Shown here: positions 1 to 58,016 of the stretch, piece after piece
How positions within the stretch are numbered: the first letter of the stretch is position 1
Layout of the letters: every line of letters begins with the position of its first letter
From: a virus
Virus record (IMG/VR): IMGVR_UViG_3300034101_000486
Span: 1 to 58,016 of that record
DNA length: 58,016 nucleotides
Strand: one strand, 5' to 3'
The notes under the pieces: generated by a model
What the model was told of the DNA's origin: nothing
What the model saw: the letters and a program-made list of their open reading frames with translations, nothing else
Database searches by the model: none
Translations under genes and position numbers: made by a program

Positions 1-517
1 ACTGAGCTTCCCGCTGTTGCCCTATTTCCATATTGCCGTCTCCCATGGTCAGTCGCGACTTAGATGAACGCGCTTGCTGCTCGAGGAAATCCGCCGTATC
101 GGTGAGTTTCTCTTCTTCACGCAGGGGTGCATCGTGATGCGCCTCCTTCATGTATTTCTCATAAAGAGAAATAGGCAGCTTAAAAGCCAACATCTCATTC
201 ACCCCAATGAACCCCACCCAGTCACCCGTCTTAAGGGTTGCGTACTCCCAGCCAGGAACATCTTCTGGCTTCAAAGGCTCGTAGCCTAAGCGGATCCGCA
301 TCTGGATCGAATCACGAGGGTTAGTCGTGGTCAGCCAGCAACAATGCCAGCCGGAGAGTTTCGGTAAGTCCGGTAAAGAGGACTGAAAAAACTGCTGACG
401 GAACATTTCAACCCGCTCATCTTCGGTCACCTCTCGGTTTTGTGTAACTGCGCGATCTAACATCGCACGATTTTCACGACCTTCTCCTGCGGATTTCTTC
501 AAGCGTTCGTCTGTCAT
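1..517 (-). CDS. Conserved head-region protein, 3' end cut by window edge
   Basis: An open frame of 172 visible residues starts at an ATG (MTDERLKKSAG) preceded by a GAAAGGAG ribosome binding site and runs off the window without a stop. The protein is charged and soluble-looking. It has a Trp-rich middle (the SGWHCCWLTTTNPRD and PEDVPGWEY segments) and a Gln/Arg-rich tail. It follows the scaffold gene and has its own promoter just upstream (548-576). By gene order it should lie immediately before the head protein and major capsid genes at the other end of the window. I recognise the pattern as a conserved phage protein next to scaffold and capsid genes but cannot give a function. A virion or assembly role is inferred from position only. 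Confidence 0.7.
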   Translation of the reverse strand, partial: MTDERLKKSAGEGRENRAMLDRAVTQNREVTEDERVEMFRQQFFQSSLPDLPKLSGWHCCWLTTTNPRDSIQMRIRLGYEPLKPEDVPGWEYATLKTGDWVGFIGVNEMLAFKLPISLYEKYMKEAHHDAPLREEEKLTDTADFLEQQARSSKSRLTMGDGNMEIGQQREAQ

Positions 518-547
518 AATACTCGCTCCTTTCAGCGATTGAAACCA

Positions 548-576
548 ATTATAGGGTTTGAAAAATAAAAAGGCAA
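548..576 (-). promoter_or_regulatory. Sigma-70 promoter TTGCCT-N17-TATAAT
   Basis: On the minus strand a TTGCCT -35 box (571-576) is separated by 17 bp from a perfect TATAAT -10 box (548-553). It lies just after the scaffold stop codon and about 30 bp before the gene starting at 517, so it would add transcription of that gene and the capsid genes beyond it. A 6-bp stem (AAGCGT/ACGCTT, 584-598) overlaps the scaffold stop. The same box pair recurs at several operon starts in the window, which supports the call. Confidence 0.7.
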
Positions 577-590
577 CTCATTCAAGCGTT

Positions 591-1571
591 TCACGCTTTA
601 TTAGTGCGGTCATACTCGGCGTAGCGCTTGACGTATTTCATGCGCAACACGGGATCATCCCAAACGCCCGCTTCAATCAATGCTTGCTTACGCTCGGGAC
701 TGACGTAAATTTCTTTACGCGTTGTAGCTGGCGCGTGCTCACGTCCGGAACCTACTGCGGGACCACCTCTAGGGGTGCGCTCCTCGCGGTATTCACGGTC
801 GTCACGGGTTTGCTTGCGCTCGGCTTTGAACTTTTCAGGCAGGCGGCGAGCTGCGCGTCGGCGCAATTCATCCCAGTATTCCTGCGTCTGTGGATTGTAA
901 CCGTCCTTGGCCAATGATTGGTCAATAGCGATTACGATAGCGGAGTCTTCGTCGCGACCTTGCGAGTCGTACCACTTGTTTTCATCCATGAACTCCTTAG
1001 CGTAGTGCATGGTCATGTCGTCAAGTTGCTGCGCTGTGGGGCGTTGCTGGGCGGCTTGTTGCTTGGCGAATTGGAGTTGCTGCATCTTCTGCATCGCCTG
1101 ATCGCGATACTTCAACGCCTGCGCCACGTCAGCGCCGTTGCCTGCCTCTACCGCCTTAGCGATGACGCGGTCCGCCATCTCGGCATCATGCGACGCCTGA
1201 GCAATCTGCGCATCAAAGCTGCTGAGGTCTACCTGATGGGCTCGCTGCTCTTGAGCAGATACGCGGCGCTCAAGGTCATCATTGCGTTTACGCAGGAAGT
1301 CCAGCTCGAGTTTGTCGCGCTTGATGGCTTGATCGCGGCGCTCCTTGCGCTCAAGTTTTTCAAGTCTGCGTCGCTCGCGGATTGCGTCTCGCTCGTCGTC
1401 ATTACCGTCACCTTCATCCTCCTCGGCGGAAGACTTAGTGCGGTCATCCTCAGCGTCTTCTTGATCATCGTCCTGATCATCTAATTTATCTTGAGTCAGT
1501 TTTGACTCGTCCTCGACGATGATGATTTCTTCACCGCCCTTTTCGTCGTCTTCTTTCATCACATTAGCCAT
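591..1571 (-). CDS. Capsid scaffolding protein
   Basis: A 326-residue protein with the composition of a scaffold. Residues about 1-60 are extremely acidic (runs of E and D). Residues about 65-180 are heptad-like, rich in R, K, E, Q and A, and should form a long coiled coil. The C-terminal 80 residues are basic and ordered, as expected for the segment that binds coat protein. It sits after portal and co-chaperonin genes and before the capsid genes, the usual scaffold position in short-tailed phages. No protease gene is visible nearby, so the scaffold may exit intact, as in P22. Assignment rests on composition and position. Confidence 0.75.
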   Translation of the reverse strand: MANVMKEDDEKGGEEIIIVEDESKLTQDKLDDQDDDQEDAEDDRTKSSAEEDEGDGNDDERDAIRERRRLEKLERKERRDQAIKRDKLELDFLRKRNDDLERRVSAQEQRAHQVDLSSFDAQIAQASHDAEMADRVIAKAVEAGNGADVAQALKYRDQAMQKMQQLQFAKQQAAQQRPTAQQLDDMTMHYAKEFMDENKWYDSQGRDEDSAIVIAIDQSLAKDGYNPQTQEYWDELRRRAARRLPEKFKAERKQTRDDREYREERTPRGGPAVGSGREHAPATTRKEIYVSPERKQALIEAGVWDDPVLRMKYVKRYAEYDRTNKA

Positions 1572-1584
1572 AAATCATCTCCTT

Positions 1585-1998
1585 TCAGATGAATGCTCGG
1601 ATTGCCAACGGGTCACCAGTTACCTGCCCGATGATGTCCAAGTCGTTAAAAATCACAAACATTGCAGATTCATCTTTGCCAGGGATCTTTACTTCCCAGC
1701 GGTCGCCGCCGTACTTAGCCACGCGAACGTATTCACCGGCTTTGCACCACTCACCCTCTGGCCACGTCTTCATGTCATTACGGTTCTTGAAAGCCAGCGG
1801 ACCCATGGCAACCACTTTGCCAATCTGAGTGTTCCACTTCTCGGTTTCATTAGAGCCGTGAATATCGATGATGATACCACCAGCGGATTTCTTTTTGGGC
1901 GTTCGAATCTGAATCAGAACACGGCTTCCGAAAGGCTGAATTCCAGCATCTACTGCTGGGAAAGCCTCCGCCATTGCGTCCTCATAAGTCATTGTCAA
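1585..1998 (-). CDS. GroES-like co-chaperonin
   Basis: The protein has the GroES beta-barrel pattern: an N-terminal strand (QPFGSRVLIQI), a mobile-loop-like segment with hydrophobic tip (SAGGIIIDI), a central GKVVAMGP strand, the GEYVRVAKYGG turn and a final strand ending in an acidic stretch. GroES-type proteins such as T4 gp31 cap host GroEL during capsid protein folding. Its location between portal and scaffold genes suits that role. Start choice is open: a TTG at 1998 has the better spacing (7 nt) from an AGGAG site, while an ATG lies at 1992. It overlaps the end of the preceding small gene. Length (135-137 aa) exceeds host GroES (about 97 aa), mainly through the loop after GKVVAMGP. Confidence 0.7.
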   Translation of the reverse strand: MTMTYEDAMAEAFPAVDAGIQPFGSRVLIQIRTPKKKSAGGIIIDIHGSNETEKWNTQIGKVVAMGPLAFKNRNDMKTWPEGEWCKAGEYVRVAKYGGDRWEVKIPGKDESAMFVIFNDLDIIGQVTGDPLAIRAFI

Positions 1999-2179
1999 GG
2001 TTTTTCTCCTGGTCTAGAAGGTTTAAAAGTACGTTGATTGCCGCCTCATAACCGGCAACCATTCCCACGCGATACCCGTACTCAAAAGTGTCGCGAGTCT
2101 GAGGGCGCTTCAAGGCGTCAACAGCAAATGACTGCTGTTCTGCCTTGAGGCGATTCAGGAGTTGAGACTCAAGGTTCAT
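1982..2179 (-). CDS. Small conserved phage protein, 65 aa
   Basis: A 65-residue mostly helical protein containing RDTFEYGYRVGMVAGYEAA, a pattern I recognise from small proteins beside portal genes in uncultured phages. No function is known to me. Its ATG overlaps the stop of the preceding 45-residue gene (ATGA), and its end overlaps the co-chaperonin start, so the three are translationally coupled. Confidence 0.7.
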   Translation of the reverse strand: MNLESQLLNRLKAEQQSFAVDALKRPQTRDTFEYGYRVGMVAGYEAAINVLLNLLDQEKNLDNDL

Positions 2180-2313
2180 GCAGGAGTCTTAGGCGTGGCG
2201 GGGGCGGCAGGCAGCTTTTGACCGTCTACTTTTTCGCCCGCAGCCATGCGGTGGTGTTGCTTCACAAACGCGCCAGTCATAGGCACGGGGGTGTTGTTAG
2301 GTTTGTCGCTCAT
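2176..2313 (-). CDS. Very small protein, 45 aa
   Basis: A 45-codon frame begins MSDKPNNTPVPMTGAF and ends in a Pro/Ala-rich tail (PAAPATPKTPA). It starts 10 bp after the portal stop region with a GAGGAGAACG binding site and ends in an ATGA overlap with the next gene. The tight packing between portal and the 65-aa gene, plus a good ribosome site, supports expression. Function unknown. Confidence 0.65.
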   Translation of the reverse strand: MSDKPNNTPVPMTGAFVKQHHRMAAGEKVDGQKLPAAPATPKTPA

Positions 2314-2323
2314 AGCGTTCTCC

Positions 2324-4828
2324 TCAAGGGTTAGGGTTGATACCAGTTCCAGTGCTCACAGCGACCTTCTCGCCCGTCGCCATCTCGGCAGCGGCTAGCA
2401 GTTTCGCGGTGTCGTTGTCAGCCGTGTTCATACGCTCGCGGGTCTCAAGGTCTGCGGCGAGGCGTTGATTCTCGGCTTGTTGTCTCATCTGCTCAGACTG
2501 CAAGCGCTCAGTGTTGTTTTGCTGATCGATTGCCATCTTCGCCTGCGTGGTCTGTGCGTCCTGAGCCAACTTGGCTTGGTTGTACTTGGCGGTCTCGGCG
2601 AGTTTCGCCTGCTCCAGCTGAGCACGCTGCTGTGCGAGTTGACCTTGTACCTGAGCGTTGAGCTGTGCAACTTGCAAGCTGTTGTCGGGCGGCATAGGTG
2701 GCTGAGGCTTGAACTGCTGAGCGGCTTGATCCACCTGCGCCAGCTCTTGACCGAAGTTGCCGAGCTGTGCCTCGATGAACTTCTGCACTTCCAAGATGAC
2801 TTTCACCTGCTCGTCGGCTTCCTCGCTGATCAACTCCTCGCGCTGCGCCTTGTCAACCGCGTTGTGTGCTTCGACTAGGTAGTAATTGAGCAGGTGATCA
2901 CGCAAGTGCGTCGCAATCGGGTACAAAAACGTCTTCGCAATCGCAGGATTTGAGCCGAACAGCGGCGACTTGAGGAACGGGATGTGCGTCATCAAGTGCG
3001 CCATGTGATCTTGCGACGGAAGCACGTAAATTGGGCGTCCCATAGCGGCGGCGACGTTCTCGCTCACCGGATCCATGTCCTCGCTACCTGGTTTCGGCTG
3101 CAAAACCTCGCCTTCAGGCACTTTCATGTTGCGGAGGAACATTTCCTCCACTTTTCGTGCGTCATACAGCTGTGGCATAGCCTGCGCACGCTGCATAATT
3201 GCCTGAGTTTGCGCAAAACGCTGGGTTTCGCTGAAAATTGCGGGGTCGCTGACAGGAATGACGTCCATCGGACCGTCAAAATCAGACGGATCGATCTCGA
3301 GACCGGCGGCTTGTGCCTCAACATCCTCAGTCGTCAGGTAAGCGCTGTTGATGCGGTGCAAAATCTTGAAGCATCGCGCCATCGAGCCATGCAAACGGCT
3401 GTGAATTGACGAGAACACCACCATGCCCTGCTCAATGAGCGCCATGGTTGTGCCTACAGGCTGGTTAGGGTTCTGGTCAGAGAGCTTCTCAAAGGACGTT
3501 TGCACCACGCCCTTGCCTGCGTCTACGAGGAAACCCAAGAGCGAGAACAGCGTTGGGCTTGGACCGTTGAACGGCAGTGGCATTGCCAGCTTGCGCACGT
3601 CATCGATGAGCGCCCCACCCTCCATCTCAACCACTTCGGTCGGCTGGACGTTGAGGGTTTGACCTCCTGGACCGCCTTTCAGCTTCAACAGCGTGGGGAC
3701 GTTCTGAATGTGAGCGGAATCGAGCAAAGCGCGGAGTGCGCCGGTGGCTGCGCCGCTCAAGCCGCCAATCATATGCGTCAGACCGATGGGGTACGCGCCA
3801 CGCCAAGGCACAAACGGGAACTCTACGATCCAATCGAGTTCAAGTTGACGGGCGTCATCAGGCTCCCAGTTACGGTACAAGCCCAGACCGAGGTTCGTAG
3901 ACTTGTCAATGCTCAGAATGTAAGGCTCGGGACCATCACCGAAGTCAAGGTACGTATAAACTTCAAAGATCGTACGCAAGCCGTCTTCGTTGTAGCTCAG
4001 GTCTTTGCGTCCCTCAATCTTGTCGTTAGCCTGAGTGGACTTGCTGAACTCGGGATCATCCGGCGTGCCGAGGTCAACGTCGCGGTACATGCCGGACTTG
4101 ACGCGGCGTTGGTACTCAAACTTCGTGATGTACTGCACGTGCGTCTTACGCTCGGCGGTGTAGAAGTTGGTCGCCGCAAACGGCAGGTAGATATCATCAA
4201 TCGCGATGAACTCACTGGCAGGGCGGCGGTGCAACGGGTTCCACATGAACTTCATGTATTGACCGCCGCCGAGCGGGAGCTGCGTGCTCAACTGCTCAAG
4301 CTCGCCACGGAACTCCACCATCTGCTCGGTCGTCTGCCAGTTCATGAACTCGGCTTTACGCTCTGCCTTCTGAATCTTGGACTTGTCCCGCTCGCCTAGA
4401 ATCTTGCTCTTCACCGGACCATTGGGCGGGAAGACCTCCTTCATGAAGCGGGCAGAAAAGTCCACGCACGCCTCGACGAGCATCGGATGAACGACCTTAT
4501 TTGCACCGGTGAACTGAGCACCCCCAGGAGCATCATCACCTAAGCCCGTACGACGCAAGCCCTCCTCGTACTGCTTGTCGCGCTTCTCACGCGCCTCCTT
4601 GTCATTGCCGATCTTCTCAATCAAGTCGCTGATAGCGGTCTTGAGCAGGTCTTGATCGACCTCCTCAACAATGTTGGCAAAGTGGGCGAGTTTGTCGGCG
4701 TGGTCTTCAGCATTCTTCTCACGAATGATTGCCCCGCCGTCTTCGGTGTCCTCTACCTCGTTGTCGACATCCTCAAGTTGAACTACTTCACCTTCAGGCA
4801 TGTCATCTTCTAGTCGTTCAGTTGCCAT
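2324..4828 (-). CDS. Portal protein (P22-like)
   Basis: An 834-residue protein that forms the dodecameric head vertex through which DNA enters and leaves. Residues 1-60 are acidic. The core carries portal-like segments such as FSARFMKEVFPPNGPVKSK, the QLPLGGGQYMKF region and the helix VVFSSIHSRLHGSMARCF typical of the P22-type portal. From about residue 690 the chain becomes a long Gln/Ala-rich coiled coil (repeated AQLNAQVQGQLAQQ-like units), comparable to the C-terminal barrel of P22 portal, which is about 725 aa long. It follows the terminase genes in the standard packaging order. The assignment is from pattern recognition and context. Confidence 0.85.
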   Translation of the reverse strand: MATERLEDDMPEGEVVQLEDVDNEVEDTEDGGAIIREKNAEDHADKLAHFANIVEEVDQDLLKTAISDLIEKIGNDKEAREKRDKQYEEGLRRTGLGDDAPGGAQFTGANKVVHPMLVEACVDFSARFMKEVFPPNGPVKSKILGERDKSKIQKAERKAEFMNWQTTEQMVEFRGELEQLSTQLPLGGGQYMKFMWNPLHRRPASEFIAIDDIYLPFAATNFYTAERKTHVQYITKFEYQRRVKSGMYRDVDLGTPDDPEFSKSTQANDKIEGRKDLSYNEDGLRTIFEVYTYLDFGDGPEPYILSIDKSTNLGLGLYRNWEPDDARQLELDWIVEFPFVPWRGAYPIGLTHMIGGLSGAATGALRALLDSAHIQNVPTLLKLKGGPGGQTLNVQPTEVVEMEGGALIDDVRKLAMPLPFNGPSPTLFSLLGFLVDAGKGVVQTSFEKLSDQNPNQPVGTTMALIEQGMVVFSSIHSRLHGSMARCFKILHRINSAYLTTEDVEAQAAGLEIDPSDFDGPMDVIPVSDPAIFSETQRFAQTQAIMQRAQAMPQLYDARKVEEMFLRNMKVPEGEVLQPKPGSEDMDPVSENVAAAMGRPIYVLPSQDHMAHLMTHIPFLKSPLFGSNPAIAKTFLYPIATHLRDHLLNYYLVEAHNAVDKAQREELISEEADEQVKVILEVQKFIEAQLGNFGQELAQVDQAAQQFKPQPPMPPDNSLQVAQLNAQVQGQLAQQRAQLEQAKLAETAKYNQAKLAQDAQTTQAKMAIDQQNNTERLQSEQMRQQAENQRLAADLETRERMNTADNDTAKLLAAAEMATGEKVAVSTGTGINPNP

Positions 4829-4836
4829 TACTCACC

Positions 4837-7776
4837 TCACATAAACTGGTTAACGATTGCATCCACGCGGCTCGGGTCGTATGCCGACACGCTACCGCCC
4901 TGTGCGTAGTTCTGCGGCGCGTTGATGCTACCCATAATCTGATCGACCTGAAACGGGTCGTACGTTGTGGGCGGTGTGCCCACCATTCCGCCCTCGGCGT
5001 AACGCGTAGACTTGACCTCGTCAGGCTGCAACGATGCGCGACCCTTCTGAGTCTTAGGCGTGCCCCGCTCGGCTTCACGCTGAACGGACTCAATCAGGTC
5101 TCGCAGCGAGCGGTTGTCAGTGCCCAGCTGAATGCCGAGCGCGTTGTTGTGGGTGTCGGTCGGATAGTCAGAGCGAGGCTCGCTCAAACCCATCCAGTAT
5201 CCGGCAGTGCGGAAGGGCGCTTCCTTCAACTCGTACGCCTTACCCAACAAGTCCGCAATAGTCGGATTGGTCTTCTGCGCAGCGATCGCCGAGGCGAGCA
5301 TATGCCGCGCTGCATCGCGCTTGGCGTTGTCGCGGGGGCTGGGGAACATCTCCTGCGCCACGGTCTCTGAGTAAAGTCTCAAGTTGCCCAGCGTCGGGTC
5401 GGGTAAGCCCTCACCCGCACGCACGCGACCGCCCTCGGCGTAGCCGTCGGTCTTGGGAACGTAGTCGTTGATCAGGTCACCGAACTCTTCAGCTTTGATG
5501 AACCGCTCACCATTGTAATTCTTCATGAATTCTTTTTGTATGGAGTTCGGATCAACCATACCGAAGTCCCCGCCGTAATTATCACGGATGAACTTCTTAA
5601 CCGCTGAAGGGTTATTAGCGTCAATGATGTCGTAATGGTGTAGGTCTTTGATATCACCCCACGAGCCGCTCTTCAAGAACTCCAACACCGAGTCAGTGAT
5701 TTTGTTTTTGTAATCTGGGTCACGCCTTGTGTATTCACGCGCACGCTCACTGCTGAAACTATTCTCAACCGGCTTCAGCTCAAGAATATCTTGCGGTACT
5801 GTTTCGGGCTGGCGACCGGTTTCTTTTGCCCAAGCAAGGTAGCGCTGATCCAGACTACCGGTGACTTCGGGTTGACCTTCCCAGTTCAAAAACTCAGTAA
5901 CCTCTGGGGTGTCTTTATTCTTTTGGAACCATGCGTCGAAAGAACTCTGGTTAGGTTTCTGAACCATCGCTTGCGCATGAGGGCGACCCTCAGCATCGAG
6001 CAAGGTGGTGAGGCGTCTGTCCCCAGACCCGTAAGACTTAGCAAGCCCCTCGCCCTGCGTACACCAACCAGCTTGTTTGCCGATCGTCGTACAGAGCTTC
6101 ATAGCTGACGCATCAGTCGTTGCAGGGATATCAACCCACTTCATTCCTGGTTCTTTGACAAATGACAGCTGCGTGTTAGGGATCTCAAGTCGCGGAGTGG
6201 CGGTGAGGTTGCTCATCATGTCACCCCGCTCTGCCTTAATTGCCTCCTCGGAACGCCACTTGTTGACTGCGTCAACCTTCTCCACCATCTGCTTCATCGA
6301 CACCTTATCAAGCTGCTCAGGTGTCAAGCGCAGGTTAGCAGGTAAACCTGACTCGGGGTCAAGCATGTTCAGAATCTCATCTGACATATGACCGAACCCA
6401 AGGTTCTCACCGAGCGATACGGGGTCTTGGATCTTATAAAGCGGCGTGTTGCGGTCGAGCTTTTCGATCCAAGGGTTTTCCGCCATCATGCGGAGAGTCG
6501 CTTTGTCTTCACCAACTATGCTGGGGAAGTTTTTAGCAACGTGGAATTTTTCTTTATAATCTCCCGCAGGCTTGGAGGTGATCTCCATGTCTGAGATGTT
6601 CTCCCACAGCTCGGCTTTGCGGGCGTTAGCTTCATTTGCCTCAGGGTAACCCGCCTCGGCGTGTCTCTTTACGGCGAACCCTTCCTCGGGGTAACCGGCT
6701 TCGCGGCGCATCTTGACGACGTCATCAGGCAACCATGCGCCGAGTTCTTCTGCGGCGTCTCCTGGTATGTGCGAGTAACCCTGCTCGTGCGCCAGACGGA
6801 TCGGGTCGTCCGGTGTACCCATCTCGTTACGGATGTACTTTTCGAGCTTAGTGTCAAGCCACTTGTTGAGCGCTAATCTGTCTTCGCCGTAGAGCTTATT
6901 TAAGACGTCGGGTCTGTTCTCTTTCAGCCATGGGACAGGAGAGTGGTAAACGCTAGGACCCAGATCCACCATCTTAGACCAAAGGTCTTCACCGGCGGCT
7001 GCGTTGATCAAGTCGCCGCTCATGACTTCAGGGTTACGCTTGAGAGGCTGCACTGACATCGTAACGCTGTCTCTTCTAGCGAGCGGTGGTTGCCAGTTAC
7101 CGCCCTTCGGCTTGACGGCATACGACCGCAGGGGTGAGGTCGCGCTCTCAACGATGTCACGCGCAACGGCTGGCGCGGTCTGCACGAGGTTGGTACCCAC
7201 GCGCTTAGCAATGCTCGTTAACGGCGGTCCGACCAACATCGCCGCCTCAGCCGTGTCATCGGGCAGCATGGGGACGTTAGCCTTGTTGATGTTCGTGATC
7301 GGCTGTCCGTAGCTCAAGCGCTCAGCAGTACGAGCTAGCGCCGGTACGCCGAGGAACTCCATCGTACCCTGCATCTGTTGCGTGCGCTGCGGCGAGTAAG
7401 TCTGCTTCAGGAAGTCGGCAATGCGACCGAGCGCGGCGTTCTGCGGTTGGGCTTGAACGGAGTCACCCTTAGCGTAGTGCGTCCTGACCGAACCGCCGTC
7501 CGCCCACTTGACCTTGTCAGCCCAATACGCGGCGCTGGCTGGTCCCTTGGCGATGTTAGCCGCGTGACGCGACTTGAACGAGGCACGCTTAGCCTTCATG
7601 CGGTCAGACTCGCCCGCCTTGGGCTTACCCGCCGTGCTAGCGCCTTGCTCGCCGAAGCGAATGATCTTCTCCTTACCGTTCACCTTGGTCTTCACGATGT
7701 GGGACTTAGTGGGGTGGCTCGGCGTGCGCCGTGGTTGATTCAACGGCAAGCTGTCCTTGTCGACGCGCTCGGTCAT
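4837..7776 (-). CDS. 979-aa multidomain protein, PcfJ-like core, possible virion cargo
   Basis: An unusually large gene between large terminase and portal. Residues 1-75 are basic and contain FKSRHAANIAKGPASAAYW. At about 93-110 is a short motif WADGGSVRTHYAKGDSVQ, which recurs almost unchanged in the 891-aa ejection protein. The middle (about 560-660) contains GWCTQGEGLAKSYGSGDRR followed by LLDAEGRPHAQA, resembling the PcfJ family. A later stretch (about 840-900) has KRDAARHMLA and TDTHNNALGIQLG, resembling DUF6973-type domains. The C-terminus carries YAEGGRV, YAEGGMV and YAQGGSV, and a duplicated YDPxxVDxI element. It overlaps its 54-aa neighbour by ATGA. Function is unknown. Its size, position and shared motifs suggest a packaged or ejected protein, but this is inference. 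Confidence 0.6.
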   Translation of the reverse strand: MTERVDKDSLPLNQPRRTPSHPTKSHIVKTKVNGKEKIIRFGEQGASTAGKPKAGESDRMKAKRASFKSRHAANIAKGPASAAYWADKVKWADGGSVRTHYAKGDSVQAQPQNAALGRIADFLKQTYSPQRTQQMQGTMEFLGVPALARTAERLSYGQPITNINKANVPMLPDDTAEAAMLVGPPLTSIAKRVGTNLVQTAPAVARDIVESATSPLRSYAVKPKGGNWQPPLARRDSVTMSVQPLKRNPEVMSGDLINAAAGEDLWSKMVDLGPSVYHSPVPWLKENRPDVLNKLYGEDRLALNKWLDTKLEKYIRNEMGTPDDPIRLAHEQGYSHIPGDAAEELGAWLPDDVVKMRREAGYPEEGFAVKRHAEAGYPEANEANARKAELWENISDMEITSKPAGDYKEKFHVAKNFPSIVGEDKATLRMMAENPWIEKLDRNTPLYKIQDPVSLGENLGFGHMSDEILNMLDPESGLPANLRLTPEQLDKVSMKQMVEKVDAVNKWRSEEAIKAERGDMMSNLTATPRLEIPNTQLSFVKEPGMKWVDIPATTDASAMKLCTTIGKQAGWCTQGEGLAKSYGSGDRRLTTLLDAEGRPHAQAMVQKPNQSSFDAWFQKNKDTPEVTEFLNWEGQPEVTGSLDQRYLAWAKETGRQPETVPQDILELKPVENSFSSERAREYTRRDPDYKNKITDSVLEFLKSGSWGDIKDLHHYDIIDANNPSAVKKFIRDNYGGDFGMVDPNSIQKEFMKNYNGERFIKAEEFGDLINDYVPKTDGYAEGGRVRAGEGLPDPTLGNLRLYSETVAQEMFPSPRDNAKRDAARHMLASAIAAQKTNPTIADLLGKAYELKEAPFRTAGYWMGLSEPRSDYPTDTHNNALGIQLGTDNRSLRDLIESVQREAERGTPKTQKGRASLQPDEVKSTRYAEGGMVGTPPTTYDPFQVDQIMGSINAPQNYAQGGSVSAYDPSRVDAIVNQFM

Positions 7777-7937
7777 TTCTTCCTCGCCGCTCTCATATTG
7801 TCGACGAGGTTGGGGTAAGGGCGTCCGGCGCTCTTTGCTGCCGCCTTGGCGGAGGACTTAGCCGCTGGTGACAGCGTCTTGCTCTCGCCGAGACCCTTTG
7901 GTCGTGCTTTGTCCCAGATTGGCTTCTTAGGCTGCAT
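7773..7937 (-). CDS. Small basic protein between terminase and 979-aa gene
   Basis: A 54-residue Lys/Ala-rich protein beginning MQPKKPIWDKARPKGLG and ending GRPYPNLVDNMRAARKK. It overlaps the terminase stop by 11 bp and the next start by ATGA, so it is read as part of the packaging operon. I recognise the PNLVDNMRAARKK ending from small phage genes in the same position. Its basic charge would suit DNA or RNA contact, but function is unknown. Confidence 0.7.
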   Translation of the reverse strand: MQPKKPIWDKARPKGLGESKTLSPAAKSSAKAAAKSAGRPYPNLVDNMRAARKK

Positions 7938-9498
7938 ACGGATTTATCCTCGGTTTGTTTGAGTGGCGTGGCTCGTCAATGTCCCGTGCTCGCGGCAACT
8001 CAAACCACCCGTCATTCTTGAGGTAGATGATCGCTTGCGTAAAGGTGTCAACATAGTCATCATGCTCCGCCACTGGGAACTTGCCCAATTGTTTGAGGAA
8101 AGCCGCAGCCCAGCTCACTGGTTGACCGAGGTTCTTTCCTGATTCTGGTACCCACAATAATCCCAGCTCCAAGGTGGGGGCGGCTTGGTGCGCCCGTGAT
8201 ACCTTATCAGCCTGACCTGGATTATAGCCCACGGCGGGCACTTTCGCCAAGCGCAAGTCTTGCAACAGTGATTGCCCACTCGCCTTCGCTTCCACCAAGA
8301 TACGGTCAGGGCGCTTCGCCCGTGAGTATGGCGAGTCCTTCGTCATCCCGCCGTATTCCGTCGTCCAGTCTTTCACGGCTCGTGCCCGCAGGTCTGGATA
8401 GCTCAGGTGTTCGTCCCACGCATCAATCAGCATCGCGTTGCGTTCGCCCTTGTGCGTGAAGATCGCCCAGACCGTGCAGGCGGTCGGGTCGCCCGTGGTC
8501 TTCTCGGTGAACGCGCAGTCGTACGATTGCAGTATGTACTCAAACGGAGGCAAACCTGATGACGCTGGCCACAGGTTGAAGTGCTTGGTCTTGAGGATAC
8601 CGCCCTCGCTCGGCGTGGGGTCTTGCTGCAACTGTCCTGCGGTTCCGTATGTACCCAACAGCTGCTTCAGCGTCGTGATCTCTTTCTCGCCGAACCGCTC
8701 GGGGCAGATCAGCTCGCCCTTCTTTTTGCGGGGGTCGTACGGTCCGAGCACGGTCTTGCGTGACTTGCCGTCCCACTCCGCCGGAATGCAGATATGCTCC
8801 CAGCCCTTGATGTCCTCAAGGATGTGACCGCTGATGTCGCGCTCGTGCAGTCGCTGCATGACGGTCACCATCGCATCGGTCTTCGGGTTGTTCAGTCGCG
8901 TTGACCATACCATGTCAAACCACTCAAGGTCTGACTCCCGCATGACCTCCGACTGCGCGGCTTGAGCGCCGTGCGGGTCGTCAAGTATCAACCGCGAGCC
9001 GCCCTCACCGGTCGCCGTTCCGCCGACTGAGGTCGCGAGCCGGTAGCCGGTCTTGTCGTTCTCAAACCGCTGCTTGGCGTTCTGGTCTCCGGCGAACGAG
9101 AACATGTGCCCCCAGCGCTCTTGATACCACGGTGACTGCAACAGTCGCCGCGTCTTCAAGTTGTCGCGTGTGCTCAGGTTGCCGGAGTACGAGGCGCACA
9201 GGAACTTCTGAGCAGGGTCGGTAATCCACTCCCACGCTGGCCACATTACGCTGACGATTGTTGACTTTGAGTGGCGCGGCGGGATGTTGATGAGCAGGCG
9301 GTGAATGTCGCCCGAGCTAACTGCCTCAAGGTGCTCGCAGATGATCTCAATGTGCCAGCTCGCAATGAACGGGATTCCTGGCTCCACCACGTGCCACGAC
9401 TGCTTGACGAACTCGTACAGCGAGGCAGACGCGTTGCGGCGGTCTTGCTCCCGCTTGACCATCTCAAGCATCACAGCGGGGGACATTGGTGCGTTCAT
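7927..9498 (-). CDS. terL: Terminase large subunit
   Basis: The packaging motor ATPase and headful nuclease, 523 aa. The N-terminal ATPase has Walker A PPRHSKST at 73-80 and Walker B LILDDP at 170-175, where the second acidic residue should be catalytic. A MQRLHERD coupling-motif region follows at about 214. The C-terminal RNase H-like nuclease shows QSYDCAF, VEAKASG and HDDYVDTF, which supply the expected acidic triad. Length is typical. It overlaps the MazG-like gene by 4 bp and feeds into the portal operon. Confidence 0.95.
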   Translation of the reverse strand: MNAPMSPAVMLEMVKREQDRRNASASLYEFVKQSWHVVEPGIPFIASWHIEIICEHLEAVSSGDIHRLLINIPPRHSKSTIVSVMWPAWEWITDPAQKFLCASYSGNLSTRDNLKTRRLLQSPWYQERWGHMFSFAGDQNAKQRFENDKTGYRLATSVGGTATGEGGSRLILDDPHGAQAAQSEVMRESDLEWFDMVWSTRLNNPKTDAMVTVMQRLHERDISGHILEDIKGWEHICIPAEWDGKSRKTVLGPYDPRKKKGELICPERFGEKEITTLKQLLGTYGTAGQLQQDPTPSEGGILKTKHFNLWPASSGLPPFEYILQSYDCAFTEKTTGDPTACTVWAIFTHKGERNAMLIDAWDEHLSYPDLRARAVKDWTTEYGGMTKDSPYSRAKRPDRILVEAKASGQSLLQDLRLAKVPAVGYNPGQADKVSRAHQAAPTLELGLLWVPESGKNLGQPVSWAAAFLKQLGKFPVAEHDDYVDTFTQAIIYLKNDGWFELPRARDIDEPRHSNKPRINPYAA

Positions 9499-9830
9499 GC
9501 GCCCTCTTTGACGAACGTCCCGTCAGGCATGAGCGTACCCTTGCGGTCTTTGATCTCAGCATACGCCTCAATCAGACACTCCACAAGGTCCAAGTCGCGC
9601 AGGGCGCAGTAGTTGATCAAGCAGACAACAGTATCGCCCACGCCGTCCTTGATCTTAGCGATGTCCTTCTTGCCCTCAGCGTCGCACAGCTCACCCAACT
9701 CGCTCACCGCCTTCAGCAGCTGAGCAGCAGGGGTGGAGTTGGGGATAATCTTGCGGGCTTCTGCCCATCTGATGATTTCAACTTCAACCTCACGGTATGA
9801 GTACACCCTCAAATCATTCATGGCGCTCAT
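9495..9830 (-). CDS. MazG-like nucleotide pyrophosphohydrolase
   Basis: A 111-residue all-alpha protein with the MazG/dUTPase-superfamily metal-binding pattern: SELGELCDA supplies the ExxE pair and KDGVGDTVVCL the second acidic helix. The end (IKDRKGTLMPDGTFVKE) is common in phage MazG-like proteins. Such enzymes hydrolyse (d)NTPs to monophosphates, and phage versions may alter nucleotide pools. It is wedged between the two terminase genes with 4-bp overlaps on both sides, so it is co-expressed with packaging rather than replication. Substrate cannot be inferred. Confidence 0.75.
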   Translation of the reverse strand: MSAMNDLRVYSYREVEVEIIRWAEARKIIPNSTPAAQLLKAVSELGELCDAEGKKDIAKIKDGVGDTVVCLINYCALRDLDLVECLIEAYAEIKDRKGTLMPDGTFVKEGA

Positions 9831-10399
9831 TTTGTACCTCCGGCTTTAGCGAGCAAACGACTCATGTTCTCAAGCTCCTCATCACTGAGGTTCTTCAGGT
9901 CAACCGCCGCGAGCGCGATCGGTCCTCCGTTTGAACCGGTATGCTCTTGTGTGATCTTGTCGCCGTAGACCTTCGGCAGCATCTTGCTGAGCATCCACTT
10001 GCGAGTGTCAATCTGAACCCGCTTGTGTGCGATGACGTCGCTGTTGAGCGGCATGAGCATCTTCTTGAGACGCGGTTCACCCTTCTCATCGTACATCGGG
10101 TCGCCGTTCGGGTCCAGCGCGTGCACCGTCACCCACTCGTGCGTCTTGTCGCTGAGGGCGACGATCTCATCAGCGAGCAGCGCGTAGCCGATCTCGCGCG
10201 CATGCGCGTAGTCTGCGGCTATGCCCTTCGGGTCATCCTTCTCGATCCATTCAAGAAACGCCCCCACAGAGGGCATCCCCGCTCCGCGGCAGATAGAATC
10301 GAGAGAGCGCCCGAGCTTCAGCTCCTCGCAGACCTGCGCTGCAACAAACAGCCGGTCGTACTTGCGGGCGGTGGGACGGGGGATTGGAGTTTTAGACAT
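9827..10399 (-). CDS. terS: Terminase small subunit (Sf6-like)
   Basis: A 190-residue DNA-recognition subunit. It has an N-terminal helix-turn-helix region (GRSLDSICRGAGMPSVGAFLEW), YAHAREIGYALLADEIVALSD, and the VQIDTRKWMLSKMLPKVYGDK segment characteristic of Sf6/P22-type small terminases. I chose the ATG giving MSKTPIPRP. A TTG 36 bp upstream is open but overlaps the -35 box of a strong promoter. The ATG lies only 7 nt after the TATAAT box and the nearest GGAAGG is about 13 nt away, so the mRNA may be leaderless. A repeat cluster directly upstream is a candidate recognition site for this protein. Confidence 0.9.
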   Translation of the reverse strand: MSKTPIPRPTARKYDRLFVAAQVCEELKLGRSLDSICRGAGMPSVGAFLEWIEKDDPKGIAADYAHAREIGYALLADEIVALSDKTHEWVTVHALDPNGDPMYDEKGEPRLKKMLMPLNSDVIAHKRVQIDTRKWMLSKMLPKVYGDKITQEHTGSNGGPIALAAVDLKNLSDEELENMSRLLAKAGGTK

Positions 10400-10406
10400 G
10401 ATTGAG

Positions 10407-10435
10407 ATTATACCTTCCTGTTTCAAAAAAGACAA
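10407..10435 (-). promoter_or_regulatory. Sigma-70 promoter TTGTCT-N17-TATAAT before terS
   Basis: On the minus strand TTGTCT (10430-10435) and TATAAT (10407-10412) are separated by exactly 17 bp. Initiation 6-8 nt downstream would fall at or next to the terS ATG. It lies between the iteron-like region and the packaging genes and probably drives terS through portal and onward. Confidence 0.75.
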
Positions 10436-10443
10436 GCCGCAAA

Positions 10444-10753
10444 GTGATCGGTCGTTCGTCTATATAGAGAGGGACCGAACGAACGATTACTTTCGCCTAC
10501 AAAATGACAAAGTCTGAAAATCACCGAACGATTACTCCGAACGATTACCCGAACGATCACCTGTGTGAACCACTGAAGTCCTCACTCCGTTAGGCTGCGC
10601 TACCGTTCGGTGAACCTTCTGATCGGCTCCGGAGAGAGGACGACAGTCCCTCTCCTCCGGCGTTCCGAACGTATCCAGACAAGGCAAAAACCTAATCGTT
10701 CGTTCGGCGTGATCGTTCGAACGATTACCCGAACGATTAAACCGAACGATTAC
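10444..10753 (+). repeat. Iteron-like CGAACGATTAC repeat cluster, candidate origin or pac site
   Basis: A non-coding stretch with about ten copies or close variants of CCGAACGATTAC. Direct copies are at 10480-10490, 10524-10535, 10537-10548, 10549-10560 (GATCAC variant), 10718-10728, 10729-10739 and 10742-10753. Inverted copies are at 10444-10458 (weak), 10602-10613 (partial), 10693-10707 and 10709-10719. Neighbouring copies are 12-13 bp apart, close to one helical turn. Inverted 10709-10719 and direct 10718-10728 share a centre and form a near-palindrome. Two repeat blocks flank a stem-loop. Iterons of this sort bind replication initiators or small terminase. The last copy also encodes the C-terminus of the adjacent 62-aa gene. 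No protein-coding gene is supported between 10436 and 10736. Confidence 0.85.
10629..10660. other. Stem-loop in the centre of the repeat region
   Basis: An imperfect inverted repeat: CCGGAGAGAGGAC pairs with GTCCCTCTCCTCCGG across a GACA loop, with small bulges. It sits between the left and right iteron blocks and has no T-tract on either side, so an intrinsic terminator is unlikely. A structural element of an origin or packaging site fits the setting. Confidence 0.55.
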
Positions 10754-10925
10754 TTTTGTCATCATCGTAAATCCAAGTTTGGGGACGGTAAGCAGAGCCG
10801 CTCACAAGCAGCGCAAGCAGGAACCACCATCCGCTCTGGTCAAGCGCAAACACAGCGTAACCTGTGCCGCCCCACACCAGCCCCTCAAACAGGACGATGT
10901 AGATGAGGTAAGTCAGATACCTCAT
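10737..10925 (-). CDS. Small membrane protein, 62 aa
   Basis: Two hydrophobic helices (about residues 3-26 and 31-46) separated by a short ALDQSG turn, with Trp-rich boundaries, indicate a small inner-membrane protein. The last codons (SNRSV) come from an iteron copy, so the reading frame has run into the repeat array. The start overlaps the glutaredoxin stop by 4 bp. I recognise the MRYLTYLIYIVLFE opening from small phage proteins. Function unknown. Confidence 0.65.
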   Translation of the reverse strand: MRYLTYLIYIVLFEGLVWGGTGYAVFALDQSGWWFLLALLVSGSAYRPQTWIYDDDKSNRSV

Positions 10926-11161
10926 AGCGCTTTACCGACCTGTTTGAGCGCGGCTTGCAGCCCCGCCAAGCCCCCGACCCTCTGACCTTCTATGAAGATC
11001 TGAGGCATCTGTCTGACGTCAGGGTATTGACGCGTAAACACGTCGCGCCACTCCGGAGAGTCAACGCTCCGTTCAATAAAACTGAGCTGTTGAGCGTCAA
11101 GGATGAGCTTGGCGCTCGTGCAGTTGGGGCAGTGAGCCTTGGTGTACATGATGATGTTCAT
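10922..11161 (-). CDS. Glutaredoxin
   Basis: A 79-residue thioredoxin-fold redox protein. The CPNC active site (Cys11, Cys14) follows the first strand (MNIIMYTKAHCPNC). A cis-Pro motif (QMPQIF) and the VGGLAGLQAAL glutathione-contact helix complete the fold. Phage glutaredoxins usually reduce ribonucleotide reductase, but no reductase gene is in this window, so it may serve the host enzyme. It is linked by 4-bp overlaps to both neighbours. Confidence 0.9.
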   Translation of the reverse strand: MNIIMYTKAHCPNCTSAKLILDAQQLSFIERSVDSPEWRDVFTRQYPDVRQMPQIFIEGQRVGGLAGLQAALKQVGKAL

Positions 11162-11412
11162 TTGTTTTCTATCTGTGGTTGTGGTAATTTATCAATAAAC
11201 GCAGTCCCGAAGCGCACGCTGTCGCAGTCCTCAATAATCTCGTCGTTTAGAAACGCCTCCTCCATGTCGCCGTGGCAGTACACACGGAAGCGCTTGGCTC
11301 CGTGTGCAATGTCGTACATTGACTCAACGCGCTCAACAGGTTTGTTGCATATTGCACAAATGGGGAACTCATGTAACCCTTTGTCAAATTTGCTAACGGT
11401 GCTGATGTTCAT
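11158..11412 (-). CDS. Small putative metal-binding protein, 84 aa
   Basis: A CAIC pair (Cys19/Cys22) and a later CH pair (VYCHGDMEEA) suggest a zinc site of CxxC...CH type. The MNISTVSKFDKG opening and HGDMEEA segment are familiar from other phages, but no function is known to me. It lies in a run of coupled small genes. Confidence 0.65.
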   Translation of the reverse strand: MNISTVSKFDKGLHEFPICAICNKPVERVESMYDIAHGAKRFRVYCHGDMEEAFLNDEIIEDCDSVRFGTAFIDKLPQPQIENK

Positions 11413-12038
11413 GTTCTCTCCTTGATGTCGTAGAACCAGTCATCACCGGCAGACCACTTACGTGTGCCGTCCACGGTCCAGAGCCGTTGCGCCGCTTGAA
11501 AGTCGGGGAACTTCGTCTCAGCGGGTATCAAGCTCTGGTCGTACCACAGGCAGCGGTTGTTCGGCTGGCAGGCGAACTGCCCGTTGTCAAGGGCGATCCA
11601 GTTGAAGGACTTGTGCTCCTCGGCTTGCTCAGTGAAGGTCGTGTCCAGCTCCATTCCGTCGGCGCAGAAGTCCACGGTAAACAGGTAGCGCCCAAAGTGC
11701 CACTCCTTGTCCTTACCGAGGAACTTGACACCGAGGTTGCGCAGGGCGATCTTCTCAATGATTGTGAACCGGTAGCTCATGCAGTCCCACAGCTGAAGCG
11801 TATCAACCGGCAGGTTGCCCGCGTCAGCGTGCCATACGTAAGCATGTATAGGTAGCTTATCGTACAACGCGCCGTAGTTGGGTAGCAACGACTCAATGCG
11901 GAACACCTGCCCGCGCAGAGCCTTGAGGCTCACCCAGACTGCCGGTTCAAGCTCGTTGTGACCTTTGTGGTCGTTGTACAGGAACTCTCGCTTGACGTAG
12001 CACTTGAGCGGCGGTAATGAGGCAACGATGTAGCTCAT
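11409..12038 (-). CDS. Conserved phage protein, 209 aa
   Basis: A soluble, aromatic-rich protein starting MSYIVASLPPLKCYVKRE, with a middle segment WDCMSYRFTIIEK and a Trp-rich C-terminus (FNWIALDNGQFACQPNNRC, then WSAGDDWFYDI). The body resembles conserved proteins of unknown function in phage accessory regions. No catalytic motif is evident. It overlaps both neighbours by 4 bp. Confidence 0.65.
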   Translation of the reverse strand: MSYIVASLPPLKCYVKREFLYNDHKGHNELEPAVWVSLKALRGQVFRIESLLPNYGALYDKLPIHAYVWHADAGNLPVDTLQLWDCMSYRFTIIEKIALRNLGVKFLGKDKEWHFGRYLFTVDFCADGMELDTTFTEQAEEHKSFNWIALDNGQFACQPNNRCLWYDQSLIPAETKFPDFQAAQRLWTVDGTRKWSAGDDWFYDIKERT

Positions 12039-12238
12039 GTGTTCTTCTCCTTCGGTTTAACGGGCAGCGGAGCCCAGTGCGTCCACCACGGGTCTTTGCC
12101 GTGGTATTGACCGTACACGGCGACCCCACCTGCGCCGAGCAGTTGAACCTTGACGCCACGGGGGCAGGTGTCCATCGGCTGCCAGTAATACTCGCGGTCA
12201 ACCGCTACGGTGTTTGAGCTGTTGATCTCCACGGTCAT
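12035..12238 (-). CDS. DUF551-like small protein
   Basis: A 67-residue protein with the DUF551 signature: YYWQPMDTCPRGVKVQLLG, then VYGQYHGK and a terminal WWTHWAPLP. DUF551 proteins are common, uncharacterised phage accessory proteins. Coupled to both neighbours. Confidence 0.75.
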   Translation of the reverse strand: MTVEINSSNTVAVDREYYWQPMDTCPRGVKVQLLGAGGVAVYGQYHGKDPWWTHWAPLPVKPKEKNT

Positions 12239-12435
12239 GTGTTACCCCTTGCTCGGATGCGATCCGCTAGGTCTAAGCCATCAGGCTCAGGCGAGGCTTC
12301 ACACAACTGTGCACAAGCCTCACGCTCGTGACGAGCCACCAGCCGAGCAAAGGTCGCTACTACGTCGTACTCCGCGCCTTTTATCTTCACGCCGTTAGCC
12401 GCGTGCCACATGTCAATGATTTCGTCTTGTGTCAT
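12235..12435 (-). CDS. Small phage protein, 66 aa
   Basis: Starts MTQDEIIDMWHAANG after an AGGGAGATG ribosome site, with the ATG overlapping the upstream stop (ATGA). A longer frame begins upstream but lacks this support. The helix with EREACAQLCE and the ending DRIRARGNT are typical of short proteins found in many phage accessory loci. Function unknown. Confidence 0.7.
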   Translation of the reverse strand: MTQDEIIDMWHAANGVKIKGAEYDVVATFARLVARHEREACAQLCEASPEPDGLDLADRIRARGNT

Positions 12436-12623
12436 GACTTCATCTCCCTGACGTAGCACGCAAAGCTGGCAGCGGTATCGCCGAACGGCATGCGGTCGAA
12501 CTGTTGAGCGACCTCCTCAAGCACCTGATTGCGGTGCGCTGAGTTGTAGCACTTTGCCGGTGTGGGGCACTCGGCGTGGTAACACCCTGGACACACGAAG
12601 TCCAGCTTCAGTTGATCGTTCAT
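12432..12623 (-). CDS. Small Cys-rich protein, 63 aa
   Basis: The N-terminal half carries CPGC, then CPTPAKC, suggesting a single zinc knuckle (Cys11, 14, 19, 25). The rest is helical. Starts and stops overlap neighbours by 4 bp. Function unknown. Confidence 0.65.
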   Translation of the reverse strand: MNDQLKLDFVCPGCYHAECPTPAKCYNSAHRNQVLEEVAQQFDRMPFGDTAASFACYVREMKS

Positions 12624-12793
12624 GCCGCAGCCCTCTGTGGTTTGCGCTCTTGAAGTTGTTCAGGCGGGATGGGGGTCATCTTCTCGCTCGGAGGGGTCCA
12701 GCCGTATTTGCGCCAGAGCGCCTGCACGTCCGCACCGGTGGTCCATTTGAAATCAGGGTGTCCCACAGGTATCCAAGGTGTTGTCTTTTTCAT
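12620..12793 (-). CDS. Small phage protein, 57 aa
   Basis: Begins MKKTTPWIPVGHPDFKWTTG and continues VQALWRKYGWTPPSEK, a pattern recognisable from short phage proteins near replication genes. The start follows the primase/helicase stop by 17 bp with an AGAG ribosome site, and the stop overlaps the next start. Function unknown. Confidence 0.7.
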   Translation of the reverse strand: MKKTTPWIPVGHPDFKWTTGADVQALWRKYGWTPPSEKMTPIPPEQLQERKPQRAAA

Positions 12794-12810
12794 CTCTAAG
12801 TTATCCTCTA

Positions 12811-14946
12811 TTAAATGCCGAACTTACCGCGTTCGATTGCGTCAACCACTTCTTCATTCACACGCAGGTAGTGGTTGGCTCGTCCCTGCGGCTTCTCTAG
12901 CTCAATGCGCTCGAGCGATCCGTCATTCAGCAGGCTGGTGACGGCGCGTTCTTTGCGCTCTTGAGATGCTTTGACGCCGCCCTGTGCCACGGGCAGACGT
13001 TCGTAGTAGGAGCGTGACTTGCCTGGATCTTTGCGTACCAAGTCCAAAATGTCGTCACAAATCTTTGACCATTGCTCCTGCTCTTTTTGTTCCTTGCGGT
13101 CTTCCTTCATTTGGGTGCGCTCGCCCTGCTTGAGCGGACGGGCGACTGAGTGGCTGAACCAGATCTCCTTGTCGTAACCCAACACGTCCTTGTGGCGCTC
13201 TTTGTTTGACACGAGGTCAAAGGTGAGTTCGGGGTAGGCGGTGGGGAACCTGACTTTGACTGCCTTGAGCACGCGGGGGGCGTCCTCGTGTTCGCCGTCT
13301 TTGAATACGGTATACACCCCCTGCGCATCACCCGTCCACGCTGACGCACCACGGGGTGACAGGAAGTCCGACTCCGTCATGCCGGCAATCTTTGACGTGT
13401 GACTGACGATGACGATTGGGAACTGTGAGAAGGCTTGTTTTATGTACGCCATCGCCCGTCCCACCTCAGCGTTGTCGTTTTCGTTCTCAAGGTCAAACAC
13501 GGCGTTGGCGGTGTCAAAGATGACGAGGGGAAGCGCCGCGTGCATTGTGCCGTCGGCTTTCTCGTTGTCAACTGTCCATTCTTTGTATTCGTCGGCGACC
13601 TGTGAGACAATCTTCGGGTCGAGACGTTGCGCGGAGATGACGCGTACCCGCTCGTCAAAGTCAGAGACCTTCATGCCGGTATACCCCCACGAGTACAGCG
13701 AGTAAATGACGCGTTGAACCTGAACGACCGACTCGGTAATGATGATGACGTTGCGCCTGACCGCAGGCTTGAGCGTGTAGTCGTGCGGGCAGAGGTGCGC
13801 GGTGGCGAGCGCCATAGGCACGATGAGCGTGGTCTTGCCGACACCTGGAGCACCCGCAACGACGTTAACGCCGGTTGACATGAAGTCATCGTACAGGTAT
13901 TCAAAGACGTTGACCTGCCCAGCGCCGCTGTCGGTTGCACGCTTCAGGCTCAGCGGGTGCACGTCGGGTGTTCCGTCAGGGGCGGCGGTGTTTTGATGCA
14001 CATCATGATTGTTACCCGCCCAGCCGTTATCAATCGCCATGCGGAAGATTGAGCGGTAGGTGATTGAGTGCGGGGTGCTGATGTCCCGCTCCCACTTGCG
14101 CCGTTGCGCTGAGGCATCAAACTTGTCGCTGGTTGACGCCCACTCGGTCCAGATCTTGTAGCCGTTCTCGCCGTAAGGCTTGAGCACCATACCGACGTTG
14201 ACCCACGTTGTGTAGTCATCCGCGTCAACGTGTTTCAATGCTGAACGTAAGTCATCAAAGGTCTGAGCCGTCGCCACCGGAACGCCGCCGCGCTCAGTCA
14301 GGCTATAGTTCACTGGAGGTCGTGCCTTACTCGCTATCAGCTGAGGCAAGGGTGAGGGCTTTGCCGGACGGGTTTGACTGAGCGGCGAGCGCCCAGCTTC
14401 CCACTTGTAATCGCCGGAGGGTCCGAGCGTGGGCGCGACGCAGATATAGCCATGGTGCTTCAGGTCAAGCCCTTTGCCCAGAGTGCCAGGATACGTCATC
14501 TCATCGTCAGCTGTGAACAGCCGATGCTCCCCGCCACCTTGAGTCACCGCCGTACAGTCAGAATGCATGACGCCATGCTCGGCTTCAAGTTGTGCTAATG
14601 ACTCAACGCCGCCGTTCTGCGGGTCGATGTCCAGCGCTAGCAAGCCTGAGTCGGCGAGGGAAATACCGATGCCCGCATCAGGGTCGGTCGCCCACCAGTC
14701 GCGGATGACTTGTTCATCAACAGTCGCATCTTGGTGCCCATGCGGAACTAACTCAGACTGAGGGTGCTTGCCCGCCTTGTGACCCTTCTCAGTGTTAGGG
14801 CGACCGCAACGGCATTGACCGTGATCATCCACCGACCACACGGGCAACACGTACCAACCGAGCTTTGCGTAAGCCAGCGCGTAGTCTAACGTCGTTGGCG
14901 CTTGTGTATCTACTGCCCAGACATGCTTGGGCGTCTTACTGGTCAT
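12811..14946 (-). CDS. Bifunctional primase-polymerase / helicase
   Basis: A 711-residue replication protein. Residues about 20-200 form a prim-pol (AEP) domain: LALDIDPQNGG supplies the metal-binding Asp106/Asp108 and GGGEHRLF the conserved His. Residues about 230-310 match a PriCT-type linker (TWVNVGMVLKPYG, then RKWERDI). From about 345 a RecA-like helicase begins with Walker A GAPGVGKTT (365-373), Walker B VIFDTANAVFD and the VSHTSK sensor region, as in RepA/DnaB-like helicases. The C-terminal 90 residues look like a winged helix. It should prime and unwind phage DNA. It overlaps the upstream SF2 helicase by 4 bp. Confidence 0.85.
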   Translation of the reverse strand: MTSKTPKHVWAVDTQAPTTLDYALAYAKLGWYVLPVWSVDDHGQCRCGRPNTEKGHKAGKHPQSELVPHGHQDATVDEQVIRDWWATDPDAGIGISLADSGLLALDIDPQNGGVESLAQLEAEHGVMHSDCTAVTQGGGEHRLFTADDEMTYPGTLGKGLDLKHHGYICVAPTLGPSGDYKWEAGRSPLSQTRPAKPSPLPQLIASKARPPVNYSLTERGGVPVATAQTFDDLRSALKHVDADDYTTWVNVGMVLKPYGENGYKIWTEWASTSDKFDASAQRRKWERDISTPHSITYRSIFRMAIDNGWAGNNHDVHQNTAAPDGTPDVHPLSLKRATDSGAGQVNVFEYLYDDFMSTGVNVVAGAPGVGKTTLIVPMALATAHLCPHDYTLKPAVRRNVIIITESVVQVQRVIYSLYSWGYTGMKVSDFDERVRVISAQRLDPKIVSQVADEYKEWTVDNEKADGTMHAALPLVIFDTANAVFDLENENDNAEVGRAMAYIKQAFSQFPIVIVSHTSKIAGMTESDFLSPRGASAWTGDAQGVYTVFKDGEHEDAPRVLKAVKVRFPTAYPELTFDLVSNKERHKDVLGYDKEIWFSHSVARPLKQGERTQMKEDRKEQKEQEQWSKICDDILDLVRKDPGKSRSYYERLPVAQGGVKASQERKERAVTSLLNDGSLERIELEKPQGRANHYLRVNEEVVDAIERGKFGI

Positions 14947-16496
14947 TGTTCTGTTTCTCCGTAAAAGAATTCCTCAAGCACGTTCCAGTATTGACCAGAG
15001 CGGCGTACAAGCACTGAGTCAGGTACGCGAGCGCCTTTCATTTGCCATGTCAGGGTGTCTGCGGGGGAAGGTAAGTTTACCGCAAGCTGCCGCGAACCGA
15101 AAAACTGGAGCGTCTTGCGGTCGGGGACTTCGGTGTTGATGAAATTGGTTCCGCGAATCTTGATGCCTTCCTCGCTCACGCAGTTGTAGTTGACGAGGAG
15201 GATGGGCACGGCGGGGTTGCGCTTTGTGCGGATGGCGACTGTGTTAGTTGATTCAACCCACATCTTGAGAACCGCGCCGTCCCGTGCGGACTGACCAGTC
15301 ATGGGGTCAATCGGCAACAGCTTATGAGCGCCGACCACCTTTGCCCGTTCACGCAGGGCGCGTTCTTTTGCGGGTATGGCTTCAACGGCTTCCTTCGAGT
15401 CTTCCTTGAAGAAGTTCTCATACATGTCAACACCGCCGAGCCGCTGCAGGTTGCCCACGAAGTCAAGCACGAGGCAGTTCTTTTTGCCGTCAGCTAGGCG
15501 CGTGCCCCGACCCTGAATCTGAACCCACAGAGAGGAGGAGAGAGTTGGTCTCAGGCACACTATGCAATCCAGCGGCGGGAAGTCAAAGCCGGTGGTAATC
15601 ATATCAACCGAGCAGAGCACGCGAGTCTCGCCTGACTTGAACCGGCGTAAGGAGTCGCTGCGCTCGTCGCGGGTGATTGACCCCGCCATGACGTCGGTCG
15701 TCCATCCGGTCTCAACGGCGATGACCTCGGCGGCTCGCTCGGCGGCTTCAATAGTCGGGCAGTAAACCGCAAGGTGCTTACGGGCGGCGGTTAGCTCGGG
15801 CAGGGAACGCGCCACTGCACGTAGCCATACTACGTCCTCACGGCTGTCAATGTCAGTCATCACGAAGTCGCCGTTAGTCTTGCGTGCGCCTTCAAGGTCA
15901 AGCTGTACGGTCGTCTCAACGCCGACTAACGGGCAGAGGTAGCCGTCGCCTACGGCTTGAGGTACGGTATAGCTATAGGCGAGTTGATCGAACCAGAACT
16001 GATCGCCCTCCCCGTGGATGACCCCGTTGTCCATGCGCCACGGCGTAGCGGTCATAGCGACGCGCCCAGCGTCACGGTAGCGGTGCAGTATTGACTCATA
16101 GAGCGAACGCTCGCCCTTGTTGTGCGGGACGCGGTGTGCTTCGTCTATGATGATGAGGTCAGGCGGTTGCATCTCAGCCTGAACGCCGAGTATGCTTTGA
16201 ATGGTGGCAAAGGTGACCGGCTCAAACCGGTCTTTGCGCTTGAGTCCGGCGCACACGATTCCTGGGGTGACTCCACTATAGCGCTCATAGGTAGCGGCGT
16301 TTTGCTCGACCAGCTGTTGAACGTGGGTGAGTGCCCAGACGCGGCGGTCAGTTTTGCTATAGTGATCCGCTAGGGCGGCAATGATGAGCGACTTGCCCGT
16401 GCCGGTAGCCAGCTGAAGCACAGGGTGGTGCTCACCCTCGAGCGACGCTATAGCGGCGTCGTAGGCTTCTTGCTGGTAAAATCTAAGTTGCATCAA
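14943..16496 (-). CDS. Superfamily 2 DNA helicase
   Basis: A 517-residue DEAH-type helicase. Motif I is ATGTGKS (about 30-36) and motif II is IIDEAH. Motif III follows as AMTATPW, and motif VI is QIQGRGTR. The opening MMQLRFYQQEAYDAA is the Q-motif-like start of type III restriction ResA/UvsW-like helicases. About 120 extra residues follow the core. Likely roles are fork remodelling or recombination, by analogy with UvsW. It is the first gene of the leftward replication operon, with a CTGGAGCA ribosome site and a promoter 30-57 bp upstream. Confidence 0.9.
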   Translation of the reverse strand: MMQLRFYQQEAYDAAIASLEGEHHPVLQLATGTGKSLIIAALADHYSKTDRRVWALTHVQQLVEQNAATYERYSGVTPGIVCAGLKRKDRFEPVTFATIQSILGVQAEMQPPDLIIIDEAHRVPHNKGERSLYESILHRYRDAGRVAMTATPWRMDNGVIHGEGDQFWFDQLAYSYTVPQAVGDGYLCPLVGVETTVQLDLEGARKTNGDFVMTDIDSREDVVWLRAVARSLPELTAARKHLAVYCPTIEAAERAAEVIAVETGWTTDVMAGSITRDERSDSLRRFKSGETRVLCSVDMITTGFDFPPLDCIVCLRPTLSSSLWVQIQGRGTRLADGKKNCLVLDFVGNLQRLGGVDMYENFFKEDSKEAVEAIPAKERALRERAKVVGAHKLLPIDPMTGQSARDGAVLKMWVESTNTVAIRTKRNPAVPILLVNYNCVSEEGIKIRGTNFINTEVPDRKTLQFFGSRQLAVNLPSPADTLTWQMKGARVPDSVLVRRSGQYWNVLEEFFYGETEQ

Positions 16497-16524
16497 GTGC
16501 TCCAGTTATACGTTATCACTGCGA

Positions 16525-16553
16525 ATTATGCCTGAGATTTTTTGAAAAGGCAA
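16525..16553 (-). promoter_or_regulatory. Sigma-70 promoter TTGCCT-N17-CATAAT
   Basis: On the minus strand TTGCCT (16548-16553) and CATAAT (16525-16530) are 17 bp apart. The spacer begins TTTTCAAAAAA, as in the divergent promoter at 16667. It would give a leader of about 20 nt before the helicase. Between the two divergent promoters (16554-16666) I see no other recognisable element. Confidence 0.7.
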
Positions 16554-16666
16554 ACTCTTTGAAAAATTTATTTGGCGTGACATTGAATCACCCACTCCGG
16601 AAGCCTAATGATCATAGGGGAAATAGCCAATAACCAACTGCGGTGAAGGGTCATTAAAAATATCGC

Positions 16667-16696
16667 TTGCCTTTTCAAAAAAGTCAAGCCTATAAT
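16667..16696 (+). promoter_or_regulatory. Early rightward promoter TTGCCT-N18-TATAAT
   Basis: TTGCCT (16667-16672) and a perfect TATAAT (16691-16696) flank an 18-bp spacer containing TTTCAAAAAAG. It is divergent from the helicase promoter and sits 32 bp before the first plus-strand gene. It is the likely main promoter of the early operon including the base-modification genes. Confidence 0.75.
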
Positions 16697-16728
16697 TCAA
16701 TCCATACCTTGATAACTGGAGAACTCGA

Positions 16729-16980
16729 ATGACACACGACCGCCGCTACGACAAATTAATCGCTGATTGCCGCAACATTGAAAGCCGCAGCAATCGCCTC
16801 GCCGTTGACGAAATCATTGACAGCGCTCGCATTAACGCTAACGACACCGTCCGCGACGAGAAGCTCGACTTGAGCGAGTGGGATCGCATGTTCACCGCGA
16901 CCCTCGCTGGCATTTTGAGCGAAGGCGGTCGTAATCATCACGTCGTCGCTTTTTTCACTAAACGTGGTATCACTTTTTAA
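16729..16980 (+). CDS. Small early protein, 83 aa
   Basis: First gene of the rightward operon. It has a strong ACTGGAGAACTCGA ribosome site. The protein is charged and helical (RRYDKLIADCRNIESR, then DLSEWDRMFTATLAGIL) with a basic C-terminus. I do not recognise the family. As the first early gene it could target the host, but that is only positional inference. Confidence 0.7.
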   Translation: MTHDRRYDKLIADCRNIESRSNRLAVDEIIDSARINANDTVRDEKLDLSEWDRMFTATLAGILSEGGRNHHVVAFFTKRGITF

Positions 16981-17007
16981 TAACTTTATAACTCGGAGAA
17001 CTCAATC

Positions 17008-17307
17008 ATGAACATCAACAAAACAATCATCGCTCGCATCGAAGAGTACCGCGCTACTAACAAGAACCCTTGCAAGAGCTACGCCACTGAAGCCGCCGCT
17101 GAGAAGGCTACCGCTCAAATGGCGCAGGACGTCGCTAACTACTTCCACAAAGAGCGCGGTGTTGAGGCTCGCCCTGCTCAGTACATCGTCATCTATAACG
17201 AAGCATGGGGTCGCTGGGTCGGCGCTATCAACATGACCGAGCTGATTCAGCGCTCATCAAGCACTGGCGGCTACATCGGATACTGCACAGGCTTCTTCGT
17301 TTTCTAA
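17008..17307 (+). CDS. Small early protein, 99 aa
   Basis: A soluble protein with an Ala-rich helix (ATEAAAEKATAQMAQDVANY) and an aromatic strand region (YIVIYNEAWGRWVGA). The CGGAGAACT leader is a near copy of that before the previous gene. No known domain recognised. Confidence 0.65.
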   Translation: MNINKTIIARIEEYRATNKNPCKSYATEAAAEKATAQMAQDVANYFHKERGVEARPAQYIVIYNEAWGRWVGAINMTELIQRSSSTGGYIGYCTGFFVF

Positions 17308-17335
17308 TTTCAACTCAATAACTCAATAACTCACC

Positions 17336-18166
17336 ATGACTTCAATCGACAACATGACTAACGATCTGAGCGCTGCTCCGGTCTATCGGGACACCTGCGC
17401 TAAGTGCGGCGGCGATGGTCGCTGGAAGGGCTTCGGCGACTGCACCGGTGACATGCGCTGCACCATGTGCAACGGCGTGGGCTACAAGGAGTTCAAGACC
17501 TCCTCTGACGAACGCGCCAAGGCTCGCGAAGCCGCCGCTCGCGCTAAGGCTAAGAAGGAAGCCGAGCAGCGTGCTCGCGCTGAGCAGTGGTTCGCCGCTC
17601 ACCCCGCAGAAGCCGCATGGATGCGCGAGTCTGCTGAGGGCTTTGAGTTCGCTCAGTCTATGATAGACGCTGTGTACGCGTATGGTCACTTGACCGAGCG
17701 TCAGATGGAAACTGTGCAGCGCCTCACTCAGAAGGCTTTAGAGCGTAAACAGCAGTGGGCTAAGGAACGTGCTGAGCGCGAAGCCGCAGCGCCAGAGGTT
17801 ACCTCTGAGCGTCTTGAGCAGTCATTCCGCAACGCCAAGGCTAAAGGTCTCAAGTGGCCACGCATCACCATGGGCGAAATGGTCATCAAACCTGCTGGTG
17901 AGAACAGCAAGAATCCTGGTGCGCTCTACGTGACTGAGTATGGCGCATACCTCGGCAAAGTGATGAATGGTAGATTCCTGAAGGTGCGCGAATGCGGCAC
18001 TGAGCAAGAGCAGAAGGTCGTTGGCTTGATCAACGATCCCGTGGGCGCAGCGGAAGCATACGGTCACCTGACCGGTCACTGCTGCATTTGCAACCGAGAG
18101 CTGACCAATGCTGAAAGCGTGTCTCGCGGTATCGGTCCAATCTGCGCCGATAAATTCGGCTGGTAA
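17336..18166 (+). CDS. Zinc-finger protein with DnaJ-like and DUF6011-like ends
   Basis: A 276-residue protein. The N-terminus has CAKCGGDG and CTMCNGVG pairs, the CxxCxG spacing of a DnaJ-type zinc finger. Residues about 60-160 are a long charged Ala/Arg/Lys/Glu helix. The C-terminus has CCICNRELTNAESVSRGIG followed by PICADKFGW, a second zinc ribbon resembling DUF6011. Both ends probably bind zinc and nucleic acid or protein. The gene starts after a leader with repeated ATAACT but a weak Shine-Dalgarno. Confidence 0.75.
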   Translation: MTSIDNMTNDLSAAPVYRDTCAKCGGDGRWKGFGDCTGDMRCTMCNGVGYKEFKTSSDERAKAREAAARAKAKKEAEQRARAEQWFAAHPAEAAWMRESAEGFEFAQSMIDAVYAYGHLTERQMETVQRLTQKALERKQQWAKERAEREAAAPEVTSERLEQSFRNAKAKGLKWPRITMGEMVIKPAGENSKNPGALYVTEYGAYLGKVMNGRFLKVRECGTEQEQKVVGLINDPVGAAEAYGHLTGHCCICNRELTNAESVSRGIGPICADKFGW

Positions 18167-18191
18167 TAACTTAATAACTAGGAGAACTGTA

Positions 18192-18368
18192 ATGGTATCG
18201 CGTATCACATTCCTGCTCATCCTGATCGCGCTCGGCGCGGTTGGGACGTTTGATTACGAGAACGCACTTGACGAAGAAGCCGCCTACTGCGACCGCCTGC
18301 GCAACGAAGTGCACACTGACTACAACCGCATCAAGAGCACCTGCGTGGCTCGTTACTGGGGCAAGTAA
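18192..18368 (+). CDS. Small membrane-anchored protein, 58 aa
   Basis: The ATG chosen follows an ideal AGGAGAACTGTA site and gives an N-terminal hydrophobic helix (SRITFLLILIALGAVGTF) followed by a charged domain with two Cys. It could be a signal-anchored periplasmic protein. Function unknown. Confidence 0.65.
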   Translation: MVSRITFLLILIALGAVGTFDYENALDEEAAYCDRLRNEVHTDYNRIKSTCVARYWGK

Positions 18369-18369
18369 C

Positions 18370-18486
18370 ATGAACACCCCTAACTGGCCATTCCCGCCCA
18401 TCACTGGTCCTGTGCCTTGGACTGCTAAGCAGATCCGCGAGTATGCGCGTAAGCAGATCGAGCAGACCGAAAAAGCCCCCTTTTAA
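18370..18486 (+). CDS. Tiny Pro/Trp-rich protein, 38 aa
   Basis: A 38-codon frame starting 1 bp after the previous stop: MNTPNWPFPPITGPVPWTAK, then a charged helix (QIREYARKQIEQTEKAPF). The N-terminal Pro/Trp pattern is one I associate with small phage proteins. No separate ribosome site is obvious, so it may depend on coupling. Confidence 0.5.
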   Translation: MNTPNWPFPPITGPVPWTAKQIREYARKQIEQTEKAPF

Positions 18487-18511
18487 TCTAGATTTTCCTT
18501 GGAGATTTGAA

Positions 18512-18940
18512 ATGAATACAGTAAACTTTTCCAGCATGACGACTCCTCAGTTGGTGTCGTTCTACAACCGCCATAGCACAACACCGGTCAAGCGCTTTAG
18601 TGACCGTAAAACCGCCGAGCGGCGTTGTGCTGAGGTCTTTGAGAGCTTGCTCTCCCCTGTACCTACTAGCAAAGTGATTAAACAAGTGGTTGATACCTCT
18701 ACCCGCCCCGTCATGAAGGACTCGCTCAAGCTCGACCGCACCATCATCTGCGTGAACACCGGCGACACGTGGAAGAACGCCTATCAGATGTGGCGCGACA
18801 ATCCTGACTGGATGACCAGCGCTCAGCAAGACCGCCTGACCGCACAGCTCTACGCCGCCGCTAAGGTCGGTGAGCAGAAGATTATTGAAATCAACGCCCG
18901 CAGCTTCATGCTCGTCAACATTAAAGGCGCAAAGAAATGA
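18512..18940 (+). CDS. Early protein, 142 aa, possible DNA-binding
   Basis: The start follows TTGGAGATTTGAA. The N-terminus (MTTPQLVSFYNRHSTTPVKR, then FSDRKTAERR) matches a short helical module common in phage and plasmid proteins whose role is unknown. The remainder is alpha/beta with basic patches. The last 4 bp overlap the next gene. Confidence 0.6.
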   Translation: MNTVNFSSMTTPQLVSFYNRHSTTPVKRFSDRKTAERRCAEVFESLLSPVPTSKVIKQVVDTSTRPVMKDSLKLDRTIICVNTGDTWKNAYQMWRDNPDWMTSAQQDRLTAQLYAAAKVGEQKIIEINARSFMLVNIKGAKK

Positions 18941-19161
18941 GCGACAACCAGCCGAAATTAGAAGGTGTCAAATGGTTCACGAGCAGTAAGGGTCTCGTGG
19001 GCATCGTGGCTGTCAGAATTGAGACCGGCGACATCAAGTTCTACATTGGTCCCGCTGATGGTTTTAATGAAGTGATCGACTCTAATCTGATCATGTCACA
19101 CGGAGCGCCCTTCCCTGAGGACGCAGGCTACGCATTGTTTATAAGAGAGGAATTGAAATGA
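18937..19161 (+). CDS. Small protein before the modification cassette, 74 aa
   Basis: A compact beta-rich protein (GVKWFTSSKGLVGIVAVRIE, then GDIKFYIGPADGFNE). It overlaps the PLP-enzyme start by 4 bp (ATGA), so it belongs to the same transcript as the base-modification genes. No family recognised. Confidence 0.65.
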   Translation: MSDNQPKLEGVKWFTSSKGLVGIVAVRIETGDIKFYIGPADGFNEVIDSNLIMSHGAPFPEDAGYALFIREELK

Positions 19162-20114
19162 GTACGGTATTTCCTAACCTATCGCTCGACCGCAGCGTGG
19201 TCAAGTGGGAGCAACACCTCGGCACGCAGACGCCGTGGGAGAACCGCAAGGGGTTGTGGTTCAAACGCGAGGATTACTTCGCCCCGCTCGGCTATAGCGG
19301 TCCTAATGGCTCAAAGATGCGCCAGCTGATTTGGTACGTCAATCGCTTCCGCGAGGGCAAGACCCACATTGTCACCGGCGCGAGCATTCAGTCCCCGCAG
19401 CTGAGCATGAGCGCTATCGTCGGTGCGCATTACGGCTTACGCGCTCGGCAGATCGTCTATAGCAAGCCTGAGACTGTGTTGCGTCATGAGAACCCGCGCA
19501 TCGCTTACGGCTTTGATGCTGAGTTTGAGTTCGCCTCTGGTCCGTACAATCCTATCCTGCAGCGCAAGGTGGTTGACCTCACGCAGCCGACGTCTCTGGT
19601 CGTTGAGTACGGCATCACTGTGCCGCATGACCGCTACCCTGAGGAAGATGTGCGTAAGTTTCACGAGGTCGGCGCTCATCAGACAACTAACATTCCGCCT
19701 GAAGTCAAGCGCCTCATCGCTCCTGCTGGGTCTTGTAACTCGCTGACCAGCATCATGCTCGGTCTGAGCCGCGACTCGCACAACATTGATGAACTGTTCA
19801 CCATTGGTATCGGTCCAGACAAGCGCGGCTGGATGCGTCAGCGCCTTGCGTATATCGGCGTGGACATTGACAAGCTGCCGTTCAAGTGGAAACACTTTAG
19901 CCTGCATGACAGCGGCTACAGCAAGTATAGCGATCACTTCACCGGTGAGACTTTTGACGGCATCAGGTTCCACCCGACCTACGAGGCAAAGATGTGGCGT
20001 TGGTTGACACACCATAACCAGTTAGATTATGATGACCACACGGCGTTCTGGATCGTCGGCAGCGCCCCAGATACGAAGATTGTTGAACCTTTTTATACTA
20101 GGAAGCCCTCATGA
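19158..20114 (+). CDS. PLP-dependent enzyme of fold type II, DNA-modification associated
   Basis: A 318-residue member of the tryptophan synthase beta/ACC deaminase superfamily. The segment GYSGPNGSKMRQL places the predicted PLP lysine at Lys53. TGASIQSPQLSMSAIVGA matches the substrate-binding loop, and APAGSCNSLTSIMLGL the phosphate-binding Gly/Ser loop. PLP enzymes of this type occur in thymidine-hypermodification loci, where they tailor the amino acid attached to the base, for example by decarboxylation. It overlaps the small gene before it and the transferase after it by 4 bp each. The exact reaction is inferred from neighbours. Confidence 0.8.
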   Translation: MSTVFPNLSLDRSVVKWEQHLGTQTPWENRKGLWFKREDYFAPLGYSGPNGSKMRQLIWYVNRFREGKTHIVTGASIQSPQLSMSAIVGAHYGLRARQIVYSKPETVLRHENPRIAYGFDAEFEFASGPYNPILQRKVVDLTQPTSLVVEYGITVPHDRYPEEDVRKFHEVGAHQTTNIPPEVKRLIAPAGSCNSLTSIMLGLSRDSHNIDELFTIGIGPDKRGWMRQRLAYIGVDIDKLPFKWKHFSLHDSGYSKYSDHFTGETFDGIRFHPTYEAKMWRWLTHHNQLDYDDHTAFWIVGSAPDTKIVEPFYTRKPS

Positions 20115-21106
20115 AAGATTACCGCCTGCCGGAGAACCGCGCAGAGTACTTTACTGCGCTTTACAAGATGAACCTTGAGCACGGGGTCATGCCAGGACTC
20201 GTCTACTTGTACATGCCTGAAATCGCTCGCCGTTACGGGTGGAACGCTGAGCAGAAGCTCTGGTTCGCCTTCCTGAACGGCATGACGCAGAACCCAATCA
20301 CCTCGCTGCGGTTGTTTGATCAGCTACCCGTCACCCCTCCCGCTGGTGCCCAGCTGACACGCTTCACTGAATGGTTCAACGCCGAGTGGGATACGCTTCA
20401 GTTTGACACCGACCGCCGCTATCAGAAGCGCGACACCATTGAGGCTATCAAGACCTACGCTAAGTTGGTTGAGGAGTTCGGCTCTCAAGAGGCGATGCTG
20501 ACCGGTAAGACCTACGAGGAGTTGTGGGACCTCGTGCGTAACCGCTACTACAGCTTCGGTCGCCTGTCATCGTTCAGCTACCTCGAGTATGTCTACCTGA
20601 ACGGCTACGGCGCTGACTGTGATGACCTGCTGTTCAGTGACAAGTCGGGCAGCAAGTCACACCGCAACGGAATGCTGTTCCTGATTGGCAAAGACGAGTT
20701 GGTGTGGGACAAGCGCCTGCCTAACGGACAAGACGGCAACTACCCTAAATTCAATCTGATGTGCGGCTTCCTCGCTGCGGAGGCTGACAAGTTTGTTGAC
20801 ACCTTCAGAGCCGCGAACCCTGACGTGCCTAACACCGGTCGGTTCACTATGGAGTCAAACCTCTGCACGTTCAAGAATCATTTCTTCGGTCGTCGGTATC
20901 CAGGAGTCTACGCTGACATGGCGCAAGACCGTATTGAGTGGGCGGATGCGCGTGATCAGAGCGCCTATACCGAGGTGTTTAAAGATATGCGCTCTCAGCT
21001 GCTGCCGGAATGGTTGCGCCGCGAGTGTTCTGAGACGTCATTCAAGTTGGCGGGGGCGGTGTTCCCTGCGACCGGTTCACCCTACAGAGCGGAGCACTTT
21101 TTATGA
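20111..21106 (+). CDS. Amino acid:DNA transferase-like protein (aGPT-Pplase clade)
   Basis: A 331-residue helical protein with WFAFLNGMTQNPITSLRLF near residues 57-75, RNRYYSFGRLSSFSYLEYV and a CDDLLFSD segment. These are features I recognise from the alpha-glutamyl/putrescinyl thymine pyrophosphorylase group. In phages such as ViI and M6 such proteins displace the pyrophosphate or phosphate on 5-hydroxymethyl-dU in DNA and attach an amino acid. It is translationally coupled to the PLP enzyme before it and the kinase after it. Family assignment is by pattern memory. The amino acid donor (Ser, Gly, Glu or other) is unknown. Confidence 0.75.
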   Translation: MKDYRLPENRAEYFTALYKMNLEHGVMPGLVYLYMPEIARRYGWNAEQKLWFAFLNGMTQNPITSLRLFDQLPVTPPAGAQLTRFTEWFNAEWDTLQFDTDRRYQKRDTIEAIKTYAKLVEEFGSQEAMLTGKTYEELWDLVRNRYYSFGRLSSFSYLEYVYLNGYGADCDDLLFSDKSGSKSHRNGMLFLIGKDELVWDKRLPNGQDGNYPKFNLMCGFLAAEADKFVDTFRAANPDVPNTGRFTMESNLCTFKNHFFGRRYPGVYADMAQDRIEWADARDQSAYTEVFKDMRSQLLPEWLRRECSETSFKLAGAVFPATGSPYRAEHFL

Positions 21107-21678
21107 ACGTCATACTACGTATTGCCGGCACGTTCGGCTCGGGCAAGACCACCGCCATGCGCGACTTCTTCAACTACCCGCACACAGTTTTGATGAGCGG
21201 TAAAAAGATCGCTGGCTACAAAGTTGACGCCAGCGCTGCCGGAATCACGCAGCCGATCTTTGTGGTTGGTAAGTATGACAACACTTGCGGCGGCACAGAC
21301 GCTATCAAGACACAGGCTGAGATTGCCGAGAAGATCCTGAAAGCACACCCCCATGGCCATGTGTTATACGAAGGCGCTTTGGTGTCTGCGAGCGGACTCG
21401 CCGGTCAGGTGACGCAAGCCATTCACCCCACCGGCTGCGACGTGTACGCATTCCTAGACACGCCGCAAGACCTCTGCGTTGAGCGCGTTAAGGGTCGTCG
21501 CCTCGCCGCTGGCAACGACAAAGAGTTCGACCCGAAGAACCTGATTGACAAGTTTGAGTCGGTCGTGAACTGTTATAAAAACCTGCGCAATGAAGGTTCG
21601 TATGACGTCCGTCGTATTGATCACACTGACCCGCACCCTCAGCTAGTAGAAATCATAAAGGAATATGAAAATGCGTGA
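21103..21678 (+). CDS. 5-hydroxymethyl-dU DNA kinase (P-loop)
   Basis: A 191-residue P-loop kinase with Walker A GTFGSGKTT at 9-17. VVGKYDNTCGGTDAI (about 54-68) is a substrate-loop signature I associate with phage 5-hmdU DNA kinases. A Walker B-like VLYEGALVS strand and a lid with CVERVKGRRLAAGN follow. The kinase phosphorylates 5-hydroxymethyl-dU within DNA, activating it for amino-acid transfer. It overlaps the transferase stop by 4 bp and the helical-domain gene by 14 bp. Confidence 0.85.
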   Translation: MNVILRIAGTFGSGKTTAMRDFFNYPHTVLMSGKKIAGYKVDASAAGITQPIFVVGKYDNTCGGTDAIKTQAEIAEKILKAHPHGHVLYEGALVSASGLAGQVTQAIHPTGCDVYAFLDTPQDLCVERVKGRRLAAGNDKEFDPKNLIDKFESVVNCYKNLRNEGSYDVRRIDHTDPHPQLVEIIKEYENA

Positions 21679-22591
21679 TGAATGCCCGTACCCGATGCCG
21701 ACCGCCGAGACTGTGTGCTCGATGGAAGGTCTACTTTACTTCATCTGGGAGCGTGAGGCAATCCGTATCGCTCGCGAAAACGGTCACAGCGCTCCGTGGA
21801 CTAAAGACCCCGTGCTCGCTAAGTACAAGTTTACCAACATCCACCGCAGCGACGACCGCGTCTCGCAGTGGGTCATTGATAAGTTTATAGAACCCGCAGC
21901 GGCTAACGGAGATGAAGACCTGTGGTTCACGCTCTTGATCGCTCGCCTGATCAACTGGCCACCCACGCTACAGGCGCTCATCAACAAGGGTGTCATCCCC
22001 TGCAAACCTGAGAGCTTTGACGCTGACATGTTTGAGCACACGCTTGAGCGCCTGAAGAACGACGGCAAGAAGGTCTACTCCGGCGCGTACATGCTCTACC
22101 CGACTAAGATGGAGCCAGGAGGCAACAAGTCCAAGGCGGTGGCAAAGTACATCATCGGCAGCGCTATTGAGAACGCTGACAATATTCGCGCCGCGCTGTG
22201 GGTGAACGAGAACGGCATGTCTATTGAGAAGTTTGTCGCTGAGTTGAGCAAGTGCTTCGGCATCAGCACCTTCATAGCCGGTCAGGTGGCTGCTGATTTG
22301 ACCTACACCGGCATGGACGTTGAGGACTTGTTCACGTACGCGCCTATCGGTCCTGGCAGTTCACGCGGTCTGAATTACCTGCTGGGTAAAGCGCCGTTCG
22401 CCACGTGGAAGCAGAAAGAGTTCAACGCCGAACTGAGTAACATCTTCAGTCAGATCATTGAGCAGCTAGAGATTGTTGACATGACGCTGCACGATGTGCA
22501 GAACTGTATGTGTGAGTTCAGCAAATACTGCCGCGCCGTCCTCGGCGAAGGTAAACCTAAAACAACTTATCAACCAGAAACGGAGTTCTAA
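21665..22591 (+). CDS. 5-hmdU DNA kinase helical-domain (HMUDK_hel-like) protein
   Basis: A 308-residue helical protein with FIWEREAIRI, then APWTKDPVLAKYKFTNIHR and SDDRVSQWV. The pattern PWT-DP-L--Y-F-N-R--DR is the signature of the helical domain fused to or found beside 5-hmdU DNA kinases. It is distantly related to DNA glycosylases and probably handles the modified base in DNA. Start is ATG 21665 or 21671, behind an AAAGGA site. It lies within the five-gene cassette. Confidence 0.8.
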   Translation: MKMRDECPYPMPTAETVCSMEGLLYFIWEREAIRIARENGHSAPWTKDPVLAKYKFTNIHRSDDRVSQWVIDKFIEPAAANGDEDLWFTLLIARLINWPPTLQALINKGVIPCKPESFDADMFEHTLERLKNDGKKVYSGAYMLYPTKMEPGGNKSKAVAKYIIGSAIENADNIRAALWVNENGMSIEKFVAELSKCFGISTFIAGQVAADLTYTGMDVEDLFTYAPIGPGSSRGLNYLLGKAPFATWKQKEFNAELSNIFSQIIEQLEIVDMTLHDVQNCMCEFSKYCRAVLGEGKPKTTYQPETEF

Positions 22592-22592
22592 A

Positions 22593-23630
22593 ATGGAGTT
22601 AGTCGTACGCAACGTCAATCAGGCTTTCAGCGAGATATTCTGGAAGCTCAAAGTGCTCAACCTACAACCTGAGCAGACCCGAAATGGTCCCGCTATCGTG
22701 TACCCTGAGATGGTGACCACGGTCTATAAGTGCCCGTCAGAGCGCGTGCTGTTCCACAAAGGGCGCGACGCTAACCCGATCTTTCACCTGATGGAGTCGA
22801 TCTGGATGCTCGCCGGACGTAACGATGTTGCGTTCCTGCAACAGTTCAACCGGCGCATGGTGGAGTTCAGCGACGACGGCAAGACATTCAACGCCGCCTA
22901 CGGCTACCGCTGGCGTAAGCACTTCGGTCATGACCAGCTTGACGAAGTCATCAAGACCCTGCGCCGCGACCCTGCCAGCCGTCAAGCCGTGGTGCAGATC
23001 TGGGACGACGCTGATTTGAACAAGAAGACCAAGGACAAGGCGTGCAACATGCAGGTCATCTTTGATACACGCGGCGGTCGCCTGAACATGACCGTAATCA
23101 ACCGGTCTAACGATATCTGGTGGGGTGCGTACGGCGCGAACGCTGTGCACTTTAGTTTCCTGCAGGAGTTCGTTGCCGCTGCGATAGCGTACAGAATCGG
23201 CGTGTACCGTCAGGTGAGTAATAATTTCCACTTATACACAGAACTTTATAACGCGAAAGATTACTTAGTCATGCCGCCCGATGCGAGCAACTACGACCAT
23301 TACTCCAACGGCGCAGTGCGCCCACTGCCTATCATGTTGAACGGCGAGTACAAACTGTTCCTAGCTGAATGTGAGATGTTCTGTCACGACCCGTACAACG
23401 AGCGGATTCACTATGCTAACCCGTTCTTTGAGCACGTGGCTCGCCCTATGGCTATGATCAGTCGTGTGCGCAAGATTCACGCGGGTGACGGACGTAGCTA
23501 CGCCGCTAAGATCCGCGCCGAGGACTGGCGTCGCGCCGCGTTTGAGTGGATTGACCGCCGTGACCACGCACGCAAGATCAAAGAGGAAGATGACGAGATA
23601 AATGAGTTTAGAAAGGCTGAGAAAAAATAA
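22593..23630 (+). CDS. dUMP hydroxymethylase (thymidylate synthase homologue)
   Basis: A 345-residue member of the thymidylate synthase fold. The catalytic Cys is Cys151 (KACNMQVIF). Twenty residues later comes Arg171-Ser-Asn-Asp174 (NRSNDIWWGAYGANAVHF), matching the Cys146/Arg166/Asp169 spacing of the E. coli enzyme. Asn183 is in the place that selects dUMP over dCMP. Phage homologues make 5-hydroxymethyl-dUMP with methylene-tetrahydrofolate, and the neighbouring DNA kinase and transferase strongly favour that product over dTMP. Start is the ATG after CGGAGTTCTAA, 1 bp after the previous stop. The C-terminus has a charged extension (about 320-345). Confidence 0.85.
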   Translation: MELVVRNVNQAFSEIFWKLKVLNLQPEQTRNGPAIVYPEMVTTVYKCPSERVLFHKGRDANPIFHLMESIWMLAGRNDVAFLQQFNRRMVEFSDDGKTFNAAYGYRWRKHFGHDQLDEVIKTLRRDPASRQAVVQIWDDADLNKKTKDKACNMQVIFDTRGGRLNMTVINRSNDIWWGAYGANAVHFSFLQEFVAAAIAYRIGVYRQVSNNFHLYTELYNAKDYLVMPPDASNYDHYSNGAVRPLPIMLNGEYKLFLAECEMFCHDPYNERIHYANPFFEHVARPMAMISRVRKIHAGDGRSYAAKIRAEDWRRAAFEWIDRRDHARKIKEEDDEINEFRKAEKK

Positions 23631-23631
23631 C

Positions 23632-23661
23632 TTGCCTTGTGCGAGAAATGTGAGCTATAAT
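23632..23661 (+). promoter_or_regulatory. Promoter TTGCCT-N18-TATAAT with overlapping palindromic operator
   Basis: TTGCCT (23632-23637) and TATAAT (23656-23661) flank an 18-bp spacer. A perfect inverted repeat, ATGTGAGC-N7-GCTCACAT (23648-23670), is centred on the -10 box, so a dimeric repressor bound there would block RNA polymerase. It drives the HD-nucleotidase and polymerase genes separately from the upstream modification cassette. Confidence 0.75.
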
Positions 23662-23695
23662 TGCTCACATAACTGCTAACTGGAGAACTTTTACT

Positions 23696-24184
23696 GTGAA
23701 ACATACTCTTGATTTTATTCTGGCTGGAAGCGAAGTAAAGCGCTATCACACCGTAACGACGCTGGTGTCCGAGACTGTCGGTCATCACTCGCACGGCGTG
23801 GCTATGCTGTGCTTGCTCTTTGACCCTATGGCGAGCCGTCAACTGCTGATGGCTGCGATGTTTCACGACCTCGCGGAACACCAAACCGGTGACATACCCT
23901 CGCCGGCAAAACGCGAGTTCGGCATCGGTGGCAAGGTTGATGAGTTAGAACAGCGCCTCATGTACGCTGCCGGAATCGTCATGCCCCAACTCTCCGCTGA
24001 AGACAAGCGCACCCTCAAGCTCGCCGACGTGGCTCAAGGGGCGCTGTTCTGTGCGCGGGAAATCTCACTCGGTAACAAACGCATGCGCCGCGTCTTTGAC
24101 CGCTACATCAGCTACGCGGAAGAGCTGATTCTGGTCGGTCGCGAGCGCGAAATCTTCAACATGATTAAGGACTACGCAGCATGA
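23696..24184 (+). CDS. HD-domain nucleotidase, YfbR/DatZ-like
   Basis: A 162-residue HD-superfamily phosphohydrolase. VKRYHTVTTL then VGHHSHGVAML gives the first His (His31), MFHDLAEHQTGDIPSP gives His57-Asp58, and KLADVAQG gives Asp111, as in the 5'-deoxynucleotidase YfbR. Related phage proteins include DatZ, a dATP triphosphohydrolase. Next to a hydroxymethyl-dU pathway, an enzyme that removes dTMP or dTTP would be useful, but the substrate is inferred. The start codon is GTG, after an ACTGGAGAACTT leader copied from other operon starts. Confidence 0.8.
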   Translation: MKHTLDFILAGSEVKRYHTVTTLVSETVGHHSHGVAMLCLLFDPMASRQLLMAAMFHDLAEHQTGDIPSPAKREFGIGGKVDELEQRLMYAAGIVMPQLSAEDKRTLKLADVAQGALFCAREISLGNKRMRRVFDRYISYAEELILVGREREIFNMIKDYAA

Positions 24185-24450
24185 GCGCGAATGATAAACA
24201 GATTGGCGGTAGCCATTACAAGCACGGCGGCGAGGAACACTGGGACCGCGTCAATCGCTTAGGCTTGAACTACTTTCAAGGCGCGGCTACAAAGTACGTT
24301 GAGCGTTGCTACCTGAAAGGTAACACTGTTCAAGACTTGCAGAAAGCCGTTCACTTCCTTGAGAAGTTGATCGAGATCGAGCAGCGTAAGGCTGATGCGT
24401 CTTGCGGTGACGGCAGTGAGCCGACCCGTGGTTATGTCAATCAAGACTGA
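24181..24450 (+). CDS. DUF3310 protein
   Basis: An 89-residue protein with QIGGSHYK, EHWDRVNRLGLNYFQG, ATKYVERC and KAVHFLEKLIE, the full DUF3310 pattern. These helical proteins are common beside phage nucleotide and replication genes and lack a defined activity. It overlaps the HD gene by 4 bp and the polymerase start by up to 17 bp. Confidence 0.85.
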   Translation: MSANDKQIGGSHYKHGGEEHWDRVNRLGLNYFQGAATKYVERCYLKGNTVQDLQKAVHFLEKLIEIEQRKADASCGDGSEPTRGYVNQD

Positions 24451-26293
24451 AATGGGCACTTGGGTGTTTGATACTGAAACTCTGCCCAACCGGACTTTGT
24501 TCTGCGCAAAGAACATTGAGACGGGCGAGTGGTTTGACCTGTGGCGTCATGATGACGACGCACCGGCTCGGCTCACGCGCTTTGTGCAGCAGTCGGACAG
24601 TACCTTCATCGGGTTCAACAGCAAGTCATTTGACAACGCGGTGGTGGCGGCGTTCTGCCTCGGCAGGACTGAGATTGAGATCAAGCGTATTGCCGATGAC
24701 ATCATCACGAACCGCCTGTCGCCGTGGAATGCTATGCGCAAGCACAATTTGCGTGACATCATTCTTGACGACATTGACTTGATTGAGGTCGCCCCGTCGT
24801 TCGTAGGTCTGAAAGCCTACGGCGCTCGCATGCATATGCCCAAGCTGCAAGACATGCCGATCGTTCACGACGAGATGATCACCCCTGATCAAGAGCCGAT
24901 GCTGCTCGAGTACTGCCACAACGACGTTGACACCACCGCCGAGCTGTTGAATCAGCTTGAGGGTGAGTTGTTGCTGCGTGTTGAGATGAGCCGCCGTTAC
25001 GGAGCTGACATGCGTAGCAAGTCGGACTCTCAAATGGCTGAGCAGGCGTACATCACCAGCATGGGTCTCAAGCGTCAAGACAATGAGATCCCGAAGACTG
25101 TCAGATATACGCCTCCGGCATTCCTGAAGTTTATGGATGCCGAGCTACAGGCTCTGCTTGATCGCGTCTCTGAGCACGTGTTCAATATGAATCAGGTGAC
25201 TGGGCACGTTCAACTGCCGGACTTCCTCGGCTTGAAAACAATCAAGTTTGGTTCAGGTGAGTACCAGCTCGGCGTGGGCGGCATTCATAGCGTGCATGAC
25301 AAGCAGGTGTGTCACCTCGCCGGTGATGATCACATGTGCGACATTGACGCGGCTTCGTTCTACCCGAGTATTATTCTTGAGTGCGGGTTTGTACCCGCCG
25401 CGCTCGGTAAGCGCTTCGTCGAGGAGTACCGCAAGATTTACGAGCGCCGCCTTGAGGCTAAGCGCACGGGCGATAAGATCACCGACGCCACGCTGAAGAT
25501 CTCACTGAACGGCACGTTCGGCAAGCTCGCCAGTCGTTACTCAGTGTTGTACTCGCCAGACTTGATGTTGGCGGTGACGCTGACCGGACAGTTCACCCTG
25601 CTCATGTTGATTGAGTGGCTTGAGCGAGCAGGGGCGGTCACCCTGTCAGCTAACACTGACGGTATTGCGATTCGTTACACTAAGGAGCAGAAAGAGCTAG
25701 TTGAAAAGGTGGTCAACAAATTTAGCGAGATTTCAGGCTTTGTGTTTGAGTACACGCCGTACCGCGTCCTCGCTATGAAAGACGTCAACAATTACATCGC
25801 GATCAAACCCGATCGCAAACTCAAAGTGAAAGGCATCTATGCGCCGCTCTCTCTTAAGAAAAACCCAACGGCTCAGGTATCGTCAGATGCTGTGGGGGCG
25901 TGGTTGGCAGGCGGTACTCCGTTTGAAGAGACGATTAAGTCTGCTCCGTTCACGCACTTTATCAGTGCCCGAAATGTTACCGGCGGCGGTCAGCAGAACG
26001 GCGTTTACCTTGGCAAAGTCGTACGGTGGTATCAATCAACGGACGCTAGCAATGAACCTATCAAGTACGCTACGAACGGTAACAAGGTTCCAAAGACCGA
26101 AGGCGCTAAGGCGTGCATGACGATGCTTGACAAAATAACTCATCCGGTTGATCTTGACTATGACTGGTATAACAAAGAGGCGATAAAAATCGCCATCGCG
26201 GTTGGCTGCGCACAGTATCTCACTCCGGAGCAACTTGCTCTTGTGGCACCGCCACCTAAAAAATCTAGGAAAGTTAAAAATGCAACACGGTAA
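24434..26293 (+). CDS. Family B-like DNA polymerase with 3'-5' exonuclease
   Basis: A compact polymerase of about 619 aa. The exonuclease domain has VFDTET (Exo I), GFNSKSFDNAVV (Exo II) and YCHNDVDTT (Exo III). The polymerase domain has motif A CDIDAASFYPSIIL, motif B KISLNGTFGKLAS and motif C SANTDGIAI. In motif C the usual DTD is NTD, so the first metal ligand is Asn. I recall SANTDG-type motifs in other phage polymerases, so this may define a subfamily rather than a defect. No TPR or terminal-protein domain is evident. Start is uncertain: ATG 24434, or ATG 24452 just after the upstream TGA. Confidence 0.85.
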   Translation: MSIKTEMGTWVFDTETLPNRTLFCAKNIETGEWFDLWRHDDDAPARLTRFVQQSDSTFIGFNSKSFDNAVVAAFCLGRTEIEIKRIADDIITNRLSPWNAMRKHNLRDIILDDIDLIEVAPSFVGLKAYGARMHMPKLQDMPIVHDEMITPDQEPMLLEYCHNDVDTTAELLNQLEGELLLRVEMSRRYGADMRSKSDSQMAEQAYITSMGLKRQDNEIPKTVRYTPPAFLKFMDAELQALLDRVSEHVFNMNQVTGHVQLPDFLGLKTIKFGSGEYQLGVGGIHSVHDKQVCHLAGDDHMCDIDAASFYPSIILECGFVPAALGKRFVEEYRKIYERRLEAKRTGDKITDATLKISLNGTFGKLASRYSVLYSPDLMLAVTLTGQFTLLMLIEWLERAGAVTLSANTDGIAIRYTKEQKELVEKVVNKFSEISGFVFEYTPYRVLAMKDVNNYIAIKPDRKLKVKGIYAPLSLKKNPTAQVSSDAVGAWLAGGTPFEETIKSAPFTHFISARNVTGGGQQNGVYLGKVVRWYQSTDASNEPIKYATNGNKVPKTEGAKACMTMLDKITHPVDLDYDWYNKEAIKIAIAVGCAQYLTPEQLALVAPPPKKSRKVKNATR

Positions 26294-26639
26294 TCAACGC
26301 ACAGTCTACGTAGTACAAGTGGACAACAAGAAAGACCTATCCGACGCGAAGCAATATGGCTCGCTGCGGGCGGTGTTCGGCAACCCACGCAAGCCTTACG
26401 ATACCGTAGGCATGCTGGCTAAGGCGCGTCGCGTCTTGAAAGATTGGGAATCAGGTGACTACCTGCTGATGATTGGCGACCCCACGCTCTGCGCGGTGTG
26501 TATGTCAGTCGCTAGCGAAAACAACGACATCATCAACATCTTGAGCTGGGATCGGGACTCGTTCTCGTACATGCCTCAGCGATGGGACTTCGGTCAGATG
26601 GGTCTGGATTATGACGATTTTGAAACAGCGGAAGACTAA
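26280..26639 (+). CDS. Conserved phage protein, 119 aa
   Basis: The start lies 14 bp inside the polymerase gene behind CTAGGAAAGTT. The protein begins MQHGNQRTVYVVQVDNKKDL, contains YLLMIGDPTLCAVCM and ends in an acidic tail. It looks like a small alpha/beta protein common after phage polymerases. Function unknown. Confidence 0.65.
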   Translation: MQHGNQRTVYVVQVDNKKDLSDAKQYGSLRAVFGNPRKPYDTVGMLAKARRVLKDWESGDYLLMIGDPTLCAVCMSVASENNDIINILSWDRDSFSYMPQRWDFGQMGLDYDDFETAED

Positions 26640-26667
26640 CCGCTCAAAACCACGAAAGGAGAACAAA

Positions 26668-27408
26668 ATGTCAAACTGGCAAGATGCCTTGAGAAAAGGT
26701 AAACAAGATGTACCGCCCCGTATTTGTATCTACGGGGGTCACGGTATTGGTAAGTCCACCTTGGCTAGCAAGTTCCCAGCGCCGATTTTTATCAGCACTG
26801 AGGACGGGCTAGACTCGTTGGATGTAACGAGCTTCCCGCGTGCAACCAAGGTTGAGGACGTGGTCGACAACATCAAGACCCTCATCAAAGAGGAGCATGA
26901 GTTCAAGACTGTCGTCATCGACTCGGTTGATTGGCTCATTGAGCCGCTCATCGTGAGCAACGTGGAGTCCTCGCATGATGCTAAAGACCTTGCCTATGGC
27001 AAAGGTCAGATGCTCGTCGCTGAGGAGTTCCGCGAGATCCTGCAGGGGTTGGACGTGCTGCGCGTAAAGCGTCGTATGAACATCGTGCTGATCGCTCACG
27101 CTGCCGTGGTGAAGTTTGAAGACCCCCGCACCGAGCCTTATGACCGCTACCAGCCGAAGCTGCCTAACCGCTGCAACGCGCTGCTGCAGGAGTGGGCTGA
27201 CGTGCTTGCGTTTGCCGCGTTCAAGGTGATCATTCGCAAGTCTGACTCCGGTTTCAATAACCAGAAGACCCGTGGTGTAACGACAGGTGAGCGCTTGCTT
27301 CACTTTGTTGAGAACCCCGCGTTTGCTGCAAAGAACCGCTACACCTGTCCCGAAGAGGTCGAGATGACAATCGAAAACCTCGAGAAACTTATCCCCATCG
27401 CTAAATAA
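26668..27408 (+). CDS. Sak4-like RecA-type ATPase
   Basis: A 246-residue AAA_24/RecA-like ATPase with Walker A GGHGIGKST (23-31), ISTEDGLDSL, Walker B TVVIDSVDWL and IVLIAHAAV as sensor. Sak4-type proteins are single-strand annealing ATPases that work with an SSB-like partner, which here is the next gene. The start follows AAAGGAGAACAAA. Confidence 0.85.
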   Translation: MSNWQDALRKGKQDVPPRICIYGGHGIGKSTLASKFPAPIFISTEDGLDSLDVTSFPRATKVEDVVDNIKTLIKEEHEFKTVVIDSVDWLIEPLIVSNVESSHDAKDLAYGKGQMLVAEEFREILQGLDVLRVKRRMNIVLIAHAAVVKFEDPRTEPYDRYQPKLPNRCNALLQEWADVLAFAAFKVIIRKSDSGFNNQKTRGVTTGERLLHFVENPAFAAKNRYTCPEEVEMTIENLEKLIPIAK

Positions 27409-27424
27409 CTGAAGGAGCATTAAC

Positions 27425-27928
27425 ATGGCTAAATTTGGATTCGACGTCTCTGACGTCACCCCTGACACCGGCGCTACTGGCGGCGGCTCTTACGACCCTA
27501 TCCCTGAGGGTGAGTACGTACTGAAAGCACTGGACGCTGAAGAAAAAACAACCAGCGCCGGTACGGGTTCGTACATCAAAGTGAAGTTTGAAGTCGTCAA
27601 GGGTGAGTATACCGGTCGCCTGATCTGGCAGAACTTCAACATCAACAACCCGAGCGAGAAGGCTCAACGCATCGGTCGTCAGCAGATGGTAGCATGGGCA
27701 ACCGCCTGCGGTAAGCCTGACGCAGACGACACCGACAAGCTGCTTGAGAAGCCGTTCACGGCAGCGGTGAGTATTGAGAAGGGCACGGGCGGTTACTCTG
27801 ACAGCAACCGCGTCAAGGCGTTCCTGTTCAATCAGGAAGCCGCGCCAGCTAAGGCAGCGCCTAAGCCAGCGGCTAAGCCCGCCCCTGCCGCCGCTCCCGC
27901 TAGCAAGTCCGCTAACCCTTGGGACTGA
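27425..27928 (+). CDS. DUF669 single-strand DNA-binding-like protein
   Basis: A 167-residue protein with an OB-like core (EGEYVLKALDAEEKTT, SYIKVKFEVV, GRLIWQNFNINNP, GRQQMVAWATACG), then a long Pro/Ala/Lys linker and the acidic end SANPWD, reminiscent of bacterial SSB tips. DUF669 proteins are found with phage recombinases and are thought to bind ssDNA. It directly follows the Sak4-like gene. Confidence 0.8.
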   Translation: MAKFGFDVSDVTPDTGATGGGSYDPIPEGEYVLKALDAEEKTTSAGTGSYIKVKFEVVKGEYTGRLIWQNFNINNPSEKAQRIGRQQMVAWATACGKPDADDTDKLLEKPFTAAVSIEKGTGGYSDSNRVKAFLFNQEAAPAKAAPKPAAKPAPAAAPASKSANPWD

Positions 27929-27932
27929 GACA

Positions 27933-28769
27933 ATGGTAGCCATTCCGCCGAGACCAGAGCAGCAGATCATTAACAGGGTCTACGCTGCTATTGAGAAAGA
28001 GAAGTCGTCAACCGACCTCTACCTCGGTCGGCTTGGCTCGTCTTTCATAGGCGAGGAATGCATACGACAAATCTGGCTTGACTGGCGCGGGTTCGCCCGT
28101 GAAGGTTTTGACGGACGTATGCTTCGCCTGTTTGAGACGGGACACTTGCAGGAGGAGCGGATCGTAGCTGATCTGCGCCGCGCAGGGTTTGCCGTCTGGG
28201 ATAAGCAAGAAGACGGTCGCCAGTTTGAGTTCATAGATGAAACCGGTCACTTTATAACTAAGGTGGACGGGGTCATCAAAGATGTTCCCGACTGCGACAC
28301 ACCACACGTGCTCGAGGTCAAGACACACAACAAGAACAGTTTCAGCGGTGTCGTAAAGAAAGGCATTCAAGAGTCAAAGCCGTTGCACTATGCTCAGGTT
28401 CAAATCAGCATGGCGCTCGGCGGCTTTACTCGCGCCCTTTACGTCGCGATCTGCAAAGACGATGAACAGTTCTACGTTGAGCGTGTCAAGGAAGACAAAG
28501 AGACACAGAAGAAACTGAAGCAGAAAATCATCAAACTGACCGAGGCGCGTCTGCGTCCTGCCGGAATCAGCGATGATGGTAGCAGCTTCGGATGTAAGTT
28601 TTGTAGCATGAAGGCGGTCTGCGTGCGTGAGGCTGAACCCTTACGTCACTGCCGCACATGCGCTATGGCCACGCCGACCCCAGCAGGGACTTGGACGTGT
28701 GAACTCAACAAGCAGACTCTCAGCATGGACGCCCAACGTGCAGGCTGTGAACATTACGAGGCTTTATGA
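27933..28769 (+). CDS. PD-(D/E)XK exonuclease with Fe-S cluster motif
   Basis: A 278-residue nuclease. Glu and Asp/Glu-X-Lys residues appear in order: E74/E75 region (GHLQEERI), Asp112 (KVDGVI) and Glu128-Val-Lys130 (VLEVKTHN), then Gln (QVQISMALGG). Cys43 with CKFCSMKAVC (Cys221, 224, 230) fits the 4Fe-4S arrangement of Cas4/AddB nucleases, and four more Cys follow. It probably resects DNA ends for the neighbouring annealing system. It starts 4 bp after the SSB-like stop. Confidence 0.85.
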   Translation: MVAIPPRPEQQIINRVYAAIEKEKSSTDLYLGRLGSSFIGEECIRQIWLDWRGFAREGFDGRMLRLFETGHLQEERIVADLRRAGFAVWDKQEDGRQFEFIDETGHFITKVDGVIKDVPDCDTPHVLEVKTHNKNSFSGVVKKGIQESKPLHYAQVQISMALGGFTRALYVAICKDDEQFYVERVKEDKETQKKLKQKIIKLTEARLRPAGISDDGSSFGCKFCSMKAVCVREAEPLRHCRTCAMATPTPAGTWTCELNKQTLSMDAQRAGCEHYEAL

Positions 28770-29242
28770 TTACAATCGGTATTGATCCAGGACTCAGTGG
28801 CGCTATTGGCGTTCTCCGTGATGGCGTGTACGTAGCCGTGGAGGATATGCCGGTTGTAGCTAAAGGCTCGGGAGCTGTGAAGAACGAAGTCGACCCCGCT
28901 GGGTTAATCACCCTGCTCAGGAAGCACGTCCCCGCTGAGGAGGCGGTATGCGTCGCGCTTGAGCGGGTGAACGCCATGCCTGGACAGGGGTCGTCTTCTA
29001 TCTTCAGTCTAGGGGACAGCTTCGGCTCTGCCCGAGCTTCTATTGCGGGGTGTCGGTATGAGACAGTTTACATGACCCCCGTGCAATGGAAGAAACACTT
29101 CAAGCTAACTAGTGACAAAGAGATGAGCAGGGCGCTCGCGATCCGTATGTTTCCTGAAGCGCCGCTCAATTTGAAAAAGCACTCCGACCGCGCCGAGTCA
29201 TTGCTCATGGCTCGCTGGTTGTATGAGACGAGGTACAAATGA
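28766..29242 (+). CDS. RuvC-like Holliday junction resolvase
   Basis: A 158-residue RNase H-fold nuclease starting MITIGIDPGLSGAIGVL (Asp7), with ALERVN (Glu66) and a C-terminal HSDRAESLLMARW (Asp141 and Glu144). This is the RuvC order of acidic residues. It likely resolves branched DNA before packaging. It overlaps the exonuclease by 4 bp. Confidence 0.85.
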   Translation: MITIGIDPGLSGAIGVLRDGVYVAVEDMPVVAKGSGAVKNEVDPAGLITLLRKHVPAEEAVCVALERVNAMPGQGSSSIFSLGDSFGSARASIAGCRYETVYMTPVQWKKHFKLTSDKEMSRALAIRMFPEAPLNLKKHSDRAESLLMARWLYETRYK

Positions 29243-29478
29243 TTGAGACACACGTCAGGGGAATCCCGTGTCAAGCCGAGATGACGGCTGGGTATTACCA
29301 GAAGCCCGACCACGGCACGTGGGCTAGCGACTGGGATTACTACGGCGGTTGGTTTGATGTGGAGTTTGAGATCTACGACCGCAAAGGCTATCGAGCCGCA
29401 TGGCTTGAGAAGAAGATGACCGCTGAAGACGAGAAGCGAATCATCAAAGAATTAACTGAAAACGCAGGAGAACATTAA
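29239..29478 (+). CDS. Small phage protein, 79 aa
   Basis: Begins MIETHVRGIPCQAEMTAGYY, with Trp/Tyr-rich middle (WASDWDYYGGWFDVEFEIYD) and a charged helix. The form resembles small uncharacterised proteins of phage recombination loci. Coupled to both neighbours by short overlaps. Confidence 0.65.
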   Translation: MIETHVRGIPCQAEMTAGYYQKPDHGTWASDWDYYGGWFDVEFEIYDRKGYRAAWLEKKMTAEDEKRIIKELTENAGEH

Positions 29479-29660
29479 TGGAAACTTTTGAACCCGCATG
29501 CCCATGGCATATTCAAGTCGGTGACTTGTTCATCGCTCCTGGTCGTGTACCCAACTCGGGCACGGTCTGGATTGGTGAAGTAAACGGCGGCGAGGGTGGT
29601 GAATTCAAAACCGAAGAACTCGCTCAAGTGCTCCGTAAGTTTTATAACGAGAACTTCTGA
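29478..29660 (+). CDS. Small phage protein, 60 aa
   Basis: A beta-rich 60-residue protein (WHIQVGDLFIAPGRVPNSGT, then EVNGGEGGEFKTEEL). The ATG follows GCAGGAGAACATTA and the start shares a base with the previous stop. Function unknown. Confidence 0.65.
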   Translation: METFEPACPWHIQVGDLFIAPGRVPNSGTVWIGEVNGGEGGEFKTEELAQVLRKFYNENF

Positions 29661-30067
29661 TGGCGAAGATAACCCCTACTCGGGTTAAAAAGCAAGTGGG
29701 TATGAACCCGATTGCTCAACTTGTGGCACGTGAAAACATGCGCAAGGCTATTATTGACCAGAAAATCCAACTCTACATGCGTGACGAAGGCGCTGAATGC
29801 GTCGACTTCTGCGTACCGATGTGGATGACCTTCCGCGCCTTAGTGGGTGCGGCTGGCGCTGACCCGAAGGTAGGAGTAGACACCTACGAGGTCAAAATCA
29901 TTCGCGGGGCAATCTCCGCGCTTGAGCAGATGATAACTAATAACACCTACCGCCGCGTAAACATTATTTCACTTGAGACGGCGCTTGACTGCGCCTACGC
30001 ATTAGTTAACAAGGTTAACTCAGTGCTGTTCAATCAAGAGTGGAATAGGCTCGCGAGCGGTGCGTGA
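29660..30067 (+). CDS. Conserved early protein, 135 aa
   Basis: Starts MAKITPTRVKKQVGMNPIAQ and is predicted mainly helical. It shares one base with the previous stop and overlaps the next start. No domain recognised. Confidence 0.65.
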   Translation: MAKITPTRVKKQVGMNPIAQLVARENMRKAIIDQKIQLYMRDEGAECVDFCVPMWMTFRALVGAAGADPKVGVDTYEVKIIRGAISALEQMITNNTYRRVNIISLETALDCAYALVNKVNSVLFNQEWNRLASGA

Positions 30068-30267
30068 TGCCTTGGGCGTATATTCGCTCACTGCTTGGAC
30101 CAGGACTTCACTGGGATAGGACGCAACAGGAACTGTTAGCGGCTATAGCTCGAGCAGACAAGGAGGGTCAGCACGACGCCGCTGACCACATTCGCATCAT
30201 ACTCCGCCTTCGTAACCGCGTGCTCATGGACGTTGAGCAAAAAGAAACCCCGCCGGAGCGGGGTTAA
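30067..30267 (+). CDS. Last gene of the rightward operon, 66 aa
   Basis: Starts MPWAYIRSLLGPGLHWDRTQ at an ATG that shares its A with the previous TGA. The protein is helical and charged. Its final codons (TPPERG) lie inside the terminator hairpin of the opposing operon. Function unknown. Confidence 0.6.
   Translation: MPWAYIRSLLGPGLHWDRTQQELLAAIARADKEGQHDAADHIRIILRLRNRVLMDVEQKETPPERG
30238..30265 (-). terminator. Intrinsic terminator between convergent operons
   Basis: On the minus strand AACCCCGC-TCCG-GCGGGGTT forms a perfect 8-bp stem followed by TCTTTTTG. It ends the leftward late transcript beyond the last ejection-protein gene. On the plus strand the hairpin lacks a T-tract, so rightward termination would be weaker. 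Confidence 0.85.
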
Positions 30268-30306
30268 GGTTGGCAACTGCTCTTTGAGGAGACAGTGAGC
30301 AGAAGT

Positions 30307-32343
30307 TTACTTCATTTTCTTCAGGTCGGCTTCGATGTCCGCATCAATGTCGGGACCGATTAGGCGACCACCAGGAATGTTGGGCATGTCAGCAGCCTCA
30401 ATGTCCTCTGGCTTGGCGTTAGGATCAATCGGTGAAGGTGGGAACGCTGTCGTAGTGCCCATGATTGTGGCGGTTTCGCCTTTGCTCAGGCGCTTAGCCC
30501 CTGCTGCCGCTTTGACGTTGTACTGCTCGATGAGTTTGACCGCCGCAGCAACTTCATGCGGGTCGCTTGACATGAGGAGCTTGCCGACCTTCTCAGCAAT
30601 GTCATCGGTCATGGTAGCGCTACGCGCCACACGTGCCGCCATGTTACTCAGAGACCCCCAGAATCCTCCCGAGACGGCATCCGCAACCGCTGCACCCACA
30701 CCTGAGCCTTCCTCAAAGCGTTCACGCGCCTGAGTACGTCTTCCGGTAGCCGCACCACCCAGTATGCGGTTGGATTGTTGGAACAACTGAGCCTCGCGCT
30801 CAAGCGCAGACTTGAACATCTCAAACTTGGCAGGGCTGTCAAACAGCGGCTGCAACTTAGCTTGCATCTCAGGAGCACCGATGATGCGCTGGGCGGCGTT
30901 GATGTTGCTTGACGGATCCATGATCTTGCTGTACAAGTCACGCACCACGCCTGTGCGGAACGCGTCCTTCTCAGCCGCACCCATTTTGCTGATCATGTCA
31001 ATGACCTGCTCGTGGTCGAGCTTGTTGAAGTCGTTCATACCTGCGCGCATCGCATCAAGCACTTCCATGTCACCGGAGTAGGCTTGACGAGCCTTGAGGT
31101 ACGGCGAGTTTGCGCCGCCGGTGGCTTCGTCAATCGCATTCACGTAGACGTTGCGCAACTGTTTGAGGGCATTAGCCTCGGCGCTGCTCATACCCTTAGC
31201 GCTCTTGAAACCGGCTTCAATCGTAGCGTCAATACCACGCTTGATATAATCAAGAGTGCGCACGTCAGGTAGCTTAGTCAGCTCCAAAATCTCGTTACCA
31301 TTAGCGTCAAATTTACCGCTGGGTTTGTAGATTTCGGGCAGGGCGAACTTGCTGGGGTCTTCTCCGCGCAACTTAGCCGCTTGAGCCTCGGTGTCAGCGA
31401 TGCTACGTGCCCTGCCCCAGAACTCTTGAAAACGGGGGTTCTTCAACGCATCAATAATGCGAGGGTCATCTACGTCACCGTAAGCGTACGCATCTTTGTA
31501 CATGGTATCAGCTTGCTTACGCAGATCCGCCACCATCTTCTGTTCATCAGCGTAGAAGTCACCAGACTTGATACCTTTACGGGTTTGTGCGTAAGTGCGC
31601 TCACGAGCACCGGCGGTCTGCTCACCGAGTTTCTTCTCAACTAAGCGACCGCTGGGACCACTACGCTGGGCAACAGTCTCAGCGAGGTCAACTAACGCGG
31701 GGTCTGCGTTGGCGATAGTTGAGGGGATATTACGAGCACGATCCTGAAGGACTTTCTGCTCAATCTGCTGCGGAGTCATACCTGACTCGTTGATAGCGCG
31801 GGAGACTTTACCCACTGCCGTCTTAGTCGTGCTAGCTTCGGTCGGTGCGAGGCGATCGCGCAGCCACTTAGCCGCCGCGCCGCTACCGCGAATTACCGCT
31901 GGGGCGGCAGTGCCGACTGTCGTACCGACGACCGTACCAGTAACTGCGCCGGAGCCTCGCTCTCCTGGTTGGGCAGAACCCGCGCCGGAGACAGCACCGG
32001 TTACGCCGCCGGTCACTGCGCCGCGCACGTAAGGATTTGCTGCTAGGCGAGCCAACGCGCTAGTCGCGACTGGGGCGGTAGCACCTCCTGTAGCGGGGGC
32101 GGTCAGCATAGCCGCCAGAGCGGGAGCAGCCCCGCCGCCGAACTCAAGAGCCGGAGCTACGAAAGGATTCTCTTTAGAATATTGAGCGTACTCTTGATTG
32201 ATCCTAGCGAGTTCAGCCTCGTAGCCTTTGCTACCGGCGAGCTTAGAGCGAAGCCATGCCTCGGCTTCATCACCCCAACCCATACCGAGACCCTGACCGA
32301 TAGCAGCGCGAGCGCCGCCTAAGTACGGATTAGCTGTAGCCAT
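30307..32343 (-). CDS. Putative ejection (internal virion) protein, 678 aa
   Basis: A Gly/Ala-rich N-terminal region (about 55-155, including AVTGGVTGAVSGAG and VTGTVVGTTVGTAAP) could insert in membrane. A long helical charged region follows, and the C-terminus has a short acidic helix (IDADIEADLKKMK). Four such large proteins lie in a row at the end of the late operon, the place where P22- and T7-like phages encode proteins ejected with DNA. Shared base with the upstream stop. Function is inferred from position and composition. Confidence 0.6.
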   Translation of the reverse strand: MATANPYLGGARAAIGQGLGMGWGDEAEAWLRSKLAGSKGYEAELARINQEYAQYSKENPFVAPALEFGGGAAPALAAMLTAPATGGATAPVATSALARLAANPYVRGAVTGGVTGAVSGAGSAQPGERGSGAVTGTVVGTTVGTAAPAVIRGSGAAAKWLRDRLAPTEASTTKTAVGKVSRAINESGMTPQQIEQKVLQDRARNIPSTIANADPALVDLAETVAQRSGPSGRLVEKKLGEQTAGARERTYAQTRKGIKSGDFYADEQKMVADLRKQADTMYKDAYAYGDVDDPRIIDALKNPRFQEFWGRARSIADTEAQAAKLRGEDPSKFALPEIYKPSGKFDANGNEILELTKLPDVRTLDYIKRGIDATIEAGFKSAKGMSSAEANALKQLRNVYVNAIDEATGGANSPYLKARQAYSGDMEVLDAMRAGMNDFNKLDHEQVIDMISKMGAAEKDAFRTGVVRDLYSKIMDPSSNINAAQRIIGAPEMQAKLQPLFDSPAKFEMFKSALEREAQLFQQSNRILGGAATGRRTQARERFEEGSGVGAAVADAVSGGFWGSLSNMAARVARSATMTDDIAEKVGKLLMSSDPHEVAAAVKLIEQYNVKAAAGAKRLSKGETATIMGTTTAFPPSPIDPNAKPEDIEAADMPNIPGGRLIGPDIDADIEADLKKMK

Positions 32344-35018
32344 TATTCATTTCCTTCCTCAAGCGGGGTAGTCATGCGGTAAGCGCCCGAAGTGATTTGA
32401 TCAAGGCGTGCTTGTTCGCGAGCGGTACGGTCTTGCAACACTTTGTACGCACGCTTGATGACCGCAGCACGCTCTTCTTTAGTCTTAGAGCCGATACCTT
32501 CAAGCTCCATCAAAATTGCGCGTTCGCCCTCGGTCGGTGAACCGCCGAAGGTTGCTTTCAGTTTAGCTAGACCTTGAGAACCGAGCAGGTTGTTAAGGAT
32601 ACGCGTATTGACGATCACAGGATCTTTAGAACCCGCCGCTTCCGCTAAGAACTGTTGACCTTTATCCAACCAGCCACCGGCTAGAGAGTTCGGGTTCAGC
32701 GCGTAAGCCTGTTTCAGATCAGCGAGAGACTGCTTGCTAGAAGCGATAAGGTCTTCAGCCTCGCTCTTCATCCTAACTTCGCTCGGACTGAGTTTAGCCT
32801 GCTGCTGTTTCTGGTTCTGGAACTTCTCCTGAGCCAGCAGTAAGTTGGCTTGCGCGGTAGAAACCCCAGCTAATGACGCATTAATTTGCGCCAGCTTAGC
32901 CTCAACATTCATATTACCGAGAGCTTCCACACGCTTCTGGTACTCGGGTGTTCCTGGCTTGAGACCTTCGTCAACGGCTTGCTTACCCGCCGTAGACTGG
33001 GGGTCACCGGACTTGATGAAGTCCTTGATCAGTTCGGTCGCGATAGCACGCTTGTCTTTCATTTCCTCGCCGGCAAGCGCTTGCAAGCTGCGGAGGTCCT
33101 CCTTAGCCGCGCCCATCTTCATCTCCTGACCCTTCAAAGCTAGAGCCAGTTTTTGCTGGGTAGCCTGCTGAGCAGAAGCGCGTTTTTCTTTAGAGTACTC
33201 AGCCAGCTCCTTACCGACCATGCCGAGGTTTTCAGCAAAGCGACCGGTCTTAGTGGGAGCGCCGAACGCAGCCGCAAGGCGGAAATACATCTCAGCCTTA
33301 GAACTCTTCTCGTCCTTGGGCGTCTTCATTGAGTCAGCCAGCATTTTAGCGAACACGTCGCTCTCAGCCTTAGCAGCAGCGCGAGCGGCTTTGAGGTCTT
33401 CACCGTAAGCGGTATCCTTCGGACCATACGCGGCGAGCAGCGCTTGAATACCACCCATGCGCTCATCACCGAAAGGCGCTTTAGGCGCGACAGCCGGAGG
33501 TTTAACTTGAGCTGGTACAGCTACGACCGCTGGAGCAACGGGCATATCAGCGCTGGCAATCTTAGCAAGCACAGATTGCGGTTGAGGTTTAGGCTCAGTA
33601 ATGACCGCGTTTGAAGGGGTCGGCTCCGTGACGGGGTAAGTCTCTACCTGAGCGTCATAACCCTCGGGCAACTGGACGCTACCGGCGGTTTGGTAATGCG
33701 TCTTGACGCGACCTCCGCTGGCGTATCGCTGATAATAATCACCGGTGTAGCCGTGATCTTTCATCCAATCAATATCAGATTGCGTACCGCCACCCGCCAT
33801 AATCATGTCAGGTGTAAATTGATTTTCGTTGTACCAGCTTATTTTGTCGTATGGGTTGTAAGTGTCCCAACCTTCAGGTAATCTGAACCTGTCATAATTG
33901 TTCACAAGGTCTGATGTACCCGTTCCTCCGGTAGTTCCCGTAGTTCCCGTAGTTCCGGTAGTTCCGGTAGTTCCTGTGGTGTTCGTGGTTCCGCCAGTAC
34001 CCGTAGTTCCCGTAGTTCCTGTGGTTCCAGTCGTGGTTCCGGTAGTGGTGGTCACCGGCGCGGGCACAGATCCTGGGTAAGCTAAGTTACGCAGGTAGTT
34101 CCAATCCGTATCGGTTTGCGTGCCGAAAGTGCTGTCCGCCGCTCTACGCAAGTCAGCGTCAGTGTAACCTAAGCCGATCTGGCTACGATAGTAATCGGCT
34201 TTCTGCTGAGGGGTGCGGTTACCCAGAGACAACGGGGTTGAGCCGTAGGTTGGGTTTGAAGCCTGATTACCCCAGTAGCTACCCGTAGCATTGTAGAGGT
34301 CTTTATTGCTCACACCCCAGCGGTTTGCTTCATCTTGAATCTGTGAAGTAGACGCGTAAGGGTTGTCAGTGATGTACTTGTTGATGTTCTCGTTGTACTT
34401 GTCCATACCAATACCACCAGGACCAGTAGCGTAACGCACACCTGCCGAGCCGTAACCGCTAGGACCAGAGCCGCCGTAAGTAAAACCAGAGCCCATGGCG
34501 TTACGGATGTCAGCGTCGCTGACTTTCCATTCGTCCTTAGCCGCCGCGATGTCAGCAGCAGACGCGTTAGGGTTTTTAGCAAACCAGTCTCTGATGTTGC
34601 GATTGGCTTGATCAACACCAATACCTCCTGGTCTGTCCGCAAAGGCTCTCATCTCAGAACCCGTTGGCGTGGTGGAAGACGTCGTGCCGTAACCGGTGTC
34701 AAACTGTTTCTGCAGATACATCGGCGTGTTCTGCAGGCGGTTTTGATAGTCAGATTTGTAAGCGTTATAAGCGCCTTGATCTAACTGATACTTACGCATG
34801 GTTTCGTTAAACGCCGAGGGGTCTGTTTTGTAGGTGTTAAAGTCAGCTAACTGTTTGTCGTAAGCAGCCTGACCAGCTAAAGCGGCAACATCAGTACCCG
34901 TAGGACGGCTGCCGGTGGGCGCAGTCGGAACCGTAGGGGCGCTCGCACCTGAGTAAGTCACCACACCAGGAGTACTAACTCCGTACTGCCGCATAATGCG
35001 GTTGAGTTCAAATCCCAT
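32343..35018 (-). CDS. Putative ejection protein with repeats, 891 aa
   Basis: The N-terminal half contains two or three diverged copies of a unit with PGGIGxDxxNxNIxxW/Y...NPxAS, each followed by a helix ending in SNKDLYNATG or SDADIRNAMG. A Thr/Gly linker encoded by a DNA tandem repeat (about 320-370) separates it from the C-terminal half. Residues about 445-465 carry YASGGRVKTHYQTAGSVQ, nearly identical to a motif in the 979-aa protein. The C-terminal 350 residues are helical and charged, with coiled-coil character. Likely a virion or ejection protein. No enzyme motif is seen. Confidence 0.6.
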   Translation of the reverse strand: MGFELNRIMRQYGVSTPGVVTYSGASAPTVPTAPTGSRPTGTDVAALAGQAAYDKQLADFNTYKTDPSAFNETMRKYQLDQGAYNAYKSDYQNRLQNTPMYLQKQFDTGYGTTSSTTPTGSEMRAFADRPGGIGVDQANRNIRDWFAKNPNASAADIAAAKDEWKVSDADIRNAMGSGFTYGGSGPSGYGSAGVRYATGPGGIGMDKYNENINKYITDNPYASTSQIQDEANRWGVSNKDLYNATGSYWGNQASNPTYGSTPLSLGNRTPQQKADYYRSQIGLGYTDADLRRAADSTFGTQTDTDWNYLRNLAYPGSVPAPVTTTTGTTTGTTGTTGTTGTGGTTNTTGTTGTTGTTGTTGTTGGTGTSDLVNNYDRFRLPEGWDTYNPYDKISWYNENQFTPDMIMAGGGTQSDIDWMKDHGYTGDYYQRYASGGRVKTHYQTAGSVQLPEGYDAQVETYPVTEPTPSNAVITEPKPQPQSVLAKIASADMPVAPAVVAVPAQVKPPAVAPKAPFGDERMGGIQALLAAYGPKDTAYGEDLKAARAAAKAESDVFAKMLADSMKTPKDEKSSKAEMYFRLAAAFGAPTKTGRFAENLGMVGKELAEYSKEKRASAQQATQQKLALALKGQEMKMGAAKEDLRSLQALAGEEMKDKRAIATELIKDFIKSGDPQSTAGKQAVDEGLKPGTPEYQKRVEALGNMNVEAKLAQINASLAGVSTAQANLLLAQEKFQNQKQQQAKLSPSEVRMKSEAEDLIASSKQSLADLKQAYALNPNSLAGGWLDKGQQFLAEAAGSKDPVIVNTRILNNLLGSQGLAKLKATFGGSPTEGERAILMELEGIGSKTKEERAAVIKRAYKVLQDRTAREQARLDQITSGAYRMTTPLEEGNE
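33921..34053 (-). repeat. 9-bp tandem repeat coding for a Thr/Gly linker
   Basis: About 14 imperfect units related to GTTCCCGTA run head to tail, encoding repeated Thr-Gly-Thr within the 891-aa protein. Units differ by single bases (CCG, CCC, CCT). Such arrays change length by slippage, so the linker may vary between isolates. Confidence 0.85.
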
Positions 35019-35027
35019 ACCTGCTCC

Positions 35028-36467
35028 TTAGATGTTCTGCAGACCTTTGTACGTATAAAGACCGGTCGCCACTTGAGACAGCGGTGAAGGTGAATACGTA
35101 GCGCCGGTAGTAGTGCCTTGATTAGTCGTAGTTTGCGGTGTGATTGGAGCCATGCCGCGAATCTGCGTGCTGAGCCAATCCATCTGCTGCTTAGGATACA
35201 GTTGTTGCGCGTCAAACTGAGCCTTAGCTGCGTTGAGCTGTTGCTGCATTTGATTCTGCTGAGCAGAACCTGCGCCCTCAAGTGAGGCAACATCGGCTGC
35301 ACGCATCGCCTGTTCTTGCTGTTGCATGTTAGCAAAATTCTGCAACGCAGACATCTGACGCTGATAGTCTTGAGCCTGAGCCGCTTGTGTAGCCTGAGCA
35401 GCGGTGAGACCGAACTGCTGTTGAGCTTGACCGGCGGTGGTCTGTGCTTGACCGAGGTTAGCCAGCTGAGACATCTGCTGAGCCGTGAGTTGACCTTGTG
35501 TCTGACCGAGGTTAGTCAGGTTTTGTTGCTGCTGGCTTGTCAGCTGACCAGCGGTCTGACCGAGGTTACCATACTGAGCACCGCCCTGAAGCACGCGAGA
35601 GAGGTCTGCGCCGGAAATGCTACCGACCGTACCAGCCAACTGCGCTTGACGTGCGAGGTCTGCCTGAGAAGCAGTGAGAGCCTGTCCGTAGCCTTGGTTG
35701 GCGAGTTGGGCTTGCTGATTCAAGACAGCTTCCTGAGTGTCGCGCAGGGCACGGCTACCGAATTCACCCATGCGGCTAGAACCGAACTGACCCGCCTTGA
35801 TAAACGCGTCAGAAACTCCTGGCAGCAGGTTCTCGCTGAGGTTACGACCACCCTGCTTAGCAATGACGTCCATGACACCCGTCTGATACGGCGACATGTA
35901 CTGACCGACGTTTTGAGCGGAAGACTGTGAGGCGGCTTGCAGGTAAGGGTTAGCCGCGTTCAGGGCGCGATCAGACAACGCCTGAGCGGTGGTCTGACCG
36001 GCTTGCGTCAGGTAAGGCTGCGCCGCACCCATGATGTCCTGCTGTCCGGCTTTACTCAGCGCAGGTTGACCCGCACCGACGATGTCCATCTGGCCAGCTC
36101 GGTTGAAGTAATTCTGCCCCGCGTTCAGGTTCTGATCGACTAAACCTTGACGCAAGTACTGACCTTGAGCTTGCTGCAAGGCGTCCGCCGTGCCTTTATT
36201 GCTGAAGCCGTACATACCGGACTGAGCTTTGTCTAGGTCGCCTTGATAGAAACCTTGATTAGATTGAACTTGCCGGTACGCTTGCTGCTGGAGCGGCGAC
36301 AATTCAGCCACAGTGGGCATGTCGTACGCTTGATAAGGCGCGTTAGCGATGTTCTGGGCGACTTGAATTTGATTGTAAATCGCATCCTGCATCCACTTAG
36401 GAGTCTCAGTGGATGACGTGGTGTAAGACGTAGCGGTCTGAGGCGACCCTTGGAATAAGCTGCCCAT
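35028..36467 (-). CDS. Putative ejection protein, Gln-rich, 479 aa
   Basis: Begins MGSLFQGSPQTATSYTTSST and is rich in Gln and Ala throughout, with repeated short units such as LGQTQGQLTAQQ and LGQAQTTAGQAQQ (about 315-365). The middle has FIKAGQFGSSRMGEFGSRAL. I recognise this type of protein from short-tailed phages of aquatic metagenomes, upstream of other ejection genes. The elongated coiled coil suits a trans-periplasmic tube or ejected protein. Function is not established. Confidence 0.6.
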   Translation of the reverse strand: MGSLFQGSPQTATSYTTSSTETPKWMQDAIYNQIQVAQNIANAPYQAYDMPTVAELSPLQQQAYRQVQSNQGFYQGDLDKAQSGMYGFSNKGTADALQQAQGQYLRQGLVDQNLNAGQNYFNRAGQMDIVGAGQPALSKAGQQDIMGAAQPYLTQAGQTTAQALSDRALNAANPYLQAASQSSAQNVGQYMSPYQTGVMDVIAKQGGRNLSENLLPGVSDAFIKAGQFGSSRMGEFGSRALRDTQEAVLNQQAQLANQGYGQALTASQADLARQAQLAGTVGSISGADLSRVLQGGAQYGNLGQTAGQLTSQQQQNLTNLGQTQGQLTAQQMSQLANLGQAQTTAGQAQQQFGLTAAQATQAAQAQDYQRQMSALQNFANMQQQEQAMRAADVASLEGAGSAQQNQMQQQLNAAKAQFDAQQLYPKQQMDWLSTQIRGMAPITPQTTTNQGTTTGATYSPSPLSQVATGLYTYKGLQNI

Positions 36468-38272
36468 TATGCAACCCCTTTCAAATAGCTGAGTGGTGAC
36501 TTAGCGTTGGGGCTGAATTTACCCTTAGCCAGTACTTTACCTTTGTGTGAACGGATGTTACTACGCATAGCGTCAAGGCGCTTAGCGCCCTCTTTGTTGG
36601 AGCCGTCGCCGAGCATTGCAACTGTTTCTGCGTCAATCACGTATTCACCATCTGAGAGTTTAGCATCAATGGTGTCTGCTCGACCAGAACCCGCTCCCTG
36701 AGCGAATCGGGCAACAGCTGACAGAGCGCCACCTTGTGCCATTCTGGGCGGAGGGGTGGTCGCTGGTTGCATATTATAAGCGCCAGAAGTGATTTTTGGC
36801 CAACTCCGCGCCATGTATTCAGTCAGGCTCAAGTTGTTTGAATTAGCATCACTTTGTAACTTGTTCCAGTCCCATGCGATTGACGGGCGGTTAAAGTATT
36901 CTTGCTGCTCGGGAGACATCTGTTTGATCGCCTGCTGTACCTGCGGAGGGGCGTTACCGAGGCTACCCAAAAGCGTAGCACCGGCTAAGACGTTTCTAGC
37001 CGAGAAAGGACTCTCAGAACCCGTAGGAGCGCCTGCGGTTTTGAATTGACCCAGCGGTGATTGGGCGGTCGCGGTCATACCGCCACCCATATCTTGACTA
37101 CCGTAACCTTGAGGGGCGACAGGCGCTCTGGGGTTCGTCAAAGAGTAATCAACGTCTAGGCTCTCAGGACCTTTGTAACCCATCTGTCCTGTCATGAAGT
37201 TGGTTGTGCCGTAACCCGCCTCAGGCACGCCGCTATAAGAGTAATCACCACCCTTAGGCATTTTCAAACCTTCTAGCACTGCGTCTGATGGCTTCATGCC
37301 GAGGTTGCTAGATTGAGCAGGACGAGCCATACCCGCTGCCAGACCCGCCAAGCCCCCGCCGATGATCGCAGACTTGGGATCATAACCGGCGGCAATCATG
37401 TTACCGAACTGTTTACCGCCTGCGCCGAATGCCGCGCTACCGGTGATGTCGCCGAGTTGCTGTCCTGCGTAAGTACCTAGAGCACCCGTAGCTGCGCCTT
37501 TCAAGAAGCCTTGACCCGACGCCACGCCCATTCCGCCGCCGATCAGCGCATTACCTAAGACTTTCTGTCCCGCTGCGCCTAAGTCTAAACCTAAACCACT
37601 GTTAGCCGCGCCGCCCACGTATTCACCTAGACCACCGCCCAGACCGCCCAACACCGCGCCTTTGAGCGGATCGCCGCCGGTCAGAGCAGCCGTCGTGCCG
37701 CCGATAACGGCGCTACCCGCCATAGTTGCAGCTGTGCCGGTTAAACCCATAGAAGCGCCAATTGCTGAGCCAGCTCCAGGCACAATGAAATCCAACGCAA
37801 TCGGCAATGCTATCGCTAAGAACTTCTTCAAACTGAAATATTCAGGGTAGCCTGTGCGGGGGTTAATCGTTCCTGAACCACCCATGCGCTTGAGCATCTC
37901 GGCTTCACGCGGATTGATGTGCGCCAGCATCGTATCACCGTGCCGACCCATAGAAGCCAGACCGCCCTTAGCAAAACCTTTCTGCTTAGTACGCTCTTGC
38001 ATTCCGTACAACAATACGAGCAGGGAGATGATAACGATCGGGTCAAACTGCTCAGGCAAGTCACCCTGTTCAACCATGTCATCTTGGATCGCCGAAGCTA
38101 AGATCTCTGGGTATTTATCAGGGTTATTGAGCGCAAACTCAAGCATCTGCACGAGTTCATCTAAGCCCTCGCTCGTAATCGGCATGTCACCGATCTGATT
38201 CTCAAGGACTAAAACGGCTTTAGAAAACCGAGGGTCGCTTTTCGCAATTTCTAAAATTTCTTGTTTATTCAT
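36467..38272 (-). CDS. Putative membrane-active ejection protein, 601 aa
   Basis: Residues 1-100 are helical and include a hydrophobic segment (PIVIISLLVLLYGM). FAKGGLASMGRHGDTMLAHI follows at about 106-125. From about 150 to 320 the chain is Gly/Ala-rich and hydrophobic (LAIALPIALDFIVPGAGSAI and repeated GGG stretches), likely able to enter membrane. The C-terminus has KLSDGEYVIDAETVAMLGDG, which is recurrent in phage virion proteins. Position in the ejection block and composition suggest a role in DNA delivery across the inner membrane. Confidence 0.6.
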   Translation of the reverse strand: MNKQEILEIAKSDPRFSKAVLVLENQIGDMPITSEGLDELVQMLEFALNNPDKYPEILASAIQDDMVEQGDLPEQFDPIVIISLLVLLYGMQERTKQKGFAKGGLASMGRHGDTMLAHINPREAEMLKRMGGSGTINPRTGYPEYFSLKKFLAIALPIALDFIVPGAGSAIGASMGLTGTAATMAGSAVIGGTTAALTGGDPLKGAVLGGLGGGLGEYVGGAANSGLGLDLGAAGQKVLGNALIGGGMGVASGQGFLKGAATGALGTYAGQQLGDITGSAAFGAGGKQFGNMIAAGYDPKSAIIGGGLAGLAAGMARPAQSSNLGMKPSDAVLEGLKMPKGGDYSYSGVPEAGYGTTNFMTGQMGYKGPESLDVDYSLTNPRAPVAPQGYGSQDMGGGMTATAQSPLGQFKTAGAPTGSESPFSARNVLAGATLLGSLGNAPPQVQQAIKQMSPEQQEYFNRPSIAWDWNKLQSDANSNNLSLTEYMARSWPKITSGAYNMQPATTPPPRMAQGGALSAVARFAQGAGSGRADTIDAKLSDGEYVIDAETVAMLGDGSNKEGAKRLDAMRSNIRSHKGKVLAKGKFSPNAKSPLSYLKGVA

Positions 38273-38290
38273 TCGTAACTCCAGATCTCA

Positions 38291-38524
38291 TTACTCAGCC
38301 GCCTGACAGAACCGCTCCGCCCATTCTCGCCAGTCAGTAAAACCGTATGGGATGGGGAAGTTTTCTCTCAACGTCAAGTTGTTCAAAAACTGCATTGCCC
38401 AATTTTGCCAATTCTCTTCATCATCCAACCGCCCGAACGCGCCGTAAGGGTCAAGGTCGAGCGTGATCTGGTCAGCCCAGTCACGTAGCTCCATACCTTT
38501 GGGGAGGGTGATACGTACGCTCAT
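38291..38524 (-). CDS. Small acidic protein, 77 aa
   Basis: An acidic, Trp-rich protein (MELRDWADQITLDLDPYG, ENWQNWAMQFLNNL, DWREWAERFCQAAE). It overlaps the tail-protein gene by 4 bp. Similar small proteins sit beside phage tail genes. A role in virion assembly is inferred from context. Confidence 0.65.
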   Translation of the reverse strand: MSVRITLPKGMELRDWADQITLDLDPYGAFGRLDDEENWQNWAMQFLNNLTLRENFPIPYGFTDWREWAERFCQAAE

Positions 38525-40368
38525 CCCAGCACCGTCTTATCGCCGCTACTAATGTGACCGAGGATCTGACCCATTTGGTAATCACCGTAAACCTGATTAG
38601 ATTCAAAGCGCACGCGGAGTTCGCGGCGCTGCTCTTTGAGCATGACGATCTCTTGAAACGGCTCGGTAATGTTGTCAGGGTCGACGAATGTGAAGTTAGA
38701 GCTATAGACCTCAGGGGCGCGAGCGTTAGCACGACCCGTAACCTGTACCGTCATGTCGCCGTTCTGAACGAAGTCAGGTTCAATGCGAGTAATACGTAAG
38801 TACTCATTTTTACCCTGCACAGCTGAAGACAAATCGGCGGTTTCAAAGTAAGAACGGATGGGGTTGATGTTAGCGCCGTCAATCTCGTCAACGCCCTGCT
38901 CTTGAACCCAGACGCGGTAGTCGCTACCTTCGCCCACCGCACCTGCTAGAATAGGCGCAGCGAATGAGTTGTTGAACGAACCGGCAGAGCGCCCGTTAGC
39001 GGGTAGCTCAGTATCATACCATGTGTTCTCACGCACGTTATAGATGACCGCGTGTGTGCATTCAGTAGCGTCGCCGCGAGGGTAGCACCACCAGATCTCA
39101 CCATAGCGAGGTACTTTGAACGCAAACACTTTATTGCGCTCGCGCTTGTTGAGACCGTCAAAGAAGTAATTCAGGTTCAATGAGTTTGGCACTTCGCGCA
39201 CCACGCCGTTGAACATCAGAAACCGGTCAACGCCTGCCCAGAAAAACACGCCGTCATAGTCAATAACGGCGTTCTCAGAGATGATGGAGGTGTCAGTGGC
39301 AACTACGTCGAACTGAAACACAGTTGAGCCGCCCGTGAAGGTGGCTCGAATGACCGCGTCAAATGCCCAGAAGATTCCGGCAGGGGCTGTGCCTGAACCG
39401 GCGCGTAAGGGTAAACCCTTGATGATCTTTTGACCCCAAACCCGAGCCACACCCGCGCCCGAACCGGTATCGGTCAGGTTTGTCGGCTCTCCTGGCACAG
39501 ACCAACCGATGATTCCGTCCGTTCCATAGTAGAACAAATATGGGTGTAGAGAGACGATACCGCCGGTGCAGTTTGTGTTAGCGGGCAGGTTTATAGATTG
39601 CAGGATACCGGTGCCGAGCACTTCTCCAAAGAAGATCTGTCCGCCGTCGCTGTTTGAAATACTACGCAGGTTAGGTGAAACATGCGCCAGTAGGTAGTTT
39701 TGATTGGTTGAAGAATCATACTGGTAATCAAACATCCAAGCATTCTCATCGCTAGCGACTAACGCATCAGAGCCGCCGGTCATGTCGGTGGTTGAAGTCG
39801 TGATCGTAGTAGCCGTAGCCACCACCGCAAAGCCGTTAGGCGCTGAACCCGCCGTAGACGCGCTGATAGTGATTGTAGTTCCCACCGCAATCGCAGAATA
39901 GTTAGGGCTTGACGTGTAGGCGTTGATGTTAGAAGCGATCGCCGTAGCCGTACCTGCTAAGCTCGTCGTGTAGGAAACTGAGCCGGACATGATGTTGACG
40001 CCGTCAACAGTTATACTGTTAACCGAACCAGAAGCACCGCCCGTCAGGATGACCGTACCGGTAGAAGCGACTGCCGCCGGTGTGCGGTTAGTAACGACTG
40101 AGCTGTTTCCTGTCGAATCTAAAGTGAAGCGCTCAAGCAGATTCGCGCTACCTGAATGGCAGTAGATGTAATCTTGCTGTGTGAAGTTTGAAAACCCGCG
40201 ACTGATCTCAGTCAAATACTTCTGTGTTGACCTGTAGCCGCCGATTTTACGGGGCAAACCGCGTTGCCAACGAACCCATTGTCCGTCGGTGTAGAAATTA
40301 CCGTCGAATTTAGTACCGTCCCGCTTGATGCCAGGTTCGGACTTCAGGATGACAGTAGTTTCAGGCAT
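38521..40368 (-). CDS. Tail hub/plug protein, possibly P22 gp10-like, 615 aa
   Basis: Begins with a conserved segment (GIKRDGTKFDGNFYTDGQWV, then RWQRGLPRKIGGY) characteristic of a phage virion family resembling P22 gp10, the packaged-DNA stabilisation protein. The rest is beta-rich, compatible with a propeller: repeated hydrophobic strands, aromatic loops such as FFWAGVDRFLMFNG and GEIWWCYPRGDATE, and a Ser/Thr/Ala-rich insert at about 95-200. Gene order (adaptor, fibre, this protein, ejection proteins) supports a tail position. Confidence 0.65.
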   Translation of the reverse strand: MPETTVILKSEPGIKRDGTKFDGNFYTDGQWVRWQRGLPRKIGGYRSTQKYLTEISRGFSNFTQQDYIYCHSGSANLLERFTLDSTGNSSVVTNRTPAAVASTGTVILTGGASGSVNSITVDGVNIMSGSVSYTTSLAGTATAIASNINAYTSSPNYSAIAVGTTITISASTAGSAPNGFAVVATATTITTSTTDMTGGSDALVASDENAWMFDYQYDSSTNQNYLLAHVSPNLRSISNSDGGQIFFGEVLGTGILQSINLPANTNCTGGIVSLHPYLFYYGTDGIIGWSVPGEPTNLTDTGSGAGVARVWGQKIIKGLPLRAGSGTAPAGIFWAFDAVIRATFTGGSTVFQFDVVATDTSIISENAVIDYDGVFFWAGVDRFLMFNGVVREVPNSLNLNYFFDGLNKRERNKVFAFKVPRYGEIWWCYPRGDATECTHAVIYNVRENTWYDTELPANGRSAGSFNNSFAAPILAGAVGEGSDYRVWVQEQGVDEIDGANINPIRSYFETADLSSAVQGKNEYLRITRIEPDFVQNGDMTVQVTGRANARAPEVYSSNFTFVDPDNITEPFQEIVMLKEQRRELRVRFESNQVYGDYQMGQILGHISSGDKTVLG

Positions 40369-41567
40369 CAGAACGTCCCGCCGTTAATGTTACCCGCCTG
40401 AGCAACGCCCAGCACACCCCACGCGGCAGCTTGATCAACCGCCGTAAACAGACTTGTACCCACAGAAGTGCCGCCCAAGTTGATCAACGCAGATCCGGCG
40501 CTCGTAGCACCCGTACCACCCTGATTCACCGCGATAGGGTAAGAAACACCAGCCGTGTCAGCACGTAAGACGTCAGTGCCGTCGCTGTACAAAATAGCAC
40601 GTTCGCCGCTAGCGAGGATAACTCCTAAGCCCGCCGGTGTTTTTACGGTGAAGGTGTAAGCGCCGCTGGTCTGGTTGTCAACCCAGTACTGCTGTACTGT
40701 GGCGGGCACAATGATGTTACGATTACCGGTCAGCGTGCCCGTAAAGCGATACGCCACGCGGTTGAGTTCAGTACCGGTCAGCGTGTAGTTACCTGTACCG
40801 CCGACGGCAATCACGGTATAGTCAAATGCGAACGTCGCAGATTGACCGAAACCGATCGTGTAAAAGTTGGTACCGTCGGAGGCGATGATTGAAGACTCTC
40901 CTGGCTGAAAGCTCAAGAAAGATGTACCGTCAATCAGCGTAGATCCAGGAGCATCAGCTGAAATCGCACCGCTACCCGAGTTACGCAAGTAGAGGAACCA
41001 GTTATTGCCGACGACTGTGGGGTCGGGCAGCGTCAATGTGCCACCCGCGCCGGTCCAGTTGAACATCTTAGCGCGGTCGGACTGGGTACTCGTGTAGTTG
41101 CTGTTGAACGATGTAATCGGCACTGACTGAGAAAGCAACGCGCCCACGGCTACGATACCTGTACCGGCTAACGCGGAGGCGTTGGCTTCAGAGACCGTAG
41201 CGCCGAACTGCAACGATTCCCAAGTACCCGCCACGGTCGAGTTGTTAGTCAGGTAGACCTGCCAGACCGTTCCTGAGGCAATCGAGACGATCTGAACTCC
41301 GGTGGCGTCCTTGACTACAAAAGTCTGAGCGCCTTGGTTATTGAACAGAACCGTATTACCTGTGCCAGTCTTAGAGGCATCAGGCATCGTGATTGACAAA
41401 CCAGCAGAGGACGCCGTGACGTCCATGATGCGGGTGGCGAGGTTGTTGCTAGCGGAGGTTTCTTCTGGCCAGCTCAGAACAATGTTTGTTGAGAGCGCAA
41501 CTGAACTGTAGCTGATCTCGCTGGGGTAGATATTAGCGCCACCAAAGACGTCGGTATAAATAGGCAT
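40368..41567 (-). CDS. Tail fibre-like protein, 399 aa
   Basis: A Thr/Ser/Gly/Ala-rich beta protein with repeated strand-turn units (LTLPDPTVVGNNWFLYLRN, RNIIVPATVQQYWVDNQTSG) similar to fibre-shaft and trimeric beta-helix modules. It ends VAQAGNINGGTF. The NGGTF-type ending is close to the end of the 826-aa fibre (VDGGTF), suggesting a shared C-terminal assembly segment. It overlaps both neighbours by one base. Confidence 0.65.
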   Translation of the reverse strand: MPIYTDVFGGANIYPSEISYSSVALSTNIVLSWPEETSASNNLATRIMDVTASSAGLSITMPDASKTGTGNTVLFNNQGAQTFVVKDATGVQIVSIASGTVWQVYLTNNSTVAGTWESLQFGATVSEANASALAGTGIVAVGALLSQSVPITSFNSNYTSTQSDRAKMFNWTGAGGTLTLPDPTVVGNNWFLYLRNSGSGAISADAPGSTLIDGTSFLSFQPGESSIIASDGTNFYTIGFGQSATFAFDYTVIAVGGTGNYTLTGTELNRVAYRFTGTLTGNRNIIVPATVQQYWVDNQTSGAYTFTVKTPAGLGVILASGERAILYSDGTDVLRADTAGVSYPIAVNQGGTGATSAGSALINLGGTSVGTSLFTAVDQAAAWGVLGVAQAGNINGGTF

Positions 41568-42199
41568 TACGCTTCACTCCTGTTTGCAGTACGATCCATG
41601 ATACGCTTCAGGTCTTCCCCGTTGAGCGCCTGAGCAGCGCGGTCGTACATCATTTGCCACGTCTGAATACGCTCATCACTTTTGAGGAACGGGGTGGCTT
41701 CGAGCAGCGTTGCGTAAAGCAGCACATCCGGTGCGTATTCAGTGAGCCAGTTGGTTTGAAATTCTTCACCCAGAAAACGCGGCTGCTCGTAGTAAAGTAC
41801 TTCAAGCGTCTGTGCGGTGGCTGGGGTCGGGGTGATAATCCAGTGCTGATAGTCATAGTCAGCATAGTAAGCAGGGCTGCCGGTTTGGGCTTCGTTTGGC
41901 CAGTAGTTGCGAATATATTCGTAAGAACGGGCAAAGATCGGTGTCCCGTTGACAGTCATACTGACGGTATCGCGCCAGCGGTCAGGCTTCAGGTAGACGG
42001 CAACCCCCGCCGAGAGCGGCGTGGTGACGGCACGGATAAAGCCCTCAACCTTGAGTTCACGGGCGATACGGCGCTCACCTAATGTAATTAGGCGAGGTAG
42101 CTGGTCGTAAACGATCTGGTCGCTCTCTTGCGTGAAACCACGTTCAAGGTAGCGACGCACGTCCACCAGCAAACTGTCGTACGTCATGCTATAGCTCAT
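41567..42199 (-). CDS. Head-tail adaptor (SU10 adaptor-like), 210 aa
   Basis: A 210-residue protein with MTYDSLLVDVRRYLERGF, LPRLITLGERRIARELK, a WRDTVSMTVNG turn and TEYAPDVLLYATLLEATPFL, matching the SU10-type adaptor family that connects portal to tail. The start follows ATGGAGTATTT, and a promoter with palindrome lies about 50 bp upstream, making this the first gene of a tail/ejection transcript. Confidence 0.75.
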   Translation of the reverse strand: MSYSMTYDSLLVDVRRYLERGFTQESDQIVYDQLPRLITLGERRIARELKVEGFIRAVTTPLSAGVAVYLKPDRWRDTVSMTVNGTPIFARSYEYIRNYWPNEAQTGSPAYYADYDYQHWIITPTPATAQTLEVLYYEQPRFLGEEFQTNWLTEYAPDVLLYATLLEATPFLKSDERIQTWQMMYDRAAQALNGEDLKRIMDRTANRSEA

Positions 42200-42249
42200 A
42201 AATACTCCATGGGTATTAGCAGCTGATTCAGCATGCGCCGTTTTGATGA

Positions 42250-42279
42250 ATTATAGCCTTGAAACAAGTTTCAAGGCAA
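42250..42279 (-). promoter_or_regulatory. Promoter TTGCCT-N18-TATAAT with 22-bp palindrome in spacer
   Basis: On the minus strand TTGCCT (42274-42279) and TATAAT (42250-42255) flank an 18-bp spacer. A perfect inverted repeat, GCCTTGAAAC-AA-GTTTCAAGGC (42256-42277), fills the spacer and overlaps the -35 box. This could be an operator or a structural element. It drives the adaptor and tail genes. Confidence 0.8.
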
Positions 42280-42295
42280 ATTGTTCTAGTCTGCT

Positions 42296-42772
42296 TCACG
42301 AGAGAAACACAGCTCTCTCGTCAATGCGGCGCTTCTGAAGCCCCTTCAGGACTTTACCCCCCGCCATGCAATACTTCAAGAGTTCCTCAGCAGCACCCGC
42401 TTTATCGCCGCGTAGCAGCTTTTGACGCAACGTCGAACGCTGGAGTGTTCCCAGACCGACGTTAAAAGCAAAAGACACAAGAGCATCAAACTGCCCTTGT
42501 GTAAGAGGTACAGGACAGAAGCGTCCCACTCCACGCTCAAACCGGTTAAGATCGTTTCTGAGAATCCCATCTACTTCTTCTTTTGTAAACTGTCTGTTAT
42601 CTTCCGCACGAAGCGCATAACCGCCTCTTTGATCGATTGGTAGCTTGCCTTGATCTGGATAAAGTACATGACCGACTCCTATAGTCCACAGCTTTGCTGG
42701 GCATTGATAAGGTTTGAACCGAACACCCTCATGGTGTTTGATCATCTCGATTGCTTTAGGCGAGACGTTCAT
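42296..42772 (-). CDS. Endolysin, GH24 lysozyme (T4/P22 type)
   Basis: A 158-residue muramidase. The catalytic triad spacing Glu15-x8-Cys24-x5-Thr30 (HHEGVRFKPYQCPAKLWTIG) is the E-8aa-C/D-5aa-T motif. Cys replaces the commoner Asp, as in P1 Lyz. SFAFNVGLGTLQRSTL and the RRIDERAVFL ending complete the fold. No signal peptide or SAR helix is visible, so export depends on the holin. It overlaps the holin gene by 4 bp. Confidence 0.95.
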   Translation of the reverse strand: MNVSPKAIEMIKHHEGVRFKPYQCPAKLWTIGVGHVLYPDQGKLPIDQRGGYALRAEDNRQFTKEEVDGILRNDLNRFERGVGRFCPVPLTQGQFDALVSFAFNVGLGTLQRSTLRQKLLRGDKAGAAEELLKYCMAGGKVLKGLQKRRIDERAVFLS

Positions 42773-43284
42773 TTACCGAACGCCCGACCACCGAAGTGAA
42801 ACGCGATGATGCTAGCAAACAACGCCTGCGTTTCGCTGTCCCATAACATGTTGAGCAGGTCATCAAACGGAACGCTCATGTAGTAGCCGTACCAGAAACC
42901 CGCGATGTCCACAAAAACCAGCAGGAAAAAGAAGCCGTAAGTAATGACAGGGCGAACGCTGGCGCGGAGGTTTTTCATCCACTGACTGGTTCCCTCATTC
43001 AAGCTCGCGTCATGGGCGTAGATTGCTTGCATCTCTGCCTGCTGAGCGCCGATGAGGGCTTGGCTTGTCTGAGCGGCGCTTTCCGTTGCTAGCTGCTCTG
43101 AGCGGATATGTTCTACGCGCTCTTGAGCTTCAAAACCGAGCTTACGCATCTCCAGCTCGCGCTGGATCTGGAGCTGGGCGAGCGCCAACTCATGTGCTTT
43201 GTCTTGCCGACCTTGAAAGAACTCTAAGAGCTTGGGCAGTCCGCCCATCAAGAATGAGATCAGGGTTGAGAGTAATGTCAGCAT
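42769..43284 (-). CDS. Holin, GTA-type 3-TM family
   Basis: A 171-residue membrane protein. A short N-terminal hydrophobic segment (LLSTLISFLMGGL) is followed by a charged coiled coil (about 25-100), then SVRPVITYGFFFLLVFVDIA and a second segment near the C-terminus (ALFASIIAFHFGG). This arrangement is typical of the GTA holin family, which forms inner-membrane lesions for endolysin release. It lies directly before the lysozyme gene. Confidence 0.75.
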   Translation of the reverse strand: MLTLLSTLISFLMGGLPKLLEFFQGRQDKAHELALAQLQIQRELEMRKLGFEAQERVEHIRSEQLATESAAQTSQALIGAQQAEMQAIYAHDASLNEGTSQWMKNLRASVRPVITYGFFFLLVFVDIAGFWYGYYMSVPFDDLLNMLWDSETQALFASIIAFHFGGRAFGK

Positions 43285-43556
43285 TTGCCGTCCTTTTTAG
43301 TGTCTTCATTTTGCATGAGTTTGATACCGGAGAGGAATCCAATCATGCCACCGATTAGCGTAGAAAACGCGGGTGAAATCATTTTGAATATTTCAGCGTT
43401 ATCTACTTCTTTAGCCCATAACCCGAGCATAAAGGCGGTGACCATTGCCAACACGGAAATGCACAGCGTTGTACTGACCATTAGCGTGACGTACAACGTC
43501 AGTTTTTCCTTGGTGTCTGGCACCGGCTTCCTTGGTTGTCGTATTGGTTTTTGCAT
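43278..43556 (-). CDS. Small two-helix membrane protein, possible second holin
   Basis: A 92-residue protein with a basic N-terminus, two transmembrane helices (YVTLMVSTTLCISVLAMVTA and ISPAFSTLIGGMIGFLSGI) and a charged tail. It sits immediately before the holin gene with a 7-bp overlap. A holin or antiholin role is plausible but unproven. Confidence 0.6.
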   Translation of the reverse strand: MQKPIRQPRKPVPDTKEKLTLYVTLMVSTTLCISVLAMVTAFMLGLWAKEVDNAEIFKMISPAFSTLIGGMIGFLSGIKLMQNEDTKKDGKC

Positions 43557-43562
43557 ACGTCC

Positions 43563-43805
43563 TCACACCAACTTGTCAATCTCAGTATTCTGATTCACGA
43601 TCTGAATGTTGATAATCAACTGCTTCATCCGCATCTCGTAAATCTCCCATTCGTACTGATGAAATTTCTTCAATCTCTCAGTGACCTGCGCCTGCAACGC
43701 CCGTTCAGCGTCCAGCCGCTCTACGCGCTTAGCAAACAGGTCAGTCTGCGTCGGGTAAATGCTAGGCTGAACCACGGGGAAATACTTATCAAAACTGACC
43801 TTCAT
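43563..43805 (-). CDS. Small coiled-coil protein, 80 aa
   Basis: Starts MKVSFDKYFPVVQPSIYPTQ and continues as a charged coiled coil (RVERLDAERALQAQVTERL). It is in the lysis cassette, overlapping the secreted-protein gene by 4 bp. Function unknown. Confidence 0.6.
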   Translation of the reverse strand: MKVSFDKYFPVVQPSIYPTQTDLFAKRVERLDAERALQAQVTERLKKFHQYEWEIYEMRMKQLIINIQIVNQNTEIDKLV

Positions 43806-44089
43806 TTCTTTTCCCTCTCAACTGCTCGGGCGTAGTAATAAAGTACTTTGCTCCGTAATTCTGCGCTATCGGCAACCCCCGCCCATTCGCTCAAATTGTT
43901 CCAAATCACCACCAATTGCCCCGAGTTGCAGCTGTCCCCATTTACGGTAATCCACTGCGAAAGTCTTTGATGCCTTTCGCTCGGGTTGTGCAGCGTCCAC
44001 GCCAGCCCGTAAAAGTCTGAGATCAAACACGTTTCTTTCGCGGTCGCCCCTGCTAGCAGCAGCACTAGTGGTATGAGAGACCAGCGCAT
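43802..44089 (-). CDS. Secreted protein in the lysis cassette, 95 aa
   Basis: A signal peptide (MRWSLIPLVLLLAGATA-KE) precedes a small domain with two Cys (ETCLISDFYG, GDSCNSGQ) that could form a disulfide. There is no lipobox, so it is not a lipoprotein spanin. It may act in the periplasm during lysis. Function is inferred from context. Confidence 0.65.
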   Translation of the reverse strand: MRWSLIPLVLLLAGATAKETCLISDFYGLAWTLHNPSERHQRLSQWITVNGDSCNSGQLVVIWNNLSEWAGVADSAELRSKVLYYYARAVEREKK

Positions 44090-44319
44090 TATTCATTTTG
44101 ACCAATAATGACTAAAGTAACCGAACACTGAGGAAATAGCAGACACGAACCCATACCCATCCAAAGACCGCCGCGCCCCTGATTGGCGAGCGCGACGAGC
44201 TTCTCAAGCTGGAGTTCCATCTTGTCTATCTTCTTCTCCATTTCGTCAAACCGGCGCTCGTAGTCCTGAACTTTCTGCCACAACACGCCGTACTTGACCG
44301 GATCAATATCTACTGCCAT
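44089..44319 (-). CDS. XhlA-like membrane protein, apparent frameshift at the C-terminus
   Basis: The N-terminal half is a coiled coil (YERRFDEMEKKIDKMELQLE) leading to NQGRGGLWMGMG, the start of a transmembrane segment as in haemolysin XhlA-type phage proteins. The annotated frame then continues as SCLLFPQCSVTLVIIGQNE. A -1 shift just after GMG would instead give FVSAISSVFGYFSHYWSK and a TGA ending at 44093, a more typical membrane helix with a basic end. Either one T is missing or frameshifting occurs. It lies between the LamG adhesin and lysis genes. Confidence 0.6.
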   Translation of the reverse strand: MAVDIDPVKYGVLWQKVQDYERRFDEMEKKIDKMELQLEKLVALANQGRGGLWMGMGSCLLFPQCSVTLVIIGQNE

Positions 44320-44322
44320 AAT

Positions 44323-47300
44323 TTATCCGTTAGGGAATGCTGCCGTGGGCGGTGTGAAAGTCGTTGTGTATCTGGCGTAGCCTTTAGTGACTCGCAGGTC
44401 ATCTATGTAGCCGTTTAAGCCATTACTTCCTGGCGCGTTTCCATCACCTCCGATAGTCGGTCTACTAGCAGCACCTAAATACGTGTTTGAATCCGTATAG
44501 GTGGAACCTGATTGCGTTCCGTTTATAAACAGTTTGGTACTGGTCCCTGAACGACAAAGAGCGACATGATGCCAACTTCCTGAAGCAGTTGCTACTGTCC
44601 CAGTAATTCTGATTGCGCCATTTAAATAAAAGTTAATATACCCCGCTGATGAATCAAAATAAATTGTTGGGTAGAACCCGTTTACACCACTAGGTCTAGT
44701 ATCATAAATTAAATACGTTGTAGCTGTGCTATTAAAGTAAATCCAAAATTCAATCGTATAAGCACCAGTGCCAAAAGCGTATAAATCAGAAGTTCCAGCA
44801 TTAGGAACAAGATAATCTCCTGACCCATCAAAGTACATCGATGCCGCGCCAAACTTCTTAACGCTTGTAGAAATCTGTGCATTGCCCACAGTTTCTAAGT
44901 CGTTCATCATGGCGTTGTCAAAGATGGCGGCGTTGGTTGCGTTCAACAATAGCGATGTGCCTGTGACTGCTGTTAATGGTGCTGTTGGTGGTGTAAATGC
45001 GCCCGAGTACACAACAGTGTTGGTAATTCGTACATCAGCAAGATAGCCGTTCACCAAGTTAACTGTGGGAGTTCTGCCGCCAACATACAAAGTTCCTGAA
45101 ATGCTGACAGATGGCGCGGTTGCCGCAGTTGCTAACTGTGCGCCATTTAAATAAATTGTCCAATTACTTCCGCTTTTTACAAAAGCCAAATGATGCCATG
45201 CCTTAATTGGAAATGTAGAGCTTGTTGTGTTACCACTAACATTTTGTCCACTTCCGTCAACATACCATTTGATTGGCTGATTTGCTTGACCGCCTGCTAA
45301 TTGGCAAAACCATTGGCTAGAACCACTTGAATAATATGAAACAGGGTCTTGGTCGCTTGAATATGCGTTTAAATAAACCCAAAACTCCACAGTTGCATTT
45401 GTTTGGTTGAACAAATTAAAAGAAGTGTTGGTAGGCGCACTCAAATAATCACCACTACCATCAAAGTACGCAGAGCCGCCATTCACAGCAGGGTTGTACA
45501 CAACCAATGGTACAAATGGACTGAAGCTTTGGACGCTTGGTGTGCCTGCAACGGTAATAGCGGCGGCATTTGAGCTGTTGTCCAAAAAACGATTTGACTG
45601 ACAAACAAGAACTTGAGTGCCTGAAACTGCTGTAATTGGGGTTATGCTTGGTGTAAACGCAGTAGTATATAAAGCCGTTCCAATTACAAGTCGGCAGTTA
45701 CTAATGTAACCTGAAAAATACCCAGAATCAGATGCGTTAATCCGACCAACGCTCATCACGCCAGTTGAATTATTGAACGCGCCACTTACTGTTGATGATG
45801 TTGCGTCTAATGCGCCATTAACAAAGTACCGAACAGTTGTGCCCGATCTAGTAACAGCAATATGGTTCCAAGTGTTAAGCGTACAAGACAACGATGTTCC
45901 AACAACAGCGGCGTTAGTAGCGCCAATACCATAGACAAGCCCAACTTTTCCAGTGCTATTTACATAGAACTGAAATGACTGATTTGACGCAGTGCCACCG
46001 GGCCATTGAGCCAAAACAATGTTTCCGTTTGTTCCAGCAAAAGATGTTGGGTAGATCCAAGCCTCAACAGTAAAATCCCCGCTAATTACATAGTTAGCGT
46101 TGTCAGGCATGGTCAAATAGTCGCTTGAACCATTGAAGTAGTTTGACCAATCCGCCCCATAAGGCGTGAATGTGCCTTGAGTTGTATTGCCAGCACGAGT
46201 GATGACGAAGTTGTTCTGACTGCTGTCTTTGAAGCCGTTGTTGTTGCCGCCACCGTTGTATTGAGTGGTAAGCAGGGATGTGCCGCTGACTGCGGTTAGA
46301 GGAGCTGTAGGTGGCGTGAATGCAGATGTGTAGACTGCTGTGCCTTTGACCATCCTAGCGTCTGCAACATATCCTGTAATCACGGCTGAAGCGTTGTTGT
46401 AGCCAGACACTTTTACAGTTGCCCCTGATGGGTTATTTACAGTAACACCAGTAACTGATGCAGTCGTTCCCCCCGCTACTCCGTTTACATAGATAGTAAG
46501 CGTATTCCCATTACGAACACCTGCAACATGATTCCAAGCATTTGCAATTAAAGAAGTTGAGGATGCGGTATATTGAGTTGTGCTTTGAAAAACTGAAACT
46601 TGAATACTAGTTGCGCTATTTTGATAAATTTCCCAAGCAAAATTGGCGTTTGTGCTTTGACCATTTGAATAATTAAAAACTGAGCCGCTAGTGCCACTTA
46701 GATACACCCATGCTTCAACAGTAAAATTACCAGAGCCGACATCAAACGCAGAATTGTTTGCGACTGTTAATTGATCCCCACTACCATCAAGATACCCAGA
46801 GCCGTATGTCGCCACACTGCTTGGCAGGGTGAATGGTTGGGCGGGGGATACTGCTGTATCACCATTCTTTGTGATGGTGAAAGCGTTTGTGCTGTTATCA
46901 ATGAAGCGGTTGGACTGGCAAGTCAAAAGGCTTGTACCCGAGATTGCCGTCAGGGGTGTAGTGCTTGGAGTGAAAGAGCCTGTATAAACTGCTGTACCTT
47001 TTACTGCACGCAAATTTGATATAAAGCCTTGAAATGGATTACTTGAATTGTCAAAACCATCTATACCAGATGAAGGTCTATTTGCACCACAAGTGTAGTT
47101 AGAGCCTGTATCTGTGTAAGTTGTATTTACTTGTGTGCCGTTCAAATAAATTTTTATTTCAGAACTTTGACGAACAACCGCAACATGATTCCATGTGTTT
47201 AATGTTACTGAACCGCCAGTTGTTACTGAAGTACTGTATTTATAAAAAGAAATTGCGTTGCTTGCATTTATGTAAATACGAATAGCGTCTGTACTTGCAC

Positions 47301-47784
47301 CAGACAATGCCAAAGTGTCAAATATCGTTGCTAGTGTTGAGTTTGTCTTATAAACCCAACATTCAACAGTCCAATCACCAGTGCCCATTGCATTAGCGGT
47401 ATTTGCGCTAACAGCATTTATGTAATCACCAGAGCCATCAAAGTAATTGCTGTAATACCCAGCCTGATACGGATTAAAGTTATTAGACCGCGCATCACCG
47501 TTGATGGTGACGTTGAAGTTGTTGGTTGATGCGTCAGCGTTGAACGGGGTCACAACAGCAGAAGCTCCCGCACCCACGCCGGTGGTCGGCAATGGCTGCG
47601 CAGAGCCGTCTCCGTGCAGCAGCATCGTGACGTAGTTGAACTGCGGGTCACGGGGGAATGGCCACGTGTTTGTGTTCTGCGCAGCGGCTTGCTGGCTCAG
47701 TGTCCAGACCCCAGGAGCGCTTATGCTGTTAGGAACAACCGGAGTTTTGGAGATCACCCCTCCAGGATACTGGTTAGACATCAA
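44323..47784 (-). CDS. Receptor-binding/adhesin protein with five LamG-like domains
   Basis: An 1153-residue protein. After an N-terminal segment (about 1-105) five concanavalin/LamG-like domains of about 200 residues follow. Each begins with a YFDGSGDYL-like strand and contains TVE(A/C/F)W(V/I)Y, WNHVAxxR and a YLNGT-like strand. Each linker has GTAVYTxxFTPPTAPLTAVSGT, a recurrent phage-fibre linker. Such domains bind carbohydrate or protein, so this is a strong receptor-binding candidate. The DNA here is clearly richer in A+T than its neighbours, suggesting recent acquisition. No endosialidase chaperone domain is seen. Confidence 0.8.
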   Translation of the reverse strand: MMSNQYPGGVISKTPVVPNSISAPGVWTLSQQAAAQNTNTWPFPRDPQFNYVTMLLHGDGSAQPLPTTGVGAGASAVVTPFNADASTNNFNVTINGDARSNNFNPYQAGYYSNYFDGSGDYINAVSANTANAMGTGDWTVECWVYKTNSTLATIFDTLALSGASTDAIRIYINASNAISFYKYSTSVTTGGSVTLNTWNHVAVVRQSSEIKIYLNGTQVNTTYTDTGSNYTCGANRPSSGIDGFDNSSNPFQGFISNLRAVKGTAVYTGSFTPSTTPLTAISGTSLLTCQSNRFIDNSTNAFTITKNGDTAVSPAQPFTLPSSVATYGSGYLDGSGDQLTVANNSAFDVGSGNFTVEAWVYLSGTSGSVFNYSNGQSTNANFAWEIYQNSATSIQVSVFQSTTQYTASSTSLIANAWNHVAGVRNGNTLTIYVNGVAGGTTASVTGVTVNNPSGATVKVSGYNNASAVITGYVADARMVKGTAVYTSAFTPPTAPLTAVSGTSLLTTQYNGGGNNNGFKDSSQNNFVITRAGNTTQGTFTPYGADWSNYFNGSSDYLTMPDNANYVISGDFTVEAWIYPTSFAGTNGNIVLAQWPGGTASNQSFQFYVNSTGKVGLVYGIGATNAAVVGTSLSCTLNTWNHIAVTRSGTTVRYFVNGALDATSSTVSGAFNNSTGVMSVGRINASDSGYFSGYISNCRLVIGTALYTTAFTPSITPITAVSGTQVLVCQSNRFLDNSSNAAAITVAGTPSVQSFSPFVPLVVYNPAVNGGSAYFDGSGDYLSAPTNTSFNLFNQTNATVEFWVYLNAYSSDQDPVSYYSSGSSQWFCQLAGGQANQPIKWYVDGSGQNVSGNTTSSTFPIKAWHHLAFVKSGSNWTIYLNGAQLATAATAPSVSISGTLYVGGRTPTVNLVNGYLADVRITNTVVYSGAFTPPTAPLTAVTGTSLLLNATNAAIFDNAMMNDLETVGNAQISTSVKKFGAASMYFDGSGDYLVPNAGTSDLYAFGTGAYTIEFWIYFNSTATTYLIYDTRPSGVNGFYPTIYFDSSAGYINFYLNGAIRITGTVATASGSWHHVALCRSGTSTKLFINGTQSGSTYTDSNTYLGAASRPTIGGDGNAPGSNGLNGYIDDLRVTKGYARYTTTFTPPTAAFPNG

Positions 47785-48182
47785 ACACCTCCAGGCAGCG
47801 AGTCCGCGCCGTTAGAACCGAAATCAATAATTACATCAGTGGCGGTTGCTGAAACGCTGTCAGCGCCGTTAGACGACATCATTCCGGATGAAATCTGCAG
47901 GGTGTCGTCCTCAGGCGCAACCCACAAGCAGGTCGCCTCATCCAGCGTCCAAGCTGGGCTGGGTCTCGGAGGAATGAACGCGTCTCTCTGAGCGTCATAC
48001 GTAAAGCCGATACCAGCGTAGTTTTTACGCAAGGGTGTGCCGCCGTTTGCGTGCACACCGCCTCGGGTGTTGTAAGAAGTCTGAACCCAACCCGTGCCGA
48101 ACATTCCTGAATTAATCACGTCCTGCTCGGCAACGATGACCTGAGTTACGATTCCGTTTTCTACTTTTGCAAAATGTGCCAT
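47781..48182 (-). CDS. Conserved tail-associated protein, 133 aa
   Basis: The start giving MAHFAKVENGIVTQVIVAEQ is preferred, with a TGAGG ribosome site and family-like beginning. A longer frame extends upstream without support. The core (WVQTSYNTRGGVHANGG, LRKNYAGIGFTYDAQRDAFI, WTLDEATCLWV) is common in cyanophages and other marine and freshwater phages near fibre genes. A role in the tail or fibre is probable. It overlaps the LamG gene by 4 bp. Confidence 0.75.
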   Translation of the reverse strand: MAHFAKVENGIVTQVIVAEQDVINSGMFGTGWVQTSYNTRGGVHANGGTPLRKNYAGIGFTYDAQRDAFIPPRPSPAWTLDEATCLWVAPEDDTLQISSGMMSSNGADSVSATATDVIIDFGSNGADSLPGGV

Positions 48183-48190
48183 GTTTAACC

Positions 48191-49126
48191 TCAGAATATG
48201 ATTGTTCCAGACGACGTCCACTTATAAATGCGATAACCGCCTGAAACAGTGATTGTGGGTGATCCGGTCGTTGCTCGGGCAGCATCGTAGCTATCCGCGT
48301 AACGAATGACGACTACGCCAGAACCTCCGGTCGCGGCTACCGCGCCGTTTTGGTTATTACCGCCTCCGCCGCCTCCGCCGCCGAGATTAGTGCCACCAGC
48401 GGTCGGTTGAATAGTAGCGCCGTCTTCACCCGCTGTACCGCCAGTACCGCCGCCGCCCGAGCCTCCTGAGCCACCAACCTTGTTACCGCCGTTGTTAAGG
48501 TAGTTACCGCCACCACCACCGCCAGCATAAGTTACGGATGAGCCAGTGATGCTTGAGGCTGTACCGTTACCGCCGTTACCTGCTGGGTTATTACCGGCAG
48601 AACTAGTAGTACCGACAGCAGAAGCTCCGCCACCGCCACCACCTGAATACGGCTCACCGCCGGTCTGCGAGTTACCCCCTGCGGAACCTTGACCAGCCGT
48701 CCCAGAGCCAGCACTACCGCCAGAGCCGCCATTTAAAATAGCACCGCCACCACCAGAACCGCCAGATGCTCCGTTATTCTGACCTGATGTAAAACCTGTA
48801 CCACCGCCGCCACCACCGGTAGAAGTGATTGAACCAAAAACAGAATCACCACCTGAACCACCGCGTATTGAATTGGTTTGGCTACCCGCTGTACCACCAG
48901 CGCCGACAGTTACTGTGATGGGAGAGCCTGCGGTCACGGAGAATCCAGAAGCCGTCCTGAAGCCACCCCCGCCACCGCCACCTCCACGACCCATACCGCC
49001 GCCACCGCCACCGGCGACCACTAAGTATTCAACTGTCGGCGGGGCATTAACTGAGACAGGCCAATTGCTCGCCCCTTTAGCTTGCATCTGTTGTCTTGAT
49101 GTCCACATTCCTGAGTATTGAGCCAT
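48191..49126 (-). CDS. Glycine-rich tail-tip adhesin, 311 aa
   Basis: A protein with a short N-terminus (MAQYSGMWTSRQQMQAKGAS), then VEYLVVAGGGGGGMGRGGGG and long poly-Gly stretches with Ser/Ala/Asn, ending in a beta segment (VVVIRYADSYDAARATTGSP and IYKWTSSGTIIF). This is the Gly-rich adhesin class that may fold as polyglycine II helices at fibre tips, such as S16 gp38-like adhesins. It is a paralogue of the next gene. Start has a GAGGAAAAA site. Confidence 0.75.
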   Translation of the reverse strand: MAQYSGMWTSRQQMQAKGASNWPVSVNAPPTVEYLVVAGGGGGGMGRGGGGGGGGFRTASGFSVTAGSPITVTVGAGGTAGSQTNSIRGGSGGDSVFGSITSTGGGGGGTGFTSGQNNGASGGSGGGGAILNGGSGGSAGSGTAGQGSAGGNSQTGGEPYSGGGGGGASAVGTTSSAGNNPAGNGGNGTASSITGSSVTYAGGGGGGNYLNNGGNKVGGSGGSGGGGTGGTAGEDGATIQPTAGGTNLGGGGGGGGNNQNGAVAATGGSGVVVIRYADSYDAARATTGSPTITVSGGYRIYKWTSSGTIIF

Positions 49127-49133
49127 TTTTTCC

Positions 49134-49982
49134 TCAGAAGGTTATAGAGCCAGAAGATGTAAAAGTGTAAACGTAGTAAGCGCCAGTTAAAGAAACTGTT
49201 GGTGATCCTGTTGTTGCCGTAGCCGCAGGTACGCTGCGAATAATGACAACTCCCGAGCCACCTGCACCACCGGCATTAGATGGAGCATTGAAGTTACCGC
49301 CACCACCGCCGCCCGTGTTAGCTGTTCCAGCGTTTGCTGCTCCGCTTGCGACACCTGCACCACCACCGCCGTTACCACCAGCGCCTTGCGTTCCACCACT
49401 AGGGGCACAACCACCACCGCCGCCAGCGTAGAAAACAGAAGCTCCTGTGATGGAAGAAGCTAAACCTACACCGCCGCCACCTGCGATAGAAACGGTAGCA
49501 CCATTCCCACCAGCAGCACCAGCTCCACCACCGCCACCCCCAGGAGACCCAGAGCCGCCGTTGTCAAAACCGATACCGCCATTGTTACCTTGACCTAAAG
49601 TACCTGCTCCTGCTGAACCCGCTCCCGCACTTGAGCGAACGCCACCGCCACCCCCAGAGCCGCCAGTTAAACCATTTTTCAGTGCCGCAGTTGCTGAATA
49701 CCCGCCCGCTCCTCCGCCGCCGATGGCGATTATAGCGTTAAATGAAGAATTGGTACCACCAGATGATTGACCATCACTAGTAGCTCCCGCGCCACCAGCG
49801 CCGACAACCACCGCGTAGGTTGTACCGGTGGTGAGGTTTAAATCATTCGCGCTTAGAAAACCGCCAGCGCCACCTCCGCCAGTAGAACCCCCACCACCCC
49901 CAGCTACGATCAAATAATCAACAGCCAGCGCTAAAGGGTTAAACTTAGTAGTGATAAACCCGCCGGAATAACGCATCGACAT
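49134..49982 (-). CDS. Glycine-rich tail-tip adhesin, paralogue, 282 aa
   Basis: Same design as its neighbour: MSMRYSGGFITTKFNPLALA, VDYLIVAGGGGG, Gly-rich repeats and a C-terminal IIRSVPAATATTGSP then YVYTFTSSGSITF. The paired ends SPxxxxxxYYxYxFTSSGxIxF show a duplication. The start follows AAGGAG with 7-nt spacing. The loops are free to diverge, so the pair may bind different receptors. Confidence 0.75.
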   Translation of the reverse strand: MSMRYSGGFITTKFNPLALAVDYLIVAGGGGGSTGGGGAGGFLSANDLNLTTGTTYAVVVGAGGAGATSDGQSSGGTNSSFNAIIAIGGGGAGGYSATAALKNGLTGGSGGGGGVRSSAGAGSAGAGTLGQGNNGGIGFDNGGSGSPGGGGGGAGAAGGNGATVSIAGGGGVGLASSITGASVFYAGGGGGCAPSGGTQGAGGNGGGGAGVASGAANAGTANTGGGGGGNFNAPSNAGGAGGSGVVIIRSVPAATATTGSPTVSLTGAYYVYTFTSSGSITF

Positions 49983-49993
49983 AGCGTTACTCC

Positions 49994-50395
49994 TTAGGTG
50001 ATAGCTTCAAACGTCGCAGTGTAGGTCAATGCGCTTCCGGTGCCAGAGATGACACCAACGGACTGGTTCTCGGTGACGTAAAAACTAGTCGTCTTATCAG
50101 TTACGATCAGTGACGCGTTAGCGGGCACACTGATCTGATAAGCGATGTAGTAAGGTGTACCGCTCGCGTAAGTCGCATTGTTTGAAACGCCGACTGTGCA
50201 AACTGCAGCAGATGAAGTCGTGTTAGACACCACGATGCTCGTCACGCGGTTCACAGTACCCGCTGAGGGTGTGAGACCGGTCAACGAAGTTGAACCATTA
50301 TAAGTCCACGCAACTGAAACACTTGTATTACTAGGGATGACATAGGCGACATTCCCGTAAATACTAGTGACGTTGACGATATTGGGATTTGCCAT
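49994..50395 (-). CDS. Virion structural protein, 133 aa
   Basis: A beta-rich protein beginning MANPNIVNVTSIYGNVAYVI, containing two or three Ig-like strands and ending ALTYTATFEAIT. This pattern is familiar from structural proteins near cyanophage and podovirus fibres. Likely a virion component, precise location unknown. Confidence 0.7.
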   Translation of the reverse strand: MANPNIVNVTSIYGNVAYVIPSNTSVSVAWTYNGSTSLTGLTPSAGTVNRVTSIVVSNTTSSAAVCTVGVSNNATYASGTPYYIAYQISVPANASLIVTDKTTSFYVTENQSVGVISGTGSALTYTATFEAIT

Positions 50396-50407
50396 GTTTA
50401 TCGCTCC

Positions 50408-50719
50408 TTAGAAACCGAAGATCATCGCCATTGCGATGGCTTTACCTGTTGAAATGCCAGCTGTGCCGAATGAAAGATTACCCGCGCCGTCGGTGACGAC
50501 AGCTTGTCCGCTGGTTCCGTCAGCGGTGGGGTACTTCAGACCTGCTGGGTTGTTCATGATACGCTTCACTGTACCGGTGTTGTTCTTAGCGTACAACGCC
50601 ATATCAGCGTCAGCAATGTTGAAACCCAGTTCACCGGCGCTCAAGTTACCGGACGTAGGGGCTGCGCCCGCAGTGGTCGTGCGGTAAAGTTGAATTGGGG
50701 TATAGCCTGTTTGTGCCAT
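50408..50719 (-). CDS. Small fibre-like protein, 103 aa
   Basis: MAQTGYTPIQLYRTTTAGAA, then GNLSAGELGFNIADADMALY, is the N-terminal fibre module of many phage tail-fibre genes. Here it ends after one copy with a hydrophobic tail (KAIAMAMIFGF). It could be a fibre or collar connector, or a truncated duplicate. Confidence 0.65.
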   Translation of the reverse strand: MAQTGYTPIQLYRTTTAGAAPTSGNLSAGELGFNIADADMALYAKNNTGTVKRIMNNPAGLKYPTADGTSGQAVVTDGAGNLSFGTAGISTGKAIAMAMIFGF

Positions 50720-50724
50720 GTTTG

Positions 50725-51069
50725 TTACCTCAGGTTTTCAAGTTTGTAAAGGGTTTTCATATGCATACCTGTGAGATCATCAACGATGTTCTCAAGAGCT
50801 GGAACACCCTTAGCAACCTTGCTACGGTTTTCATTCAGCCAAATTATATCATCATGAATCATTTTTGCAACGCTTTTTTCCTGCTCGCCGACTTCACCAA
50901 TGATTCCGAATGTACCTTGATACGCCTCGATCAAGTCATCAAGCTGCTCAATCACGTCCTCGTAGTAATGCCCGAGGGCTTTGTGCTCAGCATAAGACTT
51001 CGTTTTCCAGTGCGCGATGTGAGCCGCGTTTCTAGCGTGGAATAGCCGCTCGATTAGTGTTTCAATCAT
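50725..51069 (-). CDS. DUF5856 / ferritin-like protein, 114 aa
   Basis: An all-helical protein, MIETLIERLFHARNAAHIAH, WKTKSYAEHKALGHYYEDVI then EQLDDLIEAYQG, with His/Glu residues spaced as in ferritin-like proteins. This matches the DUF5856 group, predicted to share the Dps fold. It lies among fibre genes and shares one base with the 826-aa gene stop. Whether it binds metal or DNA is untested. Confidence 0.7.
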   Translation of the reverse strand: MIETLIERLFHARNAAHIAHWKTKSYAEHKALGHYYEDVIEQLDDLIEAYQGTFGIIGEVGEQEKSVAKMIHDDIIWLNENRSKVAKGVPALENIVDDLTGMHMKTLYKLENLR

Positions 51070-53549
51070 CAGAATGTGCCCCCGTCAACACCGCCCCAGT
51101 TCGGAGCACTTGAACCCGCAGACCTCAAAACCTGTCCGGCAGTGCCGTTAGCGAGGAAAGCCGTAGCGCCTGAACCGGTCTGGTAAGGGATCTGGCTCGC
51201 TGCGCCACCCGCGAGGTTAGTTGCGGTGGTTGCGCTAGTGGCGGTTGTAGCCGTGGTGGCTGAACCGACAGAGAGCGTGCTCTGAGCCACGTACTGCGGT
51301 GCGCTAGCCCCTGCGGTCAAGACATAATTAGTCGTGCCGAGAGCGAGCGTTGTCGTCGTAGCCGCGCCGCTCTGATAAACGATGGATCCAGCAGCGCCGC
51401 CGGTTACGTTGGTAGCTGTGACAGCGGCGGTAGCGTTACCCACAGTAACCGAAGCGGGATCTGTCCATCCAGGAGCAGACCCGTTAGAGGTCAACATGTA
51501 GGTGTTAGAGCCGATACCTAACTTGCTCAGCGCTGTACCTGAGGTGTAGTAAGGTAAGTCACCCGCCGTAAAGCTGGTCAAACCTGTACCGCCGTTAGCT
51601 ACAACCACAGGCGCGGTCAGACTGAATTGAGTACCGGTCAGCGTCAAGCCTGTGCCGGCAGAATAGACCTGCGAAGAGCTAATCTGCGCAAATGTGATAG
51701 CCGTTGTGCCGAAGGTGATGACCCCTGAAGTCGTACAGACGTAAGTCTCACCCGCGCCCGTGTTACCGTTAGTAACAAAGAACGCATCGTTATAACCCAA
51801 GGCGTCCGGATCACGCAAGCCGTAAGTGTCTGCGTCCGTAGCACGGGTCAGCACCCAGTTAGTAGAGCCGTCACCGACTGTGGTCAGCGTGTAAACGCCG
51901 TTTTCAAACTGATTTGTTTGGTTGTATATCAGAACGCGACTGTTGAGCGGTATGGCGATACCGTCAGCGGTGAACGCCGCTTGAGTTCCAGCGTTGGTCA
52001 GCGTAGCGCCGACACCCGCCGTTCCGTTGTTGTAAGTCGCGTTCAGGTTACCTGTTGTGCTGGGGACTTCAACATAGACGGGTGAATGATATGAAATACC
52101 TTGCGTGACTAACCCGTCCACATACTGCTTGGTAGCAACTTGGAAATTGCTAACAGGGTCTTGCGTCACTGCGACCGAAGTCAATCCGCCCAGCGTCAAA
52201 GACGTAGCGCCCAAAGACACGGACGTGGTTCCCAGCGTCACCGCGCTGTTTGTCAGAGCGCCGTTAGGAATACCGCTGAAGTTTGTACCTGTCAGGGTCG
52301 GAGTTGTACTGTAACTGGGGGCTGAACCGCCGACCAGAACACCCGTGCCGGCGGCTAAGAATGTCGTAACCCCTGAACTGGTCTGGTACGGAACCGAACC
52401 AGTCGCGCCACCGGCAAGGCTACCCGCCGTTCCTGTGGTGTTCTGGTTCAACGTGGGAACGTCCGCCGCAACCATGGCGCGGAAACTCGGAGTTCCGGTT
52501 GAGCCGTTAGGAGAAGCTAAAAATTTATTCGCTGTCTGCGATGCCCAGCTACCCGCCAGCACACCAGCTGAAGTCACGGGAGAGCCGGTAACTGTGAAAT
52601 CAGAAGGTAGGGTTAACCCTACGGAGGTAACAGTTCCTGCACCGGCGATCGTACCCCATTCAAACCCTGTGCCGTTCCATTTGAGCAGGGTGTTTGAAAA
52701 GGTTGGCGCGTCAATGAATGCGGTTACATCGGTAGCCGACTGATAAGCGATCTTGTTAGCAGCGCCGCCGTTGATATTGTTAGCCTGACCTACGTTGAGA
52801 CCGCTTTGATTAGACCAAGTGTATTGGCTAGTTCCGCCTGAAAGCAGAACCTGTCCGGCAACACCAGCAGGACCAACGTACAAGCCGTCAGCGCCTGACC
52901 AGATAACTGCTCCTGGTTGCATGACGAGGCTACGAGCCGTGCCGCCGTTGTTCAAGCCGAGAATATTGTCTACTTGGTCATCAGCGGAAAGGTCAACGGC
53001 GGGGTGTTTGTGATCGCCGCGAGACAGCGTGGTTGCTACGCCTGCTGAGCCGGTTTGAAAACCCGCCTGCGGCGACGCGGAGCTGAAATCAGCAGTGAGG
53101 GTGACATTGCCACTCAGTGCCCCACCACCTGTCAAACCATTACCAGCAATCACTTGAGTGCTTGTAGGAACATAGCCCGAGATTGTTGCAGGGATTGTGG
53201 TAGCCGCAGTTACTCGACCTGTGCTGTCAACAGTAAAAACTGGGATGTTAGTCGCATCACCATAAACACCAGAAGCCACACCGGTATCAGACAGCAGTGT
53301 GCCGTTAACGCCTTTTGGCGCTACACTGAGCGTGATATTGCTTGTTAACTGCCCACCACCAGTCATGCCTGTGCCTGCAATAACTTGGCGGCTCGTGGGC
53401 ACGCCAGCAACGCTTAGCAGGTCACCGACGCGGATTTGGTAGTTGTTGCCCTGATAGACGATCATCATCAGGCTGTTTTCATCAGCCACAGGAGCAACGG
53501 GTAACTGCGTAATTCGCGTCGGTATTAGATTACTTGGTACGTCAGACAT
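51069..53549 (-). CDS. Large tail fibre protein, 826 aa
   Basis: A Ser/Thr/Gly/Ala/Val-rich beta protein. The N-terminus (MSDVPSNLIPTRITQLPVAP) should attach it to the tail. Two copies of VIAGxGxTGGGxLxxNxTL follow (about 54-150), typical of fibre shafts. A central QDPVSNFQVATKQYVDGLVT unit followed by NLNATYNNGTAGVGATLTN is found in many phage fibres. The last 200 residues repeat YTSGTALSKLGIG-like and GGAAGSIVYQSG-like units. Its end VDGGTF resembles the 399-aa fibre. No chaperone or depolymerase domain is visible. Confidence 0.8.
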   Translation of the reverse strand: MSDVPSNLIPTRITQLPVAPVADENSLMMIVYQGNNYQIRVGDLLSVAGVPTSRQVIAGTGMTGGGQLTSNITLSVAPKGVNGTLLSDTGVASGVYGDATNIPVFTVDSTGRVTAATTIPATISGYVPTSTQVIAGNGLTGGGALSGNVTLTADFSSASPQAGFQTGSAGVATTLSRGDHKHPAVDLSADDQVDNILGLNNGGTARSLVMQPGAVIWSGADGLYVGPAGVAGQVLLSGGTSQYTWSNQSGLNVGQANNINGGAANKIAYQSATDVTAFIDAPTFSNTLLKWNGTGFEWGTIAGAGTVTSVGLTLPSDFTVTGSPVTSAGVLAGSWASQTANKFLASPNGSTGTPSFRAMVAADVPTLNQNTTGTAGSLAGGATGSVPYQTSSGVTTFLAAGTGVLVGGSAPSYSTTPTLTGTNFSGIPNGALTNSAVTLGTTSVSLGATSLTLGGLTSVAVTQDPVSNFQVATKQYVDGLVTQGISYHSPVYVEVPSTTGNLNATYNNGTAGVGATLTNAGTQAAFTADGIAIPLNSRVLIYNQTNQFENGVYTLTTVGDGSTNWVLTRATDADTYGLRDPDALGYNDAFFVTNGNTGAGETYVCTTSGVITFGTTAITFAQISSSQVYSAGTGLTLTGTQFSLTAPVVVANGGTGLTSFTAGDLPYYTSGTALSKLGIGSNTYMLTSNGSAPGWTDPASVTVGNATAAVTATNVTGGAAGSIVYQSGAATTTTLALGTTNYVLTAGASAPQYVAQSTLSVGSATTATTATSATTATNLAGGAASQIPYQTGSGATAFLANGTAGQVLRSAGSSAPNWGGVDGGTF

Positions 53550-53852
53550 TTAAAACTCCAAATAGCCATCACCATCTTCGGTAATGAAAAACTCATCACC
53601 GGCTTCTTGAATAACGCCAGCAGGATGAGTGTTGATCGGGGTGTCCGGACGATTGAACGGAAGTACGATTTGGTCAGGACGACGCGGCGCAAGGCGGTAC
53701 GGGTCGTACTCATCGCGGTCTTCCTCGCAGACCATCAGACCAGGATAGTTCGGGTCAGGAGACAACTCAGAAAGCAACATCTTACGCGAGCAACGACCGC
53801 ATATGGCGATACCATACGTCGGTTGTCCGCTCGGGTCAAGAAAGACGCTCAT
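53550..53852 (-). CDS. Small zinc-binding virion protein, 100 aa
   Basis: CGRC (Cys18/Cys21) and VCEEDRDEYDPYRL (Cys42 plus acidic residues) suggest a zinc site. The QPTYGIAICGRCSRKM and PGLMVCEEDRD pattern is conserved in phage proteins directly after adaptor genes. A connector or virion role is likely from position. It overlaps the adaptor by 4 bp. Confidence 0.7.
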   Translation of the reverse strand: MSVFLDPSGQPTYGIAICGRCSRKMLLSELSPDPNYPGLMVCEEDRDEYDPYRLAPRRPDQIVLPFNRPDTPINTHPAGVIQEAGDEFFITEDGDGYLEF

Positions 53853-54829
53853 TTGGTGTAAACCCCGATGCCAGGATTAATCTGAATAGGCGAACCGTCA
53901 TTGTCCCCGTCCCAAGCACGCTGCAAGCTCATAGCCGCTTTCTGCTCAAGTACAGGTATGAGTTGCGGATCGACCTGCGGAGTCTCGGCAGCCACCTCAG
54001 CTGACAAGCCGTCAATAATCGCGTTCAGCCATCGCTGGGGCACTTCCACGTCTTGCTGAAGGTTCGCAGTGTCCATGATCTGACGATGCCGCCAGAGGAT
54101 CAACTGAGCCTGCTCAGCGGCGATAAACGGCGCTGGCCAGAGGTAAACCACCGGCTCAGGCAAGTCACGCTGGAAATAGTAATTGCTAGGGCGACCAGGA
54201 AACACTTTATTGCTCTGGTTGACGTAGCTGTCGCGGTTCAGCTGTCCGAGGGGGATCTCTTGAGGCAGATTGCCTAAGCTGATTACCGCATAGTTGAACG
54301 TGCTCGTAGAGGTAATCCTGAAGTACTGGTAGGGTAGCGCCCCAGAGATGTCAGTCCACGTGATCTCGCCCGCGCTCGCGGTGTCTGTGTAGGTTCCTAC
54401 GGTAACCCAAACTGTTCCGTTCGCGCTCACCTGAAAGGTCAGGGGCGTTGACGCACCGGACCACTCAATACCTACCGTATCGACGACAGTTTGCGTGGTG
54501 AAGTTTACGGTATACGAAGTAGAAGTTGCTACGTACGCGCCGGTGACCGGTTGAATCGTACGATAGTTCAGATTCAGAACTTCAACAGTGCCGCTGGGCA
54601 GCGTGACAATCGGTTGATTCTCGTACATCGGCAGAATCAGCTTCTCAATACACCAGCTAGGTGTTTTGATGCTCGCCAACTCAGAGAGGAACAAATACAG
54701 AGACTCTAAGGCATAGGTCTGCATTTCGGCTGTGATAGCCTGTGCGGGCAGACGACAACGCCTGAAGGCGTGATCTACCACCTTCAGTGCGTTAAATGTC
54801 GTTGCGCTCACTGTGCCGGAATATGCCAT
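53849..54829 (-). CDS. Tail adaptor / P22 gp4-like protein with inserted beta domain, 326 aa
   Basis: The ends (FNALKVVDHAFRRCRLPAQA, LFLSELASIKTP, LLQDV-like QQDVEVPQRWLNAIIDGL) match the adaptor family. Between about residues 97 and 188 a beta-sandwich with YTVNFTTQTVVDTVGIEW and TYTDTASAGEITWTDISG is inserted, resembling a discoidin/carbohydrate-binding domain. The adaptor would connect portal to tail while the insert projects outward. It starts 58 bp downstream of a probable promoter -10 box. Confidence 0.65.
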   Translation of the reverse strand: MAYSGTVSATTFNALKVVDHAFRRCRLPAQAITAEMQTYALESLYLFLSELASIKTPSWCIEKLILPMYENQPIVTLPSGTVEVLNLNYRTIQPVTGAYVATSTSYTVNFTTQTVVDTVGIEWSGASTPLTFQVSANGTVWVTVGTYTDTASAGEITWTDISGALPYQYFRITSTSTFNYAVISLGNLPQEIPLGQLNRDSYVNQSNKVFPGRPSNYYFQRDLPEPVVYLWPAPFIAAEQAQLILWRHRQIMDTANLQQDVEVPQRWLNAIIDGLSAEVAAETPQVDPQLIPVLEQKAAMSLQRAWDGDNDGSPIQINPGIGVYTK

Positions 54830-54886
54830 ACTAACCCCATTTTGTAGTCAGATGGCTGCTGTCCTAGCACGCCCGATATTGACAAA

Positions 54887-54915
54887 ATTATAATTCAATA
54901 TTGCTGAAAGAACAA
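54887..54915 (-). promoter_or_regulatory. Probable promoter TTGTTC-N17-TATAAT before the adaptor gene
   Basis: On the minus strand TTGTTC (54910-54915) and TATAAT (54887-54892) are 17 bp apart. The spacer holds a weak TTCA/TGAA inverted repeat. The -35 is weak but the spacing and -10 are ideal. It lies in the only sizeable gap between the decoration genes and the adaptor/fibre block. Confidence 0.6.
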
Positions 54916-54916
54916 A

Positions 54917-55435
54917 TTATTTGGCTTTCTTGTCAGCGCGGCGAGCTTCGGACAGGGCGATTGCGACGGCTTGCTTGGTGCCGGTGACCTTGGGACCCAT
55001 CTTGCTGCCGGAGTGCAACTCACCAGCTTTGAACTCGCCCATGACCTTGTCGATCTTCTTGTAACCCGCTTTAGGAATTACTGGTCCGCCCTTTTTCAGC
55101 ATCATCTTGCCAGGCAAGTTGGGCGCTGTGTGCATCGCGGTTTCGCCAGGATTCTTGTTAGCCAAAACGCCCAAAGCACCTCGGCTTTTAATCATCCCTT
55201 GAGGCGCAGCAGGGGCTTTTACGGTCTCACGCTGGATTACCTCTTTACGCTGCATGCGGGGGGTCTCCATGGATTCGTGCTTCTCCATCGCCTTACGGCT
55301 AGGATAGCTCTCACCCGTGGCTTTCTCCATAACCTTACCGCCTTTGGCGTAGCAGTTTGCGCTACCGCCCATGGCGTAGCCTTTAGCCATACCGCCTGAT
55401 GAGAAATTAAAATCTTTAACTTTTCCGACTGTCAT
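54917..55435 (-). CDS. DUF6496-like virion protein with GG motifs, 172 aa
   Basis: Begins MTVGKVKDFNFSSGGMAKGY after an AAGGGG site. It contains YAMGGSANCYAKGGKVMEKA (the short A-x-G-G motif in duplicate) and ends KVTGTKQAVAIALSEARRAD, the DUF6496 signature. The protein is basic. It may be a minor capsid or packaged protein. No enzymatic motif is seen. Confidence 0.65.
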   Translation of the reverse strand: MTVGKVKDFNFSSGGMAKGYAMGGSANCYAKGGKVMEKATGESYPSRKAMEKHESMETPRMQRKEVIQRETVKAPAAPQGMIKSRGALGVLANKNPGETAMHTAPNLPGKMMLKKGGPVIPKAGYKKIDKVMGEFKAGELHSGSKMGPKVTGTKQAVAIALSEARRADKKAK

Positions 55436-55445
55436 GTTGAACCCC

Positions 55446-55859
55446 TTAGTTGCTAGTGGCGTAAGTCTTGAGACACTCAAGGACGATACTATACATGTCG
55501 CCCGCAGAGGCGTCTCTCGTGGTGAACAACACGTCACCGGTTTTACCTGCACCGGCATTGTTTGGAATACCACCAAAAGACGAAAAGTCCATCAGGTAGT
55601 TTGAGTTTTGCGGAATCTGCCAAACGAATACATCGGTCGTGGCGTCCCAAAGAATTTGGACTTCCATACCGTGTGTAGTTCCGTAAATCTTGTTCAGCTT
55701 GACGCCGTTACAAGCCAGACCGAACGAGTTAGGGTTCAGCGTTGAGACGTCAATTTTGATGACACCGGTTTCACCAGTGCCGTCTGAAAAATTTGTAAAT
55801 TTGGCGATGAACAGGCGCTCACCGTCAAGAATTGTTTGCGAAGCTACTGCGTCAGCCAT
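55446..55859 (-). CDS. Head decoration-like structural protein, 137 aa
   Basis: A soluble beta-rich protein, MADAVASQTILDGERLFIAK, then MEVQILWDATTDVFVWQIPQ and LMDFSSFGGIPNN. I recognise this as a common structural protein near capsid genes of aquatic phages. The gene follows a terminator hairpin, so its expression may be lower than that of the preceding gene. Confidence 0.65.
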   Translation of the reverse strand: MADAVASQTILDGERLFIAKFTNFSDGTGETGVIKIDVSTLNPNSFGLACNGVKLNKIYGTTHGMEVQILWDATTDVFVWQIPQNSNYLMDFSSFGGIPNNAGAGKTGDVLFTTRDASAGDMYSIVLECLKTYATSN

Positions 55860-55871
55860 GTTTATCTCCTT

Positions 55872-55895
55872 AAAATGAGGGGGCGAACCCCCTCA
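55872..55895 (-). terminator. Terminator-like hairpin after the decoration gene
   Basis: On the minus strand TGAGGGGG-TTCG-CCCCCTCA forms a perfect 8-bp stem with a TTCG loop, followed by TTTT. It lies right after the stop of the 162-aa gene and should partly terminate the capsid transcript. Confidence 0.8.
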
Positions 55896-55897
55896 AT

Positions 55898-56386
55898 TTA
55901 GCTAGCTTGTGTGAAAGTGATACCAGCGGCGGCGGCGCACATGCCGTAAGCGAACCAGCTAGTACCGTCGCTGATCACCGTGACTGTGTCACCGGCAACG
56001 GCTTGACCGTCAACAAAAGAGATAGTGTCATCAGCAGTACCTGTGTCGCCAGCAACACCGGCAGCGTTAACAGCTTGACCTTTGATGATGTTAGCGCTAG
56101 AGGCGGTAACAACAGTGTAGCTCGCTCCAGAAGGTGCAGCACCCACGATGAATCTGTAAGTCAAACCGGCAGCGGGTGCGGGCAGGGTTGTTGCGAATTC
56201 AGTAGCTGCGCTCAAGAAGAACGTAGTACCGGATTGAGCGGCTGTCAAGGTAGAAGCAGCGGCTAAGGTCGTAACGGCGACAGCGCCAGTCACATTACCG
56301 GTTACGTTGCCGGTCACATTGCCGGTCAAGTTACCGATAAAACCATTGGTGGACGTTACTGGTCCGGAGAAGGTAGTAGAAGCCAT
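55898..56386 (-). CDS. Capsid decoration/head-fibre-like protein, 162 aa
   Basis: The N-terminus has a GNLTGNVTGNVTGNVTG repeat encoded by 12-bp DNA repeats (56286-56340), a beta-helix-like stalk. The rest is beta-rich (TYRFIVGAAPSGASYTVV, FVDGQAVAGDTVTVI). Position directly after the major capsid gene suggests an abundant decoration or head-fibre protein. The start has a GAGAGGAATTT site. Confidence 0.7.
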   Translation of the reverse strand: MASTTFSGPVTSTNGFIGNLTGNVTGNVTGNVTGAVAVTTLAAASTLTAAQSGTTFFLSAATEFATTLPAPAAGLTYRFIVGAAPSGASYTVVTASSANIIKGQAVNAAGVAGDTGTADDTISFVDGQAVAGDTVTVISDGTSWFAYGMCAAAAGITFTQAS

Positions 56387-56417
56387 TTTAAAATTCCTCT
56401 CATGCGAGTAAAAGTGA

Positions 56418-56458
56418 AGTGTCTGTCTGCATGACGTCAGCTGGGACTGTCAGACACT
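56418..56458 (-). other. Inverted repeat in the leader of the decoration gene
   Basis: AGTGTCTG (56418-56425) and CAGACACT (56451-56458) are perfect 8-bp arms separated by 25 bp, whose centre includes the palindrome TGACGTCA. There is no T-tract, so it may be an mRNA processing or stability element between the capsid terminator and the next start rather than a terminator. Confidence 0.6.
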
Positions 56459-56472
56459 CCGGAAAAACCCAG

Positions 56473-56501
56473 AAATATAAAGAGGGGGACTTGAGTCCCC
56501 C
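56473..56501 (-). terminator. Terminator after the major capsid gene
   Basis: On the minus strand GGGGGAC-TCAA-GTCCCCC is followed by TCTTTATATTTC. The stem begins 8 bp after the capsid stop. It should cap capsid mRNA and reduce downstream transcription. Confidence 0.8.
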
Positions 56502-56508
56502 GCCTTTA

Positions 56509-57423
56509 TTAAACGCCAGCAGTACCGTACACGCCACGTGGGTCAGTCCAACCCACTGTGTAACGCTCAGTAGCTTTGTAGCGCATAGAGTCAGTCTCGA
56601 AGTCGCCTTCCATAGACTTCTCCAAGCCGCGACGCATCAACAACTTCAAGCCTTCAGGCGCATCGGTCTGCACCCACCATGCGGTAGATGAAGTGATACG
56701 AGACAAGTTGGCTTGACCTTCAGCCAGCAAGCCCATGGACTTAACTGGGTTGATGTCGTTGTCAGCTGTACCGGCGCGGAGGGCGCTCTTCAACAGAACT
56801 TCGGCTTGGAACACGTTAGAAGGACCGGAAACGATCTTCTTAGGTGTCAAACGGATACGCTTACCGTTGTTGTCAACAGCGTTGCGGATCTGAATGAGCA
56901 TCTGCTCAAGCGAGGTTTGTGACAAGTTAGCGGGCGTGGTCAGCTGATTGCTGAACGTGCCGTTAACGATGGGGTGGGCACTGTTAGTCAACGACACGCC
57001 GTCACCGCCAACATACGCGCCGTTGAAAGCGCGATTCAAGATGTTAGCAGAGAGGGTTTCCTTAGTCTCAATCAAAGACTGCGCCAAGTGCTTGGCGTAG
57101 GTCTGACCGATACGGATGTGGTCGCCGTCCTCAACCAAGACCTTGGTCAAGCTGAATGCCAGACCGTAGACTTTGTAGAGGTAACGCTGCAAGAACAACA
57201 CGCCACCAGACTGGTAAGAAACAGCCATACCGTCGGGCAACTCAGGCGCTGCGCCAAAACCATAAAGAACGGGTTCTTCATGGTAGTTGCGAGGAATGCC
57301 TTTTTGCTCGCGGAAGACCATCTTCCACTCGTCAGCGCGTTGGTCATAAACGCCATCGAACACTTCGTTGAGGATAGGCTCAACTACGGATCTAAAGTCC
57401 GTACTACGCATTGGGGTAGCCAT
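56509..57423 (-). CDS. Major capsid protein
   Basis: A 304-residue coat protein. It starts MATPMRSTDFRSVVEPILNE after an ideal GGAGGGCTAAATT site, and contains FSLTKVLVEDGDHIRIGQTYAKHLA, the NSAHPIVNGTFSNQL loop and a C-terminal PEGLKLLMRRGLEKSM then YTVGWTDPRGVYGTAG, all typical of a phage coat-protein family with the HK97-type fold. Gene order (scaffold, small head protein, capsid, decoration) agrees. No protease or cleavage-type delta domain is obvious, consistent with a separate scaffold. Confidence 0.85.
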   Translation of the reverse strand: MATPMRSTDFRSVVEPILNEVFDGVYDQRADEWKMVFREQKGIPRNYHEEPVLYGFGAAPELPDGMAVSYQSGGVLFLQRYLYKVYGLAFSLTKVLVEDGDHIRIGQTYAKHLAQSLIETKETLSANILNRAFNGAYVGGDGVSLTNSAHPIVNGTFSNQLTTPANLSQTSLEQMLIQIRNAVDNNGKRIRLTPKKIVSGPSNVFQAEVLLKSALRAGTADNDINPVKSMGLLAEGQANLSRITSSTAWWVQTDAPEGLKLLMRRGLEKSMEGDFETDSMRYKATERYTVGWTDPRGVYGTAGV

Positions 57424-57436
57424 AATTTAGCCCTCC

Positions 57437-58016
57437 TTAAACAGAATTCACAGCAGCTTTGTAGTGGTGTTCGTTGATACGAACAGACACAACTACATAC
57501 GCGTCAGTGAGGGAGTCAGTGATTTCATATCCAAAGCCAGTGATCTGGAATTGACCAGAAGTAGCTTGAATGGCGGTCAGGTAAGTGTTTGACAAACCTG
57601 TTTGTGTTGAGCCGCCTGGAGAGGCGACTGTCCAATCACATTCTTCGCCGACAGCTGTTTGCACAGTTGTACCAGCGGAAGGATTGTTGTATTGAACATC
57701 AAACAGCGTTTCAGGGTCATCATACACCCAAGCCGTAATCTCCGTACCAGTCGTGCCAGAAGGCCAGAAAGGAGAGATTGAAGGCTTGCCGGTGGCGTCC
57801 AAATACTGCACACCTGCGAAGATGCCCAGCAAAGAAACTCCATCGGTTGTGCCTGAACGAGTACCGTCAGACGTGCCGAGTTGAATAACGCCGTTATCAG
57901 TCAACTTAACGGGGTCACCGCTGAAGATGTTGGCTGCGTAGGTGCTAGCGATTACATAGGCTTTCGGGCGCATCTGACCACTGTTGTGGTAAGACGCACG
58001 GAAGCCAAAGGGTGCG
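57437..58016 (-). CDS. Head-region structural protein, 5' end cut by window edge
   Basis: The open frame continues past the window end; 192 residues are visible, beginning APFGFRASYHNSGQMRPKAY. Homologues I recall begin with a few residues before NAPFGFR, so only about 5-7 residues are missing and the ATG at 57973 is internal. The protein is beta-rich (FSGDPVKLTDNGVIQLGTSD, then GIFAGVQYLDATGKPS) and always lies directly upstream of the capsid gene in related phages. It is likely a capsid-associated or decoration protein. Confidence 0.7.
   Translation of the reverse strand, partial: APFGFRASYHNSGQMRPKAYVIASTYAANIFSGDPVKLTDNGVIQLGTSDGTRSGTTDGVSLLGIFAGVQYLDATGKPSISPFWPSGTTGTEITAWVYDDPETLFDVQYNNPSAGTTVQTAVGEECDWTVASPGGSTQTGLSNTYLTAIQATSGQFQITGFGYEITDSLTDAYVVVSVRINEHHYKAAVNSV

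Follow-up and report, generated by a model that had tools for sequence, protein, structure and literature searches.

Phage ViI makes its modified thymidine by transferring serine and then decarboxylating the adduct, and the PLP enzymes of both ViI and Pseudomonas phage M6 are decarboxylases. The combination of such modules in phage genomes was reportedly anticipated by Lee et al. in 2022, so the novelty of the operon described here is limited to a variant of the known pathway. The base established in ViI is 5-(2-aminoethoxy)methyl-dU (5-NeOmdU; PMC6449724, PMC11721090), and the kinase of the pathway is reported to be sequence-specific, with resistant sites carrying TG or TC (PMC7653180, PMC6449724). 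The operon analyzed here, from the uncultivated virus record IMGVR_UViG_3300034101_000486 (the whole 58,016-nt stretch is termed the window), is a thymidine-hypermodification operon of this known kind, but a mosaic one.

Results

Gene content and conservation of the operon

Five plus-strand open reading frames (19158-23630; Table 1) encode the set that a reading of the sequence alone had named: a PLP fold-II enzyme, an amino acid:DNA transferase (ADDT), a 5-hmdU DNA kinase, its helical-domain partner and a thymidylate synthase homologue. Profiles, trees and a predicted fold place all five as that sequence-only reading had them, and reading frames, families, selection and conserved order agree on a five-gene thymidine-hypermodification cassette. 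Its description of the genes as mostly overlapping by 4 bp holds for the first two junctions, but the third overlap is 14 bp and the last junction is a 1-bp gap. The synthase frame is open from 22494, and its start was placed at Met 22593, not at the first ATG, because the alignment to homologues begins there. Each cassette gene has a strong PHROG match (the names "terminase small subunit" for the kinase and "threonine dehydratase" for the PLP gene were judged misleading), and the 74-aa reading frame before the PLP gene has none.

Purifying selection on all five genes is strong (dN/dS 0.05-0.14 for orthologous alleles against close relatives). Among the viral loci collected with the ADDT and the PLP enzyme (78 and 80, respectively), most complete relatives, on dozens of uncultivated phage contigs, retain the order PLP-ADDT-kinase-helical partner-synthase-HD; given this order and these ratios, the operon is not a chance arrangement. 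A megablast search of positions 15000-27000 against phage records returned no match, leaving the operon without a named close relative, and the PLP alignment found no relative in 84,980 bacterial and archaeal species genomes, and hence no clue to the host. A search of the window for a terminal repeat found none, which makes its completeness uncertain.

A promoter-like motif, TTGCCT-N17/18-CTATAATT, recurs in the window at 16667 and 23632 and, on the minus strand, at 42279 and 576; the inverted repeat at the 23632 copy is operator-like. Elsewhere, positions 11409-12038 (minus strand) match phrog_3704, "ferredoxin" (4.9e-73), without a Pfam family.

Table 1. Features of the window and of related loci (coordinates are those of the sequence named in the first column).
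Sequence	Position	Strand	Feature	Remarks
Window	16667..16696	+	Promoter-like site TTGCCT-N18-TATAAT	Ahead of rightward genes
Window	18937..19161	+	74-aa ORF	4-bp overlap with PLP start; 65-84% in close relatives
Window	19158..20114	+	PLP fold-II enzyme, 318 aa	ViI gp226-like; proposed decarboxylase of DNA-bound amino acid
Window	20111..21106	+	Amino acid:DNA transferase (ADDT, aGPT-Pplase2), 331 aa	ViI/actinophage clade
Window	21103..21678	+	5-hmdU DNA kinase, 191 aa	Allele class A; P-loop GTFGSGKT
Window	21665..22591	+	HMUDK helical-domain partner (aGPT-Pplase1), 308 aa	PF18723
Window	22593..23630	+	Thymidylate synthase-fold dUMP hydroxymethylase (putative), 345 aa	phrog_5131
Window	23632..23661	+	Promoter-like motif, synthase-HD intergenic	Inverted repeat ATGTGAGC/GCTCACAT around -10
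Window	23696..24184	+	HD-domain 5'-deoxynucleotidase (YfbR-like)	Downstream neighbour; PF12917 1.3e-10
L006	7753-8334		Kinase compared with window kinase	
L016	5072-5653		Kinase compared with window kinase	
L076	7996-8577		Kinase compared with window kinase	
L056	2315-3061		~250-aa methyltransferase-fold gene (predicted)	Directly upstream of ADDT
L068	6237-7004		~250-aa methyltransferase-fold gene (predicted)	Directly upstream of ADDT
L066	3461-4219		~250-aa methyltransferase-fold gene (predicted)	Directly upstream of ADDT
L071	2436-3209		~250-aa methyltransferase-fold gene (predicted)	Directly upstream of ADDT

Affiliations of the tailoring and core genes

For the PLP enzyme and the ADDT, BLAST finds homologues in ViI and not in M6. 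The PLP enzyme is 32% identical to ViI orf226 over its full length (2e-54), has no BLAST match to M6 gp52 and no Pfam match of its own, and is linked to the M6-type PLP enzymes by profile comparison (95.7%, 1e-8). Its predicted fold, modeled from 34 relatives (pLDDT 91.7), finds D-Cys desulfhydrase and ACC deaminase as best PDB matches (Foldseek 1e-10 to D-Cys desulfhydrase), and the invariant Lys53 aligns with the GNKxRK region of both: the model thus bears out the earlier fold-II assignment, with Lys53 as the putative Schiff-base lysine. When the window, ViI and Montesquieu enzymes are aligned, a PAGSCNS loop is retained in nearly all rows and the C-terminal motif HPxYExK...FWIxG in 10 of 10; M6 gp52 has a similar C-terminal end (YDxKxW...FWNIG). 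A phylogeny of the PLP enzyme, suggested earlier as a check, clusters it with ViI and outside the M6/PaMx11 clade (forks 100/100).

The transferase matches PF18724 at 67.1 bits (2.6e-18; cut-off 26.2), which upholds its assignment to the aGPT-Pplase clade, and is 27% identical to ViI orf247 (BLAST, 8e-27). Its tree separates the window group, ViI, Ackermannviridae-like phages and actinophages from M6, PaMx11, phiW-14, Pam3 and Gordonia (100/100), and by profile comparison both sides form one superfamily. Within the former, the closest cultured homologues belong to Mycobacterium and Glutamicibacter phages (36-37%), and the sister of the window group is formed by Mycobacterium phage Zemanar and Glutamicibacter phage Montesquieu, not by ViI itself; serine, probably the amino acid loaded by this enzyme, is therefore a best guess and not a demonstration.

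The remaining genes lie nearer to M6 and PaMx11. The kinase scores 25.8 bits against PF18748 (HMUDK_HMUD1), just under the 27-bit cut-off, and matches the PaMx11, M6 and ViI kinases by BLAST (1.9e-18 to 2.5e-8), the nearest being that of PaMx11 (34%, 1.9e-18). As had been proposed, its neighbour is a helical-domain partner (PF18723, HMUDK_hel, 3.4e-44; 30% to M6 gp55, 4e-38); this protein and the synthase are nearest to M6, CN1 and Bhz59 (30-32% and 45-46%, respectively). PaMx11 likewise has its genes arranged as kinase-helical partner-synthase-HD; M6, CN1 and Pam3 show this arrangement with additional genes, and in all four phages the HD gene follows the synthase.

The synthase is a thymidylate synthase homologue, as read earlier (PF00303, 1.3e-22; phrog_5131, 6e-105; 45% to M6 gp58), and appears dUMP-hydroxymethylase-like, being nearest to hydroxymethylases: its best PDB match is CMP 5-hydroxymethylase (3.5e-23), with E. 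coli thymidylate synthase at 6e-11 and true thymidylate synthases at about 1e-11. Cys151, Arg171 and Asp174 keep the spacing of the E. coli enzyme, as first noted, but Asn183 does not, standing 9 rather than 8 residues past the Asp. This Asn occupies the pyrimidine-reading place, where an Asp would be expected in enzymes of the dCMP type.

Several enzymes of the known routes were searched for with positive controls. Radical SAM (PF04055) was absent from the window and 13 relatives and was detected in M6; acetyltransferase PF13508 and the PaMx11-type FAD enzyme were absent from the window, and both were detected in PaMx11; the second kinase, HMUD2 (PF18747), was absent from the window and was detected in ViI. 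No Nmad5-type gene stands between the window's helical partner and synthase, the place of M6 gp56. The earlier impression that the cassette lacks radical-SAM and acetyltransferase genes therefore held up in profile searches. Because the core genes are M6/PaMx11-like and the HMUD2 of ViI is missing, the cassette is, judging by these affinities, a hybrid: a ViI-type tailoring pair (PLP, ADDT) on an M6/PaMx11-type core.

Kinase alleles and tailoring-slot variants among relatives

The kinase falls into two allele classes that cover 61 of 63 non-redundant contigs (37 in class A, including the window, and 24 in class B), with identities of 69-79% within and about 44-49% between classes, and a dN/dS between classes of 0.26-0.34. 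Three relatives (L006, L016 and L076) are 80-99% identical to the window in almost every cassette and replication gene that they share with it (the exceptions being the small reading frame before the PLP gene and, in L006, one helicase gene), but only 48-49% identical in the kinase; the kinases of L007 and L009, in turn, are 94% identical to that of the window. Between the window and L006, DNA identity drops at the kinase start and returns at the kinase stop, indicating that the whole kinase gene was exchanged. On the helical partner plus synthase tree the class label changes at least 8 times, 4 of these changes being forced by strongly supported branches. Since the kinase is reported to be sequence-specific, allele exchange may switch the target motif, a hypothesis drawn from these comparisons.

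The tailoring slot also varies, holding a PLP gene, a PLP gene plus a methyltransferase-fold gene, another PLP gene or none. In a subset of relatives (e.g., L056, L068 and L066) a gene of ~250 aa lies between PLP and ADDT, and in L071 and L074 it lies upstream of the ADDT with no PLP gene detected; the window lacks this gene. Pfam gives no informative match for it, but the predicted structure (pLDDT 81) resembles class I SAM methyltransferases, among them MnmM, TYW2, Trm1 and M.BseCI, and the protein alignment shows an EPFGGCGVFS / GELD / DFPFF signature. In L066, positions 969-4219 hold a row of Tet/JBP oxygenase, small ADDT-like protein, PLP, methyltransferase-fold protein, ADDT and another kinase, a gene content that points to another origin of 5-hmdU and includes two transferases.

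The ViI-type PLP gene is absent altogether from L043 and L064, and a divergent PALP gene whose C-terminal end resembles M6 gp52 lies elsewhere in L043 and L037. Such a divergent M6-like gene was seen in two contigs without the ViI-type enzyme (L169:2272-3192, minus strand, and L179), which weakened the idea that contigs of this kind merely make the amino-acid adduct; on the 57.5-kb contig G002/L064 no PLP gene was found. In L025 (6710-6772), 21 residues of the PLP C-terminus persist immediately before the ADDT, apparently a trace of PLP gene loss.

Proposed chemistry and its alternatives

From the identities, clades, motifs, gene order, selection and absences observed, we infer each reaction, the amino acid, the product and the protection as follows. 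The thymidylate synthase-fold enzyme would make 5-hydroxymethyl-dUMP, to be incorporated into DNA at replication; once in DNA, its hydroxymethyl group would be phosphorylated by kinase and helical partner at sequences that they prefer; the ADDT would exchange that phosphate for a free amino acid (serine, joined through its hydroxyl, being the most likely); and the PLP enzyme would decarboxylate the adduct to 5-NeOmdU or a very close analogue, which, at part of the T positions, would confer restriction resistance. We hold it as nearly certain that the pathway belongs to the thymidine-hypermodification class, and the operon very probably replaces part of the DNA thymine with an amino-acid-derived base that escapes restriction enzymes. 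That the genes instead serve nucleotide metabolism or have decayed, in DNA with T or plain 5-hmdU, could be argued from a pathway supported by homology alone and a kinase just under its family cut-off; the low dN/dS, the order kept across contigs and the coherence of a set of pathway-specific families make this very unlikely.

The ViI-like short route, already preferred in the sequence-only reading, is probable, with 5-NeOmdU or a very close analogue as the base at some of the T positions: both trees and the missing radical SAM, FAD enzyme and acetyltransferase speak for it, and the M6/PaMx11-like core and missing HMUD2 qualify the likeness to ViI. In an M6-like route, a glycine adduct would be isomerised by a radical SAM enzyme encoded elsewhere and decarboxylated to 5-NedU. 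The three core genes and the HD gene would suit this route, but it was rejected for want of radical SAM, even in the 13 relatives, and for an ADDT and a PLP enzyme outside the M6 clades; with no Nmad5-type gene at the gp56 place either, we regard it as the most improbable alternative. The chances that the base is exactly 5-NeOmdU are about evenly balanced. Against the ViI-like route stand the modest identity to the ViI enzymes (27-32%), an ADDT closer to actinophage enzymes, the absent HMUD2, a PLP enzyme without the long insertion of ViI gp226 and a Montesquieu PLP homologue about equally similar. The same pathway logic could yield a new base through an ADDT that loads an amino acid other than serine, or through a PLP enzyme that carries out different chemistry (elimination, racemisation). 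This reading, rather unlikely but well ahead of the other two, draws on the grouping of the ADDT with actinophage enzymes and not directly with ViI, on a PLP fold nearest to D-Cys desulfhydrase/ACC deaminase and not to decarboxylases, and on relatives that gain a methyltransferase-fold gene or swap the PLP enzyme; the lysine and C-terminal motifs common to the window, ViI and M6 PLP enzymes argue against it.

Discussion

These comparisons add a large group of uncultivated phages to the map of DNA hypermodification. The compact five-gene operon could be expressed as a single unit for reconstituting the ViI chemistry. So far only indirect evidence assigns the TG/TC preference of the modification to the kinase, and two natural alleles in one genetic background permit a direct test. 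Methyltransferase-fold variants predict further bases, none of which, to our knowledge, has yet been described. We suggest, tentatively and with some doubt, that the kinase is an exchangeable specificity module, whole-gene swaps changing the T motifs modified, and that together with the varying tailoring slot it would give related phages different bases at different motifs.

Among the named systems, Salmonella phage ViI (5-NeOmdU; Ackermannviridae) shares the clades of the PLP enzyme (orf226) and ADDT (orf247) and has the synthase, first kinase and helical partner, but its genes are scattered whereas those of the window are clustered; it has HMUD2 and the PLP insertion, both missing here, its ADDT is only 27% identical, and the window's core genes are nearer to M6. 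Pseudomonas phage M6/YuA (5-NedU) shares the order kinase-helical partner-(...)-synthase-HD and a synthase of 45% identity, but has radical SAM and Nmad5, which the window lacks, and an ADDT and PLP enzyme of other clades. Glutamicibacter phage Montesquieu (gp41-42) and Mycobacterium phage Zemanar (gp3) have the closest cultured ADDTs, and in Montesquieu a related PLP enzyme adjoins the ADDT as in the window, but kinases (Ploopntkinase3 in Montesquieu) and gene order differ. Pseudomonas phage PaMx11, with the nearest known kinase, has a similarly contiguous ADDT ... kinase-helical partner-synthase-HD, but its tailoring slot holds an FAD enzyme and an acetyltransferase where the window has a PLP enzyme upstream of the ADDT. 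The proposed change of target motif by kinase swapping, finally, resembles restriction-modification systems, in which specificity subunits are exchanged.

Follow-up and report, generated by a model that had tools for sequence, protein, structure and literature searches.

A short YAxGGxV motif common to ejection-cluster, polyvalent-type and DUF6496 proteins of a putative P22-like phage

Otherwise unrelated proteins encoded in a 58,016-base virus record (the window, meaning the whole stretch of DNA that was analysed) carry a short peptide, YAxGGxV, which by its statistics and conservation is a short linear motif under protein-level selection. The best explanation is that the motif is common to a functional class and not to an ancestry, the class consisting of ejection-cluster proteins, the polyvalent protein encoded in the slot between terminase and portal, and a head/neck DUF6496 protein. 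The reading preferred here, to which a probability of roughly 0.42 is given, is tentative: YAxGGxV may be an address or docking motif through which internal proteins are loaded or ejected. An earlier note on this DNA had presented the motif as a tag of virion proteins. The finding is real, better supported than that note could tell and narrower than first thought, and concerns proteins of the internal or ejected type.

All of the peptides quoted are encoded on the minus strand of the window (Table 1). The gene layout is that of a P22-like podovirus: the terminase matches PF17289, the portal matches phrog_1216, and the 615-, 479- and 678-aa proteins match phrog_3287, phrog_4287 and phrog_5880, respectively. 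The gp10-like 615-aa gene is followed by the 601-, 479-, 891- and 678-aa genes. The order in P22 and Pam5 is comparable, and the 601-479-891-678 cluster occupies the place of 7-20-16 in P22 and 11-12-13 in Pam5. A P22-type ejection cluster is recognized by its order after a gp10-like gene and by homology to ejection proteins, and both are found in the window cluster. The 678-aa protein has phrog_5880 in common with Pam5_13, and a PDB sequence search with it gave no meaningful match. In Caulobacter phage RW the final gene of the cluster matches an internal virion protein. The annotation of the equivalent cluster in phage DSL-LC04 runs from "tail tape measure" to "DNA transfer protein," and the terminase-portal slot of this phage is taken by a PcfJ-like protein. 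The likeness to gp7, gp20 and gp16 of P22 thus lies in the place of the cluster after the gp10-like gene and in the DNA-ejection PHROG match of the 479-aa protein, whereas none of the three P22 proteins contains YAxGGxV.

Table 1. Coordinates of the window features discussed in the text.
Feature	Position	Strand	Remarks
Portal protein, phrog_1216	2324..4828	-	anchor of terminase-portal slot
979-aa multidomain polyvalent-type protein	4837..7776	-	N-terminal phrog_7595, PcfJ-like middle, weak DUF6973; between terminase and portal
C-terminal tag YAQGGSVSAYDPSRVDAIVNQFM, residues 957-979 of 979-aa protein	4840..4908	-	kept among slot proteins
YAQGGSV in 979-aa protein	4888..4908	-	in C-terminal tag region
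YAEGGMV, residues 926-932 of 979-aa protein, then YDPFQVDQIMGSI	4981..5001	-	downstream edge of DUF6973-like module
YAEGGRV, residues 779-785 of 979-aa protein	5422..5442	-	upstream edge of DUF6973-like module (805-901)
WADGGSVRTHYAKGDSVQ, residues 91-108 of 979-aa protein	7453..7506	-	directly at end of phrog_7595 module (residues 9-91)
Large terminase subunit, PF17289	7927..9498	-	anchor of terminase-portal slot
678-aa protein, final gene of ejection cluster	30307..32343	-	phrog_5880; without motif
891-aa ejection-cluster protein carrying island	32343..35018	-	C-terminal half predicted helical; between 479- and 678-aa genes
Island YASGGRVKTHYQTAGSVQ, residues 432-449 of 891-aa protein	33672..33725	-	two tandem units of ~10 aa
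479-aa DNA ejection-type protein	35028..36467	-	phrog_4287; without motif; defines cluster
601-aa ejection-cluster protein	36467..38272	-	residues 507-549 weakly match tape-measure PHROG
MAQGGAL, residues 511-517 of 601-aa protein	36722..36742	-	start of LSDGEYVIDAETV module
FAKGGLA, residues 100-106 of 601-aa protein	37955..37975	-	motif in 9/9 surveyed orthologues, nearly all at about the same position
219-aa ORF, DUF6496 (PF20106) at C-terminus	54917..55576	-	head/neck region
YAMGGSA + YAKGGKV, tandem, 9-aa period, residues 67-73 and 76-82 of 219-aa ORF	55331..55378	-	
YAKGGKV	55331..55351	-	219-aa ORF
YAMGGSA	55358..55378	-	219-aa ORF

The 18-residue island of the 891-aa protein consists of two units of about ten residues, YASGGRVKT and HYQTAGSVQ; a relative (L120) has YAKGGRVKTHYNDGGRVKTHFQTG. 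The 891 island is identical at 10 of 18 residues to an island of the 979-aa protein encoded about 26 kb away, which agrees with the match described in the earlier note. Among the 17,767 18-mers of the window proteins, the 979 island was the best non-self ungapped BLOSUM62 match to the 891 island, with a score of 53 against 30 for the next. A gapped alignment of the two whole proteins was not significant (score 60, reached by 23 of 500 shuffles); therefore, the genes are otherwise unrelated, as had been claimed. The shorter copies that the note quoted from the 979-, 601- and "172-aa" proteins all exist, the last of these proteins being the ATG-started part of ORF 54917-55576, which is 219 aa long when read from TTG.

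The strict form of the motif, [YFW]A.GG.V, occurs six times in the window proteins, where 0.10 copies are expected (500 shuffles, maximum 2). In 798 ORFs from 77 loci it occurs 186 times, compared to 0.57 expected (30 shuffles, maximum 3). These loci (L136-L212) were picked by terminase similarity alone, and three earlier loci that the terminase search had also found were left out. When the residue order was permuted, the real order was found 72 times and each of the other 59 orders at most seven times, in a set that was partly chosen by the motif. The codons for A, G, G and V differ at their third positions in 199 copies, and thus the constraint acts on the peptide.

The 891-aa protein matches no family in Pfam and none in PHROG, and a PDB sequence search with its profile gave no meaningful match; it is 34% identical over 73 aa to the Pam5 "tail lysozyme." In an alignment of 23 homologues of this family, which are 28-88% identical to the window protein, 23 columns are fully invariant. 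Four of these columns are G435, G436, V438 and Y442, the pattern G-G-x-V-x-x-x-Y being kept in 23 of 23, and A433, T440, H441 and G446 are nearly invariant. The linker that flanks the island is hypervariable and cannot be aligned among homologues. A T-T-G tract forms a repetitive flank in the 891-aa protein. The AlphaFold model has pLDDT <50 across residues 422-506, island included, which predicts disorder; the models of both the 891- and 979-aa proteins come from shallow alignments and have low overall confidence. In the short members of the family (L095, L124 and L109) the long linker is absent and the island follows directly on an N-terminal peptide, at about residue 20, with a leader of ~19 aa preceding FASGGRV.

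The 601-aa protein was matched only by tape-measure-like stretches, with an E value of 0.0077 for the tape-measure PHROG. Its C-terminus and the relative in Caulobacter phage RW match tape-measure PHROGs over a stretch that resembles a tape-measure C-terminal module ([FM]AxGG ... LSxGEYV). Unlike a tape measure, however, the 601-aa protein has only this weak match, the remainder matches no tape measure, and its cluster position and neighbours are podovirus-like.

The specificity of the motif was surveyed in 11 related records of genome scale, one of them the window, all read whole using longest-ORF calls that were not curated. The records were reached via similarity to the 891-aa protein or the terminase, and some also carry the motif pattern used in searching. 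The motif is present in 36 of the 42 members of the 979, 891, 601 and 219 families and in 3 of 684 other ORFs (Fisher p 4e-51, a value that overstates independence because family members are related). The 979 family has the motif in 11 of 12 members, the sole miss being a 91-aa stand-alone phrog_7595 gene, and the 601 family in all nine. In the 219 family it is found in seven of nine, and the misses show near forms such as YAKGGSC. For the 891 family the count is 9 of 12, the misses being G007 (FSNGGAV) and two G006 ORFs with none; this count includes two pieces of one G004 gene divided at the record ends, and one G006 ORF of 2059 aa was scored as a miss by best hit alone. No copy of the motif occurs in G009, a twelfth record that is not related to these.

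Other ORFs that match late-region genes of the window contain the motif in only 1 of 213 cases. Thus, it marks a subset of proteins and not virion proteins generally. The proposed tag of virion proteins therefore holds in part: the motif is concentrated in the families named and is rare in other ORFs, and a general mark of virion proteins is ruled out by the late-region homologues. The note had named equal frequency in non-virion proteins as a refuting outcome, and the counts of 36 of 42 and 3 of 684 do not show it. A comparison of gene content for a partner restricted to motif-bearing phages showed no window gene that tracks the distribution of the motif.

Eight named phages were also compared using a broad form, [YFWM]A.GG.[VLIAM], which yields chance matches, one example being a helicase of Caulobacter phage RW that acts on DNA. 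Two of the eight, DSL-LC04 and ctpbd312, encode a slot protein of the polyvalent type, and in both the motif occurs in slot and ejection-cluster proteins. In the 35 kb of Pag-Yong1 that were read there is one broad-form copy, in an ejection-cluster gene, and no polyvalent-type slot protein. The ~38 kb of RW that were read likewise contain no such slot protein and one copy in a 601-like protein, and further matches in the helicase and in an ORF opposite annotated genes look like chance. The broad form was not found in P22 (first 24 kb), Pam5, HTVC023P or CRP-902 (most of the record); the count leaves aside short C-termini of HTVC023P that resemble the motif. In the parts read, slot protein and motif go together in two of the eight phages, and in the other six, which have no such slot protein, the motif is absent or nearly so. 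Judged by portal identity, RW and CRP-902 are closer to the window than DSL-LC04 is, yet DSL-LC04 has the motif; thus the presence of the motif follows that of the slot protein more closely than it follows kinship of the portal, in a sample of eight phages only. Since the stretches read of P22, Pam5, HTVC023P and CRP-902 contain no strict copy, and the 479- and 678-aa genes lack the motif, ejection in itself does not require it.

The slot between TerL and portal holds a polyvalent-type protein in the window and its relatives. The 979-aa protein is 27.5% identical to an annotated PcfJ-like protein and scores 21.8 against DUF6973, below the curated cutoff of 27. Slot relatives (L016, L151, L181, L182 and L013) match ART-PolyVal (PF18760) or PcfJ (PF14284) above the curated cutoff. 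Slot proteins range from several hundred to more than 2000 aa, their modules are exchanged, and the motif is repeated up to nine times per protein. From 80 terminase loci, 70 distinct slot proteins were obtained, of which 55 are complete, and the motif is present in all 55. The last copy lies no more than 65 aa from the C-terminus in 52 of these (median 22), where random placement expects 24%, and a (V/I)D.I.NQ tag forms the end of 35 of the 70.

The copies also lie at module edges. The module phrog_7595 is a stand-alone gene in many phages, and in the 979-aa protein it stops exactly where the first motif starts. Copies at 672 and 871 bracket ART-PolyVal (727-853) in L151, copies at 92 and 244 bracket DUF6973 (128-219) in L192, and copies at 779 and 926 bracket the DUF6973-like module (805-901) in the window protein. 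L171 and L162 differ by one module that spans from one copy to the next. In the model of the 979-aa protein (pLDDT 50.0, pTM 0.33) all four copies are in stretches with pLDDT <50, predicted to be disordered, and a Foldseek search of the model against the PDB gave no match at E<=0.001. Among 1163 ends, 17% of homology breakpoints between slot proteins lie within 10 aa of a copy compared to 7% expected, an enrichment of about twofold. A motif gene is near a stand-alone phrog_7595 signature at 25 of the 63 loci having the signature (80 examined). Stand-alone phrog_7595 showed a weak trend to lie beside GG-motif genes (31 of 281 near genes versus 35 of 636 far genes), and for that reason the trend was kept out of the main evidence.

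Several other explanations bear on these results. The motif might be a hinge between modules, a flexible joint with an aromatic anchor that lets large internal proteins unfold and thread through the narrow tail channel with no specific partner. This is rather unlikely as the main explanation: the copies do lie between modules (L151, L192 and the window) and outside predicted folds, the module lost between L171 and L162 has a copy at the junction, and the link to a tape-measure module suits proteins passing the tail, but a hinge requires no invariant V, T-H-Y or YDPxRVDAIxNQ, and the near-C-terminal copies have nothing left to join. Part of the pattern could come from glycine-rich disordered linkers alone. 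The earlier note had suggested a capsid-loading, membrane-contact or processing signal. For membrane contact no evidence was found in this analysis. A processing site, at which a peptidase would cut Gly-Gly to mature head proteins or to free polyvalent modules after injection, is improbable. The inter-module placement does resemble that of polyproteins, P22 gp7 loses an N-terminal leader of 20 aa to host OpdA with KGGKGG right after residue 20, and the leader of the short 891 variants is of similar length. However, a Pfam scan of 20 window proteins (72 ORFs called) found no peptidase family, cleavage at the C-terminal copy would free only a peptide of ~20 residues, and conservation runs well downstream of GG (THY, YDP..VD.I.NQ).

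It is very improbable that the peptide is a by-product of conserved DNA that drives module exchange. The breakpoint enrichment near the copies would be expected of such a recombination joint, but it is modest and partly due to the shared motif itself, third codon positions vary, and the 891 island is kept where modules are not exchanged. The modest enrichment and the varying third positions disfavour this joint as the main cause. Low-complexity drift or compositional bias has a negligible probability. Some flanks are repetitive, such as the T-T-G tract, but the 186 copies against 0.57 in shuffles, the permuted orders that reach at most 7 against 72, and the invariance across 23 homologues stand against it. 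Drift is ruled out by the shuffles and the conservation, and the statement in the earlier note that the motif is no product of it is borne out, also by the varying third codon positions.

The capsid-loading part of the earlier suggestion probably fits best, within the preferred reading of an address or docking motif. We infer that the motif-bearing proteins are present inside the virion, that the motif has a binding partner and that its function lies in loading or ejection; the 979- and 219-aa proteins are assumed to be virion proteins. Lying open in a linker or tail that is disordered, the motif would be bound during head assembly by a common partner, and this partner may be the portal, the scaffold or the ejection core; alternatively, like motifs may bind one another. 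The proteins bearing it would be collected in the head and would then leave with the DNA into the host. In the polyvalent protein, the near-C-terminal and inter-module copies would keep each module on the loading or ejection path despite shuffling.

Known systems offer partial parallels, the closest being the capsid-targeting sequences of T4 internal proteins and of P1 DarB. T4 capsid-targeting sequences are N-terminal propeptides (PMC5694885), and the N-terminal 30 residues of P1 DarB send a reporter to the capsid (PMC9024508). By analogy, the likeness of the window motif to these signals would be in function, that of a short peptide by which unrelated proteins of the virion interior are brought into the head to be injected. 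The T4 and P1 signals are N-terminal, whereas the window copies are internal, inter-module or C-terminal and of other sequence; the motif is N-terminal only in the short 891 variants. ART-PolyVal and PcfJ domains are the hallmark of polyvalent proteins, which are predicted to be packaged and injected (Iyer et al. 2017, PMC5512222). The likeness here is that the 979-type slot has large multidomain ART-PolyVal/PcfJ proteins beside terminase and portal, with the size, shuffled domains and gene position of polyvalent proteins. The main text of that paper contains neither "glycine" nor "linker," and the text available mentions no such motif; nor is a shared motif mentioned in the available text of PMC8954989, a review on ejection proteins. 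The earlier note knew of no described function, and a literature search for the motif or for strings containing it likewise found no description among the titles listed. Another comparison is with encapsulin cargo-loading peptides. These are short and C-terminal and load cargo into an HK97-fold shell; their sequence and system are different and the comparison is an analogy only.

A broader version of the address motif, in which one head partner reads YAxGGxV (and the extended forms GGxVKTHYxxG and GGSVxAYDPxRVDAIxNQ) on ejection proteins, polyvalent effectors and DUF6496 proteins as a genome-wide virion address code, must be considered doubtful. To our knowledge, the way in which most phages select polyvalent effectors and ejection proteins for packaging is unsettled. 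An address motif would supply a 20-residue tag and would explain how effectors are swapped without loss of delivery. If the address code is true, flanking any effector module with the motif would be enough for a phage to include it in the payload that it injects, and a peptide marking exactly the injected class would allow that class to be predicted from the sequences of environmental phages.

The window carries a thymine-hypermodification gene set, the members of which are listed in the table with the other features. A Cpn10/GroES-like annotation is also found close to the head genes in the portal-related phages RW, DSL-LC04, ctpbd312, CRP-902, HTVC023P and Pag-Yong1. The Thr-Thr-Gly repeats of the 891-aa gene form a tract whose length varies among close relatives. 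In most relatives the 1153-aa LamG-like protein, which is followed in the window by glycine-rich proteins, is missing or largely diverged.

Coordinates of the features
Locus	Position	Feature	Pfam
Window	1585-1998	Cpn10/GroES-like protein, phage-encoded	PF00166
Window	within 20111-23630	ADDT amino acid:DNA transferase	PF18724
Window	within 20111-23630	5-hmdU DNA kinase-like genes	PF18748 (score below cutoff), PF18723
Window	within 20111-23630	Thymidylate-synthase-like protein	
Window	33930-34050	Thr-Thr-Gly repeats, 891-aa gene	
Window	44323-47784	1153-aa protein, five LamG-like stretches	Laminin_G_3
L042	11940-12398	Small basic protein, repeated MAKGG-like motifs	
L020	10465-10815	Same	
L021	5460-5789	Same	
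Phage P22 (L298)	9369-10058	gp7	

In P22 gp7, KGGKGG starts directly past residue 20; the record annotation states that the N-terminal 20 residues are removed by host OpdA.

The small basic proteins of the viral loci L042, L020 and L021 have similar C-terminal tails (DGIARKGKTRGRMV and the like), and these loci also encode phrog_7595, the N-terminal module of the window's 979-aa terminase-portal slot protein. The three proteins may belong to a broader class of small proteins with GG tags.
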